In this document: positions 1-64,000 of the stretch, piece by piece
Position numbering within the stretch: position 1 is the stretch's first letter
Layout: every line of letters begins with the position of its first letter
Assembly (NCBI GenBank): GCA_022539475.1
Contig: VCMS01000100.1
Location: 353,315-417,314, forward strand
DNA from: Gracilaria domingensis
Taxonomy: Eukaryota > Rhodophyta > Florideophyceae > Gracilariales > Gracilariaceae
Length of the DNA stretch: 64,000 bases
Direction: 5' to 3'
Made by a program: the position numbers and the translations under genes
Notes under the pieces: generated by a model
What the model saw: the letters and a program-made list of their open reading frames with translations, nothing else
The model's database searches: none
Told to the model about the DNA's origin: nothing

Positions 1-1141
1 AGTACTTCTCTTACAAATATCTGAGAAATCTATCGGTCTGAAAGTTTGTCATGACATCTCTTACGAACATCCCGCAAATCTACCGGAGCAAAGTGTGAGT
101 CAATTTGTATGTGATCCTGTGTTCTCTTAGCCCGTGTATTCATAAGCCATTTTCTGATAAGAGGCATGCATGGGACTAACAGGATATCAACTAAACCAAA
201 TCCCACTTTGCAGAAGATTTTAGTAACTTCCTGCATTCATTAGGAATGTTTGTGGGCTGCTCGGTGTTGACGAGCAGAGTTGTTTTGCAACTCCTCCTCT
301 GTTGTCGGTTCCCGCCACGAACACTTTCCATTCAAGGTGTCTCCCTGTCCTTTTAATCCCTGGACACACGTTGAACCTTATTTTTCAAGTAACAACCCGT
401 CGCGTAATCGCCTCTTAAGCGGCGAAAAGTGGGGCGTGCGGAGGTCTCTGCGGAGACCTTTGTCGCGATGAGCCTCATAGATAACTACCTCAAGACGATA
501 GATTTGGAGGTAACCGGCATTTTTAAGAGAAAAAGAAATAAGCTAAGGAAACCATCGATGAAGGAGTACCGAAAAGTACTTTGCATTCCTGATGAGAGAG
601 AATTATCTAGATAGGGCATACTCCTTGAGTTTCGGAACAGGGACCTTGGAATCATAGTAAAGAAGAAATGCTCACGCAGAGGTGAATATGTCATAGATGA
701 ACGTTCTGCTTTCTCCAATGAACTCTTAACTCAGTGAGTGAAACACAGCAACAGACGAAATGCTCCGGCAGAAGAGAACACCTTAGAGATCTGATGCTTT
801 CTTAGAATACCGAACAGCTGCTCAACGTGCGTAGGGCGGCTACATACCCGTAGTCGGTGGTTATAATTTGATGAAAGCCTTATGGGCTGTAGGGCCCCTG
901 TAGGTCCTTAGGACCTAAGGTCCTAAGGTCCTACAGTAGGGGTTCTTAGCAAACCTCACACGATACGAGTAATTAGCTTTTAGTCACACTAAAGAAGAAG
1001 GCAGGAACAGATCTGTACTCTGCAGCTACATCCTTACGGAAAGCATTATAGGTGCTAGGGTTCCTCAATAACCAGCATCCATTACGAGGAGTAAACATAA
1101 CATATTCGTGCTAATATTACACATGAAGGGTAGCAGTTACA
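1..1141. other. Intergenic stretch without a recognisable gene
   Basis: No coding region could be supported here; the short open frames look random. There is a small perfect hairpin at 442-459 (AGGTCTC-TGCG-GAGACCT) and a longer imperfect palindrome at 898-936, listed separately. The right end runs into a retroelement fragment, so part of this stretch may be decayed element sequence. Confidence 0.5.
898..936. repeat. 39-bp imperfect palindrome built on TAGGTCCT/AGGACCTA
   Basis: Read directly: the segment begins CTGTAGGTCC and ends GGTCCTACAG. The two halves are reverse complements except for one symmetrical mismatch pair and the central base. The inner part repeats the AGGTCCT/AGGACCT motif several times. 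It could form a hairpin or cruciform. No gene adjoins it closely and no function is known to me. Confidence 0.7.
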
Positions 1142-1705
1142 TGCAGGAAGTATCAAAACTTACCGTTCAGCGTCAAGAAGTACTGCCATGTCGATATTGT
1201 TTGGGTTCCCAGTCATTGTGGACTACCACGAAATGAGCTTGTGGACAGCTTGGCAAAGCAAGGCTTGACAATACCGCTTGAGGCCCAACTGAGAGTACCG
1301 ATTGACTATTCAGAAGTACGAAGAAGGTTGCGCTCAGGTGTGAATGTTAAGCCCATCTTGTTGGGGTTTCCGGAAATGTTAGGACAGGTGATATCACAAC
1401 AAGAAGCTGAAGTTGTCTTGTCACAGTTTCTTGTTGAACATACCCCTTCTTTACATCCTTTCGGCTCTTTTCTGGTGAAGAGACGAATTGCTTGTCGCTG
1501 CATACCAGGATTCCTTCATGATGTTGAGCATTATCTGTTACGTTGCCCGCTCAGAACCCTATCAAGACGACTTACTCTACTTCCCCTGAGCGAACGTCGA
1601 GGTTTTTCTGTTAGTGATACTGTTTCCAAGTGGCCCGACAAAGTGTTGGCCTTTCTGGTGAGGGAGCGCTTTTTTGAGGATCCCTCTGCATTTAGTTCTC
1701 GTTAA
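1142..1705 (+). pseudogene. 3' end of a LINE-like non-LTR retrotransposon (RNase H and C-terminal Cys/His motif)
   Basis: The frame ending in TAA at 1703-1705 is open upstream of its first start-like codon and carries an RNase H signature: WVPSHCG at about 1202-1222, then NELVDSLAKQG. Further on comes CRC...DVEHYLLRCP, the Cys/His motif usual at the C-terminus of RNase H-bearing LINE ORF2 proteins. Reverse transcriptase and endonuclease are absent, so this is a 5'-truncated copy, as is normal for LINEs. An (AG)n tract begins 15 bp after the stop and probably is, or follows, the element's 3' tail. Assignment to the LINE class is firm; the clade is not determined. Confidence 0.75.
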
Positions 1706-1717
1706 GCTAGAGTGGCC

Positions 1718-1720
<3 letters not shown>

Positions 1721-1756
<36 letters not shown>
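1721..1756 (+). repeat. (AG)18 microsatellite behind the LINE fragment
   Basis: An uninterrupted AG dinucleotide run starts 15 bp after the LINE stop codon. Non-LTR elements often end in a simple repeat. Similar GA/CT tracts end the short repeat units at 13.5 kb. Confidence 0.9.
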
Positions 1757-1762
<6 letters not shown>

Positions 1763-2711
1763 CAACAATGCTCTGAACTGGAAACCCGTCAGTTTCTTGC
1801 TGAGTACAAGGGAAGGCTGCTTTTTCGTAACGAATCAGCTTGTGATACTTTTGAAGCTGGACACAGGAAGCGGTGTCACTGCTTGCAGCGAACATCGATT
1901 GTTGGGCTCCACCCAAAGCCCCAATTCGTGTGCTGTAAAGCTACCATTTGAGCTCTTGAAATTCTCGGCTTCTTGTTCACCATAACCGTAAACTCTACCC
2001 ACAAGCCTCTTCCACAGTTCAGAATATTACTGAACTTTTTAACACGGAAAGTTAGGACCCTTCTTTCGCTAGATACAGTGTCCAGTCGAGAGCTCAGGGT
2101 CGCCTGTGCGTTTTACTCTCAATGATAGGCTAAGATGCCAATAAATCAACAGAGAGATACGGAACTGTCTGTGTACTGTTTCGGTGCCCGCACACAAACA
2201 CATCCCGTAGAGAAGAACTTCCCGCAGTAGGCGAAAGAAAAGACAAAACAATGATAGACATGATTTGCAGATCCCGTCAAAGTTTTTGGCCCAGGAGAAA
2301 GAGCTACATCTAAAACGGTGAGCTCTCCCACTACTTCGAAATAAGGAGTAGAGGACCATACTAAAGAAGAAGAAAGAAGGGAACTGCCTATGACGTATTC
2401 TAATTGACGTACAGAGTACAATACAGGATGCATCCTAAGGATACCATTACTTCAGGTACCAAAGGTAGTAAGGATACTTGCAATAAAGCGAGAGGCACTT
2501 CAAGGGTTGACAAAGGCTTCACTGCCATCTTGTAGATTCCACACACAGCGGCATGCGAGCTCTGGAGGTCTTGCGAAAAAACTGGCGAGAAGCGCAAGGT
2601 AGAGAGTGATACAACAAAAGGTATTTGATGAGCAGCAATTCACTCTCTCTGTGCATTCCAAACCAGTTGCGCTCCCGCCTGCTCGACCTGGCGCTCACGG
2701 TCAGCAAACTC
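1757..2711. other. Intergenic, no supported gene
   Basis: Several short antisense frames exist, but none has domain-like composition or a plausible context. The right end contains the 3' flank of the minus-strand hydrolase gene. Confidence 0.5.
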
Positions 2712-3800
2712 TCACAGACGTTTGGAAGCCCAGAAAACCATATCCTCCATGACCATATCCCTCTTCTCAGCTAGTAAGTCATGCACACCTCCATCATACA
2801 ATCGAACAGTCTTATCGCTGCTTCCGATACGGTCATGAAAATCAATAGTGCCCTTAGCATTCGTTACGCGATCCCTTCTAGAATGCGCCACAAAAACAGG
2901 CACTCTGAATCGTTCCGCCTCGCTCATAATCTTCTCACAGCTCTTGAGCACTTCATACCCAACTCTAGCGCGCACAGGACTGCGAACAACTAGCGGGTCA
3001 TCTCGAACGTCATAGCCATCATCTTCCTCCTTCTTTACACGCCGTCTGCGGCGATCAAATTTGAGCCGCTGCACCGGTAACAACGGCGCAAGCGTCCCCA
3101 AGAGCGGCGCAAACAATTTCAAAATCGGCTTTGGGTACACCCGAACGGCCGGCGCGGTGAGCATAACGCCTCTAAACGTGCCAAACGGAGCGTCTCTAGC
3201 CAGGTGGATTGCGACGGCACCGCCCAATGAATGCGCCAGGATGAAGCTCGGAAGCGTGGAAAGCCGTCTCGGCAGTCGTTCTTTTGCGTGTTGAATGGTG
3301 TGTCGTGCATCATCCACATAGTGCTGCATAGACGAAGTGTATGCTCTGTAGCCATCTGAGCGTCCATGACCATGAAAATCATGTGCAATGACCACATATC
3401 CCGCATCCACCCACGCCCTCGCCACGCGCGTATACTTGTTCGAATGGTCATTCAAGCCGTGTATGATGTAGACAATTCCGCGTTCTCGCTTACGAGGGAA
3501 GAAGCGCGCCCAGAACGAACGGCGTTGCAGACGCGGTCTCCACGTCTGCACGAAGATGCGCTGTCCGCGCGAATTGAGCACGTAGTACGCGCTGTGATCG
3601 GCCCACTCGTCGACGCGCCAGCCAACGGTGGCATGGCGCGCGTGCGAGCGAGGCTGAGGAAGCGGGCACGCCAGCACGCCGGGCGGCGGCGAAGGGCGGG
3701 TGGCGACCGGCGACGGCAGCAAGGGCTGCGTGAAGGACGGCGAGCGACCGGACGGGACGCGGTGCCCCGTGGGAAACAGCCAGCTGAGCGCCGCCTCCAT
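2712..3800 (-). CDS. Monoglyceride-lipase-like alpha/beta hydrolase
   Basis: The product is 362 aa from the ATG at 3800. The open frame extends to 4061, but the extra 87 residues are low-complexity Pro/Arg and partly encoded by a 7-bp tandem repeat, so the shorter start is preferred. Residues 108-150 read IVYIIHGLNDHS and later DFHGHGRSDG, the oxyanion HG and the GHGxSxG segment of the Hydrolase_4/monoglyceride lipase family. The nucleophile elbow is AHSLGG with Ser191 (GHSMGG in animal MGL), and the probable Asp and His of the triad are Asp310 (SRRDRVT) and His340 (GGVHDLL). Family members hydrolyse monoacylglycerols or lysophospholipids. The first ~60 residues are Pro/Ser-rich and could be a targeting sequence. 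The basic insert near residues 249-260 is unusual. Substrate is not determined. Confidence 0.85.
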   Translation of the reverse strand: MEAALSWLFPTGHRVPSGRSPSFTQPLLPSPVATRPSPPPGVLACPLPQPRSHARHATVGWRVDEWADHSAYYVLNSRGQRIFVQTWRPRLQRRSFWARFFPRKRERGIVYIIHGLNDHSNKYTRVARAWVDAGYVVIAHDFHGHGRSDGYRAYTSSMQHYVDDARHTIQHAKERLPRRLSTLPSFILAHSLGGAVAIHLARDAPFGTFRGVMLTAPAVRVYPKPILKLFAPLLGTLAPLLPVQRLKFDRRRRRVKKEEDDGYDVRDDPLVVRSPVRARVGYEVLKSCEKIMSEAERFRVPVFVAHSRRDRVTNAKGTIDFHDRIGSSDKTVRLYDGGVHDLLAEKRDMVMEDMVFWASKRL

Positions 3801-3910
3801 GGCGGGGCTTCGGCAGCGAGGCGGGGTCTCGGCTCGGCGGAAGCGAAGGCGCGATGCGGAGCGCACGGGGGAAGGGGACGGGGGTGGGTTGTGGAGGTGA
3901 TGGCAGACGG

Positions 3911-3948
3911 GCGTCGGGCGTCGAGCGTCGAGCGTCGAGCGTCGAGCG
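3911..3948. repeat. 7-bp tandem repeat GCGTCGA (about 5 copies)
   Basis: Five to six head-to-tail copies of GCGTCGA/GCGTCGG lie 110-150 bp upstream of the preferred hydrolase start, in its presumed 5' leader. Translated antisense it gives the repetitive Ala/Arg/Ser tail of the rejected longer N-terminus. Confidence 0.8.
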
Positions 3949-4327
3949 TGGGAGCTCGGCTGGGGTGCGTGGGGTGCGGCTCGACCGCGAGGGCGTGTCT
4001 GTTCGGTAAGTTGCGGCGTGAACGCGCCGATCGTGGTGGCGGAATGCCACGTCGGCGCCAATGGAAACTCGCGATCTGCCGGATACCGCCTTGTTTTCGG
4101 GCACGGTCTTGCACGATTTAATTACAAATTACATCGGACCAATTGCGCGCTCGCACTGGCCAGCAACAGAGATGTTCTAACTCCATTTTGGGTCCTGGAC
4201 TCCTGTCCTATACACAGCACAGCTGAAATCGCTATATCTAGCTAGAAATGACCGTACTACTATACAAAAGTTAGGAAGCATGTACCCCTGTATATGTGTT
4301 CGGTGCTGGGGCTACAAACACAAGCGC

Positions 4328-5848
4328 CTACTCTTGAAGGTCCGGGTTTTCAAACAGCGAGGACGTCAGACCTCCGCGGCGGCCAGCAGGAGCCTCGCTC
4401 GGGTTATATCGCTTGAACGTGAAACCAATGAACTCCTCTGCCTGTGGCTCTTTGATGTACGACGGCCGCGTAGAAGCTTTGTCTTGAGTAGCCCCGTTCT
4501 GTGGCAATGGCTTGTGTTCTTCAAAATAGCGAGTATCAGTAGGCCCTCGCAACTCCGGCAGAAACGGAGGTTTCATGGAAGAAAGCCTGTCCCATTTGAT
4601 TCCTTCAAAGAACGGGTGATCCCGGAAGTCTTCGATGCCGTTCTTCGCGCCCAGTCGCTGTTTGGCGTCGCACACCAAAGATTGAATCAGATTTATGGCC
4701 GCCCAGCTCAGCTTTGCTTCCTGCGGAAATCGCAGCGTCTCACGCCAGTTTAGAATTTTGCGGCATGTCTTGAGAGCATCTTCCGCATAGAATGGAGGAT
4801 ATCCCACCAGCATTTCGAACAGAACAACGCCGAGACTCCAATAATCGCACTCCTTATTATATCCTCGCTTCATCAAAACCTCGCACGAAATGTAATCCGG
4901 ACTGCCGTACATGATGGAAGAAAACAGCAAAGCTTAGGTCAGTATGTCTAGATATGGGCGGCAGTCGCATTCGCTGCGATCAAGCAGCAAGAATACTTAC
5001 GTCCCAACAGTAGAGAACGCTTGCTTTCTAGCATTTCGTCTCCACGCTGCGGCTCGTTCGGTCATGGACAGCTCATTGAGGGTGGAATGAGATTCCCTCC
5101 CCGAGCTGTCAACATTTGACATTGGCAACGCATCCACATCCACATTAAAGCTCTTGCAGAGTCCAAAATCGCTGAGCTTCAGATGGCCGTCTTTGTCAAC
5201 GAGCATATTATCCGGTTTTACATCTCGGTGAATAAAACCGAGCTTATGGATGGTGTCGATCGCGACAATCATTTCGGCGACGTAGAAGCGAGCTTCATCT
5301 TCCGTGAGAGTGTCGCGTTCGATAAGCAGAGTCATTAGATCGCCGCCCGGGAGAAACTCCATAACAAGGTAGAGATAGTCCTTGTTTTGAAAGGCGTAAC
5401 AAAGCTGACATATGAAGGGGTGATTGGCTGCCACAAGCACATGACGCTCCGACCACGCATGATTCACCTGTTCCTTCCGACGCATGTCAGCCTTTCGAAG
5501 CTTCTTCATCGCGTAGTAGTTTGAATTCTTCTTATGCTGCACAAGGATGACCTCGCCAAACGCACCGCGGCCAATGATGCTAATCATGTCAAAGTCAGAC
5601 TCTGACATGGGGCGACGACGCTCTCGCAAAAAGGCCATCTCGCGTTGCACGTGCTGCTTGCGCATGCGGTCCTTCTCGGCGTCCCTGACGGACATGGTCG
5701 CAAGCCTTTCCTCCAGCTCATGTGCGCGCTTCTTCGCCGCCTCGCGCTCCTGCGACAGCGTGGAAAACAGAATCTCGATCTTGCGCTTGGCGAGCTCCGC
5801 CTTGCTTGCGTTGCGCAACGCAGACGGACCGGACACGGCGTCGGCCAT
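4328..5848 (-). CDS. NDR/LATS-family AGC protein kinase (two exons)
   Basis: Exon 1 is 5848-5001 and exon 2 is 4901-4328; joined they give 474 codons. The splice restores the activation segment FSTVG-T-PDYI. The N-terminal helix (residues 15-80) matches the NTR that binds MOB1 in NDR kinases. The kinase domain has GRGAFG (93-98), Lys115 (YAMKK), HRDVKPDN (208-215) and DFG (227-229). A long insert of about 40 residues before the activation loop is typical of NDR/LATS. The regulatory phosphosites are Ser279 (QAFSTVGT) and Thr444 in the hydrophobic motif FIGFTFKRY. NDR kinases act with MOB1 downstream of Ste20-like kinases in cell-cycle exit and polarity. The gene is divergent from the PGP synthase gene and probably shares its promoter region. 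An upstream in-frame extension to 6214 overlaps that gene and is rejected. Confidence 0.95.
4902..5000 (-). other. Intron of the NDR-type kinase gene (99 bp)
   Basis: The donor GTAAGTATTC follows GTTGGGAC and the acceptor reads TACGGCAG before TCCGGATTAC. Splicing joins AC|T as the conserved Thr of VGTPDY and restores one frame; the exon sum is divisible by three. Confidence 0.92.
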
Positions 5849-6188
5849 ACGGAGAAGTTGTGCGCGCGACTGACGACGAAAACAAGAACGAGCCCGGACA
5901 AAGCGCGAGCGCGGCGAGACCGAAGCAGCGGGGGTGACGGCAGCCGACAGAGGCGAGGCGCGCAGAAGCGCGGGCGCCAAGTTGGAATGGCTGATTGTGA
6001 GGAGACGTGGCGCGGTTGACTTGACGGTCACGAGCGCTTTGGGGTCACATTTGGCTCCCGCCGCGATTGGCTCGCGGAGCAATCGAGTCTTCTCGAACGC
6101 AGCATCACACAGCGCTCGCTTCGTGCACGGCCCACGCGTCACGTCACGCGTGACGCGTTTGTCGACGAGCGCCAAGCAGCGCAAGTCG
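5849..6188. promoter_or_regulatory. Shared divergent promoter region of kinase and PGP synthase
   Basis: About 340 bp separate the preferred kinase ATG (minus strand, 5848) from the first preferred ATG of the phosphatidyltransferase (plus strand, 6189). The stretch is GC-rich and has no obvious TATA box. CAAT-like ATTGG appears on both strands (about 5985 and 6066). The palindromic CACGCGTCACGTCACGCGTG cluster at 6132-6151 contains two ACGTCA/TGACGC-type bZIP-like sites. Function is inferred from the layout. Confidence 0.5.
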
Positions 6189-6968
6189 ATGCGTCGTCGC
6201 GCATCGCCCGCCATCTCGCGCCCAATGGCCGGCGCCTTCCCGTCGCCATCCGCGCCCCCGTGTCTCGCAATGCTTACCGTCTCCGCCTTTGCGCCGGCCG
6301 TGCCGCTCAGCGTCTCGCGGCTGCGGCGGGCTGGTCCCGGCTGTCGTCGCTGCTCTTGTCGGCGCTCCGTCCTTCGTCATGCCGTGCCGCCGCTTGCGAC
6401 CGCGCCGCTCAAAAAGGCCGACGTGCCCATGCTGCTGACCTATGCGCGCGTGGCAGCCGTGCCGGTGCTGGCCACCGTCCGATTGTCGCCGCCCTTCCCG
6501 CACCAGTGTCTGATTTCCGCTGCGCTGTTTGCGCTCGCTTCCTTCACCGACTTTCTCGATGGATATCTCGCGCGCCGCTGGCAGGTCGTGTCCGATCTCG
6601 GAACGTTTCTCGACCCTGTGGCCGATAAGCTCATGGTCGCCGTCGCTCTCACCGTCATCACCGCGCGTCTTCCGCACCCGCTTATCGTGGGCTCTACCGC
6701 GGTGATTGTATGCCGGGAGATTTTCGTCAGCGCCCTCAGGGAATGGATGGCAATCCTCGACAAGAGTGCGCAGGTCAAGGTCAGCATCTGGGGCAAATTG
6801 AAGACAGCAACGCAGATGATATCGATAACTCTACTACTCGCTGCCTTAACCACCCAAGTCTGGTACGCCAAGCTGGGAGTCTTTATGCTACTCACCTCCG
6901 CTACCCTGGCCGTAACATCAGCAACAGAATACGTGCAGAGCGCCATACGTGCCGTACATAATCCGTAA
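6189..6968 (+). CDS. CDP-alcohol phosphatidyltransferase, phosphatidylglycerophosphate synthase-like (plastid-targeted)
   Basis: The product is 259 aa from 6189; ATGs at 6225 and 6270 are also possible. The diagnostic CDP-OH-P-transferase signature D-G-x2-A-R-x8-G-x3-D-x3-D is complete (residues 124-146, DGYLAR ... GTFLDPVAD). Four or five hydrophobic segments follow the family pattern, and the C-terminal half (VCREIFVSALREWM) is characteristic of PgsA/PGP synthase, which makes PG-phosphate from CDP-diacylglycerol and glycerol-3-phosphate. The first ~75 residues are rich in Arg, Ser and Ala with almost no acids, as in plastid or mitochondrial targeting peptides. PG is the only phospholipid of thylakoids, which suits a plastid role. 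Plastid rather than mitochondrial targeting is inference. Confidence 0.88.
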   Translation: MRRRASPAISRPMAGAFPSPSAPPCLAMLTVSAFAPAVPLSVSRLRRAGPGCRRCSCRRSVLRHAVPPLATAPLKKADVPMLLTYARVAAVPVLATVRLSPPFPHQCLISAALFALASFTDFLDGYLARRWQVVSDLGTFLDPVADKLMVAVALTVITARLPHPLIVGSTAVIVCREIFVSALREWMAILDKSAQVKVSIWGKLKTATQMISITLLLAALTTQVWYAKLGVFMLLTSATLAVTSATEYVQSAIRAVHNP

Positions 6969-7383
6969 CACAACGAGCATCGCTGACTGTGAGCGTGCCG
7001 CGCGCTACCGACTACTGCGTGCGCACGTACGTATCATGATGTGGATATCCATGCAGTCAAGCTATTCGTTATGCGTTTGTCTTGTGCATAACGGCGTCTC
7101 GCTCAGTATGCTATCTTCGTACCTCTTCCGGCCCCAACTCTCTTTCCGGACGCGTTTCTTATTCTTGTGACACTTGCCAAATATGCTCCCGCGATTTACA
7201 TTGCATCGGTTTCGCAGTCGTTGACCTGCACCTGCTGGCTCCTATGAACAATATCTCTTTCTGAGCTTGTGAACAACTCTGTTCTTAGTCCTGTCTTCGG
7301 CAAAACCTATGAGACAAGTGTGCCCCGGTTGAGTGAATGAAACGCAAAACCATCGCTATGATCTGATTTGAGGTAGCATGAGT
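6969..7383. other. Convergent intergenic spacer
   Basis: It lies between the 3' end of the PGP synthase gene and the 3' end of the minus-strand membrane protein gene. I see no gene, repeat or RNA in it. Confidence 0.5.
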
Positions 7384-8380
7384 TCAAGCATACAATAATA
7401 TGTCTGGTGTGGATGCTTTTGATCGCATATCAACCGCAAGGATCGTCATGAAGAATGCGAAGAAAAACGCAGCTGTATACTCAGCAAAAGCCAGCGCTGC
7501 AAGCAAAGCAATCTTGACCAGTTTTATCTTGGAAATCGAGAAGGAATCCAACGCAAACCAGAGGCCAACAATCTTGATAACACAAACTGCCTGCCCAGTA
7601 AGACAAATAGGTCTCAAAATGACGATAAGTCGTGAAGCCCACATCTTGACACGCTGCACAATTGCGACCGAACATGTGCGTTGATGGCGCGTCCGCTCTC
7701 GGCGTACTGGATTCAGTCCCCTCGCCGAGCTGAAGGGGAAGATGTGGATGTATGCGATCTGGCATGTGCTGAAGCTTCAAAAAGTACCAAATCAGGAAAC
7801 ACATGGCTATGGACCACGTGGTGCATAGCACGTATGTGCCGAGTTTGAGTAGCTGCGGGCGTCGAATGACAAGCCTCGGAAACGAAGAAATGCCGAGATG
7901 CTGGAGCACGGCGTACGCGAGCACCGCGCTAAGCAGAAGAATTAGAAGAGCAGGCAGAGGGGAAATCCTCGAAAAACGGCGCTTGGGGGTTGGCAGTTTT
8001 GCGACGACGGGCGAAAGATCATCGTCGCTCATGTGAACATGGTCAATGGGGTGGGTGTGAGAAGGAGAGTGTTGCGAAAACAGTTGTAAGGCGCGACAGT
8101 GTTGGAGCGAGGCGGTGGTGGTAGCGAAGAATAAGGCGGTGGAGGCTGCAAAGGCAATGTGCAAAATTGTGGCCTCTGGTTGATGCTTGGTTACGTCGGA
8201 GAGCAGGGGGAAGAAGTAGGAGCGCGTTGGGCGGAGGAGGAGCGAGAGTGAAACGGCGATGAAGACGCCGATGAAGGTGACGAAGGCTGTTAGGCCGGCG
8301 AGCTTCCAGGCGTGGAGGGCAGCCCAGCGGGCGAAGTGGCGACGTTGGAAGGGCTCATGTGAGGGTTGTATGATTTGCAT
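7384..8380 (-). CDS. DRAM/FRAG1-like multi-pass membrane protein (frame change near the 3' end)
   Basis: The ATG at 8380 opens a frame with hydrophobic segments at about residues 29-50, 73-92, 140-162 and 180-200. The pattern with a PEATILHIAF-like second segment resembles the DRAM/FRAG1/SFK1 family of lysosomal and plasma-membrane proteins. After about residue 230 this frame loses hydrophobic character. The overlapping frame ending at 7384 supplies two strong further segments (CVIKIVGLWFALDSF and LAFAEYTAAFFFAFFMTI) with the Glu typical of the last helix in this family. The real protein therefore probably switches frame between about 7640 and 7720, by an unplaced short intron or a frameshift. 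Family assignment is moderate. Confidence 0.55.
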
Positions 8381-9350
8381 GGGGTGTTGGGCGCGTTGCG
8401 AGGGTGGGACATGGGCTACGGGTGAAGGCAGGGTGGCGCTTTTTTGCGCAGGGTTCTGTGGCTCGCGCGCGTGTCGCCGCGGGGGAGGTGAAGTTAGGCC
8501 TGGCGCAGTGAGCGGGGGGGAGGGCGCGGGCGAGACGGCGCGCTGATCTGTCGCGGGGGGTGGGGGGTGGGTGGGGGTGGGGAGGAAGGGGCAGTTAGTG
8601 CGGACGCAGCTGATCGGGCAGAAGCGGAGCGCGCGCGGAGGGCGCGGGGCACCCGGCGCGCGATGGCGGCGAGCCGACGTGCAACCGAATCGCCGCGGCG
8701 CGAGGCGGCGTGCCAGGCAGGCGCTCGTGGCAATGCTGCGTCAGGCGCAGGCAAACGCGCGCCGCCCGCGTGCGCCTCCACGCGCGTCGTGACGCCGCCA
8801 TTTGGCACCGCGTGTCCGAAAACACGCGCCGCCCGCGCGCCACGCGCGCCACGCGCGCCACGCGAGCCACGCGCGCCACGCGCGCCACGCTGGCCACGCG
8901 CGCCACGTGCTGGGCGCGTGGCGCGCGTGGCCACGCCGCGCGCGCGGAGATTGGGGAAGCGCGCGGGCGGCGCAGATCAGCCGAATCGCAGCTCAGCTCG
9001 CTGCTCGCTGGCCGAGCTCGCCCATTGGCTGCGCCGCCGCGGCGCGCCCCAACTCCACGTGCGCCAATGCTCCTGCGCCACTCGTCGGCTGTTGCTTGTT
9101 GCTGGTGAGCGATCTTCGCTATCTCTTGGCGCCCCGCGCCTGCCGCTGCTGTACCGCGCGCTCCACCCCCCGCACCCCCACCGCCCCTTGCCGCCCTCCG
9201 CCGCGCCCCGCCCTTCGCCGCGCCACGCCCCTCCCCGCCGCCCGCCCGCGTCTGCCCGCGTTGGTGCCCGCCGCCCGCCGCCCGCCGCCCGCCGCCACTC
9301 CCCGCCTCTACACCCCTCCCGCAGCGCTCTCTCTTTTTGTCGCCCCCGTC
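8381..9350. other. Very GC-rich leader/promoter block between divergent genes
   Basis: GC content is extreme, and the long open frames on both strands are a by-product of missing A/T-rich stop codons. No domain is visible in any of them. A CGCGCCACG minisatellite lies inside (8822-8935), and a CGCCCGC run occurs near 9245-9295 just before the Rieske gene. It is probably the shared regulatory region of the membrane-protein gene (minus) and the Rieske gene (plus). Confidence 0.55.
8822..8935. repeat. CGCGCCACG minisatellite
   Basis: About a dozen imperfect copies of a 9-bp unit CGCGCCACG (variants CGAGCCACG, CTGGCCACG) run head to tail. On the opposite strand they read CGTGGCGCG and spell repeating Arg-Gly-Ala-type peptides, which explains the spurious open frames. 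Confidence 0.85.
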
Positions 9351-9911
9351 ATGTCGGCCTTCGTTCCCACCACATCGTTCAAGGGCGTGCAGCTTACAAC
9401 AGCCGCGTCCAAAAGCGCCGTATGCACGCGTCGCCGCACCGCGCCAGCGCGCGTCGCGCCGTCGATGAAGCAGGAGGCGTGGGTGCCGCTGCTGGAGACG
9501 TCGGAGATCGTGCCCGGCGAGCTCAAGGGCGTCGTGGTGGCCGGCCAACAGATCCTGGTGTCATGCGACTACGACGGACAGGTGTACGCGTCGGCCAACA
9601 TCTGCCCGCATCTGGGCACGCCTCTCACCGACGGAAGCATAGGCGACGGCGTGCTGACGTGCACGCAGCACAAGTCGTCGTGGGATCTTTCCACGGGCGA
9701 ATTGGCCGGCGAGTGGTGCCCGTTCCCGCCGCTCATCGGCCCGCTTTTGGGCAAGTTGCAGGCCGCTCGTCCGCTCACTGTGTACGCCGTGCGCGAGAAC
9801 ACGGGACAAATTGAGGCTTTGCTTGACGTTGAGGCCAAGGAAGATTATGAGAAGGAGTACTGGCAGGGGTTGTTGGATGCCACCGGCAAGGCTACCGGTG
9901 GCTACTACTAG
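9351..9911 (+). CDS. Plastid-type soluble Rieske [2Fe-2S] protein, PSB33-like
   Basis: The product is 186 aa, starting MSAFVPTTSFKG. The frame is open further upstream, but only through compositionally biased sequence. Residues 1-40 are Ser/Thr/Arg/Ala-rich without acids, fitting a plastid transit peptide that ends near RVAPSMKQEAW. The Rieske ligands are all present: Cys85-x-His87 (CPHLG) and Cys104-x2-His107 (CTQH). Domain order (WVPLLETSEIVPGELKG, the cluster loops, then EWCPFPPLIGPLLGKL and LTVYAV) resembles the Rieske-like domain of the plant photosystem II protein PSB33, in which cluster ligands are degenerate. No transmembrane helix is seen, unlike cytochrome b6f Rieske. A role in plastid electron transfer or photosystem maintenance is inference. 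Confidence 0.88.
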   Translation: MSAFVPTTSFKGVQLTTAASKSAVCTRRRTAPARVAPSMKQEAWVPLLETSEIVPGELKGVVVAGQQILVSCDYDGQVYASANICPHLGTPLTDGSIGDGVLTCTQHKSSWDLSTGELAGEWCPFPPLIGPLLGKLQAARPLTVYAVRENTGQIEALLDVEAKEDYEKEYWQGLLDATGKATGGYY

Positions 9912-11373
9912 TCTTTTAACAGTTTTCTGGCCTTGTTGCAGCGCTGCGCGCTGTTGTTTCTGACAGATTCAACACGCGTGCGCGCCCACACACTTTGTAG
10001 ATGCTTGTGTTTGTCCCTCGTGCTCAGTGGTAAACGTGAACGACCGAGATTTGGCCAGGCTGCTTGTTGATGCGCGCGGTTGGCCGCTGAATCGTTGTGG
10101 CCTCACTTGCAGCGCCAATTGAGCGATAGTGCGCAGCTGACAGACAGACGCGCGCATCTGCTGGCAATCGCTGCCACGCCAACATGCTTGTGATGCGCTG
10201 CGAGAGCGGGCCAGCGGCATGTAAGTTACATAGCTGTGTTGTGCTAACTCCGCCTTCATCGCCAACGCAAGTGGGCGTGCCAAGAGGCAAAGCGGCGCAG
10301 ATTGTATGGCGCAGGGCCATGGCATGCTAAATATGCACTCCGCAGTGCTGCCAGGTGGGCGCTGGGCGCATCGGTGGTACCGTTGTACTGGCGTGCGTGC
10401 TGCCGTGGATCAGGCGGGTATCACACGAATCTCGCGCAGCATGTAATATACCTTCATAGACACGGTGAAGTTACTTGGCAAAGAGCGATGCGGCACCGTC
10501 GCCACGGATCGCGTCACCGCCGCTGCCCGAGCGGCGCGCCGCATCAAGCAATATCGGCCGCCGGCGCGCGGAAGCGGCGCGGCGGCGCCAACACGCGGCG
10601 CCGAAGCGCCGTCGCCACACAGCGCGCGCGCGCGCCGGCGCTCGCCGCCGCCACCGGCGCGCCACGCCCGCGGCACGCGCGCGCGCGCGGCGCGCTGGCG
10701 CGCGCGTCGCGCGAGCGGCGCCAATGGCGCGCCGCCACGTTGCGAAATTCACGCGCGCCCCGCGCGCGGCGGCGTCGACGCGCGCCAATGCGCAGGCGCA
10801 TCGCGCCCGCGTCGCGCTCGCCTCCGCGCTGAGCAGCCGCGCGCTGCGCGCCGCCCGCGCCTTGACCGCCAGCGCCGCGCCCTTCGCCACCGCCCCCCGC
10901 CCCCCCCCCCCCCGCCGCTCCGTGCGCGCTCCCTCCCCGCCCCGCCCCTCACACCCCCCCTCCCCCCGCTCCGCTCTCATCGCGAGATTAATCCCACGTC
11001 GCCCCACACTCAGCCCTCCCCCCCCCCTCTTCTCCGTCAACGCTTCCTAGTGTCCCCAAATCCTCCGCCTTCCACACCCCCCCCACTCCCCTCCACTCCT
11101 CTGCACCCCCCCCTCAACTCCCGACCCCCCCCATTCCACTGCCACCATTCCTCCCTCCGCTTCCCCCCCTCTTTTTCGCCCCGCCCCTTCCCCTCCCCTC
11201 CTTTCTTCGTCTCACCCCTCCCGCTCATTGCCTATCCCCCGCGCCCTGCATCGTCGCGCCTCGGCGCGTCAGGCGCCTTCGCGCTCCGCCCGTCGCTCTT
11301 CGCCGCCTACGCGCCCCGCCGCTCCGCGCGCTCATAACCTTACACCCGTCCTACTCCGCCCCACTCTCCCGCC
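9912..11373. other. GC- and pyrimidine-rich region upstream of the SDR gene
   Basis: From 10,500 to 10,900 the sequence is almost pure G/C with CGCGCG runs. From 10,890 to 11,230 the plus strand is an extreme C/T tract with poly-C runs. Long open frames here (up to 290 codons) exist in several frames at once and encode only Arg/Ala/Pro, so none is accepted. The pyrimidine tract directly precedes the short first exon of the SDR gene. Confidence 0.6.
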
Positions 11374-12288
11374 ATGTCCAGCTTCATGCGCGCCTACGAA
11401 CCCGACATGAAGACCGCTATGGTATGCTCACCTTCACTGCGTCGCCCCTCACCAATCCAATGCGATTCCCAATACTCCTTCCCATTTCTCATGCACTGAC
11501 ACCACATGTCAACATCCCTTTCCCTCCCTCTCTCTCTCTCTCTTCGTCCTCCCCCTTTCCAGGTAACGGGCTCAGCCGGTGTGCTTGGTCAGGCCACGGT
11601 TCGCATGTTGCTGGAGGAGGGTTTCCGCGTCGTCATACATGACAGCGACGAGCACGCCCTTGCCGAACTTCTCACCGCCCTTGGCCCACTCGTCAACGGC
11701 GCTCAGTGTTACCCAATCTGCTTCGATCCGTGCAACTCCGACTCGATTGAGAAAGCCATGGATCGAATTACAAGTGACTTCCATCCCGTGTATGTTCTTG
11801 TCAACAACAATGGAATTCTTGCCAGAACTCCAATCGCACAGACTAACCTTGAGGCATGGCAAAAGTGTTTCTCACAAAATGTCGACTCGGCCTTCCTCAT
11901 CTCGCGTGCGCTGCTCCCGAACATGCGGAAGCGAAAGTGGGGACGCATCGTCAACACCTGCTCCATAGCTGGCAAGACAGGAGGCCACACTACTGGAATT
12001 GCGTACTCCACCACAAAGGGCGCCCTTCAGACCTTTACGTTTGCCCTCGCTCGCGAGTGTGCAAAGGATGGCATCACGGTCAACGGTATCGCCCCAGCGT
12101 ATATTCGCACCCCGGGCGTTGAAGCCTATCCAAAGGAAATGGTTAAGATGCTGCTAGAGTACATTCCGGTTGGTAGATTCTGTGAGCCTGAAGAATTTGC
12201 CCACACCGTCAAATTTTTGATATCTCCTCTGGCAGGATTCATCTGCGGGGAAATCATCGATCAGAACGGCGGATTACTCATGAGCTAG
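11374..12288 (+). CDS. Short-chain dehydrogenase/reductase (FabG/PhaB-like), two exons
   Basis: Exon 1 is 11374-11421 (16 codons) and exon 2 is 11563-12288. The 141-bp intron has GTATGC at the donor and a strong polypyrimidine tract ending TTTCCAG at the acceptor. The product is 257 aa. The Rossmann nucleotide loop is VTGSAGVLG (17-25), where Val replaces the usual second Gly of TGxxxGxG. NNNG (97-100) replaces NNAG. The catalytic Ser150, Tyr164 and Lys168 (YSTTK) are present. The C-terminal half (GITVNGIAPAYI, ICGEIIDQNGG) matches classical SDRs of the 3-oxoacyl-ACP or acetoacetyl-CoA reductase type. No transit peptide is evident, so a cytosolic enzyme is likely. Exact substrate is not determined. 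Confidence 0.9.
11422..11562 (+). other. Intron of the SDR gene (141 bp)
   Basis: The phase-0 intron splits the Rossmann motif just before VTG. The donor is ATG|GTATGC, and the acceptor is TTTCCAG|GTAACGGG after a (CT)n tract. Confidence 0.9.
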
Positions 12289-12664
12289 ATCTTTTCGAAG
12301 TCATGCAATTCATCCAATACCAAACGCAACAGTGCAGTGCCGTAACGCGAGACGTAACGATATCATGAGTCAGCAACATGCCTTGTCCGCAAATCCTCAC
12401 CAGTAGCTAAACAATACTCTTTTTCCGAAGTCGTAACTTAACCGATTGCTGCTTTGTAAATGAAAAACTATATGCCAACATGTTGTATATCACCCCCCTC
12501 ATGTTCACTGCCTATGCTCTATCTCGCGTGTAAAAGAAGCGCAAAGCGGTACAACTCTTCTGTCAGACCGAACTTGCTTTATTCACATCTTTCGACAACT
12601 GGGCAATCAGTTTTGTTTCTTTCAGACCATATGGCAATCATGGACGATTGAAAACCGCTGGTCT
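12289..12664. other. Convergent spacer
   Basis: It lies between the ends of the SDR gene and the minus-strand zinc protein gene. Nothing else can be supported. Confidence 0.5.
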
Positions 12665-13084
12665 TCACTTTGGTTTTCTCCTCACCACATAGTCGTTCTT
12701 GTCGTCCGTGCCTCCTCGTCTAATGCGATCCACTGTTCCTACGCCCAGACACACCGTACACTGCAGGCTTGTCTTTCCATTGCACATGAAACAAGTACCA
12801 AGCGCATCCTTCCCAGATCCCCTGCACGCGTCACAGTCACAAATACCAGTTCCTTTGCAAAACACGCACTCTATCAAATCCATGTTTTCCTGTCCACCTC
12901 CAGGCACGGTGATAATTGGCCGCATAATGGAATCCTTTAAGCTCCTAAAGAAGCCTTTTTTCCCTTTCCCACTTGACATGACGAGTACTCTCTTCGCGCT
13001 CGTTTGTTTGTGTTCTGGTCCCGCGTACCTCACCCTTTTCACCAGCAGGGAGTGCTGGGAGCTACAGAAAGCCATCGGTACCAT
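12665..13084 (-). CDS. DnaJ-type CxxCxGxG zinc-finger protein (BSD2-like)
   Basis: The product is 139 aa, with a second possible start at residue 36. It has four Cys pairs in the pattern of the DnaJ cysteine-rich domain: CVFCKGTG, CDACRGSG, CFMCNGKT and CTVCLGVG (residues ~73-117). There is no J domain, so it belongs to the small J-less group that includes plant BSD2, a plastid zinc chaperone for Rubisco large-subunit assembly. The N-terminal ~60 residues are basic with hydroxylated residues and could be a plastid transit peptide. The third motif has a degenerate GxG (GKT). Targeting and client are inference. Confidence 0.75.
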   Translation of the reverse strand: MVPMAFCSSQHSLLVKRVRYAGPEHKQTSAKRVLVMSSGKGKKGFFRSLKDSIMRPIITVPGGGQENMDLIECVFCKGTGICDCDACRGSGKDALGTCFMCNGKTSLQCTVCLGVGTVDRIRRGGTDDKNDYVVRRKPK

Positions 13085-13492
13085 AGGGTTAAGTTCCAGA
13101 TTGAGAACAAGATGAGTTGGCTCGAGTGAACTGCCAAGGGTAGAAGTTCGACAATTTCTCCCTCCCTTGGTTGCTTCCGCAGCTACCCAAGCGTACTGCA
13201 GGAACCCCCAGTATCAACGGAGCTCGTCAGGATTCCTGACTCAGGAATAAACACGTCTCTGTGCCAAAGAAGGGTTCGAACGAACAAGGGTATCTCGCTC
13301 GTGTGATTGAAAATGTTGAAATGGGGAGATAAACTTGAAAGTTTCACCTTCATGTCTCCATGTTGCTCAGTTTTGTCTAAAAAGTTTAATTTTGTGTTAA
13401 AAATTACAAATTTTCTTCTTCGCGAAAGCTGCCCATAAATACGTGTCAGTTTTAGGCTAACGGTTAGGCTATCTTTTAAACTAAAATATCCT

Positions 13493-13684
13493 ACTCTCTC
13501 TCTCTCTCTCTCTAATACGGGCGCAGTAGTCTAATTCCTACATACTGCAGAGTTCCTTCGGAGTCCCGAGTTTAGATCCGTTTCGCTTCCCAAAGGGAAG
13601 TCAGACACACCACGTGAAGGCGGATCTCATGTGTCCTCTCTCTCTAATACGGGCGCATTAGTCTAATTCCTACTTACTGCAGAG
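13493..13684 (-). repeat. Two copies of a 40-bp unit, each ending in a (GA)n tail
   Basis: The segments 13493-13552 and 13635-13684 share (TC)n-TAATACGGGCGCA, then TAGTCTAATTCCTAC and TACTGCAGAG, with two mismatches in 40 bp. Read on the minus strand, each unit ends in ...CGCCCGTATTA followed by GAGAGAGA. Similarity stops abruptly after GCAGAG, as expected of 5'-truncated copies of a non-LTR element or SINE. The parent element is not identified. Confidence 0.6.
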
Positions 13685-16060
13685 CGTTTCTGTTGAAAGA
13701 AACGCTCTTTCATTAGAAAACCCAACACTCTTTCTGGCCAGTTTCGAATTAGGTCTGCTACGTTCATTCTCCGACGATCCTGAAGGTTGGCAAGCATATC
13801 ATTCTCGACGCAGTCCTCAACGGACACCGTAATACGTAGTGCTCAGCATCATTGATTACACCTACCCTCATGAAGAAGCTCAAAAAAGGATTTCTTCTTC
13901 TGCTCCTCATATTTATAGACTGCTACGACGGTATCTGTTCTTGCGACGAAACAAGAGTTAAATCTTCTTAACATATCCCTCTTTTCTCAGAAAGTCAAAA
14001 GTTTGACAGCTACTGCTAAATCCTAACCATCGTTGTTTTATCCGGCCGTTCTTGTGAGGCATGCAGTGCCTTTCGTCATGAAGAATTTGTTAAAAGGCAT
14101 CGACATAACATGTGATGTATCACGTCCCATGTCGTGATTCACTTCTTCCTTCCCTCTCTGACCGTATTCACAGCCCAATGGTTTTTTCAACTTACGCAGC
14201 CACCGAGTAAATAAAGAGACCTGCACGGGTGCAACATGAGCACAAATAAACTTTCGTCTTCCGGGCTTCACGGTCATCCCCAATTGACGGCAGCCAACAG
14301 TGCTCAACGTTCTTCTTCTTCTTGTTCAGGGTAGAAAATAGCCTCCTATTCTTTGAATGAAGGTCAAGTTTTCGCTGAAGAAAATTCTCTCTCCGTACAA
14401 AAGCCAATAGCCTTTTTTGTTGATGTACCACAGGTATCTAAGGAGCTGTCTGTACTGGTATAGGAATAGGTTCTACAGGTCTCATGTGGTATACCTTTCT
14501 CTGCTTAGGGGTGAAGGATATCCATCTGATACCTTCCCAGGTAAGGATGTGCTCTTATTGTATCTCATAACCCTCAGGAGATATGAAAAATATAATTCCC
14601 GAAACCTATAATGAAGTTCACATGTGAACATCGACAAACATCATTTGCGCACCAAAATAGCAACTCCGAAAATGCTTTCAAAATTCTTTTGATTTGCTTG
14701 CATTACAGACAGAAGTCCTGAAGCTCGTCAGATAATCAGCATAAGAGAATGCTTCTAGGAACTTCAATAGAACCTCCTGCGAGCATTGAGCTGCACTGCT
14801 GGGACGACGAACGAGAGTCCAAGAGTGTTAGCTCTCTTGAAAACTAACCTAAGGCGGTAGGCCGCGCGCCGGACATATCGGTCATGTTGCACGCGAAAAC
14901 CGATCGAGATGGATTCTTGTTGTGCTTACGTATGACAATCAATGCCACTTTGACTCGACACAACAGTATTTTGACGTTACCATTTATCTATATAGAACTG
15001 AAGAAAATATTATTCGTGGGGTGAAGATAATAATTAGTTTTATCTCGAATTATCTAACATTATCCTTCGCACAATAATTACTGACAAGTTGTTATTTCTG
15101 GAAACATCATGTTTCAGTCTTATGCAAGCATTTTGCGTCTTTACGCGGCACGCTCCCAGTGGCCACTTGCACAAAATTGGCGCATTTGCTCCAGCTACGC
15201 TCCCGAGCACGCGACGTGGACGCAGCTAAGCTTCTTCGTGCTGACACAGTTCCGATAAAGTACGTTTTTGGCTTCCTTCACCAGAGGACGACAATCAGCG
15301 CAACGACATACACCTGCCTGTTCACCGTTAGCTCGCCACCTGAAAATAGATCGCTACGCTCTGGCTGCGAATGCGATTCGCTACGTTTGTCATTTCCGGC
15401 CCAATCATACTCCATCAAGCGCTGCTCGTGTATCCTCAACAGACACCGAAGTTGGAATTGCGACCCCACAAACAGCATTTCTCGACATTGAAATTATGAT
15501 ACCATGTAGTTAAATATAGGGTAAGGCGTGACTCTTCATAAACGAACACGGGTATGAAATGTCCTCACCAGGAAGTCAAGGGGCAATATATCCTTCAATT
15601 AGTGCGATTGAAGGTGAAAGTTTACCGGATCCACGAACGTCGCGCTGTCCCCACAGCTCATCGCCCGCCCGTGAACGCCACGTGAACAAACATCCATGCG
15701 CTTTCAGTTAAGAGGAAACAGGGAATGTAAAGTAAACCTCTACAGCGTAACTGACAACCTGCTCTTTTCGTGCATGTATGGCTCATAGGCTCAGTGAACG
15801 TCTGATAGAGCTATACGTATCCTTCTCCCTTTTTGAGCTAGTAAAACTCCAGCGTTCCATCTTTCGTCACCGTCACCAAGCGGCCATGTGCATATCACAT
15901 AAAGAGTTCTGGCATGCTTGGTGGGATCCCGTTATGGAGCTAGGCGTCCTAAACCCTCTCTCTCTCTCTCTCTCGGTCTGTCTGTCTCTCTCTTCGTGTT
16001 CGAAATAGCCGCTCTCGCTTGCTACAACCACATTTTTGTTCAGGCTTCGTCCATTGCGCG
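13685..16060. other. 2.4-kb stretch without a supported gene
   Basis: It is A/T-richer than its surroundings. The open frames (15159-15513 being the longest) overlap in different frames and show no recognisable motif. A (TC)n tract at 15955-15974 lies about 85 bp upstream of the LPMO start and may belong to its promoter. No RNA gene was recognised. Confidence 0.5.
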
Positions 16061-17371
16061 ATGTTTCTGCGTCGAATCGCTCTCTTGGCCGCAGTCCTGG
16101 CATACATCTCATGCAAGGCACATGGACATGGCGCAATGGTTACACCTCGTCAAAGGGGATCTCTTCGCAAGTACAGATTTTTTAAACCCTCCATTGATGA
16201 AGACGCTCCACTAGACTACTTTGCCCTTTTCCCATCGGGCGTGAAGTCTAGCCCGAAACTCACTGCCAAAGAGTCCCAGAAGATCACTGCCGGCGTTAAG
16301 GGATGGAATCCATACGACCCATATGATCCAAAATTTTCATGGCGCGCAGGCGTCTGTGGGGATTCCGTTTGGCGCCCGCAGGATCATCTTAAGGGCGGAG
16401 AGTTCTACTACAATGGAACGATTGTCGGGCGCTATCGCCAGGGTGGTACGATTGGGTTAGGGACCGTTATCACTGCCCATCACAACGGTTTCATGGAAGT
16501 TCATGTTTGCGACGTTGCAAAGTGCCCCGATGGAGATATATCTAGAGAATGCTTTGCTGAAGGTGGCTGTGTGCAGCTCAATCGAGCTGCCAATGCAGAA
16601 TGTGATTCAGGAAAGTCCATGAGATGCGGTCCCATTGATCGGAATTATCCCGGTCGTTGGTACTTGCCTTGCTCACGTGATTATACCGCGGGGTATGATT
16701 TTTATCCGCCGGAGTACGCCCTTTTTCAGATTCCGAATGATTTTTACTGCGAGCATTGCGTTCTGCAATGGTATTGGGCAACTGCAAATGATTGCAATCC
16801 CCCTGGAGTAATGGATTACTTTGATGGACCAGATCGACCGAACTGGGGGAACTGTCCTGGGCAGAGCGGTGCCAAAGGCGGCGTAACCCGAAACAAGGAA
16901 CCCTGTGAAGGCCCCGAGTTCTACGCAGAAGAGTACTGGCAATGTGCGGACATTGCGATCGAACCCGTCAGCGGAGCTAGGTCCGCCCCACGCGTGGTTT
17001 ACAACTCGAAGGAACTTACTTCCGGGAGAACAACCCCCCGATCGCCGGAATACGGAAAAGGTGTCTTCAAACAGCTGTTGCTGTGGGCAGACAATGCCGG
17101 TCTTCGACATCTTAAAACCGGCCTCACATTTGACATCAGCATGTATGACCGCATTGGTATAGAGGCTGTCGTGAACAAACCTGTTGCAAAAGTTGACTTT
17201 TATGTGGATCATGAACTTGTATATACTGGACATAATGCACCCTACTTTCTTTACCGTGACACGAGTGAAGTACCGTTCTATTGGAACAACAAGACGGTAA
17301 ACAGTGAAGTGACGCTTGGAGCGGAAGCTAATGGTGAACTCACGGAAGTGACTGTGATGTTCAAGCAGTAA
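16061..17371 (+). CDS. Secreted AA15-like lytic polysaccharide monooxygenase with C-terminal Ig-like domain
   Basis: The product is 436 aa. Residues 1-22 form a signal peptide (MFLRRIALLAAVLA core). Cleavage after Ala-His-Gly would expose His23 of HGAMVTPRQR, the N-terminal copper-brace His that AA10/AA15 enzymes require. The second brace His is His141 in VITAHHNGF. CEHCVLQWYWATANDC and the late block EEYWQCADIAI match the AA15 family, which oxidatively cleaves cellulose or chitin. Abundant Cys suggest disulphides. After about residue 305 a further ~130 residues follow, with VDFYVDHELVYTG and APYFL, resembling bacterial Ig-like modules. The residues for copper binding appear complete. Substrate is unknown; algal cell-wall remodelling is inference. 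Confidence 0.85.
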   Translation: MFLRRIALLAAVLAYISCKAHGHGAMVTPRQRGSLRKYRFFKPSIDEDAPLDYFALFPSGVKSSPKLTAKESQKITAGVKGWNPYDPYDPKFSWRAGVCGDSVWRPQDHLKGGEFYYNGTIVGRYRQGGTIGLGTVITAHHNGFMEVHVCDVAKCPDGDISRECFAEGGCVQLNRAANAECDSGKSMRCGPIDRNYPGRWYLPCSRDYTAGYDFYPPEYALFQIPNDFYCEHCVLQWYWATANDCNPPGVMDYFDGPDRPNWGNCPGQSGAKGGVTRNKEPCEGPEFYAEEYWQCADIAIEPVSGARSAPRVVYNSKELTSGRTTPRSPEYGKGVFKQLLLWADNAGLRHLKTGLTFDISMYDRIGIEAVVNKPVAKVDFYVDHELVYTGHNAPYFLYRDTSEVPFYWNNKTVNSEVTLGAEANGELTEVTVMFKQ

Positions 17372-18159
17372 AGGTATGACGCACAGTGTGCTGCTCTCTT
17401 GTTCGCACGTGCAGAGTATCTGATGTAATTTACACTTAGTTGAGCGTAGGTTGTAGTAGATTGTCATGCTGGATGGTTGCTTTGCGTCACGCTGTTCTGT
17501 GTCTTGTGATGCTGTCATGGCCGAGGGTTTCCATAGGTATAAGGTTGTCCTTATACCTTCGGTATCCTTACCTTTTGTAACTTTGGACACTGTATCCATA
17601 AACTTTTATCATTTGCGTTCTCGTAGTGGAATCTGTATACCGCCTCAGGTACGACGTTCCCGTCCTCTTGTAAACATACCTGCACGCTGTAAGGTTATCA
17701 CTGGCGTTCAAATTGCATTCAAATGGCATTCAAACTACTGTAAGCATGGTTTTGAACGCTGCGTTCACTCCAGTGGCCATTTCGAATGGCAGTGTTCAGA
17801 TACAGACCCGCAGATATGTATCTGATCTGAGATCAGAACACCTTCATCGTGGCAGTATTATTACACTTTTGGAGCCAAGACGCTTAGCTTTGCGCATATT
17901 TTACTTTCTCATCATGGCGAGGGTGATGATGCCCACTAGTGTTGATCGCGAAGTGATCACACACATGCAGGCGGGAGCGCTAGACAGAAAAGGAGTCGCA
18001 AAAGATATCCAGCGCAGCGATTCATCACAAGAACAACACAAGTTCAACATGCTTTACTTGATGTGACGTCACTTCCGACTAGTAACTAGAGCTCAGTGCC
18101 AGACGAAAGCCGCCCGGCAACAAAGCGCCCAAGGCGGCACACAGCGCAGAGCCGCGTGA
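17372..18159. other. Intergenic, no supported gene
   Basis: Short open frames overlap with no recognisable motif. A run GGTTATCACTGGCGTTCAAA with echoing CATTCAAA units occurs near 17695-17735. Confidence 0.45.
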
Positions 18160-18432
18160 TCACTTAGACTTGGAAGAACCACCGGGCGGGGTGTAGTAGC
18201 CCTGTCCAGACGGGCTGTGATAGTAGGAAGATCCATTGTCATTGGCATAGTAGTAGCTGCCATTTGTGTTGCTGTAGTGGTACGAAGAGCCGCCGTTGGA
18301 GTTGGTACCTCCCGGCGTGTTGTAATGATTTCCCTGACTGTTGACGCCGGACGAGGCTCCAGACGAACCCCCGGAAGAGCCAGCGGAAGCACCACTAGAC
18401 GATCCGGAGTTGCCAGTGTTGGACGACGACAT
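18160..18432 (-). CDS. Small Ser/Gly/Asn/Tyr-rich protein
   Basis: The product is 90 aa from the ATG at 18432; an in-frame ATG at 18471 would add 13 residues. The N-terminal half is Ser/Gly/Ala. The C-terminal half repeats a Tyr-rich pattern (SSYHYSNTNG, SYYYANDNG, SSYYHSPSG, GYYTPPGG). This SYYYxNxNGS periodicity is seen in small conserved eukaryotic proteins of unknown function that I know mainly from fungi. No signal peptide or membrane segment is visible. A consensus TATA box lies ~110 bp upstream. Function unknown. Confidence 0.7.
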   Translation of the reverse strand: MSSSNTGNSGSSSGASAGSSGGSSGASSGVNSQGNHYNTPGGTNSNGGSSYHYSNTNGSYYYANDNGSSYYHSPSGQGYYTPPGGSSKSK

Positions 18433-18541
18433 GACGACTCTGATTAAACAACGACACAAACAGAACTGCACAAAGTTGACGGGGAAGAGGTTGATGGAGG
18501 CGAGGGAGCGCCAGAGCGCACGCCGCCCCGATCAACCCGCC

Positions 18542-18551
18542 CCTTTTTATA
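18542..18551 (-). promoter_or_regulatory. TATA box of the small Tyr-rich protein gene
   Basis: On the minus strand the sequence reads TATAAAAAGG, followed by GGCGGG, about 110 bp upstream of the ATG at 18432. This would give a leader of roughly 80 nt. Confidence 0.7.
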
Positions 18552-18589
18552 CTGGTGCGGCGCGCGCTCATCCGCAGTGGGGCGACGGG

Positions 18590-19165
18590 CCAGCCGCAAC
18601 GCGATGCCGTTGGGAAACGATCACCAGCGCATTGTGTAGTACACATTGTGTACGGAAGCGTCCGAATTTTAAGCGCCAAACAGGCTGCTCGCGCGTATGG
18701 GATACACATCTTGATCGCAATCTGCGCGTGTGGAAAGCGCCCATTGGCCACTCGAGGCCATCCCTAGCTGGTTTACGGAACTCGACGCTGTAAAACAGTC
18801 GAAGGGTTTATACGTAACGATCTTGCGAAAGCGCGGGAAATGTGCAAACCGAAACAGTCGCCACGTTCACGCCCCATTCCAGTTCGGATCGCGTCGTGCA
18901 TCGTGAATTGCGGCTTGTGGCACGCAATCGGCAAGATGGGCATGCCGGCTCGGGAGAAACGGCGACTCGTGGAAGTTTACCCCGATGAGGTCTATTGACG
19001 ATGCGAGTCATTGTTGCCCGCCCTGATCAACCATTTGCAACTGCGGGAGAGCTAGTCGCCAATGCTCAAGAATCTTGATGGACCTTTGGAGACATGCCTT
19101 GCTCTGCTTAGCTGCTATAAACAGTTTCCGGCCGTGTCCAGCGCGGGACATCGCTTTATTCGACT
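18590..19165 (+). pseudogene. Deleted copy of the MYND-finger module (upstream region fused to gene 3' end)
   Basis: The left part matches the upstream region of the MYND gene at 32.1-32.6 kb (GATGCCGTTGG, GCCACTCGAG, CCGAAACAG). The right part matches that gene's 3' third: GGAAGTTTACC...GATGAGGTC, then GCCCGC...TGATCAACC, as at 33428-33495. The MYND finger and middle of the gene are missing, so the promoter is joined directly to the C-terminal coding part, which is also full of stops. A relic of the repeated module. Confidence 0.7.
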
Positions 19166-20555
19166 AAGCATTAATCGCGTTTCGGCACAGCTGGGTTAAA
19201 ATTTGGAACCTATCTAAAGATGGACCGCGATACTCTTCCTGGTTAAGAATCGATGCCCGAAGTCCAGAGAAACGATCATTCTGAATCTCCTGGAGAAACA
19301 GTGGAAGCGCTACTTCCTGGAATACGTCATCTACGACGGCACCGAAAACAAATGATGAGTACGGAGACGAACCGTCTGTTCTTACGTTCTCTTTCACTCT
19401 AAAACAACCAACATAGCTCAGAATGATTATTTGGCTGACTTGGGCAGTGGGAGAACGAAAAATCATCTCTGATCGAGAATATCTTCTCCGAGATGGAATA
19501 GAGTCTGGGTCTGCAACTTCCAAGAACCCAGTGCAAGCGGTAGAACCGAACCTTTGGTCCGGCAAAGTCCATAGAGTCCATTTGAATCCAGAGGGATTTG
19601 CTTTGAAGTAATTACTCACACAGGCCATAAGGGAAGGAGAAAACTTCCACTTAGCAGTGAAGTCATACGGAATGAGGACGTCAGTGAACCCCATTGCCGT
19701 AAGTTGGTTTCTCGTGTCGATGTGCGGTCTCGACAAGAGTCTCCAACCGAGCAAATTTTCAGTGGGGCGAGCAACCGGATCTCCTTCAGCAAGATCGAGA
19801 CCAAGGGCGCCCAAAGCTAGCTGGGACGGCATGATAGCGGGAACGTCCCAGTCAGGTCGAAATTTGTCCGCCAGACCCTGTTGGATGGCCCGAACCAAGA
19901 CATAAGGCGTAGGAATGGAATTATAACTAGAGTAATTACCGATACCAAACTCTCCAAAATGTCCACCGGCATTTAACTCTCCGAAACCAGCAGGCTGGTA
20001 ACGTTGACCCGTCGGTAGAGAGAAATTTCCAATGGATTTGAGGTATAAAGACATAAAGTCAGGGATTTCGTAACCCACACTACGAACACGATTCTTGTGA
20101 TCCGAATCGAACGGTCTTTGACACATCTCATCAACTTCATTTAGTCGAGCTAACAACAGCTGACTACAATAATAGGTAAACATCTCAAGAGAGACATTCC
20201 TGTGAAGGAATCTATTCTGGGCTCCCATCATAGAATAGGCAGATTCGATAATGTCAATAAAACCAGCATGGCTCAAGTGAACCTCCGGCCTCAGGTGGAG
20301 CGGGGCAGAAGCAATAACAGTTCTGCCAAAGTAATCCAGAATCAAGGGCTCATCTTCTAAAGGCCCTTGCGTCTCAGACATTTTTCTGTCGGGCGGATTG
20401 GCTGGACAACCACGGCGACGGCGGGCTCCATAGCGATGACGGCGATCCCCTTGGCCTTTGCGGCGTCTTTGCGCATCACCTGCGACAGTAACAGGACCTG
20501 CGTCGATTTCTCCGTTCATAAGGAGAGCGGGAGGGGATGGAAACTGAAACGCCAC
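19164..20555 (-). CDS. Unrecognised 463-aa protein with basic N-terminus
   Basis: An intact frame from an ATG at 20555; an ATG at 20381 would give 405 aa. I do not recognise a known domain. The longer form has a strongly basic segment (RRRKGQGDRRHRYGARRRRG) at residues 31-50, then a folded-looking body rich in aromatic residues, with no signal peptide or membrane helix. Stretches such as GGHFGEFGIGNYSSYNS, TPYVLVRAIQQGL and LIPYDFTAKW, plus the basic arm, give a composition reminiscent of virion or capsid proteins of small RNA viruses, but this is only an impression. Both flanks are relics of the MYND/NB-ARC module, so the gene sits in a rearrangement hotspot. The upstream ~100 bp belongs to the repeated module as well. 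Confidence 0.6.
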   Translation of the reverse strand: MAFQFPSPPALLMNGEIDAGPVTVAGDAQRRRKGQGDRRHRYGARRRRGCPANPPDRKMSETQGPLEDEPLILDYFGRTVIASAPLHLRPEVHLSHAGFIDIIESAYSMMGAQNRFLHRNVSLEMFTYYCSQLLLARLNEVDEMCQRPFDSDHKNRVRSVGYEIPDFMSLYLKSIGNFSLPTGQRYQPAGFGELNAGGHFGEFGIGNYSSYNSIPTPYVLVRAIQQGLADKFRPDWDVPAIMPSQLALGALGLDLAEGDPVARPTENLLGWRLLSRPHIDTRNQLTAMGFTDVLIPYDFTAKWKFSPSLMACVSNYFKANPSGFKWTLWTLPDQRFGSTACTGFLEVADPDSIPSRRRYSRSEMIFRSPTAQVSQIIILSYVGCFRVKENVRTDGSSPYSSFVFGAVVDDVFQEVALPLFLQEIQNDRFSGLRASILNQEEYRGPSLDRFQILTQLCRNAINA

Positions 20556-20677
20556 TACAGTTCCGTTGTGGAAAGCAAATTTGGGCTACGTGTACCAGGG
20601 GTAGAAGGTTACCTGTATTGACCTCGCACTCGACGCTGCAAAAAAAACTCGGGAGGCTTTACAGTGTGCAACAAGAC

Positions 20678-21744
20678 TCCGAAAGCGCGGGAACTGCGAT
20701 AACCGAAACAGTTCCAGCGTTCACGCCCATTCTGATCGCGCTGTACAGTGTACATGATCAGATTGCGACTAACAGTTCTTCAAATTCCGTCTTGTTTGGG
20801 TTTAGAAGAAAGACGCCAGCTGCTGTCGCTTAGTGCTGCACTTCACGCAATCGAAGATCTCTGTCTCCTTACACTGAAGAAGCCCAGCTTACGAGCGCGG
20901 CACTCCACCTCTGCTGTGCCAAGCCGCAGACGGTGTTGCGAGTCGTTCAGCTCCAATGCCTCAAACCATGGAGAGCGAGAAGTGCGATGCGGCTCACAGG
21001 TGTCGTCTTCCAAACGGTACATGTATGCTCGTCGATCCCAAGTCCACACGCTGATGCGCTCGTTCTCAAAGGAAACCAGGCGAGGAATGCTTGCAAGCAG
21101 TCCTTGCCTCGTTCGCATGCCCTTGAGCGTGAAGCAATCCGTGGCAACGTGCGCTTCTACGTCCCGCACGCGGAGCGTGCCTTCAGTGGAGATAGACGCC
21201 ACGCGAGGGCAGTGTGGCCGCGCAGAGCGTGGCCGACGGCCACCGCCCACTTCGTGTCCCATACGCGCACTGTGTGGTCTTCCGACCCCGACGCGGCGCG
21301 TGTGCCGACCGCCCAAACACATAAGCAGCAAGATCGTTCTCCCTAGTTGTATATACAAGGCGGCTATCTGCGTTAATCATATCAGCCAGCACGTAGAACG
21401 GATCGACCTCAAACCCGTTCACCTTCCAAACATCATCCACCAGAAAGAGGCATTTGTGCTCCATGAACCACACTCTTGCTTCTTCACTCCTTTTGCAGTT
21501 GTCTCATTCCGCGGATGGCGCGTCCAAGCATTCCATTTCCTGTTGCGTCCACAATGCGGGCTATTCTCCTGTATCAGTGTATCGATTCCAGCATCCTTTC
21601 CCAGATGCATAAACTGAACTCCATCAGGAAACCACGCCTTTTCATCCATATTATCACACACCCCTCGAAGTGCGCAGGTTTTCCCAGCGCTACCTCGGCC
21701 AGCAGCCACAACCGCCATCAATTTTTGTATAGAAGATTCCAATA
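20678..21744. repeat. Direct repeat A (partner at 30059-31223)
   Basis: This ~1.07-kb segment is nearly identical to 30059-31223. It starts at GAAAGCGCGGGAACTGCGAT and ends at GAAGATTCCAAT. The main difference is a deletion of about 100 bp in copy A (around 21310) that removes one WD repeat. Flanks diverge at both ends. Confidence 0.85.
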
Positions 21745-21955
21745 GCCGAAGTTGTCCCTTTGTGTACGAGTAGTCTCTTGTGGCTTTCAGTCGAAAGCAA
21801 TCCGGATTTGTTAGGATTGCTGTTGCATTCCAATCCGAAAAGGAGCAGCAATTCCTATCATTCACACCAACACAGAAGCCATTCAACCTGAACGATTGGC
21901 TCCAATGTCTGATGTAAACCTCTGCCAATGGCAGAATATGGGCACTTGATGTCAT
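20843..21955 (-). pseudogene. NB-ARC/WD40 (STAND NTPase) pseudogene, copy A
   Basis: Read on the minus strand, three overlapping frames together show a P-loop AAGRGSAGKT, then FPDGVQFMHLGKDAGID, a kinase-2 motif CLFLVDDVW, an RNBS-B-like SRLVYTTREN, and then WD40-like sequence (TLRVRDVEAHVATD, RISVWTWDRR). This is the APAF1-like order NB-ARC then WD40. Frameshifts and a large internal deletion join the NTPase directly to the last WD repeats, so it cannot make a full protein. Upstream of the P-loop it differs from copy B: residues such as GFCVGVNDRNCCSFSDWNA replace the B-type N-terminus. Confidence 0.75.
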
Positions 21956-22300
21956 TGATCATTGATCAACGCAGAACTGATGTGCCTTTCGTTGCAATAG
22001 TTTATGGTACAGAACTGTTCCTGTAAAGGTCTACATTGTGGTAAGCTTTGGCTTTTTCGGAAAATGCTCAAACACCTTCGTTTAAAACGGAATTGCATGT
22101 ACAGTACCATGGGTTGTGCCAAGGTTTCGCAGATGAGGGCTACGCGGACGAGCCTCTTGTTAAGACAGGGCGGGCCTGAGGGCCTCAAAAGGCTCCCTGT
22201 CGTTTTCACTATCTCTGTCTCTCAGTTCGGTTGCAAGTTTCCGCTTGACCGTCGTGCTTCACAAAACTACCAAACAACTGCAAGATAATTCCGCCATTCC

Positions 22301-23869
22301 ATGCAGCCACACCCGGACAGCGCATCACTAGAAGAATTTTGCGGATCTGACTTCGAGTCAGACTCCCGGCGCTCCTTTATCATACTTTTTCCGTCGGAAT
22401 CAAGAACCAAAGCTCTTGTTGAGGTGCAGGCGGACGCATCGGTTCGGTTGCCTACTTTACCAACATGTGGCTTCCACTATCTTAAGCCTAGTGTGACTTG
22501 TTTAGAGGTTCGAGTCAAATCATTTCTCGGTGTCAGACTGAGATTTGTTCGCGAGTTATGGGCGACACACAAAAACCTGGAAGAAGGAATGGAACGTACG
22601 CTGTGGGGAGAGAAGGTCGACTTCATAGCAGTGCTGCTGATGGAATGGGGAGAGGAGCCAAAGAGTGTGGATTGCAAAAGAACTACAGAATGGATGTGTG
22701 TGAAAGAATTGGAGAAAGCAAACTGGGTTGAAACGGAGAAGGAAACTGGAATGGACATGAAGAAGTTGGTACTGGAAACCATGAAGGAGATTACCGAAGA
22801 GATGCATATCAGAATGCCTCCTTGGCGCCGTATGGGATGGTTCACGAGGATGTTGAGTTGGGTAAATGGTATCACACAGTGCGACGTAGACGAGCATAAG
22901 CTTTACGGTCGCTTTATGAAGATTGTGGACAATTCCACTTCAGCAGTATGGTCTTGTTGGTTGGATTTGTCAAAAACGGAATATTCAACAGGCCATGAGG
23001 GTGAATTGGAGCTAATATTCTTCAAAGCGGACTTACCGGCACTTGAGGAAGGGCGTAAAACAGTGAAGATTGCAAACGTTCTAAAAGAATTGGGAGTTGT
23101 ACCAGAAGTTATTTCGTTCAACGAAGAAGAGAGCGTTTTCATGCAGCGAAATGGTGGGTCGATTGAATTTGATCGTGAAGACATTGATGTAAAGCTGCTG
23201 TCAGAAACTGTTTCCAAAATGCAATGTTTCTCCATGGAACATATGGATGAGCTAAGAGCGGGAGGACTAAAGGTGCGAGATAGTGAATGGCTCTATGGCA
23301 ATATCCACCAACTGTTACACCATGAAGGTCTGGAGAAAGCGGTACAGGGAAGCCACAAATACACGGAGATACTTCGGGATATTCAAGGTCGAGAGGAGGA
23401 GGTGAAAGAAATATGCCAGGCGATCTTAAGTTATGGAATTCCGAACACATTGGTTCATGGGGATATTTCGGACTGCAACGCAGGGAATGGAGACGTTGGA
23501 GGAGGGCGTGGATATTGCTTTTATGATTGGAGCTATGCGCATATAGGGCACCCGTTTGTTGACATCTACTGTGTCGAGAACCTTGTTTCAGACTTGGAAA
23601 CACGCTGTACTGCGCCAGTACGACGAGAATATTGGAAGCATTGGATGCCAATGGTGAGTGAGAAAGATTTTCCAAGACTCGTGACACTTTCAAAACTGAT
23701 ATGCGATGCTGTTATGTTGGAGACATGTCTATGCGAATATGAGTTCCACGAGATGGAGTGGCTTCTATTTACAGAGCATTTGCTGACTTGCGCGGAGATA
23801 GTCCGGAATTGTTTGGACGGGATCAGAGAGTATGAGGCTTCACGTGAAGATGTGGAACGTTCCTCATGA
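22301..23869 (+). CDS. Divergent APH-type kinase with Nudix-like N-terminal part (paralogue 1)
   Basis: An intact 522-aa frame. The C-terminal half carries the phosphotransferase signature LVHGDISDCNAGNG (about residue 384) and YCFYDWSYAHIGHP (about 405), the HGDxxxxN and DW motifs of aminoglycoside/choline-kinase-like proteins. The N-terminal ~170 residues contain ILFPSESRTKALVEV and a helix with EEGMERTLWGEKVDFIAVLL, then TTEWMCVKELEKANW. These look like a degenerate Nudix fold, because the intact catalytic box GX5EX7REUXEEXGU is absent. It has the same architecture as the genes at 26419 and 34575 but is much more diverged. Substrate unknown; no signal peptide or membrane helix. Confidence 0.65.
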   Translation: MQPHPDSASLEEFCGSDFESDSRRSFIILFPSESRTKALVEVQADASVRLPTLPTCGFHYLKPSVTCLEVRVKSFLGVRLRFVRELWATHKNLEEGMERTLWGEKVDFIAVLLMEWGEEPKSVDCKRTTEWMCVKELEKANWVETEKETGMDMKKLVLETMKEITEEMHIRMPPWRRMGWFTRMLSWVNGITQCDVDEHKLYGRFMKIVDNSTSAVWSCWLDLSKTEYSTGHEGELELIFFKADLPALEEGRKTVKIANVLKELGVVPEVISFNEEESVFMQRNGGSIEFDREDIDVKLLSETVSKMQCFSMEHMDELRAGGLKVRDSEWLYGNIHQLLHHEGLEKAVQGSHKYTEILRDIQGREEEVKEICQAILSYGIPNTLVHGDISDCNAGNGDVGGGRGYCFYDWSYAHIGHPFVDIYCVENLVSDLETRCTAPVRREYWKHWMPMVSEKDFPRLVTLSKLICDAVMLETCLCEYEFHEMEWLLFTEHLLTCAEIVRNCLDGIREYEASREDVERSS

Positions 23870-24365
23870 TATAGTGGGACCAAGGTCACCGTAGAATGGA
23901 TATCGGCTCGTTGCTGTTTTCACGAATCCAGCGTCGAATACTTTGATTCATACAAAATTTGTAGCTGTGACATTACCGCTGTGTCAGCTTCTGGAATTGA
24001 CGAAAAATGTGCTCATGAAGATGGCTGCATAATTCTGAGAGTCACGACGTTGATGCTGTAAAGACTAGACGACCTGATAGAAAGGAATGGGGTGTGAGGT
24101 GTGTGATGCGTGAAGCTGAAACGGGGACGCAGGGAGAGGCAAGATTGGGTTCGGACAAGATCGCGTAATAAACAACGCGTAATGCTCTACGGCCTCATAA
24201 CCGCGGAGGCCACTGAAGCGAGTGGTTACAGTCTCACCTTGGAACTCTGCAAGTGACCAAAGGGTTTCTACACATCTGGACAGATGTTCTCAGAGAACGA
24301 TGCCCAATAAATATGTAAACACTGCTGCCTAAAGCGAAAATGATTTGTACGTCGGGCGCCACCAC
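23870..24365. other. Spacer upstream of the MYND relic
   Basis: No gene can be supported. It does not carry the repeated module promoter seen upstream of the MYND copy at 32.6 kb. Confidence 0.4.
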
Positions 24366-24858
24366 ATGGCGTCCCCGACCAGAATCCAAGTCGAGCCCGA
24401 AGCCCGTGCACTGCCGCGACCCACTGCCCCCAGCGCCGTCTGCTTCTGCAAGGCATGCAACGTCCATTCCGACCCGTCGCCCGACCGGTCCCTCAAGGCA
24501 TGCTCGCGCTGCAGACTCGCGCGCTACGGCAGCATCGACTGTCAGGCGTTGCGCCTTTACCGCACACAAAACCAAACGCAAGCGCTTGAGCACGCTGCAG
24601 CGCAAACTTGCCAGAGTTCGCAGTACTTTTCGTACGTCGACACCAGGATTGACTCTCACGCTCATAACCTGTTTGAAGAGGCGCGTGACTTTTATGAGAT
24701 GCCCGAGACGAAGGATCATTGTCAAAAGCACGCCCAGATTTTGCATGAGCTGGAGGCGCTGGCGGCAGGGTATCAGTATCCACTGGTGCCCTTCTTTGCA
24801 AATCGCATGCCAATCGCTAGAGTTGCCCAAACTCAATCCATCGCGGCTTCGATGTTCA
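24366..24858 (+). pseudogene. MYND-finger gene relic with intact start codon
   Basis: ATGGCGTCCCCGACC at 24366 opens a frame nearly identical at first to the MYND gene at 32638. The finger begins FCKACNVH...KACSRCRLARY but continues GSIDCQ, so one zinc Cys is Gly. Directly after that, small indels shift the frame; the correct continuation (FTAHKTKRKRLSTLQRKL) lies in another frame. Similarity to the 32.6-kb copy ends around PFFANRMPIA. The gene is therefore broken and truncated, missing about two thirds of its C-terminus. Confidence 0.75.
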
Positions 24859-25219
24859 AGACGTTCGTAAACGGCTTTTTTCTTTTCGGTCTGCCGCTAA
24901 GCGGCTGCGCATGCGAGTGGAGTGAGACACAAAACCAGCGACGCCTTCCGTTGGAGCGAGTCGTATATATATGTTTCGGCATTTGCAGGACAAACGTCGC
25001 TCTCTCTGCTCATGAACGCCGCGCTGTGACCAGCAGGGACTGGGAGTAGCGTAGGCTTTCGACCAATTCGTTAAGCTTCTAGCTAGTGTCTATCCGCCCT
25101 CTAGCTAGCCTACCCTTTTCGCAGGCAAGGGCTGTTGCACCACCGTTCGTCAAAGAAGCCTGTGAAGTTGACACTGTCGACTTTTCAGGTCAACACGGAG
25201 CTTACAACCCCGCCGATCA

Positions 25220-25819
25220 CCGGTGAATCACCATGCAATGGTATGTTCGGTGGGAATAGGCGCCACTCGTCGACACAACGCCCTGCGCGACATTCTATAC
25301 ACACTGCTAAAGCGACCACCGCTTTGTCTGAATGTATAGAGAATGGAAGTTCCCCTTAGAATCCTCGATGCCGGAAAATCAACGAGCCAGATTAGATCTT
25401 CTTATTGACGACATAAGATTCGCCGCTTCTCCAGTGAGCATTGACGTTACGGTGGTGAGCCCCAAAACGACAATGTGTTTCTCTCAAGCGCAGCGAAAGA
25501 GCCAGGTGGGGCTGCTTCAAAAGCAGAGAATGCGAAAAGAACAAAGTATGCGCAACGATGCGAGGCAAACAACGTAAGCTTGGTTCCGTTTCGATTCGAC
25601 ATCCATGGAGGGGTCGGTCGAGCGGGCGAGGCCTTTGTCGGCGAACTCGCTGAGTTCTCTAGCAAGCTACGCAGCACAAACCCGGCGCTCGAAGACAATA
25701 CGGTAATGCCGCGGCTGGAACATACTGTGCTCCAGTACACCGCTGCCGCTGCAAATCAAAGGCGCCTTTTGCCTGCACCGGTCTTGACTCGGCCCCAAGC
25801 GTCCGCCCTAAATAAATAA
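25220..25819 (+). pseudogene. C-terminal remnant of a reverse transcriptase-family protein
   Basis: Across two frames the translation reads HHAMVC...RRHNALRDILYTLLKR, then RARLDLLIDDI and SPVSIDVTVVSP, then (frame shifted) KRTKYAQRCEANNVSLVPF and FDIHGGVGRAGEAFVGELA. The order (H/C motif with RHNxLRD, D-LLIDD, IDVTVV-P, KxxKY, F-PF-x-D-x-GG) is typical of the region after the polymerase domain in certain non-LTR retroelement proteins. An in-frame stop and a frame change show it is dead. The polymerase domain itself is absent. Confidence 0.65.
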
Positions 25820-25855
25820 AGTCATGATCGCGATGATGACTTTATTTAGGGCGGA
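25802..25855. repeat. Inverted repeat with 20-bp arms
   Basis: The left arm 25802-25825 and right arm 25836-25855 are reverse complements (TCCGCCCTAAATAAAGTCAT), apart from an extra TAAA in the left arm. The loop is GATCGCG-like. It overlaps the end of the retroelement remnant and could be a fold-back footprint. Confidence 0.8.
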
Positions 25856-26418
25856 CCCTCGCGTCGTGATTCATGATCATCATCATCATCAATCACCACG
25901 CGCCTGACAGAGCCAGGCTCTTCCGAGGCACTGCGGCGTTCGTGAATGTCAACTACGATACCGTTGGAAACGAAAGTATATGCACCCTGGACTCCAGGGC
26001 CTGGAGTAGATACCGTACCGTTGATCTTGTGCTTAAGCAGCAGCAAATTGAAGCACACCCTATCCAATTAAAAGAGTTCTCGAATACCTTCATTCTGACG
26101 GAAGCATGTTTATCTTTTCATACGGTAAATTGGCGAAAAAGATTCGTGGTAAACGAACAAACGGGACCTTTACTTCCAGCCGCTGAAGTTCAGCGCTATT
26201 GGACAACAGCCAGCACTGCCTGTTATCGTAAAGGATAACAGCAGCTGCTGTCAGCTGTAGTTAACGAGGGCTACCGTTCGTTCCAGGCGCAATACAGCGC
26301 GCCATACAGAAATGGGGGTTCATGCCTCGTACGTTGAAATGGTGAATCCGGCGACAAAAGTTATCCCCACCATCCACCTCTCTTTTGCGACGTTCGTTTT
26401 GCACCCAGAGCTTCGCTA

Positions 26419-27879
26419 ATGACCTTCGATGGTGAGATACAGCATGTATGCCCGCCAGATAGATCGCCACTTCCGTACATTGTCGTGATCACGAACGCGG
26501 ATAGAAGCAGCGTCCTTGTGGAGTGCAAAAGTGACGACAGGCTTTGTTTTCCACGGATAGATTGTCCTGAACTGCCAATGCACGGAAGAAAAGTGTGTGA
26601 ATGCATTAGCAATCGACTTGAGACTATATGCGGAACAAAGTATGAACTCATTCTGCTGTATTCAACCATCAACGACTTTCGGAACGATCATATTAGACCT
26701 ATCTACTCCGCGTTTCATTGTGTATCTCCGATTGACAAGGTTACAAGGATACCTGTGGCTCCTGAAAACGAGCGGTGTGAATGGATGTCGTCCACGGAAG
26801 TAAAAGAATTACTTGATTTGGCAGAAGATGGAGAGTCTCGATGGATAGATGATTCTAATGACTTTGAGGCTTTTCATTGTATGTTATCAAGGGCTTCCGC
26901 ATTCAAAAAAGGTGTATGTGAAACGGGCTTTCAACCTTGGGAGCTGCCAAATTGGTTTGGCAGTACAACAAATTCTGCTAGTGATACGCTTGCAAAGCTG
27001 GGATATGAAGTGCAAGGTCGTTTTGAGCAGTTTCATATCACACACTATACTGCTGTACTGAGGGTTGATACGAACAAAGGGAGAGTTTATCTTAAAGCGA
27101 GCAACGGTGTTGAAGGACAAGTGACCAGTCTGGTGGCAAGTTTCGCGCCGAATTTGGTGAGGAAACCGATATTTGTGAACTTCGAGAAGCAGTGGATGCT
27201 AATGGAGGACCAAGGGGAGCCGGTTAGCAAGGAGACTAGGCGCGAGGACTTCTCGAGGCTTTTAATCGAGCTTGGAAAGCTTCAAGTGGAATCCATGCGC
27301 CACATTGAAGCCCTGAAAGATGCTGGGGTGCGAGTAGAATCATCTAAATCACTGATCGCACAGACAAAAATACTACTAGCGGAGAATGTTGTTCAGCAAA
27401 AGCTTGCAAAATGTGAAGAGTTTAAACACCACTTGAAAGATGGGTTGGCAGACGTTGACGTTCACGTCACAGCACTCTACGAACTTCTACGCGAGTTTTA
27501 CGATAGCGGGAAATGTCCGTTATCACTGACGCATGGCGACCTTATTGAGAACGTGTTGAAGGATAAAGATGGAGCTCTTGTTGTATTCGACTGGGGTGAA
27601 GCTCGTATCGACGTACCCCTATGTGACACAAAGTGTTTTGAGGATTATGTAACTCCGAACGTCATGGACGAGTATTTGAGCTTGTGGGAAGCGTATGCCC
27701 AGGCATTTGATCTCAAAACATTACTTGAATATTTAAGTATCCAGGGCTCCCTTGCGTTCATCTTGCAAGGTTACGAGGGTGATGGAACTGGGTTCAAACG
27801 AATAGATAATGAACATATTGAAATTCTGGCATGGTTGCTTGTGAAGGCGAAGGAAGTCGTAGACAAAAAGAACTTGTGA
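26419..27879 (+). CDS. Nudix-like plus APH-type kinase fusion protein (paralogue 2)
   Basis: An intact 486-aa frame. Residues ~15-150 contain PYIVVITNADRSSVLVE, GRKVCECISNRLE, YELILLYST and CEWMSSTEVKELLDL, which follow the strand-helix order of a Nudix domain but without a catalytic Nudix box. The second half has LTHGDLIENVLKD (HGD at ~371) and VVFDWGEARI (DW at ~389), the catalytic loop and metal-binding motifs of the APH/choline-kinase superfamily. A Gly-rich N-lobe loop is not obvious, as in many APH-like proteins. The gene at 34575 is a close paralogue of equal length. It is not part of the repeated MYND module but lies between copies of it. Substrate unknown. Confidence 0.75.
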   Translation: MTFDGEIQHVCPPDRSPLPYIVVITNADRSSVLVECKSDDRLCFPRIDCPELPMHGRKVCECISNRLETICGTKYELILLYSTINDFRNDHIRPIYSAFHCVSPIDKVTRIPVAPENERCEWMSSTEVKELLDLAEDGESRWIDDSNDFEAFHCMLSRASAFKKGVCETGFQPWELPNWFGSTTNSASDTLAKLGYEVQGRFEQFHITHYTAVLRVDTNKGRVYLKASNGVEGQVTSLVASFAPNLVRKPIFVNFEKQWMLMEDQGEPVSKETRREDFSRLLIELGKLQVESMRHIEALKDAGVRVESSKSLIAQTKILLAENVVQQKLAKCEEFKHHLKDGLADVDVHVTALYELLREFYDSGKCPLSLTHGDLIENVLKDKDGALVVFDWGEARIDVPLCDTKCFEDYVTPNVMDEYLSLWEAYAQAFDLKTLLEYLSIQGSLAFILQGYEGDGTGFKRIDNEHIEILAWLLVKAKEVVDKKNL

Positions 27880-30058
27880 AAGTGTTAAAGTATGCGACGC
27901 TGTTCATTTGAATCTAGTTACTGCTGTACTAACTGTCAAAGGTCTCACAGCATTGAGGTTTCGTACGTGCAGAGCCTACAATGTAGACGAGGCAGAATGA
28001 ACAAATTAGTAGAACTTTCCCTGTACCTGCCCGTTTAGACCACAATTGCCATGTCCTTTGCCTCTGAGGCGAAACGGACAAAAGTAACAACGCCGCGATA
28101 AACCCAACACTTTGGGTATGCATCACAAGCAGCTTCAGGCGCAGATGTCCACGTCTTTGTCCGGAACACCACTGCTCATATAAAAAGAAAGAAAAAATGC
28201 AAGTCACAACAGCCATCAAATCTTTGCGATTTAAGTCAGTCTCATATTCTCATAGCATGATATCTCTGAACACCTGTTATGACGTACCAAGCATATCATG
28301 CGCTCATGAGCGCATGTTATCCATAGGAGATTATAATCCTTTAGCACTCCAGTGATGACCCTACATATGCGTGTCCACAAGTTTGCTAATTTAGAAGTCT
28401 TTCACAAGTAATCACGAAGCAGGCGTATCTGATTCATCAACATATCACTTTGTACGTTCTCCTTAATGTTAGACCAAGCTCGACGAGCAAGGCTGATGTA
28501 CGTTGCCCAGCGTAAAACCAAAGATGTACTTACGTGCTTGTTTTTGATGTGAAGGTCCAAGCCCCACATGCTGTTTTACGTGTTACTGCATTTCGAGCAA
28601 GCAAATTCCCCTCGATCTCCCCCAGAACCTCCGCCGTGTTCTTTATTCCGATGACCACTGAGAGATTCTGGTTTGCCTCCAAAGAAAAAAATGTTAGTCG
28701 TTCATTCTTCTTGAACAGAATAGGTCTAGGGCATGCTAGTGCGCTCAGCCAACGATGAGAGGATATATTCTAAGTGATTGATATCACAAATCTTAACGTA
28801 CGAATTGAACGACATATTCTTAGGATTTGAAGTTGTGTAAAAAGACAAACGGGCTCAGATTAGTGTGCCGACGGTAAAATTTGTGTGATGCGAAAGGGAA
28901 GCACTTTCTTAGTGTTAACATACTTCCCGCAGCTGGAAACTGGACAAATGTATTGTTCCCCCTTTGTCTTAGATCTAGAGCTTGTCCCATGCGAAGACAT
29001 TGTTTTGTAAATCACTTCGTAACGGTGCCAGTATGATCAGTTGTGTTGTCTCCTTTGTAGCGAGAATGTTTTGCTTGATTTCAAACGGGTAACAGGTAGT
29101 TCTGGAGGAAGATCACCAGGTCGCCTGTGCTCTCTGTGATCATCCTTTTATAGAAATCTACAGTTGAAAATGGGTTATTCTTATCGATCCGCTGCGGAAT
29201 TCGATACAGGGTTGCTTGATTCATTACTGCTCTTAGTACACGTACGTATGATATAAGTGGCTAAGCCGGCGCATCGGCTCCGCCCCTAAAAATCTACTAA
29301 CACTACACAAGATATCCTTCGAACCCCTCTAGAAGACCATATTTCTGCCAAAAGGCGGGTTCAAATCCTCTAATACTGGATTATCAGGTTCTTTTTTCGA
29401 AGGGTCACTCTGCGCCTAACGCTACAAGTAGAGTTGTACAACTCGTCGTCATGCTAGCTAGGTTGGCAAGTTACAACTTGTCGTCATGCTCGGTTGGCAA
29501 CAGGTGACAAAAGTTTAGTCACTAAACCAACAATTGGCAGCGAGCAACGGCGGAGTCTGGGATTTCACTGCAGCAACCAAAGGTGATTGGCTGATAGGAA
29601 ACATGAGGCAGATTAAAAAGGAACCAAAACCCGGCTCTAGTAGACTAGTCACAGCATTGCTGTATTGGGCTCAAGACTACTGAATTGTGGGCGACCAGAA
29701 CTGACAACTTGTCGAAGAAAAACAGATCATAATCTAATACAAAATTACCCTTGTACGTAGGAAACTCCTACGTACCCTTAGCTAGTAGAGTAGGAACCCT
29801 TGAAGGGTAATATGTTCCTACGAGGGGTATCCTCCTTATCCTTACGGATATCCTTAAGGATACTAGGAATACACCGCCACAAGCAACTGGCAACCTTACT
29901 GGTTCTCGTACTGGTTCTGGGCTAGAACCAATAGCCAGAATCAGTAGGGTTACCCTTGGTAGCCAGAACTTCTGGCGAACACAAGGTTTGCCGTACTCGA
30001 AGCTGCGAATTTCGCAGTGCGAAACAGTCGAAGGGTTTACAATGTGGAATAAAAATGC
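27880..30058. other. 2.2-kb intergenic stretch with possible Pol III boxes and hairpins
   Basis: No coding gene is supported. A perfect A-box consensus (TGGCTAAGCCGG, 29258-29269) and a B-box (GGTTCAAATCC, 29358-29368) stand 100 bp apart, but no cloverleaf can be drawn. Between 29740 and 29880 many short self-complementary pieces occur (TACGTAGGAAACTCCTACGTA; GGATATCC variants). It may include decayed mobile-element sequence. Confidence 0.4.
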
Positions 30059-31223
30059 GAAAGCGCGGGAACTGCGATAACCGAAACAGTTCCAGCGTTC
30101 AAGCCCATTCTGATCGCGCTGTACAATGTACATGATCAAATTGCGACTAACAGTTCTTCTTCAAATTCCGTCTTGTTTGGGTTTAGAAGAAAGACGCCAG
30201 CTGCTGTCGCTTAGTGCTGCACTTCACACAATCGAAGATCTCTGTCTCTTACGCTGAAGAAGCCCAGCTTACGAGCGCGGCACTCCACCTCTGCTGTGCC
30301 AAGCCGCAGACGGTGTTGCGAGTCGTTTAGCTCCAATGCTTCAAACCATGGAGAACGAGAAGTGCGATGCGGCTCACAGGTGTCGTCTTCCAAACGGTAC
30401 ATGTATGCTCGTCGATCTCAAGTCCACACGTTAATGCGCTCGCTCTCAAAGGAAACCAGGCGAGGAATGCTTACAAGCAGTCCTTGCCTCGTTCGCATGC
30501 CCTTGAGCGTAAAGCAATCCGTGGCAACGTGCGCTTCTATGTCCCGCACGCGGAGCGTGCCTTCAGTGGAGATAGACGCCACGCGAGGGCAGTGTGGCCG
30601 CGCAGAGCGTGGCCGACGGCCACCGCCCACTTCGTGTCCCATACGCGCACTGTGTGGTCTTCCGACCCCCGACGCGGCGCATGTGCCGACCGCCCACATC
30701 GCGACGCTATGCTCCCTTTTGTGGTGACCACGGAGCGGGTCGCCGAAGGCGCATGCACCGCGCACGTCCCACACTTGAACCACCTCTTTGCTGCATGACA
30801 CAAGCAGCAAGATCGTTCTCCCTAGTTGCATGTACAAGGCGGCTATCTGCGTTAATCATATCAGCCAGCACGTAGAACGGATCGACCTCAAACCCGTTCA
30901 CCTTCCAAATATCATCCACCAGAAAGAGGCATTTGTGCTCCATGAACCACACTCTTGCTTCTTCACTCCTTTTGCAGTTGTCTCATTCCGCGGATGGCGC
31001 GTCCAAGCATTCCATTTCCTGTTGCGTCCACAATGCGGGCTATTCTCCTGTATCAGTGTATCGATTCCAGCATCCTTTCCAAGGTGCATGAACTGAACTC
31101 CATCAGGAAACCACCCCTTTACATCTCATATTATCACACACCCCTCGAAGTGCGCAGGTTTTCCCAGCGCTACCTCGGCCAGCAGCCACAACCGCCATCA
31201 ATTTTTGTATAGAAGATTCCAAT
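30059..31223. repeat. Direct repeat B (partner at 20678-21744)
   Basis: Near-identical to the segment at 20678-21744 over more than 1 kb, in the same orientation. It retains an extra block (about 30690-30790) encoding one more WD repeat that is deleted in the other copy. Confidence 0.85.
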
Positions 31224-31912
31224 GCAGCTGACTTCAGCTTGCCCTCGAACGTGTCTGAAGATTCATAGTCGAGTGTTAGTTTTGGCGCGTTGGCGGGAAC
31301 CGTTCCATTCAGTCGAAACCGGGATTCGTTTTGCGGTGCTGGTCCACTCTCGTCTTCTGCTTTCGTTTTCTCTCCCTGGTCAAGCTCGGCGACGGGATCA
31401 AACATCTTCTCTGCATCTTCAACTGCGATCAAAGGTTGGTCTACGCGTAGCACTGGACTGAACTGATTAGCATATGCAATCCTTGGTGATAACTGTACCA
31501 TCGGTACACATTCGTCCAACGCATGATCCAGTTTGCTCTTCCAAATCAGCAGCCTATGCGGCAGGCGGCCTTCAAAAACTGAATCTTCTAACCTATTGTC
31601 AACAAGTTGAGGATGTTACTCGAGCAGATGTTGTACAGGCTCAAGCCTCTTATGATTGTCAACAGCCAGATCATGCCTTTGAACGGGAGCAGTGAATTTG
31701 TCTTCCGAGTACGCGAGAACTGTGGGCGCGGCTTCAGCCACGGCACCGCCTCAGGAAAGTGGATCGGACATGCAGTGCGTAAGGATATGTGAGGCACCAT
31801 GGGTCAAAATGGGAGGAACAACTGTTTTCCTGTTCACGTCTCCAGCCCGTGCTTCCTGTGCCACTTGAGAATTACATTCGCTTGCCTCTAAATTCGCCTT
31901 TGGTGGAAACAT
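30230..31912 (-). pseudogene. NB-ARC/WD40 pseudogene, copy B, with N-terminal region
   Basis: The ATG at 31912 (MFPPKAN) matches the start of the fragment at 37502. The N-terminal region continues through SPRIAYANQFSPVLRVDQ to the P-loop AAGRGSAGKT, the kinase-2 block CLFLVDDIW and WD40 repeats with VVQVWDVRGACAF, DPLRGHH and SEDHTVRVWDTKW. Stop codons (for example near 31748) and several frame changes break it. The domain order N-terminal region, NB-ARC, WD40 is that of APAF1-like STAND ATPases. It lies head-to-head with the MYND gene at 32638, with ~725 bp between. Confidence 0.75.
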
Positions 31913-32575
31913 GTGGATAATACCCAGTGGGTATGTAAAGCTACCTCTTAAAGATATTTCACTTAAACAGCCTCACGCAACCTTAACCCGTTGTGCTCCA
32001 GAGAATGAACGGCAGCAACCATTGCCATAACTTCATCAAGAGACCACTGTCACAGTGTCGAGCATTTGTCAATAGAGGATTAGACTGCACTCTTTACTCC
32101 ATCTGAGTCTTGATGCCGTTGGAACACAATCACAAGCGCAATGTGAACGGCAGCGCCCCCATTCTGAGCGTTGCAGAGGCTGCGTGTGAGCTTGGGATAT
32201 CATCTAGTAACATGACCAGGATGCACAACATCAACATCATGTATCGTTGGTACCTTTGGTACGGTACCAAAGTAGGGATTCAAAAGGGGTATGTAATCGT
32301 CAATGTAATGTTGCTCACAATCTGCGCCTGTCGCAACAGCGCGTGTGAGGAAAGCGCCATCGGCCACTCGAGAGTCTCGAGTCGGGACACACAAGAGGTA
32401 CTTGAGGCTGAACCGTCGCAAAACTTTCGCAGGTTTTACGATGATGTTCGCAAACCTGCGAAAGTCTTACAGCATGACCATGATCATCATGATGATGATC
32501 TTGCGAAGGGCGGGAACGGCACAAACCGAAACAGCCGCCACAACGTGGCACCAACGCGACACCAATGCGCCAAAA
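31267..32575 (+). repeat. Left arm of a large inverted repeat (partner 36750-38143)
   Basis: It contains the N-terminal coding part of NB-ARC copy B (minus strand) and the region between it and the MYND gene. The same sequence occurs reversed at 36750-38143, diverged but alignable throughout by eye (GGTACCAACGATAC, CGGCAGC, CCGTTGG). Exact ends need alignment. Confidence 0.75.
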
Positions 32576-32637
32576 CGGCGCGTCAGCACCATCTACCTTC
32601 GTAGTTTCGGCACTGCTGCTCCTCTCTCCGCCACCGA
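31913..32637. promoter_or_regulatory. Divergent promoter region between NB-ARC/WD40 and MYND genes
   Basis: The ~725-bp gap recurs, wholly or partly, near 18.6 kb and 36.75-37.5 kb. It contains a self-complementary cluster CATGATCATCATGATGATGA at 32479-32498, a KpnI-like palindromic block (TGGTACCTTTGGTACGGTAC, 32250-32269) and the recurring CGAAACAG box. Conservation between copies suggests regulatory content; function is inferred. Confidence 0.5.
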
Positions 32638-33672
32638 ACGGCGTCCCCGACCAGTTTCCGAGACGAGCCCGAAGCCCGTGCACCGCCGCCACCCACCGCG
32701 CCCAGCGCCGTCTGGTTCTGCAAGGCATGTAACGCCCATCCCGACCCGTCGCACGACCGGCTCCTGAAGGCGTGCTCGCGCTGTCGACTTGCGCGCTACT
32801 GCAGCATAGCCTGCCAGCGCCGCGACTTTGCCGCGCACAAAAACGAATGCAAGCGCTTCAGCACGCTGCAGCGCAAACTTCGCGAGAGTACGCAATTCTT
32901 CTCGTCATACGTCGACACCAGGGTTGACTATCACACACATAACCTGTTTGAAGAGGCACGAGGCCACTTTTATGAGGTGCCGGAAACGAGGGAGCATTGT
33001 CGAAAGCTCGCCGAGATGGGGCATGAGCTGGAAGCGCTAGCGGTGAAGTATCCAGTCGTGCCGCTGCTCGAAAAGTCGCTTGCCAATCGACTGGAGTTGC
33101 TCAGACTCAATGCCGAAGATCACATGGGGATGCGCGATCTCGTACCATACACACTACTGCGCATGGGACGCGACTCACAATGCGTCGCCTTCATTGCGCA
33201 TTGGCTACGTTGCTTGAACAACCGTCTCGACCCGCTTGCGCAGCACGAGACATCCAACCGGGGTGACTGGCTGTACGGGGAGGCAGACCCGTTTGACGAC
33301 GTGTTTCCCCAAGCCCACGCTCGCCGTGTCTACGCGCCCATCCCAATTCTTGTAGCGCTTTGTATCGTGAAATTGCGACTTATCGCATACAACCAACATG
33401 ACGAACGTGTGGGGGAGCAAGAGCGACTGGTGGAAGTTTACCTCGATGAGGTCCATCGACGGTGTGAGTCGTTGCTGCCCGCGTTGATCAACCCTACGCC
33501 ACTGAGTGAATGCCAGCCGCCAGTGCTGAAGAAGCTTGGTGGGCCTTCAGAAACCTACTTCACGCTGCTTAGCGGCTATGAGCTGTTTGTGACCGTACCG
33601 GGCGCGGTGGATCGGTTGATACGACGGTTTGGACCCAATCCGCAGTACGATTGTGAGATGCACATGTGGTGA
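32638..33672 (+). CDS. MYND zinc-finger protein; initiator is ACG in this copy
   Basis: The long intact frame (344 codons) has a complete MYND finger near residues 25-70: FCKACNAH ... KACSRCRLARYCSIACQ ... FAAHKNEC, with all seven Cys and the His in place. About 270 further residues carry no domain I recognise. The frame upstream is closed by TAG at 32602-32604. No ATG lies between that stop and the finger: the position of the ATG in the copy at 24366 is ACG here, in a good context (GCCACCGAACGGCG). Either ACG initiates, an upstream exon supplies the start, or the gene is newly silenced. MYND fingers bind Pro-rich partners in transcriptional corepression. Confidence 0.65.
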   Translation, partial: TASPTSFRDEPEARAPPPPTAPSAVWFCKACNAHPDPSHDRLLKACSRCRLARYCSIACQRRDFAAHKNECKRFSTLQRKLRESTQFFSSYVDTRVDYHTHNLFEEARGHFYEVPETREHCRKLAEMGHELEALAVKYPVVPLLEKSLANRLELLRLNAEDHMGMRDLVPYTLLRMGRDSQCVAFIAHWLRCLNNRLDPLAQHETSNRGDWLYGEADPFDDVFPQAHARRVYAPIPILVALCIVKLRLIAYNQHDERVGEQERLVEVYLDEVHRRCESLLPALINPTPLSECQPPVLKKLGGPSETYFTLLSGYELFVTVPGAVDRLIRRFGPNPQYDCEMHMW

Positions 33673-34574
33673 CCCTTGCAGGGATGGCGCGGGTTTCAGC
33701 GCCGAAATGAAAGTTCCCCAGTGAGTTTCGCCATGTATCTGCTATCAGTTAATACCGCACACAGTCCTTAGATCATCGCTGCTGTTAGCCGAGTCGGGTG
33801 AAGCCCGATTTCCTATTGATTCAAGGTACGCAGTACGCAGAGGTGGTCTGATGGAGTGATGGTGTGAGCTGCCAACATCTCGGCCTGCGAAACGAAAAAG
33901 AAGGAAAGCAAGCCCAAAGAACTTCTGATTAGCACATGTTCATCGACCAGGCCTGGAGTCAACGCCAAGCTCATTTTACGGCATTGTGGTGAAGCGGAAG
34001 CCATGTTCTTGCATCGCAGCTGCTCATGTCAGAACTTTCTTAAACCACTTCGTCGTTTTCCTCTCACCAGCTCGCTGCGTGCAAAGGTAGAGGTATAAAC
34101 TGGCTTTGCGCCCTGTCGCCTTCAACCTCGAGGATGTGCCGTCCATGGTCATGATGATCCTGCGTAGCTGACACCGCGGGTCGCACATGCCTGGGGTATC
34201 CTATAAGAAGAAGGCGAGAAGACTCTAGCCCTCATTAAAGGTCGAACCTTTCAACCTTAATTTTTTTTCCGAAGGTGGGTAATTGAAGCATGTGATTCTG
34301 TTGATCCGAATCACCTACGCTTCACAGCCTTGATAGTAATAAGTTGTTACTGTACCTTTGGCGCCAAGTTCGTACTACCAAGGTATGGAGTTACGAAGAG
34401 CGAAGAATAACGAAGAATAACGATTGCCGCACAGTGCGAGCGCATCATTCCATCCTCACAGTCGGATGTTGGTCTCCTTTACACGGGCAAAGGCTCTTGC
34501 AATCAGCGCATATCCGGATACGAAATCGCAGTCGTAATCGATCCGTCTTCTACGACGTAACCAATGCTTCTCTA
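33673..34574. other. Spacer between MYND gene and kinase-fusion gene
   Basis: No gene is supported. The plus-strand frame of the next gene is open back to 34344, but its extra 77 codons have no counterpart in paralogue 2. Confidence 0.45.
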
Positions 34575-36032
34575 ATGACGATCGCTGTTAACACAAAGCA
34601 TGCATGTCCCTCAGATCGAACACCATTTCCGTACATTGTCCTAATCACAAACACAGATAGAAGTAGCGTCATTGTGGAGCACAACAGTGACGGCAAACTT
34701 CGTTTTCCACGGATAGAATCTCCCGAAATACCAACTTACGGGCGAAAAGTATGCGAATGCATTAGCGAACGATTTGAGAGAATGTGTGGAACAAGGTATG
34801 AACTCTTACTGCTGTATTCAACTATCAATGACTTTCGAAACGGTCATATCAGACCTATTTTCTCAAACTTTCATTGCTTGTCACCAAACAGCGGGGACAC
34901 AGGGATGCCTGTGGCTCCTGCATGCAAGCAGTTCGAGTGGATGGAAGCGAAGGAAGTCGGTGATTTACTGGATACGATAGGAGAAGAACAGTCTCGTTGG
35001 ATAAATGACAACAAGGACTTCGAAACCTTTGCGTTTTTGTCACGGGATTATGAGTACAAGATTGGTGAAGATGAATCTGGGCTTCGACCTTGGGAGCTGC
35101 CAGGCTGGTTTACCAGTACAACCAACGCTGCCAGTGATATACTTGCGAAACTTGGATACGAATTGCAAGGTAGTTTTGAGCAGTTCCGTATTACTCATGA
35201 TACTGCCGCTGTACTGAGGGCTGATACAAACAATGAAAGAGTGTACCTGAAAGCTAGCAACAGGTTGGAAGTAAAAGTGACCAGCCTGGTTGCAAGCGTT
35301 GCGCCGCAATTGGTGAGGAAACTGATCTACGTGAACGAAGAAGAGGGGTGGATGCTAATGAGCGACCAGGGGGAGCGAATTTGGAATGAGACCAATCGCG
35401 AGGACTTTTCAAAGCTGTTAATCGAGCTTGGAAAGTTTCAACTAGAATCCATGCAACACATTGAAGCCCTGAAAGAGTTTGGGTTAGCAGTTGAATCGTC
35501 AGACTCTCTGATTCGACAAACAGAAGTAATGCTTGGGGACGAAACTGTACGGAATAAACTTGCGAAATGTGAAGAGTTTGAGTCTACTTCGAAAGATGGG
35601 CTGGCAGACGTTGAGCTTCATAGAAAAGCACTGAACGAGCTTCTACGAGAGTTGTATGATGATGGGAAATGTCCATTAACATTAACACACGGCGATGTAA
35701 CTGGGAATGTGTTGAAAGATCACAACGGTAATGTTGCTCTATTTGACTGGGGAGCAGCTAAAATCGATATTCCAATATGTGATACTTACTGTTTTGACGT
35801 ATGCTCCATGGCCATGGAGGAGTATTTGAGTTTGTGGGAGAAGTACGCATCAGTACCTGAGCTTATGAAACTACTTGAACATGTAACGGTCACGGGTTTG
35901 CTTGGGCTCACGCTAGAAAGTTATGACGGTGACGGTGAATCCTCGTCTAAAGGAATGAGTGATGAGGATGTCAAAATGCTTGCGTGGTTACTTGTGAAGT
36001 CGAAAGAAGTTGTAGATAAGAGGAACCTATGA
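34575..36032 (+). CDS. Nudix-like plus APH-type kinase fusion protein (paralogue 3)
   Basis: The product is 485 aa from the ATG at 34575, chosen because it aligns with the start of the 486-aa paralogue at 26419 and sits in the same context (TCTAATGAC versus GCTAATGAC). Conserved blocks: PYIVLITNTDRSSVIVE, GRKVCECISERFE, FEWMEAKEV, PWELPGWFTSTTNAASD, LTHGDVTGNVLKD (HGD ~372) and VALFDWGAAKI (DW ~388). The catalytic HGD...N and DW residues of the APH superfamily are present; the N-terminal Nudix-like part lacks the catalytic box. It lies inside the inverted repeat formed by 31267-32575 and 36750-38143. Substrate and pathway unknown. Confidence 0.75.
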   Translation: MTIAVNTKHACPSDRTPFPYIVLITNTDRSSVIVEHNSDGKLRFPRIESPEIPTYGRKVCECISERFERMCGTRYELLLLYSTINDFRNGHIRPIFSNFHCLSPNSGDTGMPVAPACKQFEWMEAKEVGDLLDTIGEEQSRWINDNKDFETFAFLSRDYEYKIGEDESGLRPWELPGWFTSTTNAASDILAKLGYELQGSFEQFRITHDTAAVLRADTNNERVYLKASNRLEVKVTSLVASVAPQLVRKLIYVNEEEGWMLMSDQGERIWNETNREDFSKLLIELGKFQLESMQHIEALKEFGLAVESSDSLIRQTEVMLGDETVRNKLAKCEEFESTSKDGLADVELHRKALNELLRELYDDGKCPLTLTHGDVTGNVLKDHNGNVALFDWGAAKIDIPICDTYCFDVCSMAMEEYLSLWEKYASVPELMKLLEHVTVTGLLGLTLESYDGDGESSSKGMSDEDVKMLAWLLVKSKEVVDKRNL

Positions 36033-36749
36033 AGACGCGAGGTATTGTGCGTATTACAATTGTGTCGATCTGCAGCTTTGCTAACGTTTCTCACGATTTC
36101 TAGTGTCGGAATGAATCCAGATTTGAATGCATCCAGGTTTTGGATGGTTTCAAGCTTGAACTTTGCTACACTCTGTTTCTGTTTTACGCATGGTGCCTTA
36201 CCTGGTCATGAACTGATCATGAGCTGTGCAGCGGGTTCAAGCCTCCCACAGTGGCCCGTGCGCACCAGGGGCGTTTGCATAACTTTATGACTACGCCGGA
36301 ATTAGCATTGACTATTGACTACGTGACTACTTCTGACCAGCTGTCGCCAAAAGAAAGTATTCAACGTAGTCAAAGGTGTCCAGAATCACCGTCTACAGTT
36401 ATTGTAGAGACATTTCGAACCGCCAATTGATACTTTGGATTTCCATCGATACTTCGCTTTCAATGCACTGAATGCTTGATCAAAGGCTTTACTCTTTTCC
36501 ATCACACTACAGTTCAAGACGATGAGGCTTTATCTTCTTTTAGCAAGCACGTGGCACTCTAATTGTCAATTTGCATACGAATTCACATGTACTCGCCAAG
36601 AGATTCCCGAATCCTACAAAGATTCTCGGGCAACTAAGGACAACGTTGTCCCAAATGACATCAAAGACATCACTACACATTTTCGTACAGAAGTTAGATG
36701 TTGCTAACAAAGCTTTTAACATATGCACTCCTTCACAAACTCGACACCA
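36033..36749. other. Spacer, no supported gene
   Basis: No coding or RNA gene is supported between the kinase-fusion gene and the right arm of the inverted repeat. Confidence 0.45.
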
Positions 36750-38143
36750 ATGCGCCAAGCCACACTGTGGCGGCTGTTTCGGTTTTGTGCTGTTCCGCCC
36801 TTCGCAAGATCATCATGATCATCATCATGATGATGTTGCTGTAAAACTTTCAGAGGTTTTACGATGATCATCGCAAAACCTGCGAAAGGTTTGCGATGGT
36901 CCAGTCTCAAGTCCCTGTTGTCTGTCTCGAGTGGCCGCTGGGCCCAAATTGGCGCTTTCCTCACGCGCTGTGCGACACAATGTCGCAAGCGACACGCGCA
37001 GATTGCCATCAAAATCACATTGACGATTACATACCTTGTGAATCCCTACTATGGTACCGTACCAAAGGTACCAACGATACATGGTGTTGTGCATCCAGGT
37101 CATGTTACTGGATGAAATGGTATCCCAAGCTCACACGCAGCTTTTGTAACTCTCAAAATGGGAGCGCTGCCGTTCACATTGCGCTGGTGATAATTTTCCA
37201 ACGGCATCGAGACTCAGATGGAGGAAGGAGCAGTCTAATCCTCTATGGACAAATGCTCGACACTGTGACAGTGGTCTCTTGATGAAGTTATGGCAATGGT
37301 TGCTGCCGTTCATTCTCTGGAGCACAACGGGTTTAGGTTGCATGAGACGGGTCGTTTTCGAGGCAAGCCTCAGAGCCAATGCGTTGTGGGCACCGCCACA
37401 CTCGTGTACATGAGTTCTTGAACACCTCACAGTTTAGAAGTGAAATATCTTTGAGGTAGCCTGAAGGATAGCCTACATACCAACTGGGTATCTTTGTCCA
37501 CATGTTTCCACTAAAGGCGAATTCAGATGCAAGCAAATGCAATTCTCAAGTGGCACAGGAAGCGCGGGTTGGAGACGTGGACAGGAAAGGAGTTATTCCT
37601 CCTATTATGACCCTTTGCGCCTCACATATCCTTACGCACTGCATTTCCGTTCCAATTTCCTCAGCCGTTGCGGTGGCTGAAGCCGCGCCCACAGTTCTCG
37701 CGTACTCGGGAGACAAATTCACTGCTCCCGTTCGAAGGCATGATCTGGTTGTTGACAACCGTAAGAGGCTCGAGCCTGTACGACATCTGCTCGAGCAACA
37801 TCTCCAACTTATTGATAGTTGGCTGGAGGATTCAGTTTTTGTAGGCTCCCCGCCGCATAGGCTGGTGATTTGGAAGACCAAACTGGAACACGCGTTGGAC
37901 GAATGTGTACAGTTATCACCAAGGATTTCAAGTGCTAATCAGTTAAGTCAAGTGCTGCGCGTAGACCAACTTTTGGCCGCAGTTGAAGATAGAGAGAAGA
38001 TGTTTGATACCGTCCCCGAACTTGGCCAGAGAGAGGAAACGAAAGCAGGGGACGGGAGAGGACCAGCACCGCATAATGAACCCCGGTTTCAATTGAATGG
38101 AACGGCCCCCGCCAACCCGCCAAAACTAACACTCGACTATGGA
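36750..38143 (-). repeat. Right arm of the large inverted repeat
   Basis: Reverse-complement counterpart of 31267-32575. It carries the promoter-like region with the GATCATCATGATCATCATCA cluster (36808-36827) and the N-terminal part of an NB-ARC/WD40 gene on the plus strand. It ends where the P-loop region should begin. Confidence 0.75.
37502..38143 (+). pseudogene. N-terminal fragment of an NB-ARC/WD40 gene, copy C
   Basis: ATG at 37502 opens a frame without interruption: MFPLKANSDASKC, EAAPTVLAYSGDKFTAPV, VRHLLEQHLQLIDSWLED, SPRISSANQLSQVLRVDQ, NGTAPANPPKLTLDYG. Each block has a homologue in copy B, where it leads into the P-loop. Here similarity stops at ~38143, before the NTPase domain. 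The frame runs on to 38311 through unrelated sequence. It preserves the N-terminal domain better than copy B, which has stops. The domain itself is not recognised. Confidence 0.7.
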
Positions 38144-38520
38144 ACCGCAAGCAGCCTGAACAATATTAACTGGTTCTCATATCTACAGGGAGATTTGTTG
38201 GTGGATGTGTTGTTAAATTTTTCATGCCAGGTGACTTGTCCAAGCTGCTCATACAGACTGCTTCTAATTCTAATAGTTACATGTTTAGATACGTTCAGCA
38301 TGGCTATTTAAGCAAAGAAGAACGTTTTCATCGGAGGAAGTTCCGCTTTGGGCTTCCAGATCTACGTCAACAACACACCCAGGCTTCTACAACTTTGTTG
38401 ACAAAAGCCGACGTATTGGCTTCTACACCTTCCTTTTCTCGTCGGCGATCTCATCGATTTCCATTGGGTCACATTTGAAGAAAAGCACACGCAGAAAGGA
38501 CCTTCGTTTTTCGTCGAAAA

Positions 38521-40240
38521 ATGTCTGCACAGGGTTCACGCTCGCAGCCTGCGACGGCAGAGAAACCATTTGAATGTCCTGTATCAGGTTGTGGTCGGTA
38601 CGTTTCATTTACTGAGCATGCACTGCGTGCATTCTGTAACTATAAAGAGTCGAAGTGTTAACTGTTAACTTCTATGAATCCTTTTTATCCGGTCACGCTA
38701 AATGTGAAGATCATTTAAATCAAGCTGTAAGTTTAAACTTTTGGTAGCTATTTTCGTGTCACTTGAAGGCGTAAAGTTTACGGCGTAAACTTTACGCCTT
38801 CAAGTGCCAAGAAAACGCAGAAACGAAACTTTCCCCGCCTTCCTGGAAACTTTCCAACGCTTCTGCCAGGTGTATACGTGGAAAACGGGTCGCACAAAAG
38901 TTTTGAATAGTAGTACAGCTGTTCAAATTGTACAGCGTCGTAGGAAATATGCGTCTATCAAAGCGATAAGCTTCACTATACAACTTGCATGAAAGCGTTC
39001 TTGCCCAGTACTTGCAGGTATATTGTCAGTGATGAAAAATAATGTACACTGGTTCCGACAGTACATCACGTACACGTTGATCCACTTCCAGACTTGAAAC
39101 TATGCCCGTACAGACATAAGCCACAATGTTATACACTACTAGCTCCCACTCGCTAGATCTGTCGAAATCCTCAAAAACAGCTTCTGCTCTAGTGCATCGC
39201 TAGCATCATTACCGAATCTTTGGCTCATCCTTGACATCACTCTCCCGCCACCACATATACAAACATGGAGTACGTTGTAACACTTTCTTTCAAAACAAAG
39301 AAATAGTAACTACCTTCTTGCGCTATAATCTTTTCCATACTTTTGAGACCGAATCCAAGCTCTGACCCCCTTGTCACTATCTTAGACCAGAAAGATGAAC
39401 CACAACCAGACAACCTTTCTCTTGAAGTTCGAATTCGTCTCGCGAAACTTCTGTGGGTCAATGCGCTTTCCTTTGATACTTCCGATCCACCTTTTGTTTC
39501 AATATCGCAGGAGATCACACGAATATATCCATGGTTTGGTGATCAATCTTTGACTACACTGAAGATTACCAGTTTGGCTCAGGAATATTATCAGCATATG
39601 ATGAACAACAACCTAAAACTGATCCGCCGCGCTGTAGAGGTGAAGTCGTGCTACATAACAATTTACATCCATTCTCTTTATCTGAATCGCAAGAAAGTGG
39701 TTTTTATTCTTTTGCTGAACATGGAGAATTCGTCGGTATTGTACATGGGTTCCTTGATTATTTTGTTCAATGAAACTACCTACAATGTCTTTTCGCAGAT
39801 GATGCTTTCTCTTATTGAAGAGCATGTGAAAATGGATCATGTCAACAGAATTGCAGGTGATACCTTTGTATGCAATGATTTACTGGAAATGTTTTGTTCA
39901 TATCACTGCGTTTTGCGACACAGGTATTATGATACTGCAAGAGTTGTTCATTGTCTTCTTCTCGAAGAACTATCAGTCACTACTCTCGATATTTTTTGCG
40001 GTCGTGTTCCGACACAGCTACAAAAGCTGTATTTGTTCGGTGTTTGGAATATGGTACTTACCTATCCTGTAACTTGGGGTCGATTTTATAACAGAAGAGG
40101 TTCTGTTATACGTTCGGTATGTCATATATTCTTGTTGATTACTTCTTTTCAATTCTGACGATGCAAACTACTAACCTATTCTTTTTCTGTTCCAGGTTTG
40201 TGGTAAGACTCTAATTCTTAAGAAAGTTCCTCGCAAATGA
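38521..40240 (+). CDS. Possible zinc-finger / hAT-transposase-like gene (multi-exon, incomplete model)
   Basis: ATG at 38521 begins MSAQGSRSQ and leads to KPFECPVSGCGR. A candidate second half, FLSGHAKCEDH, lies at about 38686-38720, so a split C2H2/BED-like finger is plausible, though I could not place a clean acceptor. The long frame 39343-40116 has RLAKLLWVNALSF ... FVSISQEITRIYPWF ... YYQHMMNNN, a pattern like the N-terminal part of hAT transposases. Its end is spliced: donor TCG|GTATGT at 40116/40117, branch-like ACTAAC, acceptor TGTTCCAG at 40195, last exon 40196-40240 (VCGKTLILKKVPRK). It could be a domesticated transposase or an ordinary host gene. The model is tentative. Confidence 0.4.
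38760..38806. repeat. Perfect 22-bp inverted repeat with 3-nt loop
   Basis: The left arm 38760-38781 (CACTTGAAGGCG...GTTTAC) and right arm 38785-38806 are perfect reverse complements around GGC. It lies in a presumed intron of the zinc-finger/hAT-like gene. In RNA it would make a very stable hairpin. Confidence 0.9.
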
Positions 40241-40544
40241 CACTAAAAGTTTGGTTCGCTGATCATAGAAGCGGTGTCGCGTGATGATTCTAAGTTTTCA
40301 ACCTCCCGACCGGTGCTGCAGCTGAAAGGCAGGGCGTACAGACTATATTGCACCAAGTCAGGTCAGCGTCGCATATTCTACGAACACCTTGCGAGGCCAC
40401 GTCGTCGAAACCCCAGCACATCCGAAATAGCAGCGCAGGTGCCGCTGCTACTGCCGCTGCAGCGGCTACAGCTTAAGCCGCGAATCCCTGTCATCCCTTC
40501 CACTCACGCCAGATCCCATTATCGCAATCCAGACCTGGTCGTCT

Positions 40545-41021
40545 ATGGATTTGAACCAGCAGTTTTTTGCAAACATGGGAATGGGTAACAACGGAGATTA
40601 CATGTCTGAACTGAATTTTTTTCATGGTTTGTGCGGCCCCGGTGTAGTTTCGTCTATGGCTCTCTATCTCAATAGAGAAAATAGACCTGTGATGGGTGCG
40701 GTTGGAAATCCTGCGGCGGTTCCTTGCACTAATCATGCAGCACAAGGATTACATACCGCTGTGGGTTCGAATGCGTTGGCAGCGTCAGGGATCGACGGAT
40801 CCCTAATGAACTTAAACCCCCAAGGAGTTCCAAACATGCCCATACCGGGAGCCAATGCCATTTACCCCCCGCACACTGGGCAACCAGCTTCCCTCACTCC
40901 AATGGGACTCAACATCATGTCCAATGCACAGCTAAATGGTTTATCCCCTGAGAAACGGGCGCAAGCCATAGATGCCCTGCAAAGAAGGTATGACAAAGAA
41001 CAGTTTTATGGTGACGGTGTG
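40545..41021 (+). pseudogene. 5' part of a host gene split by the gypsy insertion
   Basis: ATG at 40545 opens MDLNQQFFANMGMG and a long Asn/Gly/Met/Pro-rich stretch (GVPNMPIPGANAIYPP, GLNIMSNAQLNGLSPEK), ending RRYDKEQFYGDG at the target duplication. On the other side of the 11.78-kb element the same frame continues (see 52807). The composition suggests a nuclear coregulator with low-complexity regions. More exons upstream are possible. I do not recognise the family with confidence. Confidence 0.6.
41017..41021 (+). repeat. Target-site duplication GTGTG (left)
   Basis: GTGTG directly precedes the 5' LTR, and the same five bases follow the 3' LTR at 52802-52806. A 5-bp duplication is usual for Ty3/gypsy integrases. 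Confidence 0.9.
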
Positions 41022-41878
41022 TGTAGAGCAAAACGCCCTTTGTGGGGATGCACCGAGGTGCTTTTCATAGTTTGTTGATCCGTTACCGGCTTCGACACCT
41101 CAGGTTATGAGAGGCTACTGGGGTAGTGCCCCTATTTTGGGGTATGCCTAGGAAGGGTAGTATTTCTGCACACGTCTGCCAAGTTGGCCCGATCGCGCGG
41201 GCCCCGTGGCAAGCATGCCACGGGGGCACACCTGTAGTGTATTGGCCGGCAGCGCCGGATAGTTAGATATTTTAATTGATATTTTCAAGTGCCGTATATA
41301 AGTGGCGGCACTTGCCGCCACTGTACGGGAAGTAAACCTCAACGAGGCCTTTGGCTCTGATCTTCTTGCCGCTTGCGCACGGTCACCAGCCCCATCCTGG
41401 GGAATACCGCCGCAATTCCGGGCTGATCAACCAACCTCCGTCCCTGAGGAGTACTAATCCGTCGTCACGGCACTTTTCTTATCTATTTTATTGTTTTCAT
41501 TTCCGTCTTACGGCTTTCGCTACTCTGCCCTACATTGTAGGTTTGTTTTATTTGTCTCGGGAGTTTTCCCGCTTATCGCGAGTCAGTGCTCCGCAGTGCG
41601 GCTCGTTTGTTGATCTTTTGTCGTCCCATACCGTTGGGCTGGATACCCCCACTCGCTGTGGCTCGCCGGAACCATCCGGATACCTACGCCGATTCTACCC
41701 CTTCTACCTCCGACTGCACGCCCAGATCGGGGCCACCCGGATTTACACCCGGCTCGTGTTGGCCCTATCGGAGGGTTCTGCCGCTCGACTGCCCTTCACA
41801 GGGAGCAGGGCCTGAACACCCTGAGGTGCTCGTCCGCGACGCGGTTTGTTGTTTTCCCGTCGAGGGTTTTGCACCACA
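41022..41878 (+). repeat. 5' LTR of element 1 (857 bp)
   Basis: It starts TGTAGAGCAAAACGCC and ends TTTTGCACCACA, a TGT...ACA terminus. The U3 region holds a TATA box (TATATAAG, ~41296), a perfect hairpin CCCCGTGGCA-AGCA-TGCCACGGGG at 41202-41225 and the palindrome GTGGCGGCACTTGCCGCCAC right after the TATA box. It is identical in length to the 3' LTR. Confidence 0.95.
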
Positions 41879-41881
41879 AAC

Positions 41882-41894
41882 TGGTCTCCCGACC
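41882..41894 (+). other. Primer-binding site of element 1
   Basis: TGGTCTCCCGACC begins three bases after the 5' LTR. A PBS starts with TGG because it pairs with a tRNA 3' CCA end. The matching tRNA would end GGTCGGGAGACCA; its identity cannot be decided here. Confidence 0.65.
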
Positions 41895-42042
41895 TAGAAT
41901 CGGCTTTATTGGCCAACAATCGTTGGAGCTGGTTCGTTTGTTTGGAGCCCAGATAGTTGGGAATATCCGTTCTTACGGTTCTCTCATTGTCCGTTTTCGG
42001 AAGTTGTTTTGGTTGCCCATTGGCCGACTGTGTCGGTGAACG

Positions 42043-44052
42043 ATGTCGTCCCGTCGCAGGAGTAGCGCGCCACGTGCCGCTTCTGTGCCCGGTTCGTCCG
42101 GCTTGCCGGCAAGTTTGCCTCCGTTGCCGAAGGACGCACTGGAGGTCCCAGGAAATGGCGACCCGAAACCGGCTTCCCGGGGCCGCCGTTCTGATAACGG
42201 GACCCCACCCACTCGTGGGCCAACCGAGACCGCACCTGCGGCTGATGCCGCCGCAGCGGTTGACGTTATGTCGTCGCGGTCCGACGAGTATACCCTCCGT
42301 GAATTAGAGGCTCAGGTTCGCATCCTGCAGAACTCCCAAGTGGGCCTCATCCGGGATATTACGAAACTCCGGCAACGGCTCGATGAAGCCGGTGTCCGGG
42401 ATGTTTCGAGCGACGTCCGTGTTTTACGGTCTGATGTCAACCAGATTATGGAACACCGACAGGTGTCGGCTGGTCTGCACGAGCAGGCTGCCGCACGCCT
42501 GGACCGCCTGGCTACCCGTCTGGAGACGGTCGAGCAAATCATCGTATCTGATGCTGTTGCGCCGGGAGCCCCGGTTTCTGAGGGTTCTCAGCACTCGCGC
42601 CGTTCCCGGGATCGTCCGGCAAAGAAGAAGGTCAAGGCTGAGTCTGACTCGTCTTCTTCATCCTCTTCTGATGAGGAGGGCCCCAAAAAGGGATCGTCTA
42701 CCGACTCTTCGGACAGCGCGGAAGAGCGCTCTCGCTATCGTGCATCCCGTTCGCGGGCTACTGAAGCCACTTCTGGTGTTGCACGAGGCCGTACGAAAGG
42801 ACGGAGACACCTCGGATTGAAGGAGTTGAGGCCGACAAACTTACTGTATCGGAAGCTACTATCTTACCGATATTATCGGCTTGATGACACGACGCCACAG
42901 AGGACCCCACGTGGGACTGGCAAAGTGCGAAATCATCTCCGACAAATGGAGCTCACGCTAAAGCCCCACAAGTTCTCTGGGGAAGATCCAATTCTTGTCT
43001 TGGATTTTCTTAGCCGCTTCGTAGCGGAAGCCGATGTACTTCGGATGAGTGAGGCACAGGCCTACATCGCGCTGCCGTACTTTTTGACGGGTGTAGCCGA
43101 AGATCAATTCAATTCGGTTCGTGGGTCGTCTCGCGCCTCCGAAGGAGGAGTTACGTGCTGGCCGGAAGCGGTACAATATCTCCTGCGCTCTTACGCGACA
43201 GGCAATGCGATACAAGGTGCCATACTCGCGCTACGAGACACGAAGCAAGGAGCCGAAGAGTCGGAAACCGTTTATTCGACCCGCCTCAATAAGGCTTTCC
43301 ACAGATGTGGCAACGTGTTCTCCGCAGCCGAGCGGTGTACGATGTTTTTTGATGGACTGGACCGATCAATTCGGACGTTGGTAGCCCATTATCGGGAGTA
43401 CAAACGGCGGATTACCTATCTGGAACTCGTTCAATTTGCCCAAGCTGAGGGAGACGCAGCTCGAGCACGCGCTGGTATCAAGACGCGCACGCGCCGACTC
43501 CTTCATGTAGAAGGCCGAGACTCCTCACTGCCTCACTCGCGAGGTTCTGTTCAAGGGGGTTATGATAACCTACACCTGTTACAGGACGATGGTTCAATGC
43601 CGAGTTCGGAATTGCTGTCGACGACGGAGCAGTCTACAGTGGACGCAGACCCCGCTCTGTACGCTGGACGGCAAGTCCCGGCATTGCCCGTGCCGCACTC
43701 TGGCGGATATCGAAGCCAACGCCCTGGATGGAGGGACCCGTATCCTCCTCGACAGGAGCGCCGGCCGCCCAACGCGGATCTTCTTCGTCACCTTATTTGT
43801 CATACCTGTTACAGGCCAGGGCACATCGCTCCGAATTGCTTAATGCCCATACGGGATATGGCGAAGATAGTGCCTCAGTATGAGTCGTTGACGCCCGCCG
43901 AGCGGGAACGTGTTCCCGACAAATCGTACCTTCGTGCGAAGGCGGAGACTCAGCCTGGGAACCAGGAAACGGTGCCATCGAATGGTGGAACTGTAGCCGC
44001 CCCTGCGGAATCGCAACCTCCGCAGATTGGCGGCGACGCTCAGAAAAACTGA
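42043..44052 (+). CDS. gag: Gag polyprotein of element 1
   Basis: A 669-aa product. A Pro/Ser/Arg-rich N-terminus is followed by a coiled coil (ELEAQVRILQNSQVGLIRDI through residue ~165), an acidic Ser stretch (SDSSSSSSSDEE), then the capsid-like retrotransposon Gag domain (HKFSGEDPILVLDFLSRFV ... VYSTRLNKAFHRCG, roughly residues 305-480). Near the C-terminus there is one CCHC zinc knuckle, CHTCYRPGHIAPNC. Gag assembles the virus-like particle and packages element RNA. It ends CAGAAAAACTGA, where the last bases form a candidate -1 frameshift site for pol expression. Confidence 0.93.
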   Translation: MSSRRRSSAPRAASVPGSSGLPASLPPLPKDALEVPGNGDPKPASRGRRSDNGTPPTRGPTETAPAADAAAAVDVMSSRSDEYTLRELEAQVRILQNSQVGLIRDITKLRQRLDEAGVRDVSSDVRVLRSDVNQIMEHRQVSAGLHEQAAARLDRLATRLETVEQIIVSDAVAPGAPVSEGSQHSRRSRDRPAKKKVKAESDSSSSSSSDEEGPKKGSSTDSSDSAEERSRYRASRSRATEATSGVARGRTKGRRHLGLKELRPTNLLYRKLLSYRYYRLDDTTPQRTPRGTGKVRNHLRQMELTLKPHKFSGEDPILVLDFLSRFVAEADVLRMSEAQAYIALPYFLTGVAEDQFNSVRGSSRASEGGVTCWPEAVQYLLRSYATGNAIQGAILALRDTKQGAEESETVYSTRLNKAFHRCGNVFSAAERCTMFFDGLDRSIRTLVAHYREYKRRITYLELVQFAQAEGDAARARAGIKTRTRRLLHVEGRDSSLPHSRGSVQGGYDNLHLLQDDGSMPSSELLSTTEQSTVDADPALYAGRQVPALPVPHSGGYRSQRPGWRDPYPPRQERRPPNADLLRHLICHTCYRPGHIAPNCLMPIRDMAKIVPQYESLTPAERERVPDKSYLRAKAETQPGNQETVPSNGGTVAAPAESQPPQIGGDAQKN

Positions 44053-44084
44053 GCAAGGGAGCCTCCAGCAATGGAGAGGCGCCC
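44043..44084 (+). promoter_or_regulatory. Candidate -1 ribosomal frameshift site (G AAA AAC UGA plus stem-loop)
   Basis: In the gag frame the last codons are CAG AAA AAC TGA. GAAAAAC resembles the AAAAAAC slippery heptamer. Seven bases downstream, GGGAGCCTC (44057-44065) can pair with GAGGCGCCC (44076-44084), with one mismatch, around a short loop. A second perfect hairpin (GAGGCT-GAGA-AGCCTC) lies at 44109-44124. The pol frame is -1 relative to gag and open across the gag stop, exactly as a -1 shift needs. Function is inferred. Confidence 0.6.
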
Positions 44085-47000
44085 CCAGCGACGGGGTTTA
44101 GTGCGCCTGAGGCTGAGAAGCCTCGCTCCTCGGTCACAATCCTTTCGAGGAAACTGGCCACTACAGACGTGGACTCTGAGCACCTTGGTGTCTTGCGTCG
44201 CCCGTGGATACGGTCTAAGAACAGCCGGTTCCCGGATAGAGTCCTGGTCATGGCGAAACGTAACTACAAAGTTTACGCCGACCTGGGTGTTTCCGACCAG
44301 TACATGGTTCGGCAGTTGTCCGTGCTCGATACAGGAGCTGGGCCAAATTTCTTGGTTGAATCGATGATTCCGCCGCACTGGCGGTCTCGCGTTCGTGCGG
44401 CGCCGCAGATTGACATAGCGGATGCGAACAATAGGCCACTTTCGACTGTGGGAGTAATAGACCTGCTCGTCAGGCTTGGCCGCTACGTGGCGAAGCTCGA
44501 TTTCTTGGTTTGCAAGCAACTCGCTGCGCCGGTTATCCTCGGCTGCGACTTCTGTGACCGCTTCGTCGATGCAATTCGACCGCGGAAGCGAACCATCGAA
44601 ATGGAAGATGGGACTACTGTACCGATCGTTCGGCGTCCCCTGCGCCGGGCTCTGAAGAAGCAAGTCCCTTTGCCTGCGGCACAGAAGCCTACAGCCGATG
44701 AACGGAAGTCTACAAAGCTCCGAGTAGCTCGGCCCATTTCCATCCCGCCTGAATCACAGGTCTGGGTTACTGTGACCTCCCCACAATGTGGCTTACAAAC
44801 GGTACAACCGTTGCCTGCGTTACAGGAGAAGCATCAGCTTGCCCTCGCTAATGGGATTGTTTTCGTCGAACCCGAGAAGCCTTTTCAGGTGCTGGTTGCG
44901 AACTTCAGCCGTTTTTCTCAACGGTTGGTTAGGAGCCAAGTTATTGGTTCGTTGCTTCCGCACCCTGCGGCTATAGTGCCTACTCAGGTTTCTATTGCCG
45001 AGGTTCTCGGAATCCTCGAAGCTGAGGAGGGGGAGGCGGAACGGAACAATTCCGAAACGAATACTGGACCGAACAGTTCGTCGGAAGATGCTACGCCGAC
45101 TTCGTCGGATGCAAATAACCGCACCCTGTCGAAGGAGGCAATGCCGACCTCGTCGGAGAGTAATGATACGGACCTGAGTGCTGCTGACACGAAGGATAAG
45201 GCAGTACAGGAACTGGAGTCTCTGGATCTTGAACATGTCCCAGAGACTCACCGCGATAAATTGCGGCACATGCTTGAGGAGTTCACGCCCATGTGGGATG
45301 GCACTCTGGGTAAGATTGGTATTACCGAACATCGGATTGATTTGCTACCGAATACTCGGCCCATTTCACAGCACCCTTACAGGGCAGGACCGACAGCTCG
45401 GCAGGAGGAGAAAGCTCAAGTTGAGAAGATGCTCCGCGCTGGAGTTATCGAGCCGGCTCAGTCACCTTGGGCATCGCCGGTGGTGCTCGCGCCCAAAGCT
45501 GATGGGTCTTGGCGATTTTGCATCGATTACCGCAAGCTAAACGCGGCTACAGTCAAGGATGTATATCCTATCCCACGAATGGATGAATGCATCGATTCGT
45601 TGGGCGACGCGAAAGTGTTCACAACCCTAGATGCGAATTGGGGCTATTGGCAAGTTCCCGTGAGGGCTGAGGATCGTGACAAGACAGCCTTCGTTTGTCA
45701 TGAAGGATTGTACCGATTCAATCGGATGCCCTTTGGGTTAACGAACGCGCCAGCCACCTTTCAACGAGCTGTGGATATTTTGCTAGCCCGCTTTAAGTGG
45801 AAGACTTGCCTGGTATACCTGGATGACATCATTGTCTACTCCAGCAACCTGGATGAGCACTTGACCGACGTACGGGATGTGATGCGAGTCCTACGCGATG
45901 CAGGCATTACGCTCAAGCTCAAGAAGTGTGAGTTCTTTACCGAAACCGTCAGGTATCTCGGCCATGTTATCCGTCCGGGACGGCTTTCGATTGACGAAGT
46001 ACGCGTGAAATCCCTCAAAGAGGCTAAGCATCCGAGGACGCAGACGGAACTCCGATCTTTTCTCGGCTTGTGCAATGTGTATCGCCGCTTCATTCCGAAC
46101 TTCGCGGATATCGCTGCACCTCTGAACGAGCTTCTTCGCAAAGGACAGCCAGTCGATCTGGAAGAATTCGACGACCGCAAGGTCGCGGCTTTCTCGTCGC
46201 TCGTGGACGCGGTGACATCGCCACCTGTTTTATCCCTGCCTAGGGCTGGTTTGCCATATGCAGTAGATACGGATGCGAGCGACTACCAAGTCGGCTGTGC
46301 CCTATTCCAGACCACCAATGATGGCGAGCGATTGCCAATTGGGTATTGGTCAAGAAGCCTCAACGTTCACGAGAGGAATTACTCGGTATCCGAGAAGGAG
46401 TGCTTAGCAGTTGTCTGGGCGTTACAGACACTGCGGCCCTATCTTATGGGGACCCGCTTCATTGTTCATACCGATCATTCGGCATTACGCTGGCTACTCT
46501 CTATAGCAGAGCCATCTGGCCGCTTGATGCGGTGGAGACTTCGCTTGTCGGAATTCGACTTCGAAATCCGTTACAAGAAAGGACTCCTGAACACTCAGGC
46601 TGATGCACTGTCCCGCTTGGAAACAGCGGCTGAAGCTGCGCCAGTCGATGATCTGGAGATATCGTGCTTCCTCGTGGAAGACGGCTCGAGCGATGCCGAT
46701 GAAGAATCGGAAGGATGGGACATCTACGATGCTGTTTTAGCCGTGTCAGACACGCAACCCGAACCGGGCTCTTTCGTACCGATCAAGCCGGAGGAACTCA
46801 TCCGGGAGCAGCACACCGACCGTTTTTGTACGGAGATTCGTAGTCGTCTAAACGGTGGAGCACAGTTGCCTTTCGTCGAGAACGACCAAGGATTTCTAAT
46901 CCGAACTGTCGGAAACAGGCCACAGATTGTGGTTCCGCACTCACTTCAGTCACGAGTACTGCATTTGTCGCACTATGCGAAGTTGTCAGCCCACCCTGGT

Positions 47001-49382
47001 GGCAGGAAGTTGTACTACACCTTACGGAAGGACTTTTACTGGCCAGCAATGGCTTTCGACGCGTATGCCACTGTTCGTGGATGTTCTGACTGCGCGAAGA
47101 ACCGCGTCAAGCTGCATAAGTATTCCAAGAAGTTGGCACTATTCCCTGCTAGGGCTCCACTGGAGTTTGTGGCGATCGATCTACTCGGCGAGTCTATTCG
47201 CACCCGCCGGGGAAACCGGTTTTTGCTTGTTATCACCGACCGCTTTTCTAAGCTGGTACGGACTGTGCCTTTAAAGAAGGTTACTGCTAGTGCGGTCGCC
47301 CAAGCTTTCGTTACTCACTGGGTTTTTGTCTACGGACCGCCGATTGACTTACTATCGGATAATGGACCGCAGTTCACGGCTAAGTTCTTTCAGGACGTAT
47401 GCCGCATCTTGCGGATCCAAAACTGGTTTACGACAACATATCATCCCCAGAGTAATGGGCAGGTTGAGCGTTTTAACCGCACGATGCTCAACGCATTGCG
47501 GACGTTTGTTGCCGAGCATCCGTCGGAATGGGATCAGTACACCGATGCGGTGACTTATGCCTACAATACGCAGGTTCATCGCACGACTCGAATCTCGCCG
47601 TTCGAGCTTGTGCTATCACGCGTCCCACCTTCGGTGGCTATCGAGCCACAGCCAACTTTGGATAAGTTTCCGTCGCCCCGTCTACACAGGGACGCCTGGA
47701 AGGACTGGCTTAAGAACATTATCCCTACAGTTGGGCAGCATATCGCTAAGGCCCAGGCCGCATACAAGCGGAATTTCGACGCTAGAGTGCGTAAGAATGC
47801 CCCTCAGATCAGGGAAGGTAGCTTTGCCTTCGTACGGAAGGAGTACTACAACCCTGAAAAGGAGAAGCGCCACAAGCTTTCTCCTATCGCGGACGGCCCG
47901 TTCCGGGTTATTGCTGTCACCGACACAACGGTTGTCCTTGATATCAAGGGAGAGCACGAGCGTTTGTCGCTAGATCGCATAACGCCCGCGCCAAAGCCTG
48001 TTTCGCAGGATTCGCTACCGTCATCGTCGGCCCCTACCGCACCCACTGTGGAAACAGCCGTCGAAACGGAAACAGACGCCGCGGCGGGTACTCGCACTCA
48101 ACCGTCTGTGTTGCCGCATCCGGATCGCGGACTTGCCCATTTGCCTGCTAAGCCGGAATCTGACCGGTCGGTCTCCAATGCCGCACATGTGCACACGCGG
48201 ATAAGGGCCCCTATGGGGATACTCGCCGCCACCCCCGACACTCCCACTGAGGAGGGGGAGGAGGCAGGTCGTTCTTTTTCGTTGTCGCCGTCGTCGACGG
48301 AGTCGCCTTCGCAGGCCTCTGTATCGCACGCAAGTCGTGATGAATGCACGTCAACGCGCGACACACAGCCGGAGAGCCGGAAAGAAGAGAACGACGCGCA
48401 GCTACCGCGGAAGCCTCAAGAAGAGCAAGATCACTGTCGCTCACCACCGCCGTCGCGAACGGAGTTACGTTTGCAGGCCCAAGAACGGGAACACAGTACC
48501 GATGTGGTACGTGATTTGCAGCCGGAAAGCCGGAGGGATCGCACAGTTTCGCGGAGGCCTTCTGAGAAGGACGCCACCTCGGTGACGATTGCAGCCGGAA
48601 GACCGGAAGAGAAGGACGCGCCGTTACCACGGAAGGCTGAGGTGGAAGGCACCACTATGGTGAATCGCAAAGCCGGAAGTCCGGAGAAAGAAGAGTTAGT
48701 TCGAAAAAACCGTGCTGTTACGGCAGACCCGACTTCGGGAGATTTTGGTGCAGCACCGAGTGCCAAAGCCGTCAAAAAGACGGAACCAACCACCAGTGTG
48801 GCGAACAGTCAAGCCACAGCAAGTGGGCAGCACTCAAGCACTGACGACGCGTGCACGTCGCGCCAAGTGTCGAGCTCCGTGGGAGATCCGCCTCCAACCG
48901 AGGATTACAATGCCCAAGCCGGGCACGTGCCAGCCACAGACCTGGCGCCGCCTAAAAACGGTTCAAAAAATTCCGAATTTGAATCGGCTCTTGACAGCCA
49001 TGCAAAGGCGCAGGTTCGCAAACCGCAGCGCGCGGCGAACCGCCGCCACGGCACGTGCCAGAACACCACTCGCTGGCTCACCGCTCTGCGGACCGTTCAC
49101 CGTCGCAACGGGAGATTGTGCCGGAACGCCGGAAGCTCGCTATTCGAGAAGACCGAAGCACGGTCACAGCCCAGCAGCATGGGGAGAAGAACCAGGAATC
49201 TGGAAGCATGGTGGTCAGGAAAGTACCATGGTCACGGAGACCAACGCCTGGCGTACAGGATGTACTGCCGTCAGGACGGAAGCCGATCACGAACGACGAT
49301 GCCCACGACGGGAGAAGCGACGACTACGCCTCGAAAGAGGATTCTTCAAGCAACCGCATACAGAGCGGAGTGTTCTCGATGA
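44049..49382 (+). CDS. pol: Pol polyprotein of element 1: protease, RT, RNase H, integrase
   Basis: The frame is open across the gag stop and runs 1,778 codons. Order by position: aspartic protease with LDTGAG (~44325); Ty3/gypsy RT with [12 protein letters not shown] and YLDDI (~45615-45830); RNase H with VDTDAS and ERNYSVSEKECLAV (~46265-46420); HHCC zinc domain (HLSHYAKLSAHPGGRKL ... GCSDCAKNR, ~46965-47105); integrase core with AIDLLGE, LLSDNGPQFT and NGQVERFNR, giving the D,D-35-E residues (~47175-47470); GPY/F-like module (ADGPFRVI, ~47890). About 450 further codons are low-complexity with repeated SRR/PEE and CCGGA-coded units. No stop or frameshift interrupts the enzymes, so this copy may be active. 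Confidence 0.95.
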   Translation: MSKGASSNGEAPPATGFSAPEAEKPRSSVTILSRKLATTDVDSEHLGVLRRPWIRSKNSRFPDRVLVMAKRNYKVYADLGVSDQYMVRQLSVLDTGAGPNFLVESMIPPHWRSRVRAAPQIDIADANNRPLSTVGVIDLLVRLGRYVAKLDFLVCKQLAAPVILGCDFCDRFVDAIRPRKRTIEMEDGTTVPIVRRPLRRALKKQVPLPAAQKPTADERKSTKLRVARPISIPPESQVWVTVTSPQCGLQTVQPLPALQEKHQLALANGIVFVEPEKPFQVLVANFSRFSQRLVRSQVIGSLLPHPAAIVPTQVSIAEVLGILEAEEGEAERNNSETNTGPNSSSEDATPTSSDANNRTLSKEAMPTSSESNDTDLSAADTKDKAVQELESLDLEHVPETHRDKLRHMLEEFTPMWDGTLGKIGITEHRIDLLPNTRPISQHPYRAGPTARQEEKAQVEKMLRAGVIEPAQSPWASPVVLAPKADGSWRFCIDYRKLNAATVKDVYPIPRMDECIDSLGDAKVFTTLDANWGYWQVPVRAEDRDKTAFVCHEGLYRFNRMPFGLTNAPATFQRAVDILLARFKWKTCLVYLDDIIVYSSNLDEHLTDVRDVMRVLRDAGITLKLKKCEFFTETVRYLGHVIRPGRLSIDEVRVKSLKEAKHPRTQTELRSFLGLCNVYRRFIPNFADIAAPLNELLRKGQPVDLEEFDDRKVAAFSSLVDAVTSPPVLSLPRAGLPYAVDTDASDYQVGCALFQTTNDGERLPIGYWSRSLNVHERNYSVSEKECLAVVWALQTLRPYLMGTRFIVHTDHSALRWLLSIAEPSGRLMRWRLRLSEFDFEIRYKKGLLNTQADALSRLETAAEAAPVDDLEISCFLVEDGSSDADEESEGWDIYDAVLAVSDTQPEPGSFVPIKPEELIREQHTDRFCTEIRSRLNGGAQLPFVENDQGFLIRTVGNRPQIVVPHSLQSRVLHLSHYAKLSAHPGGRKLYYTLRKDFYWPAMAFDAYATVRGCSDCAKNRVKLHKYSKKLALFPARAPLEFVAIDLLGESIRTRRGNRFLLVITDRFSKLVRTVPLKKVTASAVAQAFVTHWVFVYGPPIDLLSDNGPQFTAKFFQDVCRILRIQNWFTTTYHPQSNGQVERFNRTMLNALRTFVAEHPSEWDQYTDAVTYAYNTQVHRTTRISPFELVLSRVPPSVAIEPQPTLDKFPSPRLHRDAWKDWLKNIIPTVGQHIAKAQAAYKRNFDARVRKNAPQIREGSFAFVRKEYYNPEKEKRHKLSPIADGPFRVIAVTDTTVVLDIKGEHERLSLDRITPAPKPVSQDSLPSSSAPTAPTVETAVETETDAAAGTRTQPSVLPHPDRGLAHLPAKPESDRSVSNAAHVHTRIRAPMGILAATPDTPTEEGEEAGRSFSLSPSSTESPSQASVSHASRDECTSTRDTQPESRKEENDAQLPRKPQEEQDHCRSPPPSRTELRLQAQEREHSTDVVRDLQPESRRDRTVSRRPSEKDATSVTIAAGRPEEKDAPLPRKAEVEGTTMVNRKAGSPEKEELVRKNRAVTADPTSGDFGAAPSAKAVKKTEPTTSVANSQATASGQHSSTDDACTSRQVSSSVGDPPPTEDYNAQAGHVPATDLAPPKNGSKNSEFESALDSHAKAQVRKPQRAANRRHGTCQNTTRWLTALRTVHRRNGRLCRNAGSSLFEKTEARSQPSSMGRRTRNLEAWWSGKYHGHGDQRLAYRMYCRQDGSRSRTTMPTTGEATTTPRKRILQATAYRAECSR

Positions 49383-49584
49383 GGAATATGTCATTGACCG
49401 TCTGGTAAGTCACGGCTACGCCCCTGACGGGGAACTACTGTATCGAGTCCGTTGGTACGGCTACGCCTCCTCAGAGGATACGCACGAGCCCATTGAGCAC
49501 TTGCCTCGCTCGAAGGTCTTGCAGTACCACCGTCGCACACGGACACCGATACCGGCTACGCTGGACAAGGCCCAAGTGGGTTGA
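48712..49584 (+). CDS. Third-frame ORF of element 1 with C-terminal chromodomain
   Basis: Only the last ~70 codons look functional: EEYVIDRLVSHGY ... LLYRVRWYGYASSEDTHEP and IEHLPRSKVLQYHRR form a chromodomain (aromatic Y/W/Y positions of the methyl-lysine cage family retained). It lies in the +1 frame relative to pol and overlaps pol's low-complexity tail. Chromodomains of gypsy chromoviruses are normally fused to the integrase C-terminus and steer integration to marked chromatin. Here expression would need a second frameshift, splicing or reinitiation. Element 2 shows the same net +1 frame offset, so this is unlikely to be a chance mutation. Confidence 0.75.
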   Translation: MLLRQTRLREILVQHRVPKPSKRRNQPPVWRTVKPQQVGSTQALTTRARRAKCRAPWEIRLQPRITMPKPGTCQPQTWRRLKTVQKIPNLNRLLTAMQRRRFANRSARRTAATARARTPLAGSPLCGPFTVATGDCAGTPEARYSRRPKHGHSPAAWGEEPGIWKHGGQESTMVTETNAWRTGCTAVRTEADHERRCPRREKRRLRLERGFFKQPHTERSVLDEEYVIDRLVSHGYAPDGELLYRVRWYGYASSEDTHEPIEHLPRSKVLQYHRRTRTPIPATLDKAQVG

Positions 49585-50046
49585 CCACCCACGTTCCTAT
49601 TGAGCGCAGCCGTCTCGGACGGAATATGCCGCCTCATGCGGACAGTATTGCATTACGCAAGAATATGCCGCGTCAAGCGGGTGCAACTAAGTTAACTTGA
49701 GATCACTCAGCCGCCTCAGGCGGACCAGGCCGCTCTAAGCGGACAGCTTTTTGCTGAACAAACATGCCGCGAAATGCGGAAGCCACTTACAGTGGAGAAG
49801 AAGATAAAGAAGAAAGAAGCCTAAGAAGAAGGAGAAGAAGCCAGGACACTGGAAGGAAGACTAAGAAGTTTTATCGCTACAGCCGCTTGTGCGGAAAAGT
49901 TACCCCTCTCTTGTGGGCCATTCGCAACAGCCTCAAACGAGGTATTGCCCACTGAGAAGGGGGAGAGCAAGACGAAGAGTTTGAGCCAAGCCAGCACGGC
50001 TGGAGAAGTTTACCTCTAACTATTGAGTCGCCCCTCATCATCGGGG
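49576..50046. other. Array of short hairpins between convergent sense and antisense genes (element 1)
   Basis: At least 13 short perfect inverted repeats occur about every 30 bp. Six share CCGC-n4/5-GCGG (49629-49641, 49668-49680, 49711-49723, 49730-49742, 49767-49779, 49883-49894). Others are CAGC-TTTTT-GCTG, CCACT-TAC-AGTGG, CCAG-GACA-CTGG, CCTC-AAAC-GAGG and CCAGC-ACG-GCTGG. A GAAGAA-rich purine tract runs through 49795-49870. It lies exactly between the sense stop (49584) and the antisense stop (50092). It could terminate or insulate convergent transcripts, or act in RNA packaging. Confidence 0.75.
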
Positions 50047-50091
50047 TCTATCGCGGACTACCGTAGCCCGTCGGGGATCGCGAGCCGGGAA

Positions 50092-51891
50092 TTACGCGCC
50101 GGACGGTCCAGCACCTGGGGTGCCCCCACTACCGGGAGCCCCGGAGAAGCGCTGTGCCGCTATTGCTTGCAACTCCGACTCGTCGGTCACCGTATCGGGA
50201 ACGGCCACTCCCACGCCTCGAAGGAAGTCGCGAATGACCGCCGCTCGCGGAGTGAGAGAAGAACTGCCGCCCACGGCGGATGCTACATCCTGAGCCCACG
50301 GGCCGGTCGGAGCGGGAGCCGCTACAGCGGGTGGGTCAACGATCACGACTTCGTCGTCATCTCCCGTAGCGTCGGGCTCCGAGGCAACCCCCACTGGGCT
50401 CCCCTCATCCATGGGACTTCCTCCCTCTGCAGGGTCATCACCGTCATCGTCGACGTATACGAACCCACGCGGGTGCCCTTCCGGGATATATCGCTCCTCT
50501 CGGCGGCGACCAGCCGCCTCAGCGGGGCCAATTACCTCCCAAATCCATGGGTCAAAGTATACGAAGTCGCCGGCGTTGACGTTCCGTCCGGGAGAACGGT
50601 CCGACTGCCGACGGACTCCGTCGGAAACCTGACTAGCAGGCACCTCATTCCAGTCAATCTGGTCAATGACGTCCACCAACGCGGTGGCTTCGCGCGCATT
50701 GCGGACCGAGCCGAGCACTTCGGAGAGATCCAACGCTCGGATCGCTTGCCGGATGAGTTCCGGGATGAACCAAACTCGGTACGAATCATATGCCTCGATG
50801 AGGAGGAAAGCCGCAACGCGGACGGTCCATTCTGTTGCCAGGATGCTCCACAGGCCGCGAGGCGGATCGTTCATGAAGTACGAGCCTATGTAAGTTAGGC
50901 AGGGCGGTAGCTCTACGTGACACCCTCGTGGGACTTCGACCGCAGGCCAGAATGACGGCAGCGGCAGGTATCGCCCAGTATGGGAGTGACGCGCAATGCG
51001 TTCCACCTCCGTGCACTGGTACGGCACCAGTACCCCGAAGCGGGAACGCCATTTCCTCTCGAATCGGAGGCCTTCATGAAATTGAGACCGTCCAGGACGG
51101 CGAAGGAACCGGAACTCGGCGCGAAGGATCGGCCGCGCCCACAGGATCAACTCCTGCTGCGGCTGAACGGTATCCGAATATCGGTCAATTTCGTCCAACG
51201 CGTTGGCTAGGTGGTCGCCGTAGCCGACCTCGCCGAAAGTTCGGTAACGTGCCACATCGTACTGGTACTGTGCCGGCACCGGATGTTCGTTCGGAGCTCG
51301 GAAGTGTCGCGCGTACCCAATGCGGGCCATCTCATTGCGAGCGAATTGTCTCGTCTCGTTTCGACCTACAAACAGGCAGCTCGGTATAACCGCAACGCGG
51401 GCGATCCAGTCCCATGAACGGGTAACGTCAGCAGGAAGCCCACCAGGGAGTTGACCGTCGACAGCGTACGAGTCGACGAGCTCTGTATCCCGAACGGCTT
51501 CGGCGTCAAACCAGGGAGCCTGGGCAAAAAGGAAACTGTGCCGGTGCGGATCCCGGATGCGTAAGGCGCCTGCGGTAGGCCATCCACCCAGCGTAGCTGG
51601 CATCTCGGCGTTGAACCAATCCCACACGGGCGCGGGACCAGCCTGAGCTGGAGCGTGATCTTGTCCGGAAGAACCCGGCTGGGAGGCAGCCGCCGACTGC
51701 GGGAGAGGTACAGACCGGAACGGCGGGTTCGACACTTGCATGCGTGCCGTCGAGGACGGAGGGCCGTTCGGTGCGTTGGACATCGCGGAAGGGCTCGAGA
51801 TGACGAGGTTCGCTACTGACACCGGAGGTGTTGGTGGCTCCGAACAGTTCTCGGCAGACCCGTCTTGGGAGACTTCCTTATATCCCTCCAT
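50092..51891 (-). CDS. Conserved antisense ORF (aORF) of element 1, unknown function
   Basis: The product is 599 aa on the strand opposite to gag-pol, starting 54 bp from the 3' LTR. I recognise no known domain, signal peptide or membrane helix. The N-terminal ~90 residues are Pro/Ser-rich. The core (residues ~105-420) is dense in W, R and F, and aligns block by block with the antisense ORF of element 2 (LPGGLP, YRTFGEV, RPILRAEFR, ELPPCL.YIGS, RVAAFLL, EAYD.YRVW.IP, DRSPGR). After ~450 it is acidic and Pro/Gly/Ala-rich, ending in a Gly/Ser/Pro tail. Its start lies next to the polypurine tract and LTR, so its promoter is probably in the LTR or directly inside it. The frame is complete. Confidence 0.85.
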   Translation of the reverse strand: MEGYKEVSQDGSAENCSEPPTPPVSVANLVISSPSAMSNAPNGPPSSTARMQVSNPPFRSVPLPQSAAASQPGSSGQDHAPAQAGPAPVWDWFNAEMPATLGGWPTAGALRIRDPHRHSFLFAQAPWFDAEAVRDTELVDSYAVDGQLPGGLPADVTRSWDWIARVAVIPSCLFVGRNETRQFARNEMARIGYARHFRAPNEHPVPAQYQYDVARYRTFGEVGYGDHLANALDEIDRYSDTVQPQQELILWARPILRAEFRFLRRPGRSQFHEGLRFERKWRSRFGVLVPYQCTEVERIARHSHTGRYLPLPSFWPAVEVPRGCHVELPPCLTYIGSYFMNDPPRGLWSILATEWTVRVAAFLLIEAYDSYRVWFIPELIRQAIRALDLSEVLGSVRNAREATALVDVIDQIDWNEVPASQVSDGVRRQSDRSPGRNVNAGDFVYFDPWIWEVIGPAEAAGRRREERYIPEGHPRGFVYVDDDGDDPAEGGSPMDEGSPVGVASEPDATGDDDEVVIVDPPAVAAPAPTGPWAQDVASAVGGSSSLTPRAAVIRDFLRGVGVAVPDTVTDESELQAIAAQRFSGAPGSGGTPGAGPSGA

Positions 51892-51931
51892 CGCGAGGCG
51901 TATCGAGCCGACGGAGTCGGTGTCTCAGCCT

Positions 51932-51944
51932 GAGAAGGGGGAGA
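51932..51944 (+). other. Polypurine tract of element 1
   Basis: GAGAAGGGGGAGA abuts the first base (TGTAG) of the 3' LTR, the expected position for plus-strand priming. It also forms part of the leader of the antisense gene. Confidence 0.9.
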
Positions 51945-52801
51945 TGTAGAGCAAAACGCCCTTTGTGGGGATGCACCGAGGTGCTTTTCATAGTTTGTTG
52001 ATCCGTTACCGGCTTCGACACCTCAGGTTATGAGAGGCTACTGGGGTAGTGCCCCTATTTTGGGGTATGCCTAGGAAGGGTAGTATTTCTGCACACGTGT
52101 GCCAAGTTGGCCCGATCGCGCGGGCCCCGTGGCAAGCATGCCACGGGGGCACACCTGTAGTGTATTGGCCGGCAGCGCCGGATAGTTAGATATTTTAATT
52201 GATATTTTCAAGTGCCGTATATAAGTGGCGGCACTTGCCGCCACTGTACGGGAAGTAAACCTCAACGAGGCCTTTGGCTCTGATCTTCTTGCCGCTTGCG
52301 CACGGTCACCAGCCCCATCCTGGGGAATACCGCCGCAATTCCGGGCTGATCAACCAACCTCCGTCCCTGAGGAGTACTAATCCGTCGTCACGGCACTTTT
52401 CTTATCTATTTTATTGTTTTCATTTCCGTCTTACGGCTTTCGCTACTCTGCCCTACATTGTAGGTTTATTTTATTTGTCTCGGGAGTTTTCCCGCTTATC
52501 GCGAGTCAGTGCTCCGCAGTGCGGCTCGTTTGTTGATCTTTTGTCGTCCCATACCGTTGGGCTGGATACCCCCACTCGCTGTGGCTCGCCGGAACCATCC
52601 GGATACCTACGCCGATTCTACCCCTTCTACCTCCGACTGCACGCCCAGATCGGGGCCACCCGGATTTACACCCGGCTCGTGTTGGCCCTATCGGAGGGTT
52701 CTGCCGCTCGACTGCCCTTCACAGGGAGCAGGGCCTGAACACCCTGAGGTGCTCGTCCGCGACGCGGTTTGTTGTTTTCCCGTCGAGGGTTTTGCACCAC
52801 A
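51945..52801 (+). repeat. 3' LTR of element 1 (857 bp)
   Basis: Same length as the 5' LTR. By eye two differences: C to G in CACACGTCTGCC versus CACACGTGTGCC, and G to A in GGTTTGTTTTA versus GGTTTATTTTA. It is followed directly by the target duplication GTGTG. Confidence 0.95.
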
Positions 52802-52806
52802 GTGTG
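52802..52806 (+). repeat. Target-site duplication GTGTG (right)
   Basis: Matches the five bases before the 5' LTR (41017-41021). Confidence 0.9.
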
Positions 52807-53855
52807 CAGTTGAGGACTGGAATGTCAATGGCTCAGGGTGTACCACCTAATAATGCTATGGGTCCGAATTCAGTTCTGAATGTAGCTCCCAATGGAAACC
52901 CCTCAAACCCTGCCATTAACCGTATAATCGGAGAAACTCCAGCTACTTCGGGTTCACAGATTTATAGTTCTCTTCTTAATACACGGAATATGATTAACAT
53001 AGCTGCAGCTTTTGGGTTCTATACAGCCAGGTCTGTCTCTAGCGGCTCCTCGAACTATTGCCGCAGAATCCCAGACTTCAACAAGAGTGACTGGACCGGA
53101 GCCACGTGCCCATGACAAAGACACAACCACTGGAAATGTTTTAGACAATGGAAGCAATGTTGTAGCCGGAGTGCTCACAGCAATCTCCCAGGTAAAACGG
53201 TATGGAGCCGAATGCTGTTGATATGATCGGGCTTAAGGCAAACAAGCTTCCGGGGGGTGCGGTAGGAGTCGGAGGTTTTGCTAATAGAGTCGGTATGAAC
53301 GTCATGGGCGGAAAAGATCAGGCTTTGTCAACCAATACGGTCGGACACCAGGCTGGATATGTTCCAACTCCGATTGGCGCTGTTCCTCCGACGACGCCTC
53401 CAGCGACGAGCGAGAGACGTTTGTGGATGGGAACAATATGCGTGTGGGGCAAAGCTGCGACACATAAAGTACACTGTGTTGCTATATCAGGAACGATGAA
53501 AGGACAACCACCCATCTAAGATACCCGCACTTGGTCCAAACGATTAGATTGCAATCATGACAAGATGCGAACCTTGGATCTGCCTGAACTGTCAGGGGCC
53601 CAGTGGTATGCTCGTTTCGTACTTGTTGATGAGACTGGCAGAGAATTTGCCAACAGTAGAGTGACAAATGATCTTGTTAAGGTGATGCTTCAAAGTAAAC
53701 TGGGGTTTAGGATTCGATGCAGAGAAGCAGAAGGAATTCCTGGTTCGTTGCTGCTGTTCAGAAAGAGACTGGGTGCAGACCTACTGAGAATTCTCAAACC
53801 GAACACCGATACTGACGTTATAATGATGATGGACAACATCGCTCGAAAGCAGTAA
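52807..53855 (+). pseudogene. 3' part of the host gene split by element 1
   Basis: Counting one copy of the target duplication, the frame from 40545 continues here as VQLRTGMSMAQGVPPNNAMG without a break. Further coding-like pieces follow in changing frames: DKDTTTGNVLDNGSNVVAG, MIGLKANKLPGGAVGVGG, RRLWMGTICVWGKAATHK, then MRTLDLPELSGAQWYARFVL to IARKQ at 53852. The changes may be short introns (a GTAAAA-type donor follows ISQ near 53191). A Met/Gly/Asn-rich body with a C-terminal LW-G module recalls Mediator-type coactivators such as MED25, but I could not confirm this. Confidence 0.5.
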
Positions 53856-55487
53856 TCTAGAAACTGCCACACGTCATCATCCAGTTAGTGTATGTCCATT
53901 ACATAGTTCGCACTCTAACAATTGGAATTGAATTGTAAAGTTTTCTCAGTGTTGTAGATAACTAACAAGAGCTCTTTCTCCAAGTGAGGTCACCAAGTTT
54001 CTAAATCACAAACTGACTTTTTACTGATCAAGATGTGTAGCTGTTTCATTCTCAGTACAAGAGAGCTACCGTTGTGCTGAGCTCGTTGCTAAGGGCAACT
54101 CGTTTCAGTGTATTGTGACACCATATCCCAGAGGAGCTGAAAGGTTTACATGAATTCACAGGGAACGAAAGCTTGATAACTACAATCACATGAACAGGAT
54201 ACGGAGGCACGTTCTATTCTCAGGTCTCCGCGTAAATGGCTGTACAAACTTCGTTCAATGCTCTGCGTCGTATACATGGATATCGGGCTAAGTATATGTT
54301 GCCCACTACGACATCAATAATTCTCCGACCTATAACAAAAGCGCACGCGAGGTTACCGTCATATTGAGTGGCACTTTATGTACTGAGCAATGGATTTGGA
54401 TATCTGGACAAGTCTGAACCATCTGAGACGCGAGCAACAGTTCCTCGATTGGTGGTGCGCACCTGAAGCTTTCCAGCTACAACGAGGGGCAGAGATTGAT
54501 TGGCGCAAAAGAGAAGTTGAGTATTTCTGCGACTTACAATCAGAAGAGGATGAAAGATTTGCCATAACAAAGCCAGCAGCCTGGCTGAAATGAGTAAGCG
54601 AGAGGTATGAAATAGATGTAGAAAACCAAGGACTAAGTCAGATATAAAACTCCTGTCCAAAGCAGTGGAAACTGTGTGACCATTGGCACTACCGGAAGCA
54701 GAGATGGTAGCAGTGTCGGATGTAGTCTTCGAACTCTTGCCGTCACAGTTGCTCGTCTTGCACTTTTCGAAAAGCCAACTATTGGTAATGCGTTGGTGTG
54801 AGAGGCGGACCACGACTGGTCACAAGAGACCCGGGAGAGGAACGCTAACTCCGCGACGCATGAAACATAAAGCTGAGATATCTGAAAGCAAGAGTACCCA
54901 CCGATGCCACACTCTCAGCTCCTCTTGTTGAGATTTGCCGCTTCATGATCCAAAACATGTATTCCCGAAGTACAAAATCGAGGTGGAGCTGCAGGCAGTG
55001 CGAATTAACCGGGAAGTGTGGACGTGTCGCCCAGCGGAATTTCCAAGACCGAGTGGCAGCACTAGAGTAAAACACGCGCTTTATACCGCACAAGCATCAT
55101 GATGATCATCATCTCTCTCTCTCTCTCTCACCGTCGACGATGTGAACGTCTGCAACTAGGCTGCTCCCAGCTTGGGAGTCCAAAGAATGCAATGGTGGGC
55201 AAAGTCATACTCGCAGTCCAATTGTTTGCAGTGGCTCATCCGACAACGTGAAATGAGGTCTCCTTCGCCTCAATCTGCCTTCAACCCCCCTCCTCCTCGA
55301 ATTGAATGTTGCCAGACATCCTCTCTGTCATAGGTCCCACTCTCGGGTTGCAGCCGCTATCCCCGACAATCACATCGTCATTGGGCATAGTCTCCTCACC
55401 ATCTTGAAAAAACTTTGCCGCCAGTATCATCGCATCTATCGCGCAAGAATAGTCATAGTTCCTCGCCTGTCCGTCCTTGACCACAAG
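53856..55487. other. Intergenic, weak coding hints only
   Basis: The best candidate is the plus frame 54390-54593 (67 codons, EQQFLDWWCAPEAF ... EYFCDLQSEEDE), protein-like but without known relatives. A minus frame 55281-55484 is similar in quality. A CATCATGATGATCATCATCT cluster followed by (CT)n sits at 55095-55127. Confidence 0.4.
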
Positions 55488-55916
55488 TCACTTCCATTGT
55501 AGAAACGTCACGAGGCACATAATAATGGTAATTATCGTAGCCACTCCAGCGGTGAATAAGAACAGAGGTACTGAAACCTCCGTTTCGTGAACTTCCCTAT
55601 CCAGTACTTCAAGCGGTTTGTTTTTAACTACGCTCAATAATGACATTGCGATGGTGAAAATCAATGTGACAAAGTCCAGCAGAGATGTGAGACATGCTCT
55701 TTCTTTCGACGTTATACCGTAGTCCGCAAGACATGAAAGCCGACTGGTTGTGAGGCCTAGGGATTGTGCGCTGTTATGTAGATCCTTTAGGTTGTGTGTA
55801 CGTATGTACATTTGTAGAGCAAAACCAAAACATTTCCAAAGGTGACTACATACAGTCCACTCACGAGGTTTGAGTGTGCCGAGATTATCATCGCATCTTG
55901 CACTACGTTTCAGCAC
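55488..55916 (-). CDS. Hypothetical small membrane protein
   Basis: A 142-aa frame with two hydrophobic segments near the C-terminus (FVTLIFTIAMSLLSVV and VPLFLFTAGVATIITIIMCL), separated by a charged loop. No family is recognised. It may be one exon of a larger gene, and could be chance. Confidence 0.3.
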   Translation of the reverse strand: MLKRSARCDDNLGTLKPREWTVCSHLWKCFGFALQMYIRTHNLKDLHNSAQSLGLTTSRLSCLADYGITSKERACLTSLLDFVTLIFTIAMSLLSVVKNKPLEVLDREVHETEVSVPLFLFTAGVATIITIIMCLVTFLQWK

Positions 55917-56220
55917 TAAGAGGATAAATTCGATATTCCGTCTGGCCTAGTTGTTTGAGTGCTAACAAAACTGGTTGAAAAAGAGATTCTGAAAAGTGAA
56001 ACGCTTTCATTGGTACCACTTGCGAACCAATACCCCGCAAACCAGTTTGAACACGCGATTGTGCGAGTGGCTCATAAGTTAGCTATATCTCCCGACTGCC
56101 AGCAACCTCGGTAGCCAAAACAGAGCCCACCTTGGTTCTATCGCCCAAGTCACCTTTTGCAGACACAGACCCCAAAGTTTTGTCACTAATACACTGCTAA
56201 ACGGTTCTCTAGACACAAAT

Positions 56221-56812
56221 TCAAAGCATCTGAATTGCTTCAGAGGTAGAGACGAAACCAGACTCCCAGTTCTCGAGCTCATCCAATTCTAGCTCCTCGC
56301 CGAAGTCGTCAGACATACCATAAGAGATGCTCTCGTCGTCCAAAAACCTCGAGTACATCCGCCCACTTGTTTCTGCTTCACCCGTTTCCGGGTCCATCGT
56401 TTGGCGTACATTACCAAACCTTAGCTCCGTGTACCCCTCCATATCGAGCTTCTTCACAGTTTTGTTTCGAGTCCGAAATAGAGACTCATTGAACGCACAG
56501 AAGATTAGCTTAGCCACTTTCTTTGGTTGCAAACGGTTGCGTGCTGGTGTTCTCACTCGACCCTGAAAACTAAAACTGCGCTCAATGTGGGGCAAACTCG
56601 GAAGAGTGAAACCCACCAGACTGTCCGAAGGTCCGCTCTCGTGAGAGATGGCAGACCAGTGACAGAGCCCTCTGTACCACCGTAACTCGGTTGTAAGGCC
56701 GAAGTGGCAACTGGCTATACCTACAGAGGTGCTAGGCCACGTGGTGAGGAAACGATGAGAAACTCCAGAGATGGGGTGGTATCGGCAACGATGAAACACG
56801 ACCAACGACAGG
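56221..56812 (-). CDS. Possible 3' coding part of a host gene flanking element 2
   Basis: The minus frame leaves the LTR at ~56812 and becomes protein-like after RVRTPARNRLQPKK: VAKLIFCAFNESLF, LDMEGYTELRFGNV and the acidic end DDFGEELELDELENWE. If real, element 2 inserted into or next to this gene. No family recognised. Confidence 0.3.
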
Positions 56813-57559
56813 TGTAGTCCCGAGAGGGAAAGCAACAGAAAACAACAACCAAACAACACCCACACGCGACGGGTAGGGCCTCCTCGGCACTGTGCCCGGA
56901 GCGGGGCGAGATCCTCCAACGGTAATGCACGGGTTTCCGTAAACACGGCAAAACTCTATACAGAGTCGGATCACTTCGTAATCTAGTCCTATACCTCCTC
57001 GGTACGACCCTCAGGTCCCGACATCAACGACAGATGTTCCTCAAAGGTACCGAGAGGGTAGGACCACCGTAACCAGACGTGGCTATACTCGCGAGAGTGA
57101 TAACCCACGTAGGCGGTTGGCGCCAGAGCCTCACTCGTGTAGAGTCCACTCAGGAGAGCGCTACTCGACAAAGAGTTCACTTAGAAGTGCTCGGGTTGAC
57201 TTTACAAAGGTGCTCGCGACGACGAGGTCGAGCTCACCTAAGTAGGTCTAAACTAACTATGTACATGTGGTGCACACCCGCAGGGGTCCGTACACGTGGC
57301 TAGCCCAGTGTCAGGCACCTCAGGTGCACTACCTATTGTCCCGTAATATGCACACACACGGTGGTGTAGTACACGCGTCCACCTAGCGGTATTGGCCAGC
57401 AATGGCAACCCTGATTACAGGTAACTGTGGGAAAGCCATTCCAAAAGTAACCGCCAAAATTGGGTCCAACTCATAACTCTTCGAGTGCATCCTCGTATCA
57501 CTCCCCTGAGTATATGAGGCGCATCATCCTGATAACCACGCAAAATGCGTTGCTCTACA
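56813..57559 (-). repeat. 3' LTR of element 2 (start firm, end tentative)
   Basis: On the minus strand, TGTAGAGCAACGCATTTTGC starts right after the polypurine tract, like TGTAGAGCAAAACGCC in element 1. The proposed other end is CTACA at 56813, giving TGTAG...CTACA inverted termini and 747 bp. The 5' LTR is outside the window, so the end cannot be proven. Confidence 0.55.
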
Positions 57560-57572
57560 TCTCCCCCTCCTT
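57560..57572 (-). other. Polypurine tract of element 2
   Basis: On the minus strand AAGGAGGGGGAGA directly precedes the LTR start, closely matching the tract of element 1. Confidence 0.85.
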
Positions 57573-57638
57573 AGAGCCGAGAACGACTTCGAGGCTGAAG
57601 TTTTGTGCGAAACGCAAGTACGTAAATACGTCACAATC

Positions 57639-59492
57639 ATGAGCGGTACCAACTCCTCGGTTTCTATACCTCGCAAGCGCGATACACACTCAAGCGAACA
57701 GAGTATTCAAGTATCCGAACTCGATCACAGTACATCATCTGTCATTCCGATGAACCCGAATCAGTTTCCTCATCACCCGACGGGTCAGGCGAGCGCGTCG
57801 AACTACCCTCAGCCGGGTTCTGCGACGGCTCCACTGCCTCAGTCTCAACCGATGGTCCCGGTGAACGTTCCGTTATGGAATTCAGCGCAAGCGATGCCGC
57901 TGATGGCGAACCAAGCTGGTTGGATATCGAAGGAATCTCTCGCAGTACGCGATCCACTCCGTGATGGGTTTGCGTTCAGCCGTGCACCGTGGTTTCATCC
58001 GGTAGCTGTTAACGATGACACTCTCCTGGAGTCGTATGCCGAAAACGGCTTCCTACCGGGCGGTCTGCCGTTAGCGGTAGTGCAATCCCCAGAATGGAAA
58101 GTTCGTATAGCGATCGACCCGATGCTCCTCCGGTACGATACCCGCGAGGGTGAGAACCTGAACACCGCGCGCGCGGAACACGCGAAGTTGGCGTACAAGA
58201 GACTCAGTCGAGTGCACCTCGAGCACCTGGTTCCACCGTCATATGGGTTCGATACTCCGTTCTACCGTACTTTCGGTGAAGTCCGATATGGAGACAACTT
58301 GGCGACGTTCGACCATGCGCGGTACGCTGGCGATGGCCCGACCACATCGAGGTTGATGTTGTGCTGGAATCGGCCCATACTCCGAGCGGAGTTCCGTTAT
58401 CTTCGCAAGAACGCTTCCCAGGGTGGGTTCGTCAACCGCATTCGGTTTGAGCGGAAAGCTCGTTCCCGTCATGGGTATCTGATTCCGTACCCGAATATCG
58501 AGACCGAGAGGTACAGACCGCAGGCCTTTGTTGGACGGTTCCCTCCTCTACCAGATTGGTGGCGTGATGTGGAGGTACCCAAAGGGTGTTTTGCAGAACT
58601 GCCTCCGTGCTTGAGTTACATCGGCTCCCGATTGATCAACGATCCGCGTTCAGGATGGTGGGGTCTCGTAGCCGGCGAGTGGGCGGCACGCGTAGCAGCG
58701 TTTCTTCTCTGGGAGGCTTACGACAACTACCGTGTTTGGTATATTCCGCCGATGCTTCGCAGCATTATCCGCTCGCTGGATTTGCACACTCCCTTGGGGT
58801 CCGAAGAGAACGTGGATGAGATCCATTACATCTTGGATGTTATCGATGGAGTCGATTGGGAAACGGTGCCCCGTTCGCAACGCGGGAAAGGTCCTCGTCG
58901 TCACTACGACCGCTCACCCGGTAGGAGACATCCCACAGCAGAAGATTTCGTGTATTACGACCCATGGGAGGGTACGATGACGACTAGCGCATATGCCGAG
59001 TGGGCAGCGAACCAGCCACGGTCGATTCCAGACAGTCACCCCGTTGGGTTCATGTTCAGTGACAACTGGGTCGCCCCAGTAGATCTGGATGATCCGAACA
59101 TGGATACTGGTGGAGAGGCAGCTGGAGCACTCGTCGAGATGGACCAGAAGTTGGTGAACGACCTACCGGCGGCGAATCAGGTGTTGCACGCCAGCGGCGG
59201 GGTACCCCAGGCTCCTGTGGGTTGGAATGTTCCGACTCAAGCGAGTGTTCCGGTGGTGGGTCCGGTCCCTGTAGCGGCTACCGTTCCTTCGGTCCTTCCG
59301 GCCCCGACAGCTCCGGTCGCTCCGGGAGATTCTCCGGCGAACATCGCGATGTTGCGCGCCACTCTCCAGAACGCTGGAATTATCGTGCCCGATCATCTCA
59401 CCACTATGGCAGGGATACTGGCTTACGCCGTTCCGCACCCTTCGCAGGGTCCCTCCGGTAGCGGCGGTGCCGGTCCCTCATCGGGGGTGTAA
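57639..59492 (+). CDS. Conserved antisense ORF (aORF) of element 2, unknown function
   Basis: The product is 617 aa from the ATG MSGTNSSVSIPRKR, 80 bp inside the LTR/polypurine boundary and antisense to the element. The frame is open a further 12 codons upstream. It is homologous to the 599-aa product of element 1 along the whole core: RDPLRDGFAFSRAPWF, FLPGGLP, YRTFGEVRYGDN, RPILRAEFRYLRK, RFERKARSRHGYLIPY, ELPPCLSYIGS, RVAAFLLWEAYDNYRVWYIP, DRSPGR, EDFVYYDPW, and the C-terminal GPSGSGGAGPSSGV. Sequence has diverged strongly between the two, yet indels are few and both frames are whole. No known domain is recognised. It survives although pol of the same element is broken. Confidence 0.85.
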   Translation: MSGTNSSVSIPRKRDTHSSEQSIQVSELDHSTSSVIPMNPNQFPHHPTGQASASNYPQPGSATAPLPQSQPMVPVNVPLWNSAQAMPLMANQAGWISKESLAVRDPLRDGFAFSRAPWFHPVAVNDDTLLESYAENGFLPGGLPLAVVQSPEWKVRIAIDPMLLRYDTREGENLNTARAEHAKLAYKRLSRVHLEHLVPPSYGFDTPFYRTFGEVRYGDNLATFDHARYAGDGPTTSRLMLCWNRPILRAEFRYLRKNASQGGFVNRIRFERKARSRHGYLIPYPNIETERYRPQAFVGRFPPLPDWWRDVEVPKGCFAELPPCLSYIGSRLINDPRSGWWGLVAGEWAARVAAFLLWEAYDNYRVWYIPPMLRSIIRSLDLHTPLGSEENVDEIHYILDVIDGVDWETVPRSQRGKGPRRHYDRSPGRRHPTAEDFVYYDPWEGTMTTSAYAEWAANQPRSIPDSHPVGFMFSDNWVAPVDLDDPNMDTGGEAAGALVEMDQKLVNDLPAANQVLHASGGVPQAPVGWNVPTQASVPVVGPVPVAATVPSVLPAPTAPVAPGDSPANIAMLRATLQNAGIIVPDHLTTMAGILAYAVPHPSQGPSGSGGAGPSSGV

Positions 59493-59497
59493 GATGA

Positions 59498-59829
59498 CCA
59501 GCAGGGCTGGAGGACTTGGTCCTTAGTATAAGATAGAAACAGTAAAACCATCTAGTGGTAACTTTCCCTTCACCCTTTTGCCTGTTCTCCACGAACTTGA
59601 TCGATCTTCGATTACTTCTTCACTCACACTGTGTTCAAGTGTACTTCACTTCTTTGGTGCTTCTTCTACTCTAACCGTTTTAAATCGGTACAACCGGCAT
59701 TTCGGTATGCTCTTCTTCCTTTCTTCTCACTTCCTCTAGTTCAGTCTTCACCGCTTCATTGGTCTTCTTCCTTCATTCATCCCCACACAGGAGGGGTCAA
59801 CTCTCCATTCTGAGTCTTCCGCATCGCGG
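59498..59829. other. Hairpin-rich spacer between convergent genes (element 2)
   Basis: Short perfect inverted repeats: CCAGC-AGG-GCTGG (59498-59510), ACCA-TCTAG-TGGT (59547-59559), ATCGA-TCT-TCGAT (59600-59612), ACACT-n7-AGTGT (59626-59642), ACCG-n8-CGGT (59674-59689), ACCG-n6-CGGT (59693-59706), CCCC-n8-GGGG (59781-59796) and CCGC-ATC-GCGG (59819-59829). In the sense direction of the element it is GAAGAA-rich, as in element 1. Same position and character as 49576-50046, without obvious sequence identity. Confidence 0.6.
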
Positions 59830-59861
59830 TATAGTTGAAAGCTCCTCACCGGGAACGGTTC

Positions 59862-60215
59862 TTATCCCACCTGGGCTTGGTCCAGGTTGGACGGCAAGGC
59901 TGACCGAGTGCGACGGTGGTATGAAACGATCTTCGACCTAGGTAGGTGCTCGACCGGCTCCATGGTGTCCTCCTCGGCGGAGTAGCCATACCATCGCACT
60001 TGGTACAGTACCGTCCCATCGGGGTCTACAACATGACGTACGATACGTTCGATCACGTATTCCTGCGGGTACACCTCGGTGTTTGACTGCTCTCCTTCAC
60101 CCATTGTGGTTTCGTACCTTCGAGGGTGGCGAGGTGGTGGCCGGCTAACCTCTAGAGGGGTTCCTCTTGGACTTAACCAGTCACGACTCACTAGGAGTTC
60201 CTCGCTGCGCGACAA
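59862..60215 (-). CDS. Chromodomain ORF of element 2
   Basis: The C-terminal ~65 residues (EYVIERIVRHVV ... VLYQVRWYGYSAEEDTMEP, VEHLPRSKIVSYHRR, ending DQAQVG) align closely with the chromodomain ORF of element 1, including the identical end AQVG. A stop lies in frame directly upstream (about 60216), so it begins as a separate ORF. It probably guides integration to modified chromatin. How it is joined to integrase is unclear. Confidence 0.75.
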   Translation of the reverse strand: MSRSEELLVSRDWLSPRGTPLEVSRPPPRHPRRYETTMGEGEQSNTEVYPQEYVIERIVRHVVDPDGTVLYQVRWYGYSAEEDTMEPVEHLPRSKIVSYHRRTRSALPSNLDQAQVG

Positions 60216-61227
60216 CTACAACTTACGCCAGGAGCGTCCAATCTTCAACCTGAAAGGTTCTTCTTGAAATACTCTCCTTCTTGAGTCTGACGAGCTTCGG
60301 CTCGTTTTGGTTGAGCTTCCGACCGTCCAACGGTAGCTTCGGGATTCTGAGCTCCCTCTTGCTATCCAGAAGGATCGTCCGTGCGACGGAGAACGGGCAG
60401 GGTCTCGCTCGTGCGCCATGGAGGCGGATTGACCAATCACGGTGCATATCGCGGCCTTCTGGTTGGCCAGGCGGTGGCACGTGTGAGCCACGAGTTACCC
60501 TAACAGGTGTCCGTTCGCCTACGGTTGGCGATCGTACATCGTGCACCGTGCACGTGTGGTACTCGCGCACGCGACTTACTGTCAGCAGTTCCCCGCGTCG
60601 GCGGTGCTTTCCATACGTCACCACGTCACACAACGTGTTACTCTCCACTTGGGTGTGTCATGAGTCCTCTGCCACGCGGCGTGGGTGCACCATCGACGGT
60701 TTCCAAACTCGTACTTCGTACTTCACCTTTCCAAGGTTGTTTTCCCAAATAATACGCGGGTAAGTACGACTTCTCGTTTCCTCATATCACGGCGTGGTTA
60801 ACACCGGTCGGTAACATTGAGCTGATCTACCGCTTGCGGTTCTGCGTTCCCGGAAAGCCCGGGTCTACAGATACTGTCTTCTCCGCTCTGCGGGTGGTGA
60901 CCTCACTCAGTTGTGGTGTTCCCGACGGGGTTACGTTATCCACAGCGGTGTGTACCCCCTGGGTGGGTCGTGTCGTTTCCAGCGCATTGCTCAACGAACT
61001 CGACGAAGTATCACCACGAGGTACAGCGCCTCGGCGCACCACAACGCTATCGGTAGAGACCGCGAGATTGGTTGCGGTACCTTGCGACAGAGTGTGACCG
61101 TGCGACGCCGGTGTAACGGGTTCCGTACTTTCCTCCCCCTCCTTAGGCGGTGGCACGGGAGCCACGACGTCCGGTGGGGGGTCAACTGTAGTTGAGTTTT
61201 CCTCTTCGTCTCCCGCAACGGGTTGTG
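60216..61227 (-). other. Decayed low-complexity linker of element 2
   Basis: It corresponds to the long tail between integrase and chromodomain of element 1. Coding-like Ser/Thr/Pro-rich sequence (for example 61165-60827) is split over frames with stops. Confidence 0.55.
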
Positions 61228-63997
61228 CTACCCGCGTGGGTGATTCTGACTTCGGTAGATCCGATAACCGCGATCAGGGCGGAGAGTCGCAGGGCGCGAA
61301 GATACGACCTGTTCGTCCCCTGTAGCTTTACCCAGTTGGGTGTTAACGTGAACGTACGGTGGTGGGGCCAGCGCGACACGGTCTAACGATATCCGTTCGT
61401 GGAGATTATTGATATCCAATACTACTGTATCGTGCGTGACGGAAATAACCTTGTAGGGTCCTTCCGCGATAGGCGAGAGCTTGTGGCGGCGTTCCTTCTC
61501 CGGATTATAGTATTCTTTGCGGAGAAATACCATATCGTCTGGTTTGACCTTTGGTAATGGGGTCTTAACCTTCGCATCGAAGTTGCGCTTATAAGCGGCC
61601 TGCGCCTTATTCATCGCTGTGCGAGCGACCGGTACCATTTTGGTTAACCAATCCTTCCAAGCGTTCCTGTATAACCCAACAGACGGGTACGTAGAAAGCG
61701 TTTCTTGAGCCTCGATTGCAACCGGTGGCGGTACTCTTGACAATACCAACTCAAAAGGTGCTAGCTTCGTTACCCGGTGGACTTGGGTGTTGTACGCATA
61801 CGTAATAGCGTCCGTATACAAATCCCAATCCTTAGGATGATCTGCCACATAAGATCTTAATGCATTCAGCATGGTACGGTTAAATCGTTCTACCTGACCA
61901 TTTGTTTGGGGGTGGTAGGTGGTCGTAAATAGATTCTTGACACTCAAGATCCGACAGACGTCCTGGAAAAACTTCGACGTGAACTGTGAACCGTTATCTG
62001 ATAATAGATGAACCGGTGGACCGTACACAAAGACCCAGTGGGTGACAAAAGCTTGTGCAACCACGGTGGCCGTAATCCGTTTCAGCGGGACTGTCCGTAC
62101 CAACTTAGAGAACCGATCGGTGATAACCAGAAGGTATCGATTACCTCTTGCGGTTCTGATCAATTCACCTAAGATATCGATAGCGATAAACTCCAAAGGA
62201 GACCGTGCTGGGAACAGCGTTAACTTCTTCGAGTACTTACGAAGTTTCACGTTATTCTTAGCGCACTCGGTGCAAGAGCGTCGTACTGCGTAGCAGTCCA
62301 ATGCCATTGACGGCCAGTAAAAATCCCTACGCAGGGTCAAGTATAGTTTTCGACCTCCTGGGTGGGCTCCTACCTTCACATAGTGTGTCATGACCAACAC
62401 ACGGTTTTGCAGCGAGTATGGGACCACAATTTGGGTATACGCTTCGACCAACCTAACCAGGTACCCCTGATCGTTAACCTGAAAAGGTAACGATCTCCTC
62501 CATTGAGACGAGCGCGAATTCGCGTACAAAACTCATCCGGTTGCTGTTCTCGGATCATCTCCTCGGGAGTGATGGGTACAAAAGATCCAGTCAAGGGATC
62601 CAACTTCTCAGAAGTGAGCAGGATGTCGTCACAGATGTCATCCGACAAAGATTCGACCCAACCTGCTTGTTCTTCCACCATAAAGCATGGTATGTCCAGA
62701 TCGTCAACTGGTGCCGCTTCTGCATCTGTCCCAAGCGGGAGAGTGCATCTGCCTGCAGATTCAACGTTCCTTTTTTGTACGTAACTGTGAAATCGAACTC
62801 CGATAACCTCAAGCGCCAACGCATCAAGCGTCCTGATGGTTCCGAGATTTCCATGAGCCATCGGAGAGATGAGTGGTCCGTATGTACCGTAAAATGGTTG
62901 CCCATAAGATATGGCCTCAGTGTAGTTAGAGCCCATACAACGGCTAAGCACTCTTTCTCCGAAACTGAGTAGTTACGTTCGTGTACGTTCAAGGATCGCG
63001 ACCAGTATCCAATTGGATGTCTCACGCCGTCTTCCGTGACCTGAAACAGGGCGCAACCAACCTGGTGTGCACTGGCGTCAGTGTCTACTTCGAATGGAAG
63101 TCCTAGCTTAGGCAAAGCCAAGATTGGCGGTGACGTTACTGCGTCAATTAATGCCGAAAAGGCAGACGCTTCCGCGTCGCCTAGGGGTTCCAGTTGAACT
63201 GGTTGACCTTTTCTCAAAAGGTGGTTAAGGGGGTCGCAATATCTGCGAAGTTCGGGACAAAACGCCGATATACATTACAAAGACCCAGAAAACTGCGGAG
63301 TTCCGTTTGTGTCGTAGGGTGTTTCGCTTCCTTCAGCGACTTCACGCGAACTGCGTCAACTGAGAGCTGTCCAGGTCGAATGATATGCCCTAGGTATTTG
63401 ACAGAATCTGTGAAGAACTCGCACTTCTTGAGTTTCAGCGTAATGCCCGCGTCCCTGAGGACTCTCATGACGTCCCGGACGTGTGTTAAGTGGTCATCAA
63501 GGTTATCGGAGAACACGATGATATCGTCAAGATACACCAAGCAGGTCTTCCACTTGAATCGAGCCAAGAGGATATCGATAGCACGTTGAAACGTAGCCGG
63601 TGCGTTGGTTAATCCGAACGGCATTCGCTTAAACCGGTACAAACCTTGGTGGCACACAAAAGCAGTTTTGTCCTTATCCTTTTCACGGATCGGAACTTGC
63701 CAGTATCCCCAATTGGCATCCAAGGCGGTGAACACTGTAGCACTCCCAAGCGAGTCAATGTATTCGTCCATCCTGGGTATGGATAAACGTCTTTGACGGT
63801 GACCGAATTTAGACGACGGTAATCAATACAGAATCGCCACGATCCGTCCGCTTTTGGAACTAGCACCACGGTGAGGCCCAAGCGGATTGAGCCGCCTCTA
63901 TGACGCCAGCGCGTAACATCTTCTCAACTGAGATTGCTCTTCTTCCCTAGCTTTGGACCAGCGCCGGTATGGGTGTGGAAATGGGCTAGTTACCTGG
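61228..63997 (-). pseudogene. Broken pol of element 2 (RT, RNase H, integrase)
   Basis: RT motifs [32 protein letters not shown] and YLDDIIVF, RNase H VDTDAS and EKECLAVVWAL, the HHCC domain (THYVKVGAHPGG ... SCTECAKNN) and the integrase core (AIDILGE, LLSDNGSQFT, NGQVERFNR) are all present, but in different frames. Breaks lie near 63772, 63215, 62750 and 62480. Each is consistent with loss of a single base relative to element 1. The integrase frame itself (62529-61228) is whole. Several same-direction 1-base losses could be real decay or an assembly artefact. Confidence 0.85.
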
Positions 63998-64000
63998 AAG

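Follow-up and report, generated by a model that had tools for sequence, protein, structure and literature searches.

Antisense open reading frames (aORFs) between pol and the 3' LTR are known in plant Ty3 elements of the Retand type, as far as the account in PMC11963269 extends. In retroviruses, the antisense genes HBZ of HTLV-1 and APH-2 of HTLV-2 are, by their description, likewise found on the 3' LTR side (PMC11963269, PMC7264820). A likeness of another kind is offered by the VANC/VANDAL system of Arabidopsis DNA transposons, which, according to the descriptions in PMC5735166 and PMC10398659, have an element-encoded extra protein and dense, family-specific short signatures in the element's own DNA; the VANC21 motifs are described there as fixed 9-mers, often arranged as tandem repeats in non-coding regions. 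The window analyzed here, i.e., the whole stretch of 64,000 nucleotides from the red alga Gracilaria domingensis, contains two LTR retrotransposons that share with the Retand type the antisense ORF between pol and the 3' LTR, but the Transposase_28 domain (PF04195) of the plant aORF had no match in seven aORF proteins of the algal elements at E<=1. Moreover, Retand is described as a non-chromovirus, whereas the red-algal element has a chromodomain. The algal elements also carry numerous short hairpins, which, unlike the VANC21 motifs, have variable letters, occur in coding as well as non-coding parts, and are candidate sites only. No antisense ORF at this place in red algae was found in the open-licence PMC literature, within which the earlier suggestion, made from the DNA letters, that the gene may be undescribed is supported. 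The puzzle of antisense accessory genes, so far one of flowering plants and fungi, is thus extended to red algae, where a single gene is present in many copies on which selection can be measured, a test bed for the function of such genes.

Element 1 is complete, with a pair of LTRs and a 5-bp target-site duplication, GTGTG. Its features are the following.

41017..41021, no strand: left copy of the target-site duplication GTGTG, repeated directly after 52801
41022..41878, plus strand: 5' LTR, 857 bp, TG...CA, two mismatches against the 3' LTR
41882..41899, plus strand: primer-binding site (PBS), TGGTCTCCCGAC..., found in all three families
42040..44052, plus strand: gag ORF with a C-X2-C-X4-H-X4-C knuckle (by eye) and kinship to families 2 and 3
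43884..49382, plus strand: pol ORF (RT, RNase H and integrase by Pfam), overlapping gag in another frame
48700..49584, plus strand: chromodomain ORF (Pfam Chromo, 1e-7), in a frame different from that of pol
49585..50091, no strand: linker from the chromodomain ORF to the aORF end, with 12 CC..GG hairpins that all directly follow a G
50092..51891, minus strand: aORF1, antisense accessory gene, 599 codons plus stop, from its kinship to aORF2 and the selection counts
51936..51944, plus strand: polypurine tract (PPT) adjoining the 3' LTR, GGGGGAGA in families 1 and 2, GGGGGAAA in family 3
51945..52801, plus strand: 3' LTR, 857 bp, from the LTR match; presumed site of the antisense promoter
52802..52806, no strand: right copy of the duplication GTGTG, matching the left copy
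41022..52801, no strand: element-wide short hairpins, with 243 CC..GG placements (a count that includes overlaps) against 25.1 expected

The TG..CA LTRs, the 5-bp duplication, the PBS and the PPT are all those of a Ty3/gypsy chromodomain element, as is the domain order gag, RT, RNase H, integrase, chromodomain, of which the Pfam order covers the part from RT to chromodomain (RVT_1, 7.2e-37; RT_RNaseH, 7e-36; Integrase_H2C2, 3.8e-12; rve, 6.7e-10). The assignment to a chromodomain gypsy lineage, first made by eye, was thus borne out. The gag product had no Pfam match over the cut-off, and is so named because of its place, its knuckle and its kinship, being 58% identical between families 1 and 2 over 325 amino acids, with a further 119-residue stretch at 33%, and 50% identical between families 1 and 3 over 650 amino acids. 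A search of Rfam gave no match over threshold in 40500-64000.

Element 2 ends at the contig end, which is window base 64000, and its 5' LTR therefore falls outside the window. The following parts were placed.

56587..57559, minus strand: 3' LTR with its tip at 57559, the far end being estimated from how long the LTR is in the C62 copy
57639..59492, plus strand: aORF2, antisense accessory gene, 617 codons plus stop, from its kinship to aORF1
61228..63822, minus strand: pol pieces in several ORF frames, cut by the contig end

The same layout is seen in the C62 copy (L010 and L052), in which the LTRs are about 973 bp long and agree at 99.4%. In both of these elements gag-pol is in several frames, yet the aORF is intact in each; long open pol frames, of up to 1573 amino acids, do occur in other copies of family 2. 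The statement in the sequence-only reading that the LTRs and linkers of the two elements have diverged almost completely was too strong, as families 1 and 2 have the PBS, the PPT and the tip of the LTR (TGTAGAG) in common.

The two antisense ORFs (599 and 617 amino acids) are indeed present at the coordinates and on the strands first reported for them, and each is antisense to gag-pol and situated between the chromodomain ORF and the 3' LTR; the sense orientation of an env-like extra ORF was seen in none of the three families. The distance from aORF start to LTR, initially given as 54-80 bp, was close, the coordinates giving 53 bp in element 1 and 79 bp in element 2. In BLASTP, aORF1 and aORF2 were identical at 239 of 600 positions (40%, E 1e-118), which agrees with the protein-level conservation claimed for them, and all six of the shared blocks that had been noticed (LPGGLP, YRTFGEV, RPILRAEFR, ELPPCL, RVAAFLL, DRSPGR) lie within this alignment. 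Between families, identity was 59-69% in the main blocks of pol, 50-58% in gag and 40-41% in the aORF. A third element family has its aORF at the same place as in families 1 and 2, at least 73 (family 1) and at least 71 (family 2) aORF matches were scored in the genome, and protein relatives were found in Gracilariopsis chorda and Agarophyton chilense; the feared case of a fragment present in only two copies thus did not occur. A listed aORF adjoined 33 of the 40 scored genome matches of the linker, and the three examined among the remaining seven all had an aORF as well, in shifted, truncated or diverged form.

Selection was measured on a sample made of the window copy, as reference, and those copies in the linker list that have a full-length aORF match, a choice that is not wholly blind; L064 and L065 are identical, and one of them was left out of the count of 10 distinct family-1 copies. 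Shared variants in these copies comprised 12 synonymous and 2 nonsynonymous changes (pN/pS 0.057), or 14 and 4 (pN/pS 0.097) when the identical pair was kept in; singletons in the same 10 copies comprised 37 and 51 (pN/pS 0.469). A first sample, consisting of the copies best by protein score (family 1 pooled, 0.083), was dropped as biased to low pN. Subfamily pairs had aORF omega values of 0.19, 0.24, 0.34, 0.27 and 0.28, and differences in an example pair were distributed over the codon positions as 14/14/55. Omega in other pairs was 0.31-0.74 (e.g., 0.69 for L009/L025 and 0.61 for L034/L035), which is read as decay of old copies. In the copies compared, the ratio was below 1, and the value near 1 that had been named beforehand as the refuting outcome did not occur. 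Among the matches listed, the aORF was free of in-frame stops in 52 of 73 (family 1) and 51 of 71 (family 2), and the pol piece in 51 of 60 and 39 of 60, respectively. Upkeep of the aORF is thus in the range of that of the pol piece, with the family-1 aORF stop-free less often (71%) than the pol piece (85%) among these matches. Since the three opposite-strand frames contain 7, 13 and 16 stops over aORF1, and 12, 26 and 16 over aORF2, so many stop-free matches make the openness of the aORF more than chance. The sense-strand frames over the aORF had shared-variant ratios of 1.9, 4.6 and 0.10, the last because the wobble positions of that frame coincide with those of the aORF; it was rejected as a gene on account of its 13 stops, as the ratio alone could not separate it from the aORF. 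Overall, the aORF is a genuine accessory gene that codes for a protein; three related chromodomain Ty3/gypsy families have it at one and the same place, and purifying selection maintains it as the elements replicate. That a selected gene exists here is practically certain.

The earlier remark that the gene could not be assigned to any family has held, as the family and viral libraries searched gave the aORF proteins no family (nor one of DNA-binding proteins), PDB gave no relative of solved structure, and fold prediction gave nothing reliable enough to use; in the Pfam search, no match above cut-off linked them to VANC. The protein has a conserved core in which numerous arginines are invariant; to this are added a low-complexity stretch of acidic character and, at the C-terminus, a short helical part. 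A 50-residue block with a run of invariant arginines has a charge of +7, +8 and +10 in P0001, P0002 and P0008, but the charge argument is weak because the matching block has only +2 in P0003 and +5 in P0006. The best explanation as a whole, with a probability of roughly 0.4, is a selected antisense gene that encodes a putative nucleic-acid-binding regulator; the regulator assignment in itself is tentative, and marginally less probable. Translation of the aORF would proceed from an antisense transcript with its start within or close to the 3' LTR, which lies 53-79 bp upstream of the ATG, and the aORF protein may, with less assurance, be nuclear and bind the nucleic acid of its own element. Its likely job would be to maintain expression of the element in the face of host silencing, or else to regulate its own expression, with the family-specific hairpins as candidate recognition sites for the aORF protein or Gag. 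The roles suggested in the sequence-only reading, namely packaging, nuclear import, silencing suppression and copy-number control, are all candidate roles. Such a working principle would resemble that of VANC/VANDAL, as an analogy without any shown relationship.

The hairpins are 11-16 nt long and saturate the three families, being dispersed over gag, pol, aORF, linker and LTR. Their stem foot is family-specific, namely CC in families 1 and 3 and AC (AC..GT) in family 2, and so are their flanks, which are mispaired. Neither the third family nor the presence of hairpins throughout the elements had been recorded in the sequence-only reading. The hairpin excess was also set against a synonymous-codon control; one host control stretch, read in a frame with 29 stops, was useless as a coding control. 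It is somewhat doubtful that the hairpins are a functionless product of mutation, generated by intramolecular template switching of the reverse transcriptase, since this would leave the family-specific foot and flanks to be accounted for, as well as the little or no excess in the few other elements sampled in the same genome (4 copia and 2 other Ty3 loci). Nonetheless, the stems are of Watson-Crick type, with G-U pairs not clearly favoured over A-C and hence little resemblance to the usual stems of RNA, and between subfamilies of family 3 some hairpins have 3-4 stem bases changed together, both of which a mutational origin would explain. Part of the effect may also be general, as all 4-bp stems are in milder excess in the host stretch 1-40000 (1.27-1.66 fold in four 10-kb pieces; z 7.5 in 1-20000 and 2.6 in 20001-40000); the CC..GG type had no excess there except in 20001-30000 (18 vs 10.8). 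A mutational origin is further opposed by the coincidence of hairpin places in pol of families 1 and 3 (22 vs 6.4 expected, with conserved amino acids not fully controlled) and, in small numbers, by a deficit of shared variants within stems (1 in 335 sites vs 16 in 1282 outside) that singletons do not show. The low substitution rate in family-3 stems is a weak sign of constraint, because choosing intact hairpins already halves the expected rate.

The strand bias of the flanks, in which G..A exceeded its complement T..C by 44 to 16 in family-1 gag-pol and by 9 to 0 in the linker, would suit an aORF protein that serves in particle structure or as a cofactor of replication (particle assembly, cDNA/RNA chaperone, packaging), the hairpins being packaging or condensation sites for it or for Gag. 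The occurrence of hairpins in all parts of the element and the zinc-knuckle-like motif seen by eye in gag point the same way. However, we consider this unlikely, as the two strand forms are near equal both in the family-3 5' piece (C..T 22, A..G 19) and in the aORF of family 1 (9 vs 7), G-U tolerance is not clear, and it would be unusual for a protein of the particle to have an antisense transcript of its own.

Returning to the putative regulator, the hundreds of hairpins could form a family-specific code, read by the aORF product or Gag for self-recognition (anti-silencing or packaging), although the odds are well against it; the code would then be spread through protein-coding sequence via synonymous codon choice. 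That the hairpins are the aORF protein's own candidate target is less probable still, the link between hairpins and aORF coming from one clade. If confirmed, the hairpin signature would mean that synonymous sites of a retrotransposon hold a second layer of information, specific to the family and extending over the whole element, and would offer a concrete candidate for how an element recognizes its own nucleic acid. The hairpin finding may matter more than the antisense gene.

Antisense RNAs that pair with genomic RNA and limit copy number are discussed for other elements (PMC7264820), but a role of the transcript here, with the ORF as a passenger, is already disfavoured and very improbable in view of the amino-acid constraint (shared-variant pN/pS 0.057, third-position excess) and the ~40% protein identity across families in which synonymous sites are saturated. 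Equally remote is a captured host gene hitch-hiking without a role in the element, for although the viral and family libraries searched gave no relative, the gene is under constraint at the same place in three families, has protein relatives in other Gracilariales, and, among the matches listed, lies within elements in those copies for which the surroundings were examined.

The genome searched comprised 77.9 Mb in 680 contigs, and the window forms the end of contig C100, which cuts through element 2 and leaves it incomplete. Reading of the sequence upheld the two extra ORFs antisense to gag-pol (aORFs) that had been noted in opposite-facing Ty3/gypsy elements, each placed between the chromodomain ORF and the 3' LTR. 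The relevant features were as follows.

41022-52801: element 1, of Ty3/gypsy type and complete, with LTRs of 857 bp (2 mismatches), GTGTG duplications, PBS, PPT, gag, pol and chromodomain ORF
48700-49584: chromodomain ORF of element 1, in a frame different from pol
51891-50092, minus strand, antisense: aORF1, flanked by the chromodomain ORF and the 3' LTR of element 1
57639-59492: aORF2, in element 2, with a layout mirroring element 1

Since the chromodomain ORF is not in the frame of pol, it would need a second frameshift, splicing or a start of its own.

The antisense gene is not confined to these two copies. At least 73 matches to aORF1 and at least 71 to aORF2 were scored in the genome, and a third family was recovered, 38 rows of which ranked above the family-1 rows among the matches listed for the related protein P0005. 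A family-3 element on contig C14 (pieces L033 and L053) carries an ORF of 681 aa, with 79 bp between its start and an LTR of 816 bp; for families 2 and 3, the layout was pieced together from separately read stretches. Outside the genome, a search of ~5.8 billion proteins, in which the best 8000 candidates were scored per search, returned at least seven clear relatives as protein sequences alone, namely P0003 (Gracilariopsis chorda), P0006 and P0007 (Agarophyton chilense), P0004, P0005, P0009 and P0010, and one further row, P0011, at E 0.21. The species named among these relatives make a Gracilariales red alga the very probable host. The linker of element 1 (49585-50091, between the chromodomain ORF and the end of aORF1) had an aORF listed alongside in 33 of its 40 genome matches; three of the other seven were fetched, and all three contained an aORF that was frame-shifted, truncated or diverged.

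For the analysis of selection, 10 family-1 copies were chosen among linker matches that also had a full-length aORF match and were set beside the window copy; one identical pair left 10 distinct copies. In these, shared variants comprised 12 synonymous and 2 nonsynonymous changes (pN/pS 0.057), and singletons 37 synonymous and 51 nonsynonymous (0.469), with 4 stops; when the identical pair was retained, the shared variants were 14 and 4 (0.097). The low ratio in shared variants and the higher one in singletons are the pattern of a gene constrained during replication of the element and then free to decay. Sense-frame reading of the same copies gave shared ratios of 1.9, 0.10 and 4.6; the frame with 0.10 has 13 stops and a longest open run of 112 codons, and its low value arises because its wobble sites fall on the wobble sites of the aORF. 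Omega between subfamilies was 0.19 (loci L001/L034), 0.24 (L001/L035), 0.34 (L009/L038), and 0.27 and 0.28 (family 3), and 0.31 to 0.74 in the remaining within-family pairs; codon-position counts, e.g., 14/14/55, were in line with low omega. The dN/dS comparison across copies proposed in the sequence-only reading gave values below 1. By stop-free counts among the matches listed, which are score-ranked and hence tilted towards intact copies, upkeep of the aORF is somewhat worse than that of pol in family 1 (52/73 vs 51/60 for a 744-aa pol piece) and somewhat better in family 2 (51/71 vs 39/60 for a 750-aa piece). In some family-1 copies (e.g., C100:236604-242561 and C15:4493-10450) the pol piece is only 94% identical to element 1 but the aORF 99%, as if the 3' module had been exchanged among pol lineages or had undergone a sweep.

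The protein has a core (~residues 105-480 of P0001) that is conserved and an N-terminal part that is variable, as well as an acidic low-complexity stretch and a short C-terminal helical part. As the sequence-only reading had found, it could not be assigned: family and structure searches gave no match, and both AlphaFold2 models were too weak for use. The core contains an arginine-rich run, RPILRAEFR...ERKxRSRxG..., and the block holding this run has a net charge of +7 in P0001, +8 in P0002 and +10 in P0008, but only +2 in P0003 and +5 in P0006; the most acidic 50-residue block of the proteins measured ranged from -7 to -15. Antisense proteins of two other elements are described as nuclear (Grande; PMC7264820) and as predicted DNA-binding (Retand; PMC11963269). 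Together with the arginines, these reports suggest that the aORF protein may bind nucleic acid.

Many short inverted repeats, first seen in the linker, proved to be family-specific hairpins of 11-16 nt in coding and non-coding parts of element 1 and of the pieces of family 2 (L010 and L052, contig C62) and family 3. Placements of CCNN...NNGG with a total length of 11-16 were counted, overlaps included, against a second-order Markov expectation.

Hairpin counts (observed vs expected)
Element 1, CC..GG: 243 vs 25.1 (z 48.7)
Family-3 pieces, CC..GG: 105 vs 14.5 and 31 vs 6.4
Family-2 pieces, CC..GG: 30 vs 14.3 and 22 vs 7.6
Family 2, larger piece, its own form with stems starting AC: 84 vs 15.8
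Four 10-kb window stretches outside the elements, CC..GG: 8-18 vs 9.5-14.9
Four copia loci, CC..GG: 1-7 vs 1.8-3.5
Ty3 loci L058 and L060, all stem types pooled: 92 vs 84 and 83 vs 79

With 4-bp stems of every kind pooled, the excess was 1.96-2.35 fold in the elements, 1.27-1.66 fold in the four host stretches and 1.07-1.22 fold in the copia loci; judging from the host stretches, a milder general stem excess exists beside the element hairpins. A different class was seen in window 1-40000, where stems of 6-7 bp with 0- or 1-nt loops, and 6-bp stems with 3-nt loops, were in excess. Another locus tested as Ty3, L059 (C90:58171), contains a family-3 aORF stretch and also the hairpins; near or within that stretch lies an integrase-type match that belongs to a different Ty3 element.

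When synonymous codons were shuffled inside each ORF, with protein and codon usage preserved, the excess persisted in the 9 ORF pieces examined (z from 4.2 to 22.4), and none was seen in copia L056 or Ty3 L058; the hairpins had no clear preference for codon phase. Spacing peaks differ by family, at CC-N9-GG in family 1 (144 vs 58), CC-N6-GG in family 2 (116 vs 53) and CC-N8-GG in family 3 (128 vs 56), and complementarity at inner positions 3 and 4 reaches 67%, 41% and 56% of cases, respectively, vs ~24-29%. In families 1 and 3, the flanking bases outside the stem are frequently mispaired, in a family-specific pattern. G-U pairs in stems were not clearly favored over A-C, which makes it less likely that ordinary RNA folding constrains one of the strands. 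In family-1 copies, shared variants were rarer in stems (1 per 335 stem sites vs 16 per 1282 outside), but singletons were not (18 per 335 vs 58 per 1282); this pattern, in small numbers, suggests selection on the stems and not a mutation coldspot. Hairpin places of families 1 and 3 coincide in pol (22/88 vs 6.4), gag (11/37 vs 3.5) and the aORF (9/40 vs 2.8), with conserved amino acids partly controlled.

Starting from what is observed, i.e., the gene, its position, the selection on it and the hairpins, the most likely working would be that an antisense transcript arising on the 3' LTR side yields a nucleic-acid-binding, presumably nuclear protein, which would act on its own element to escape silencing or to control expression. 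The hairpins would be candidate marks, with the aORF protein or Gag as putative reader. Among the open-licence papers that the searches returned, mostly as titles and abstract beginnings, we found no antisense ORF of this sort in red algae and no retrotransposon saturated with short hairpins. The antisense gene is a fresh form of a kind already known, and the hairpins may go beyond this.

Elsewhere in the window, 15953-17371 may encode a lytic polysaccharide monooxygenase, with an LPMO_10 match at 23.5 bits against a cut-off of 23; in its product HGHGAM follows, by eye, a signal-like start. Three same-direction ORFs weakly matched APH kinase, at 22289-23869 (E 3.4e-4), 26338-27879 (2.2e-4) and 34305-36032 (2.7e-5), the last alone passing the cut-off; together with a MYND-finger ORF in among them (32605-33672; 1.8e-8), they perhaps form a local gene array.
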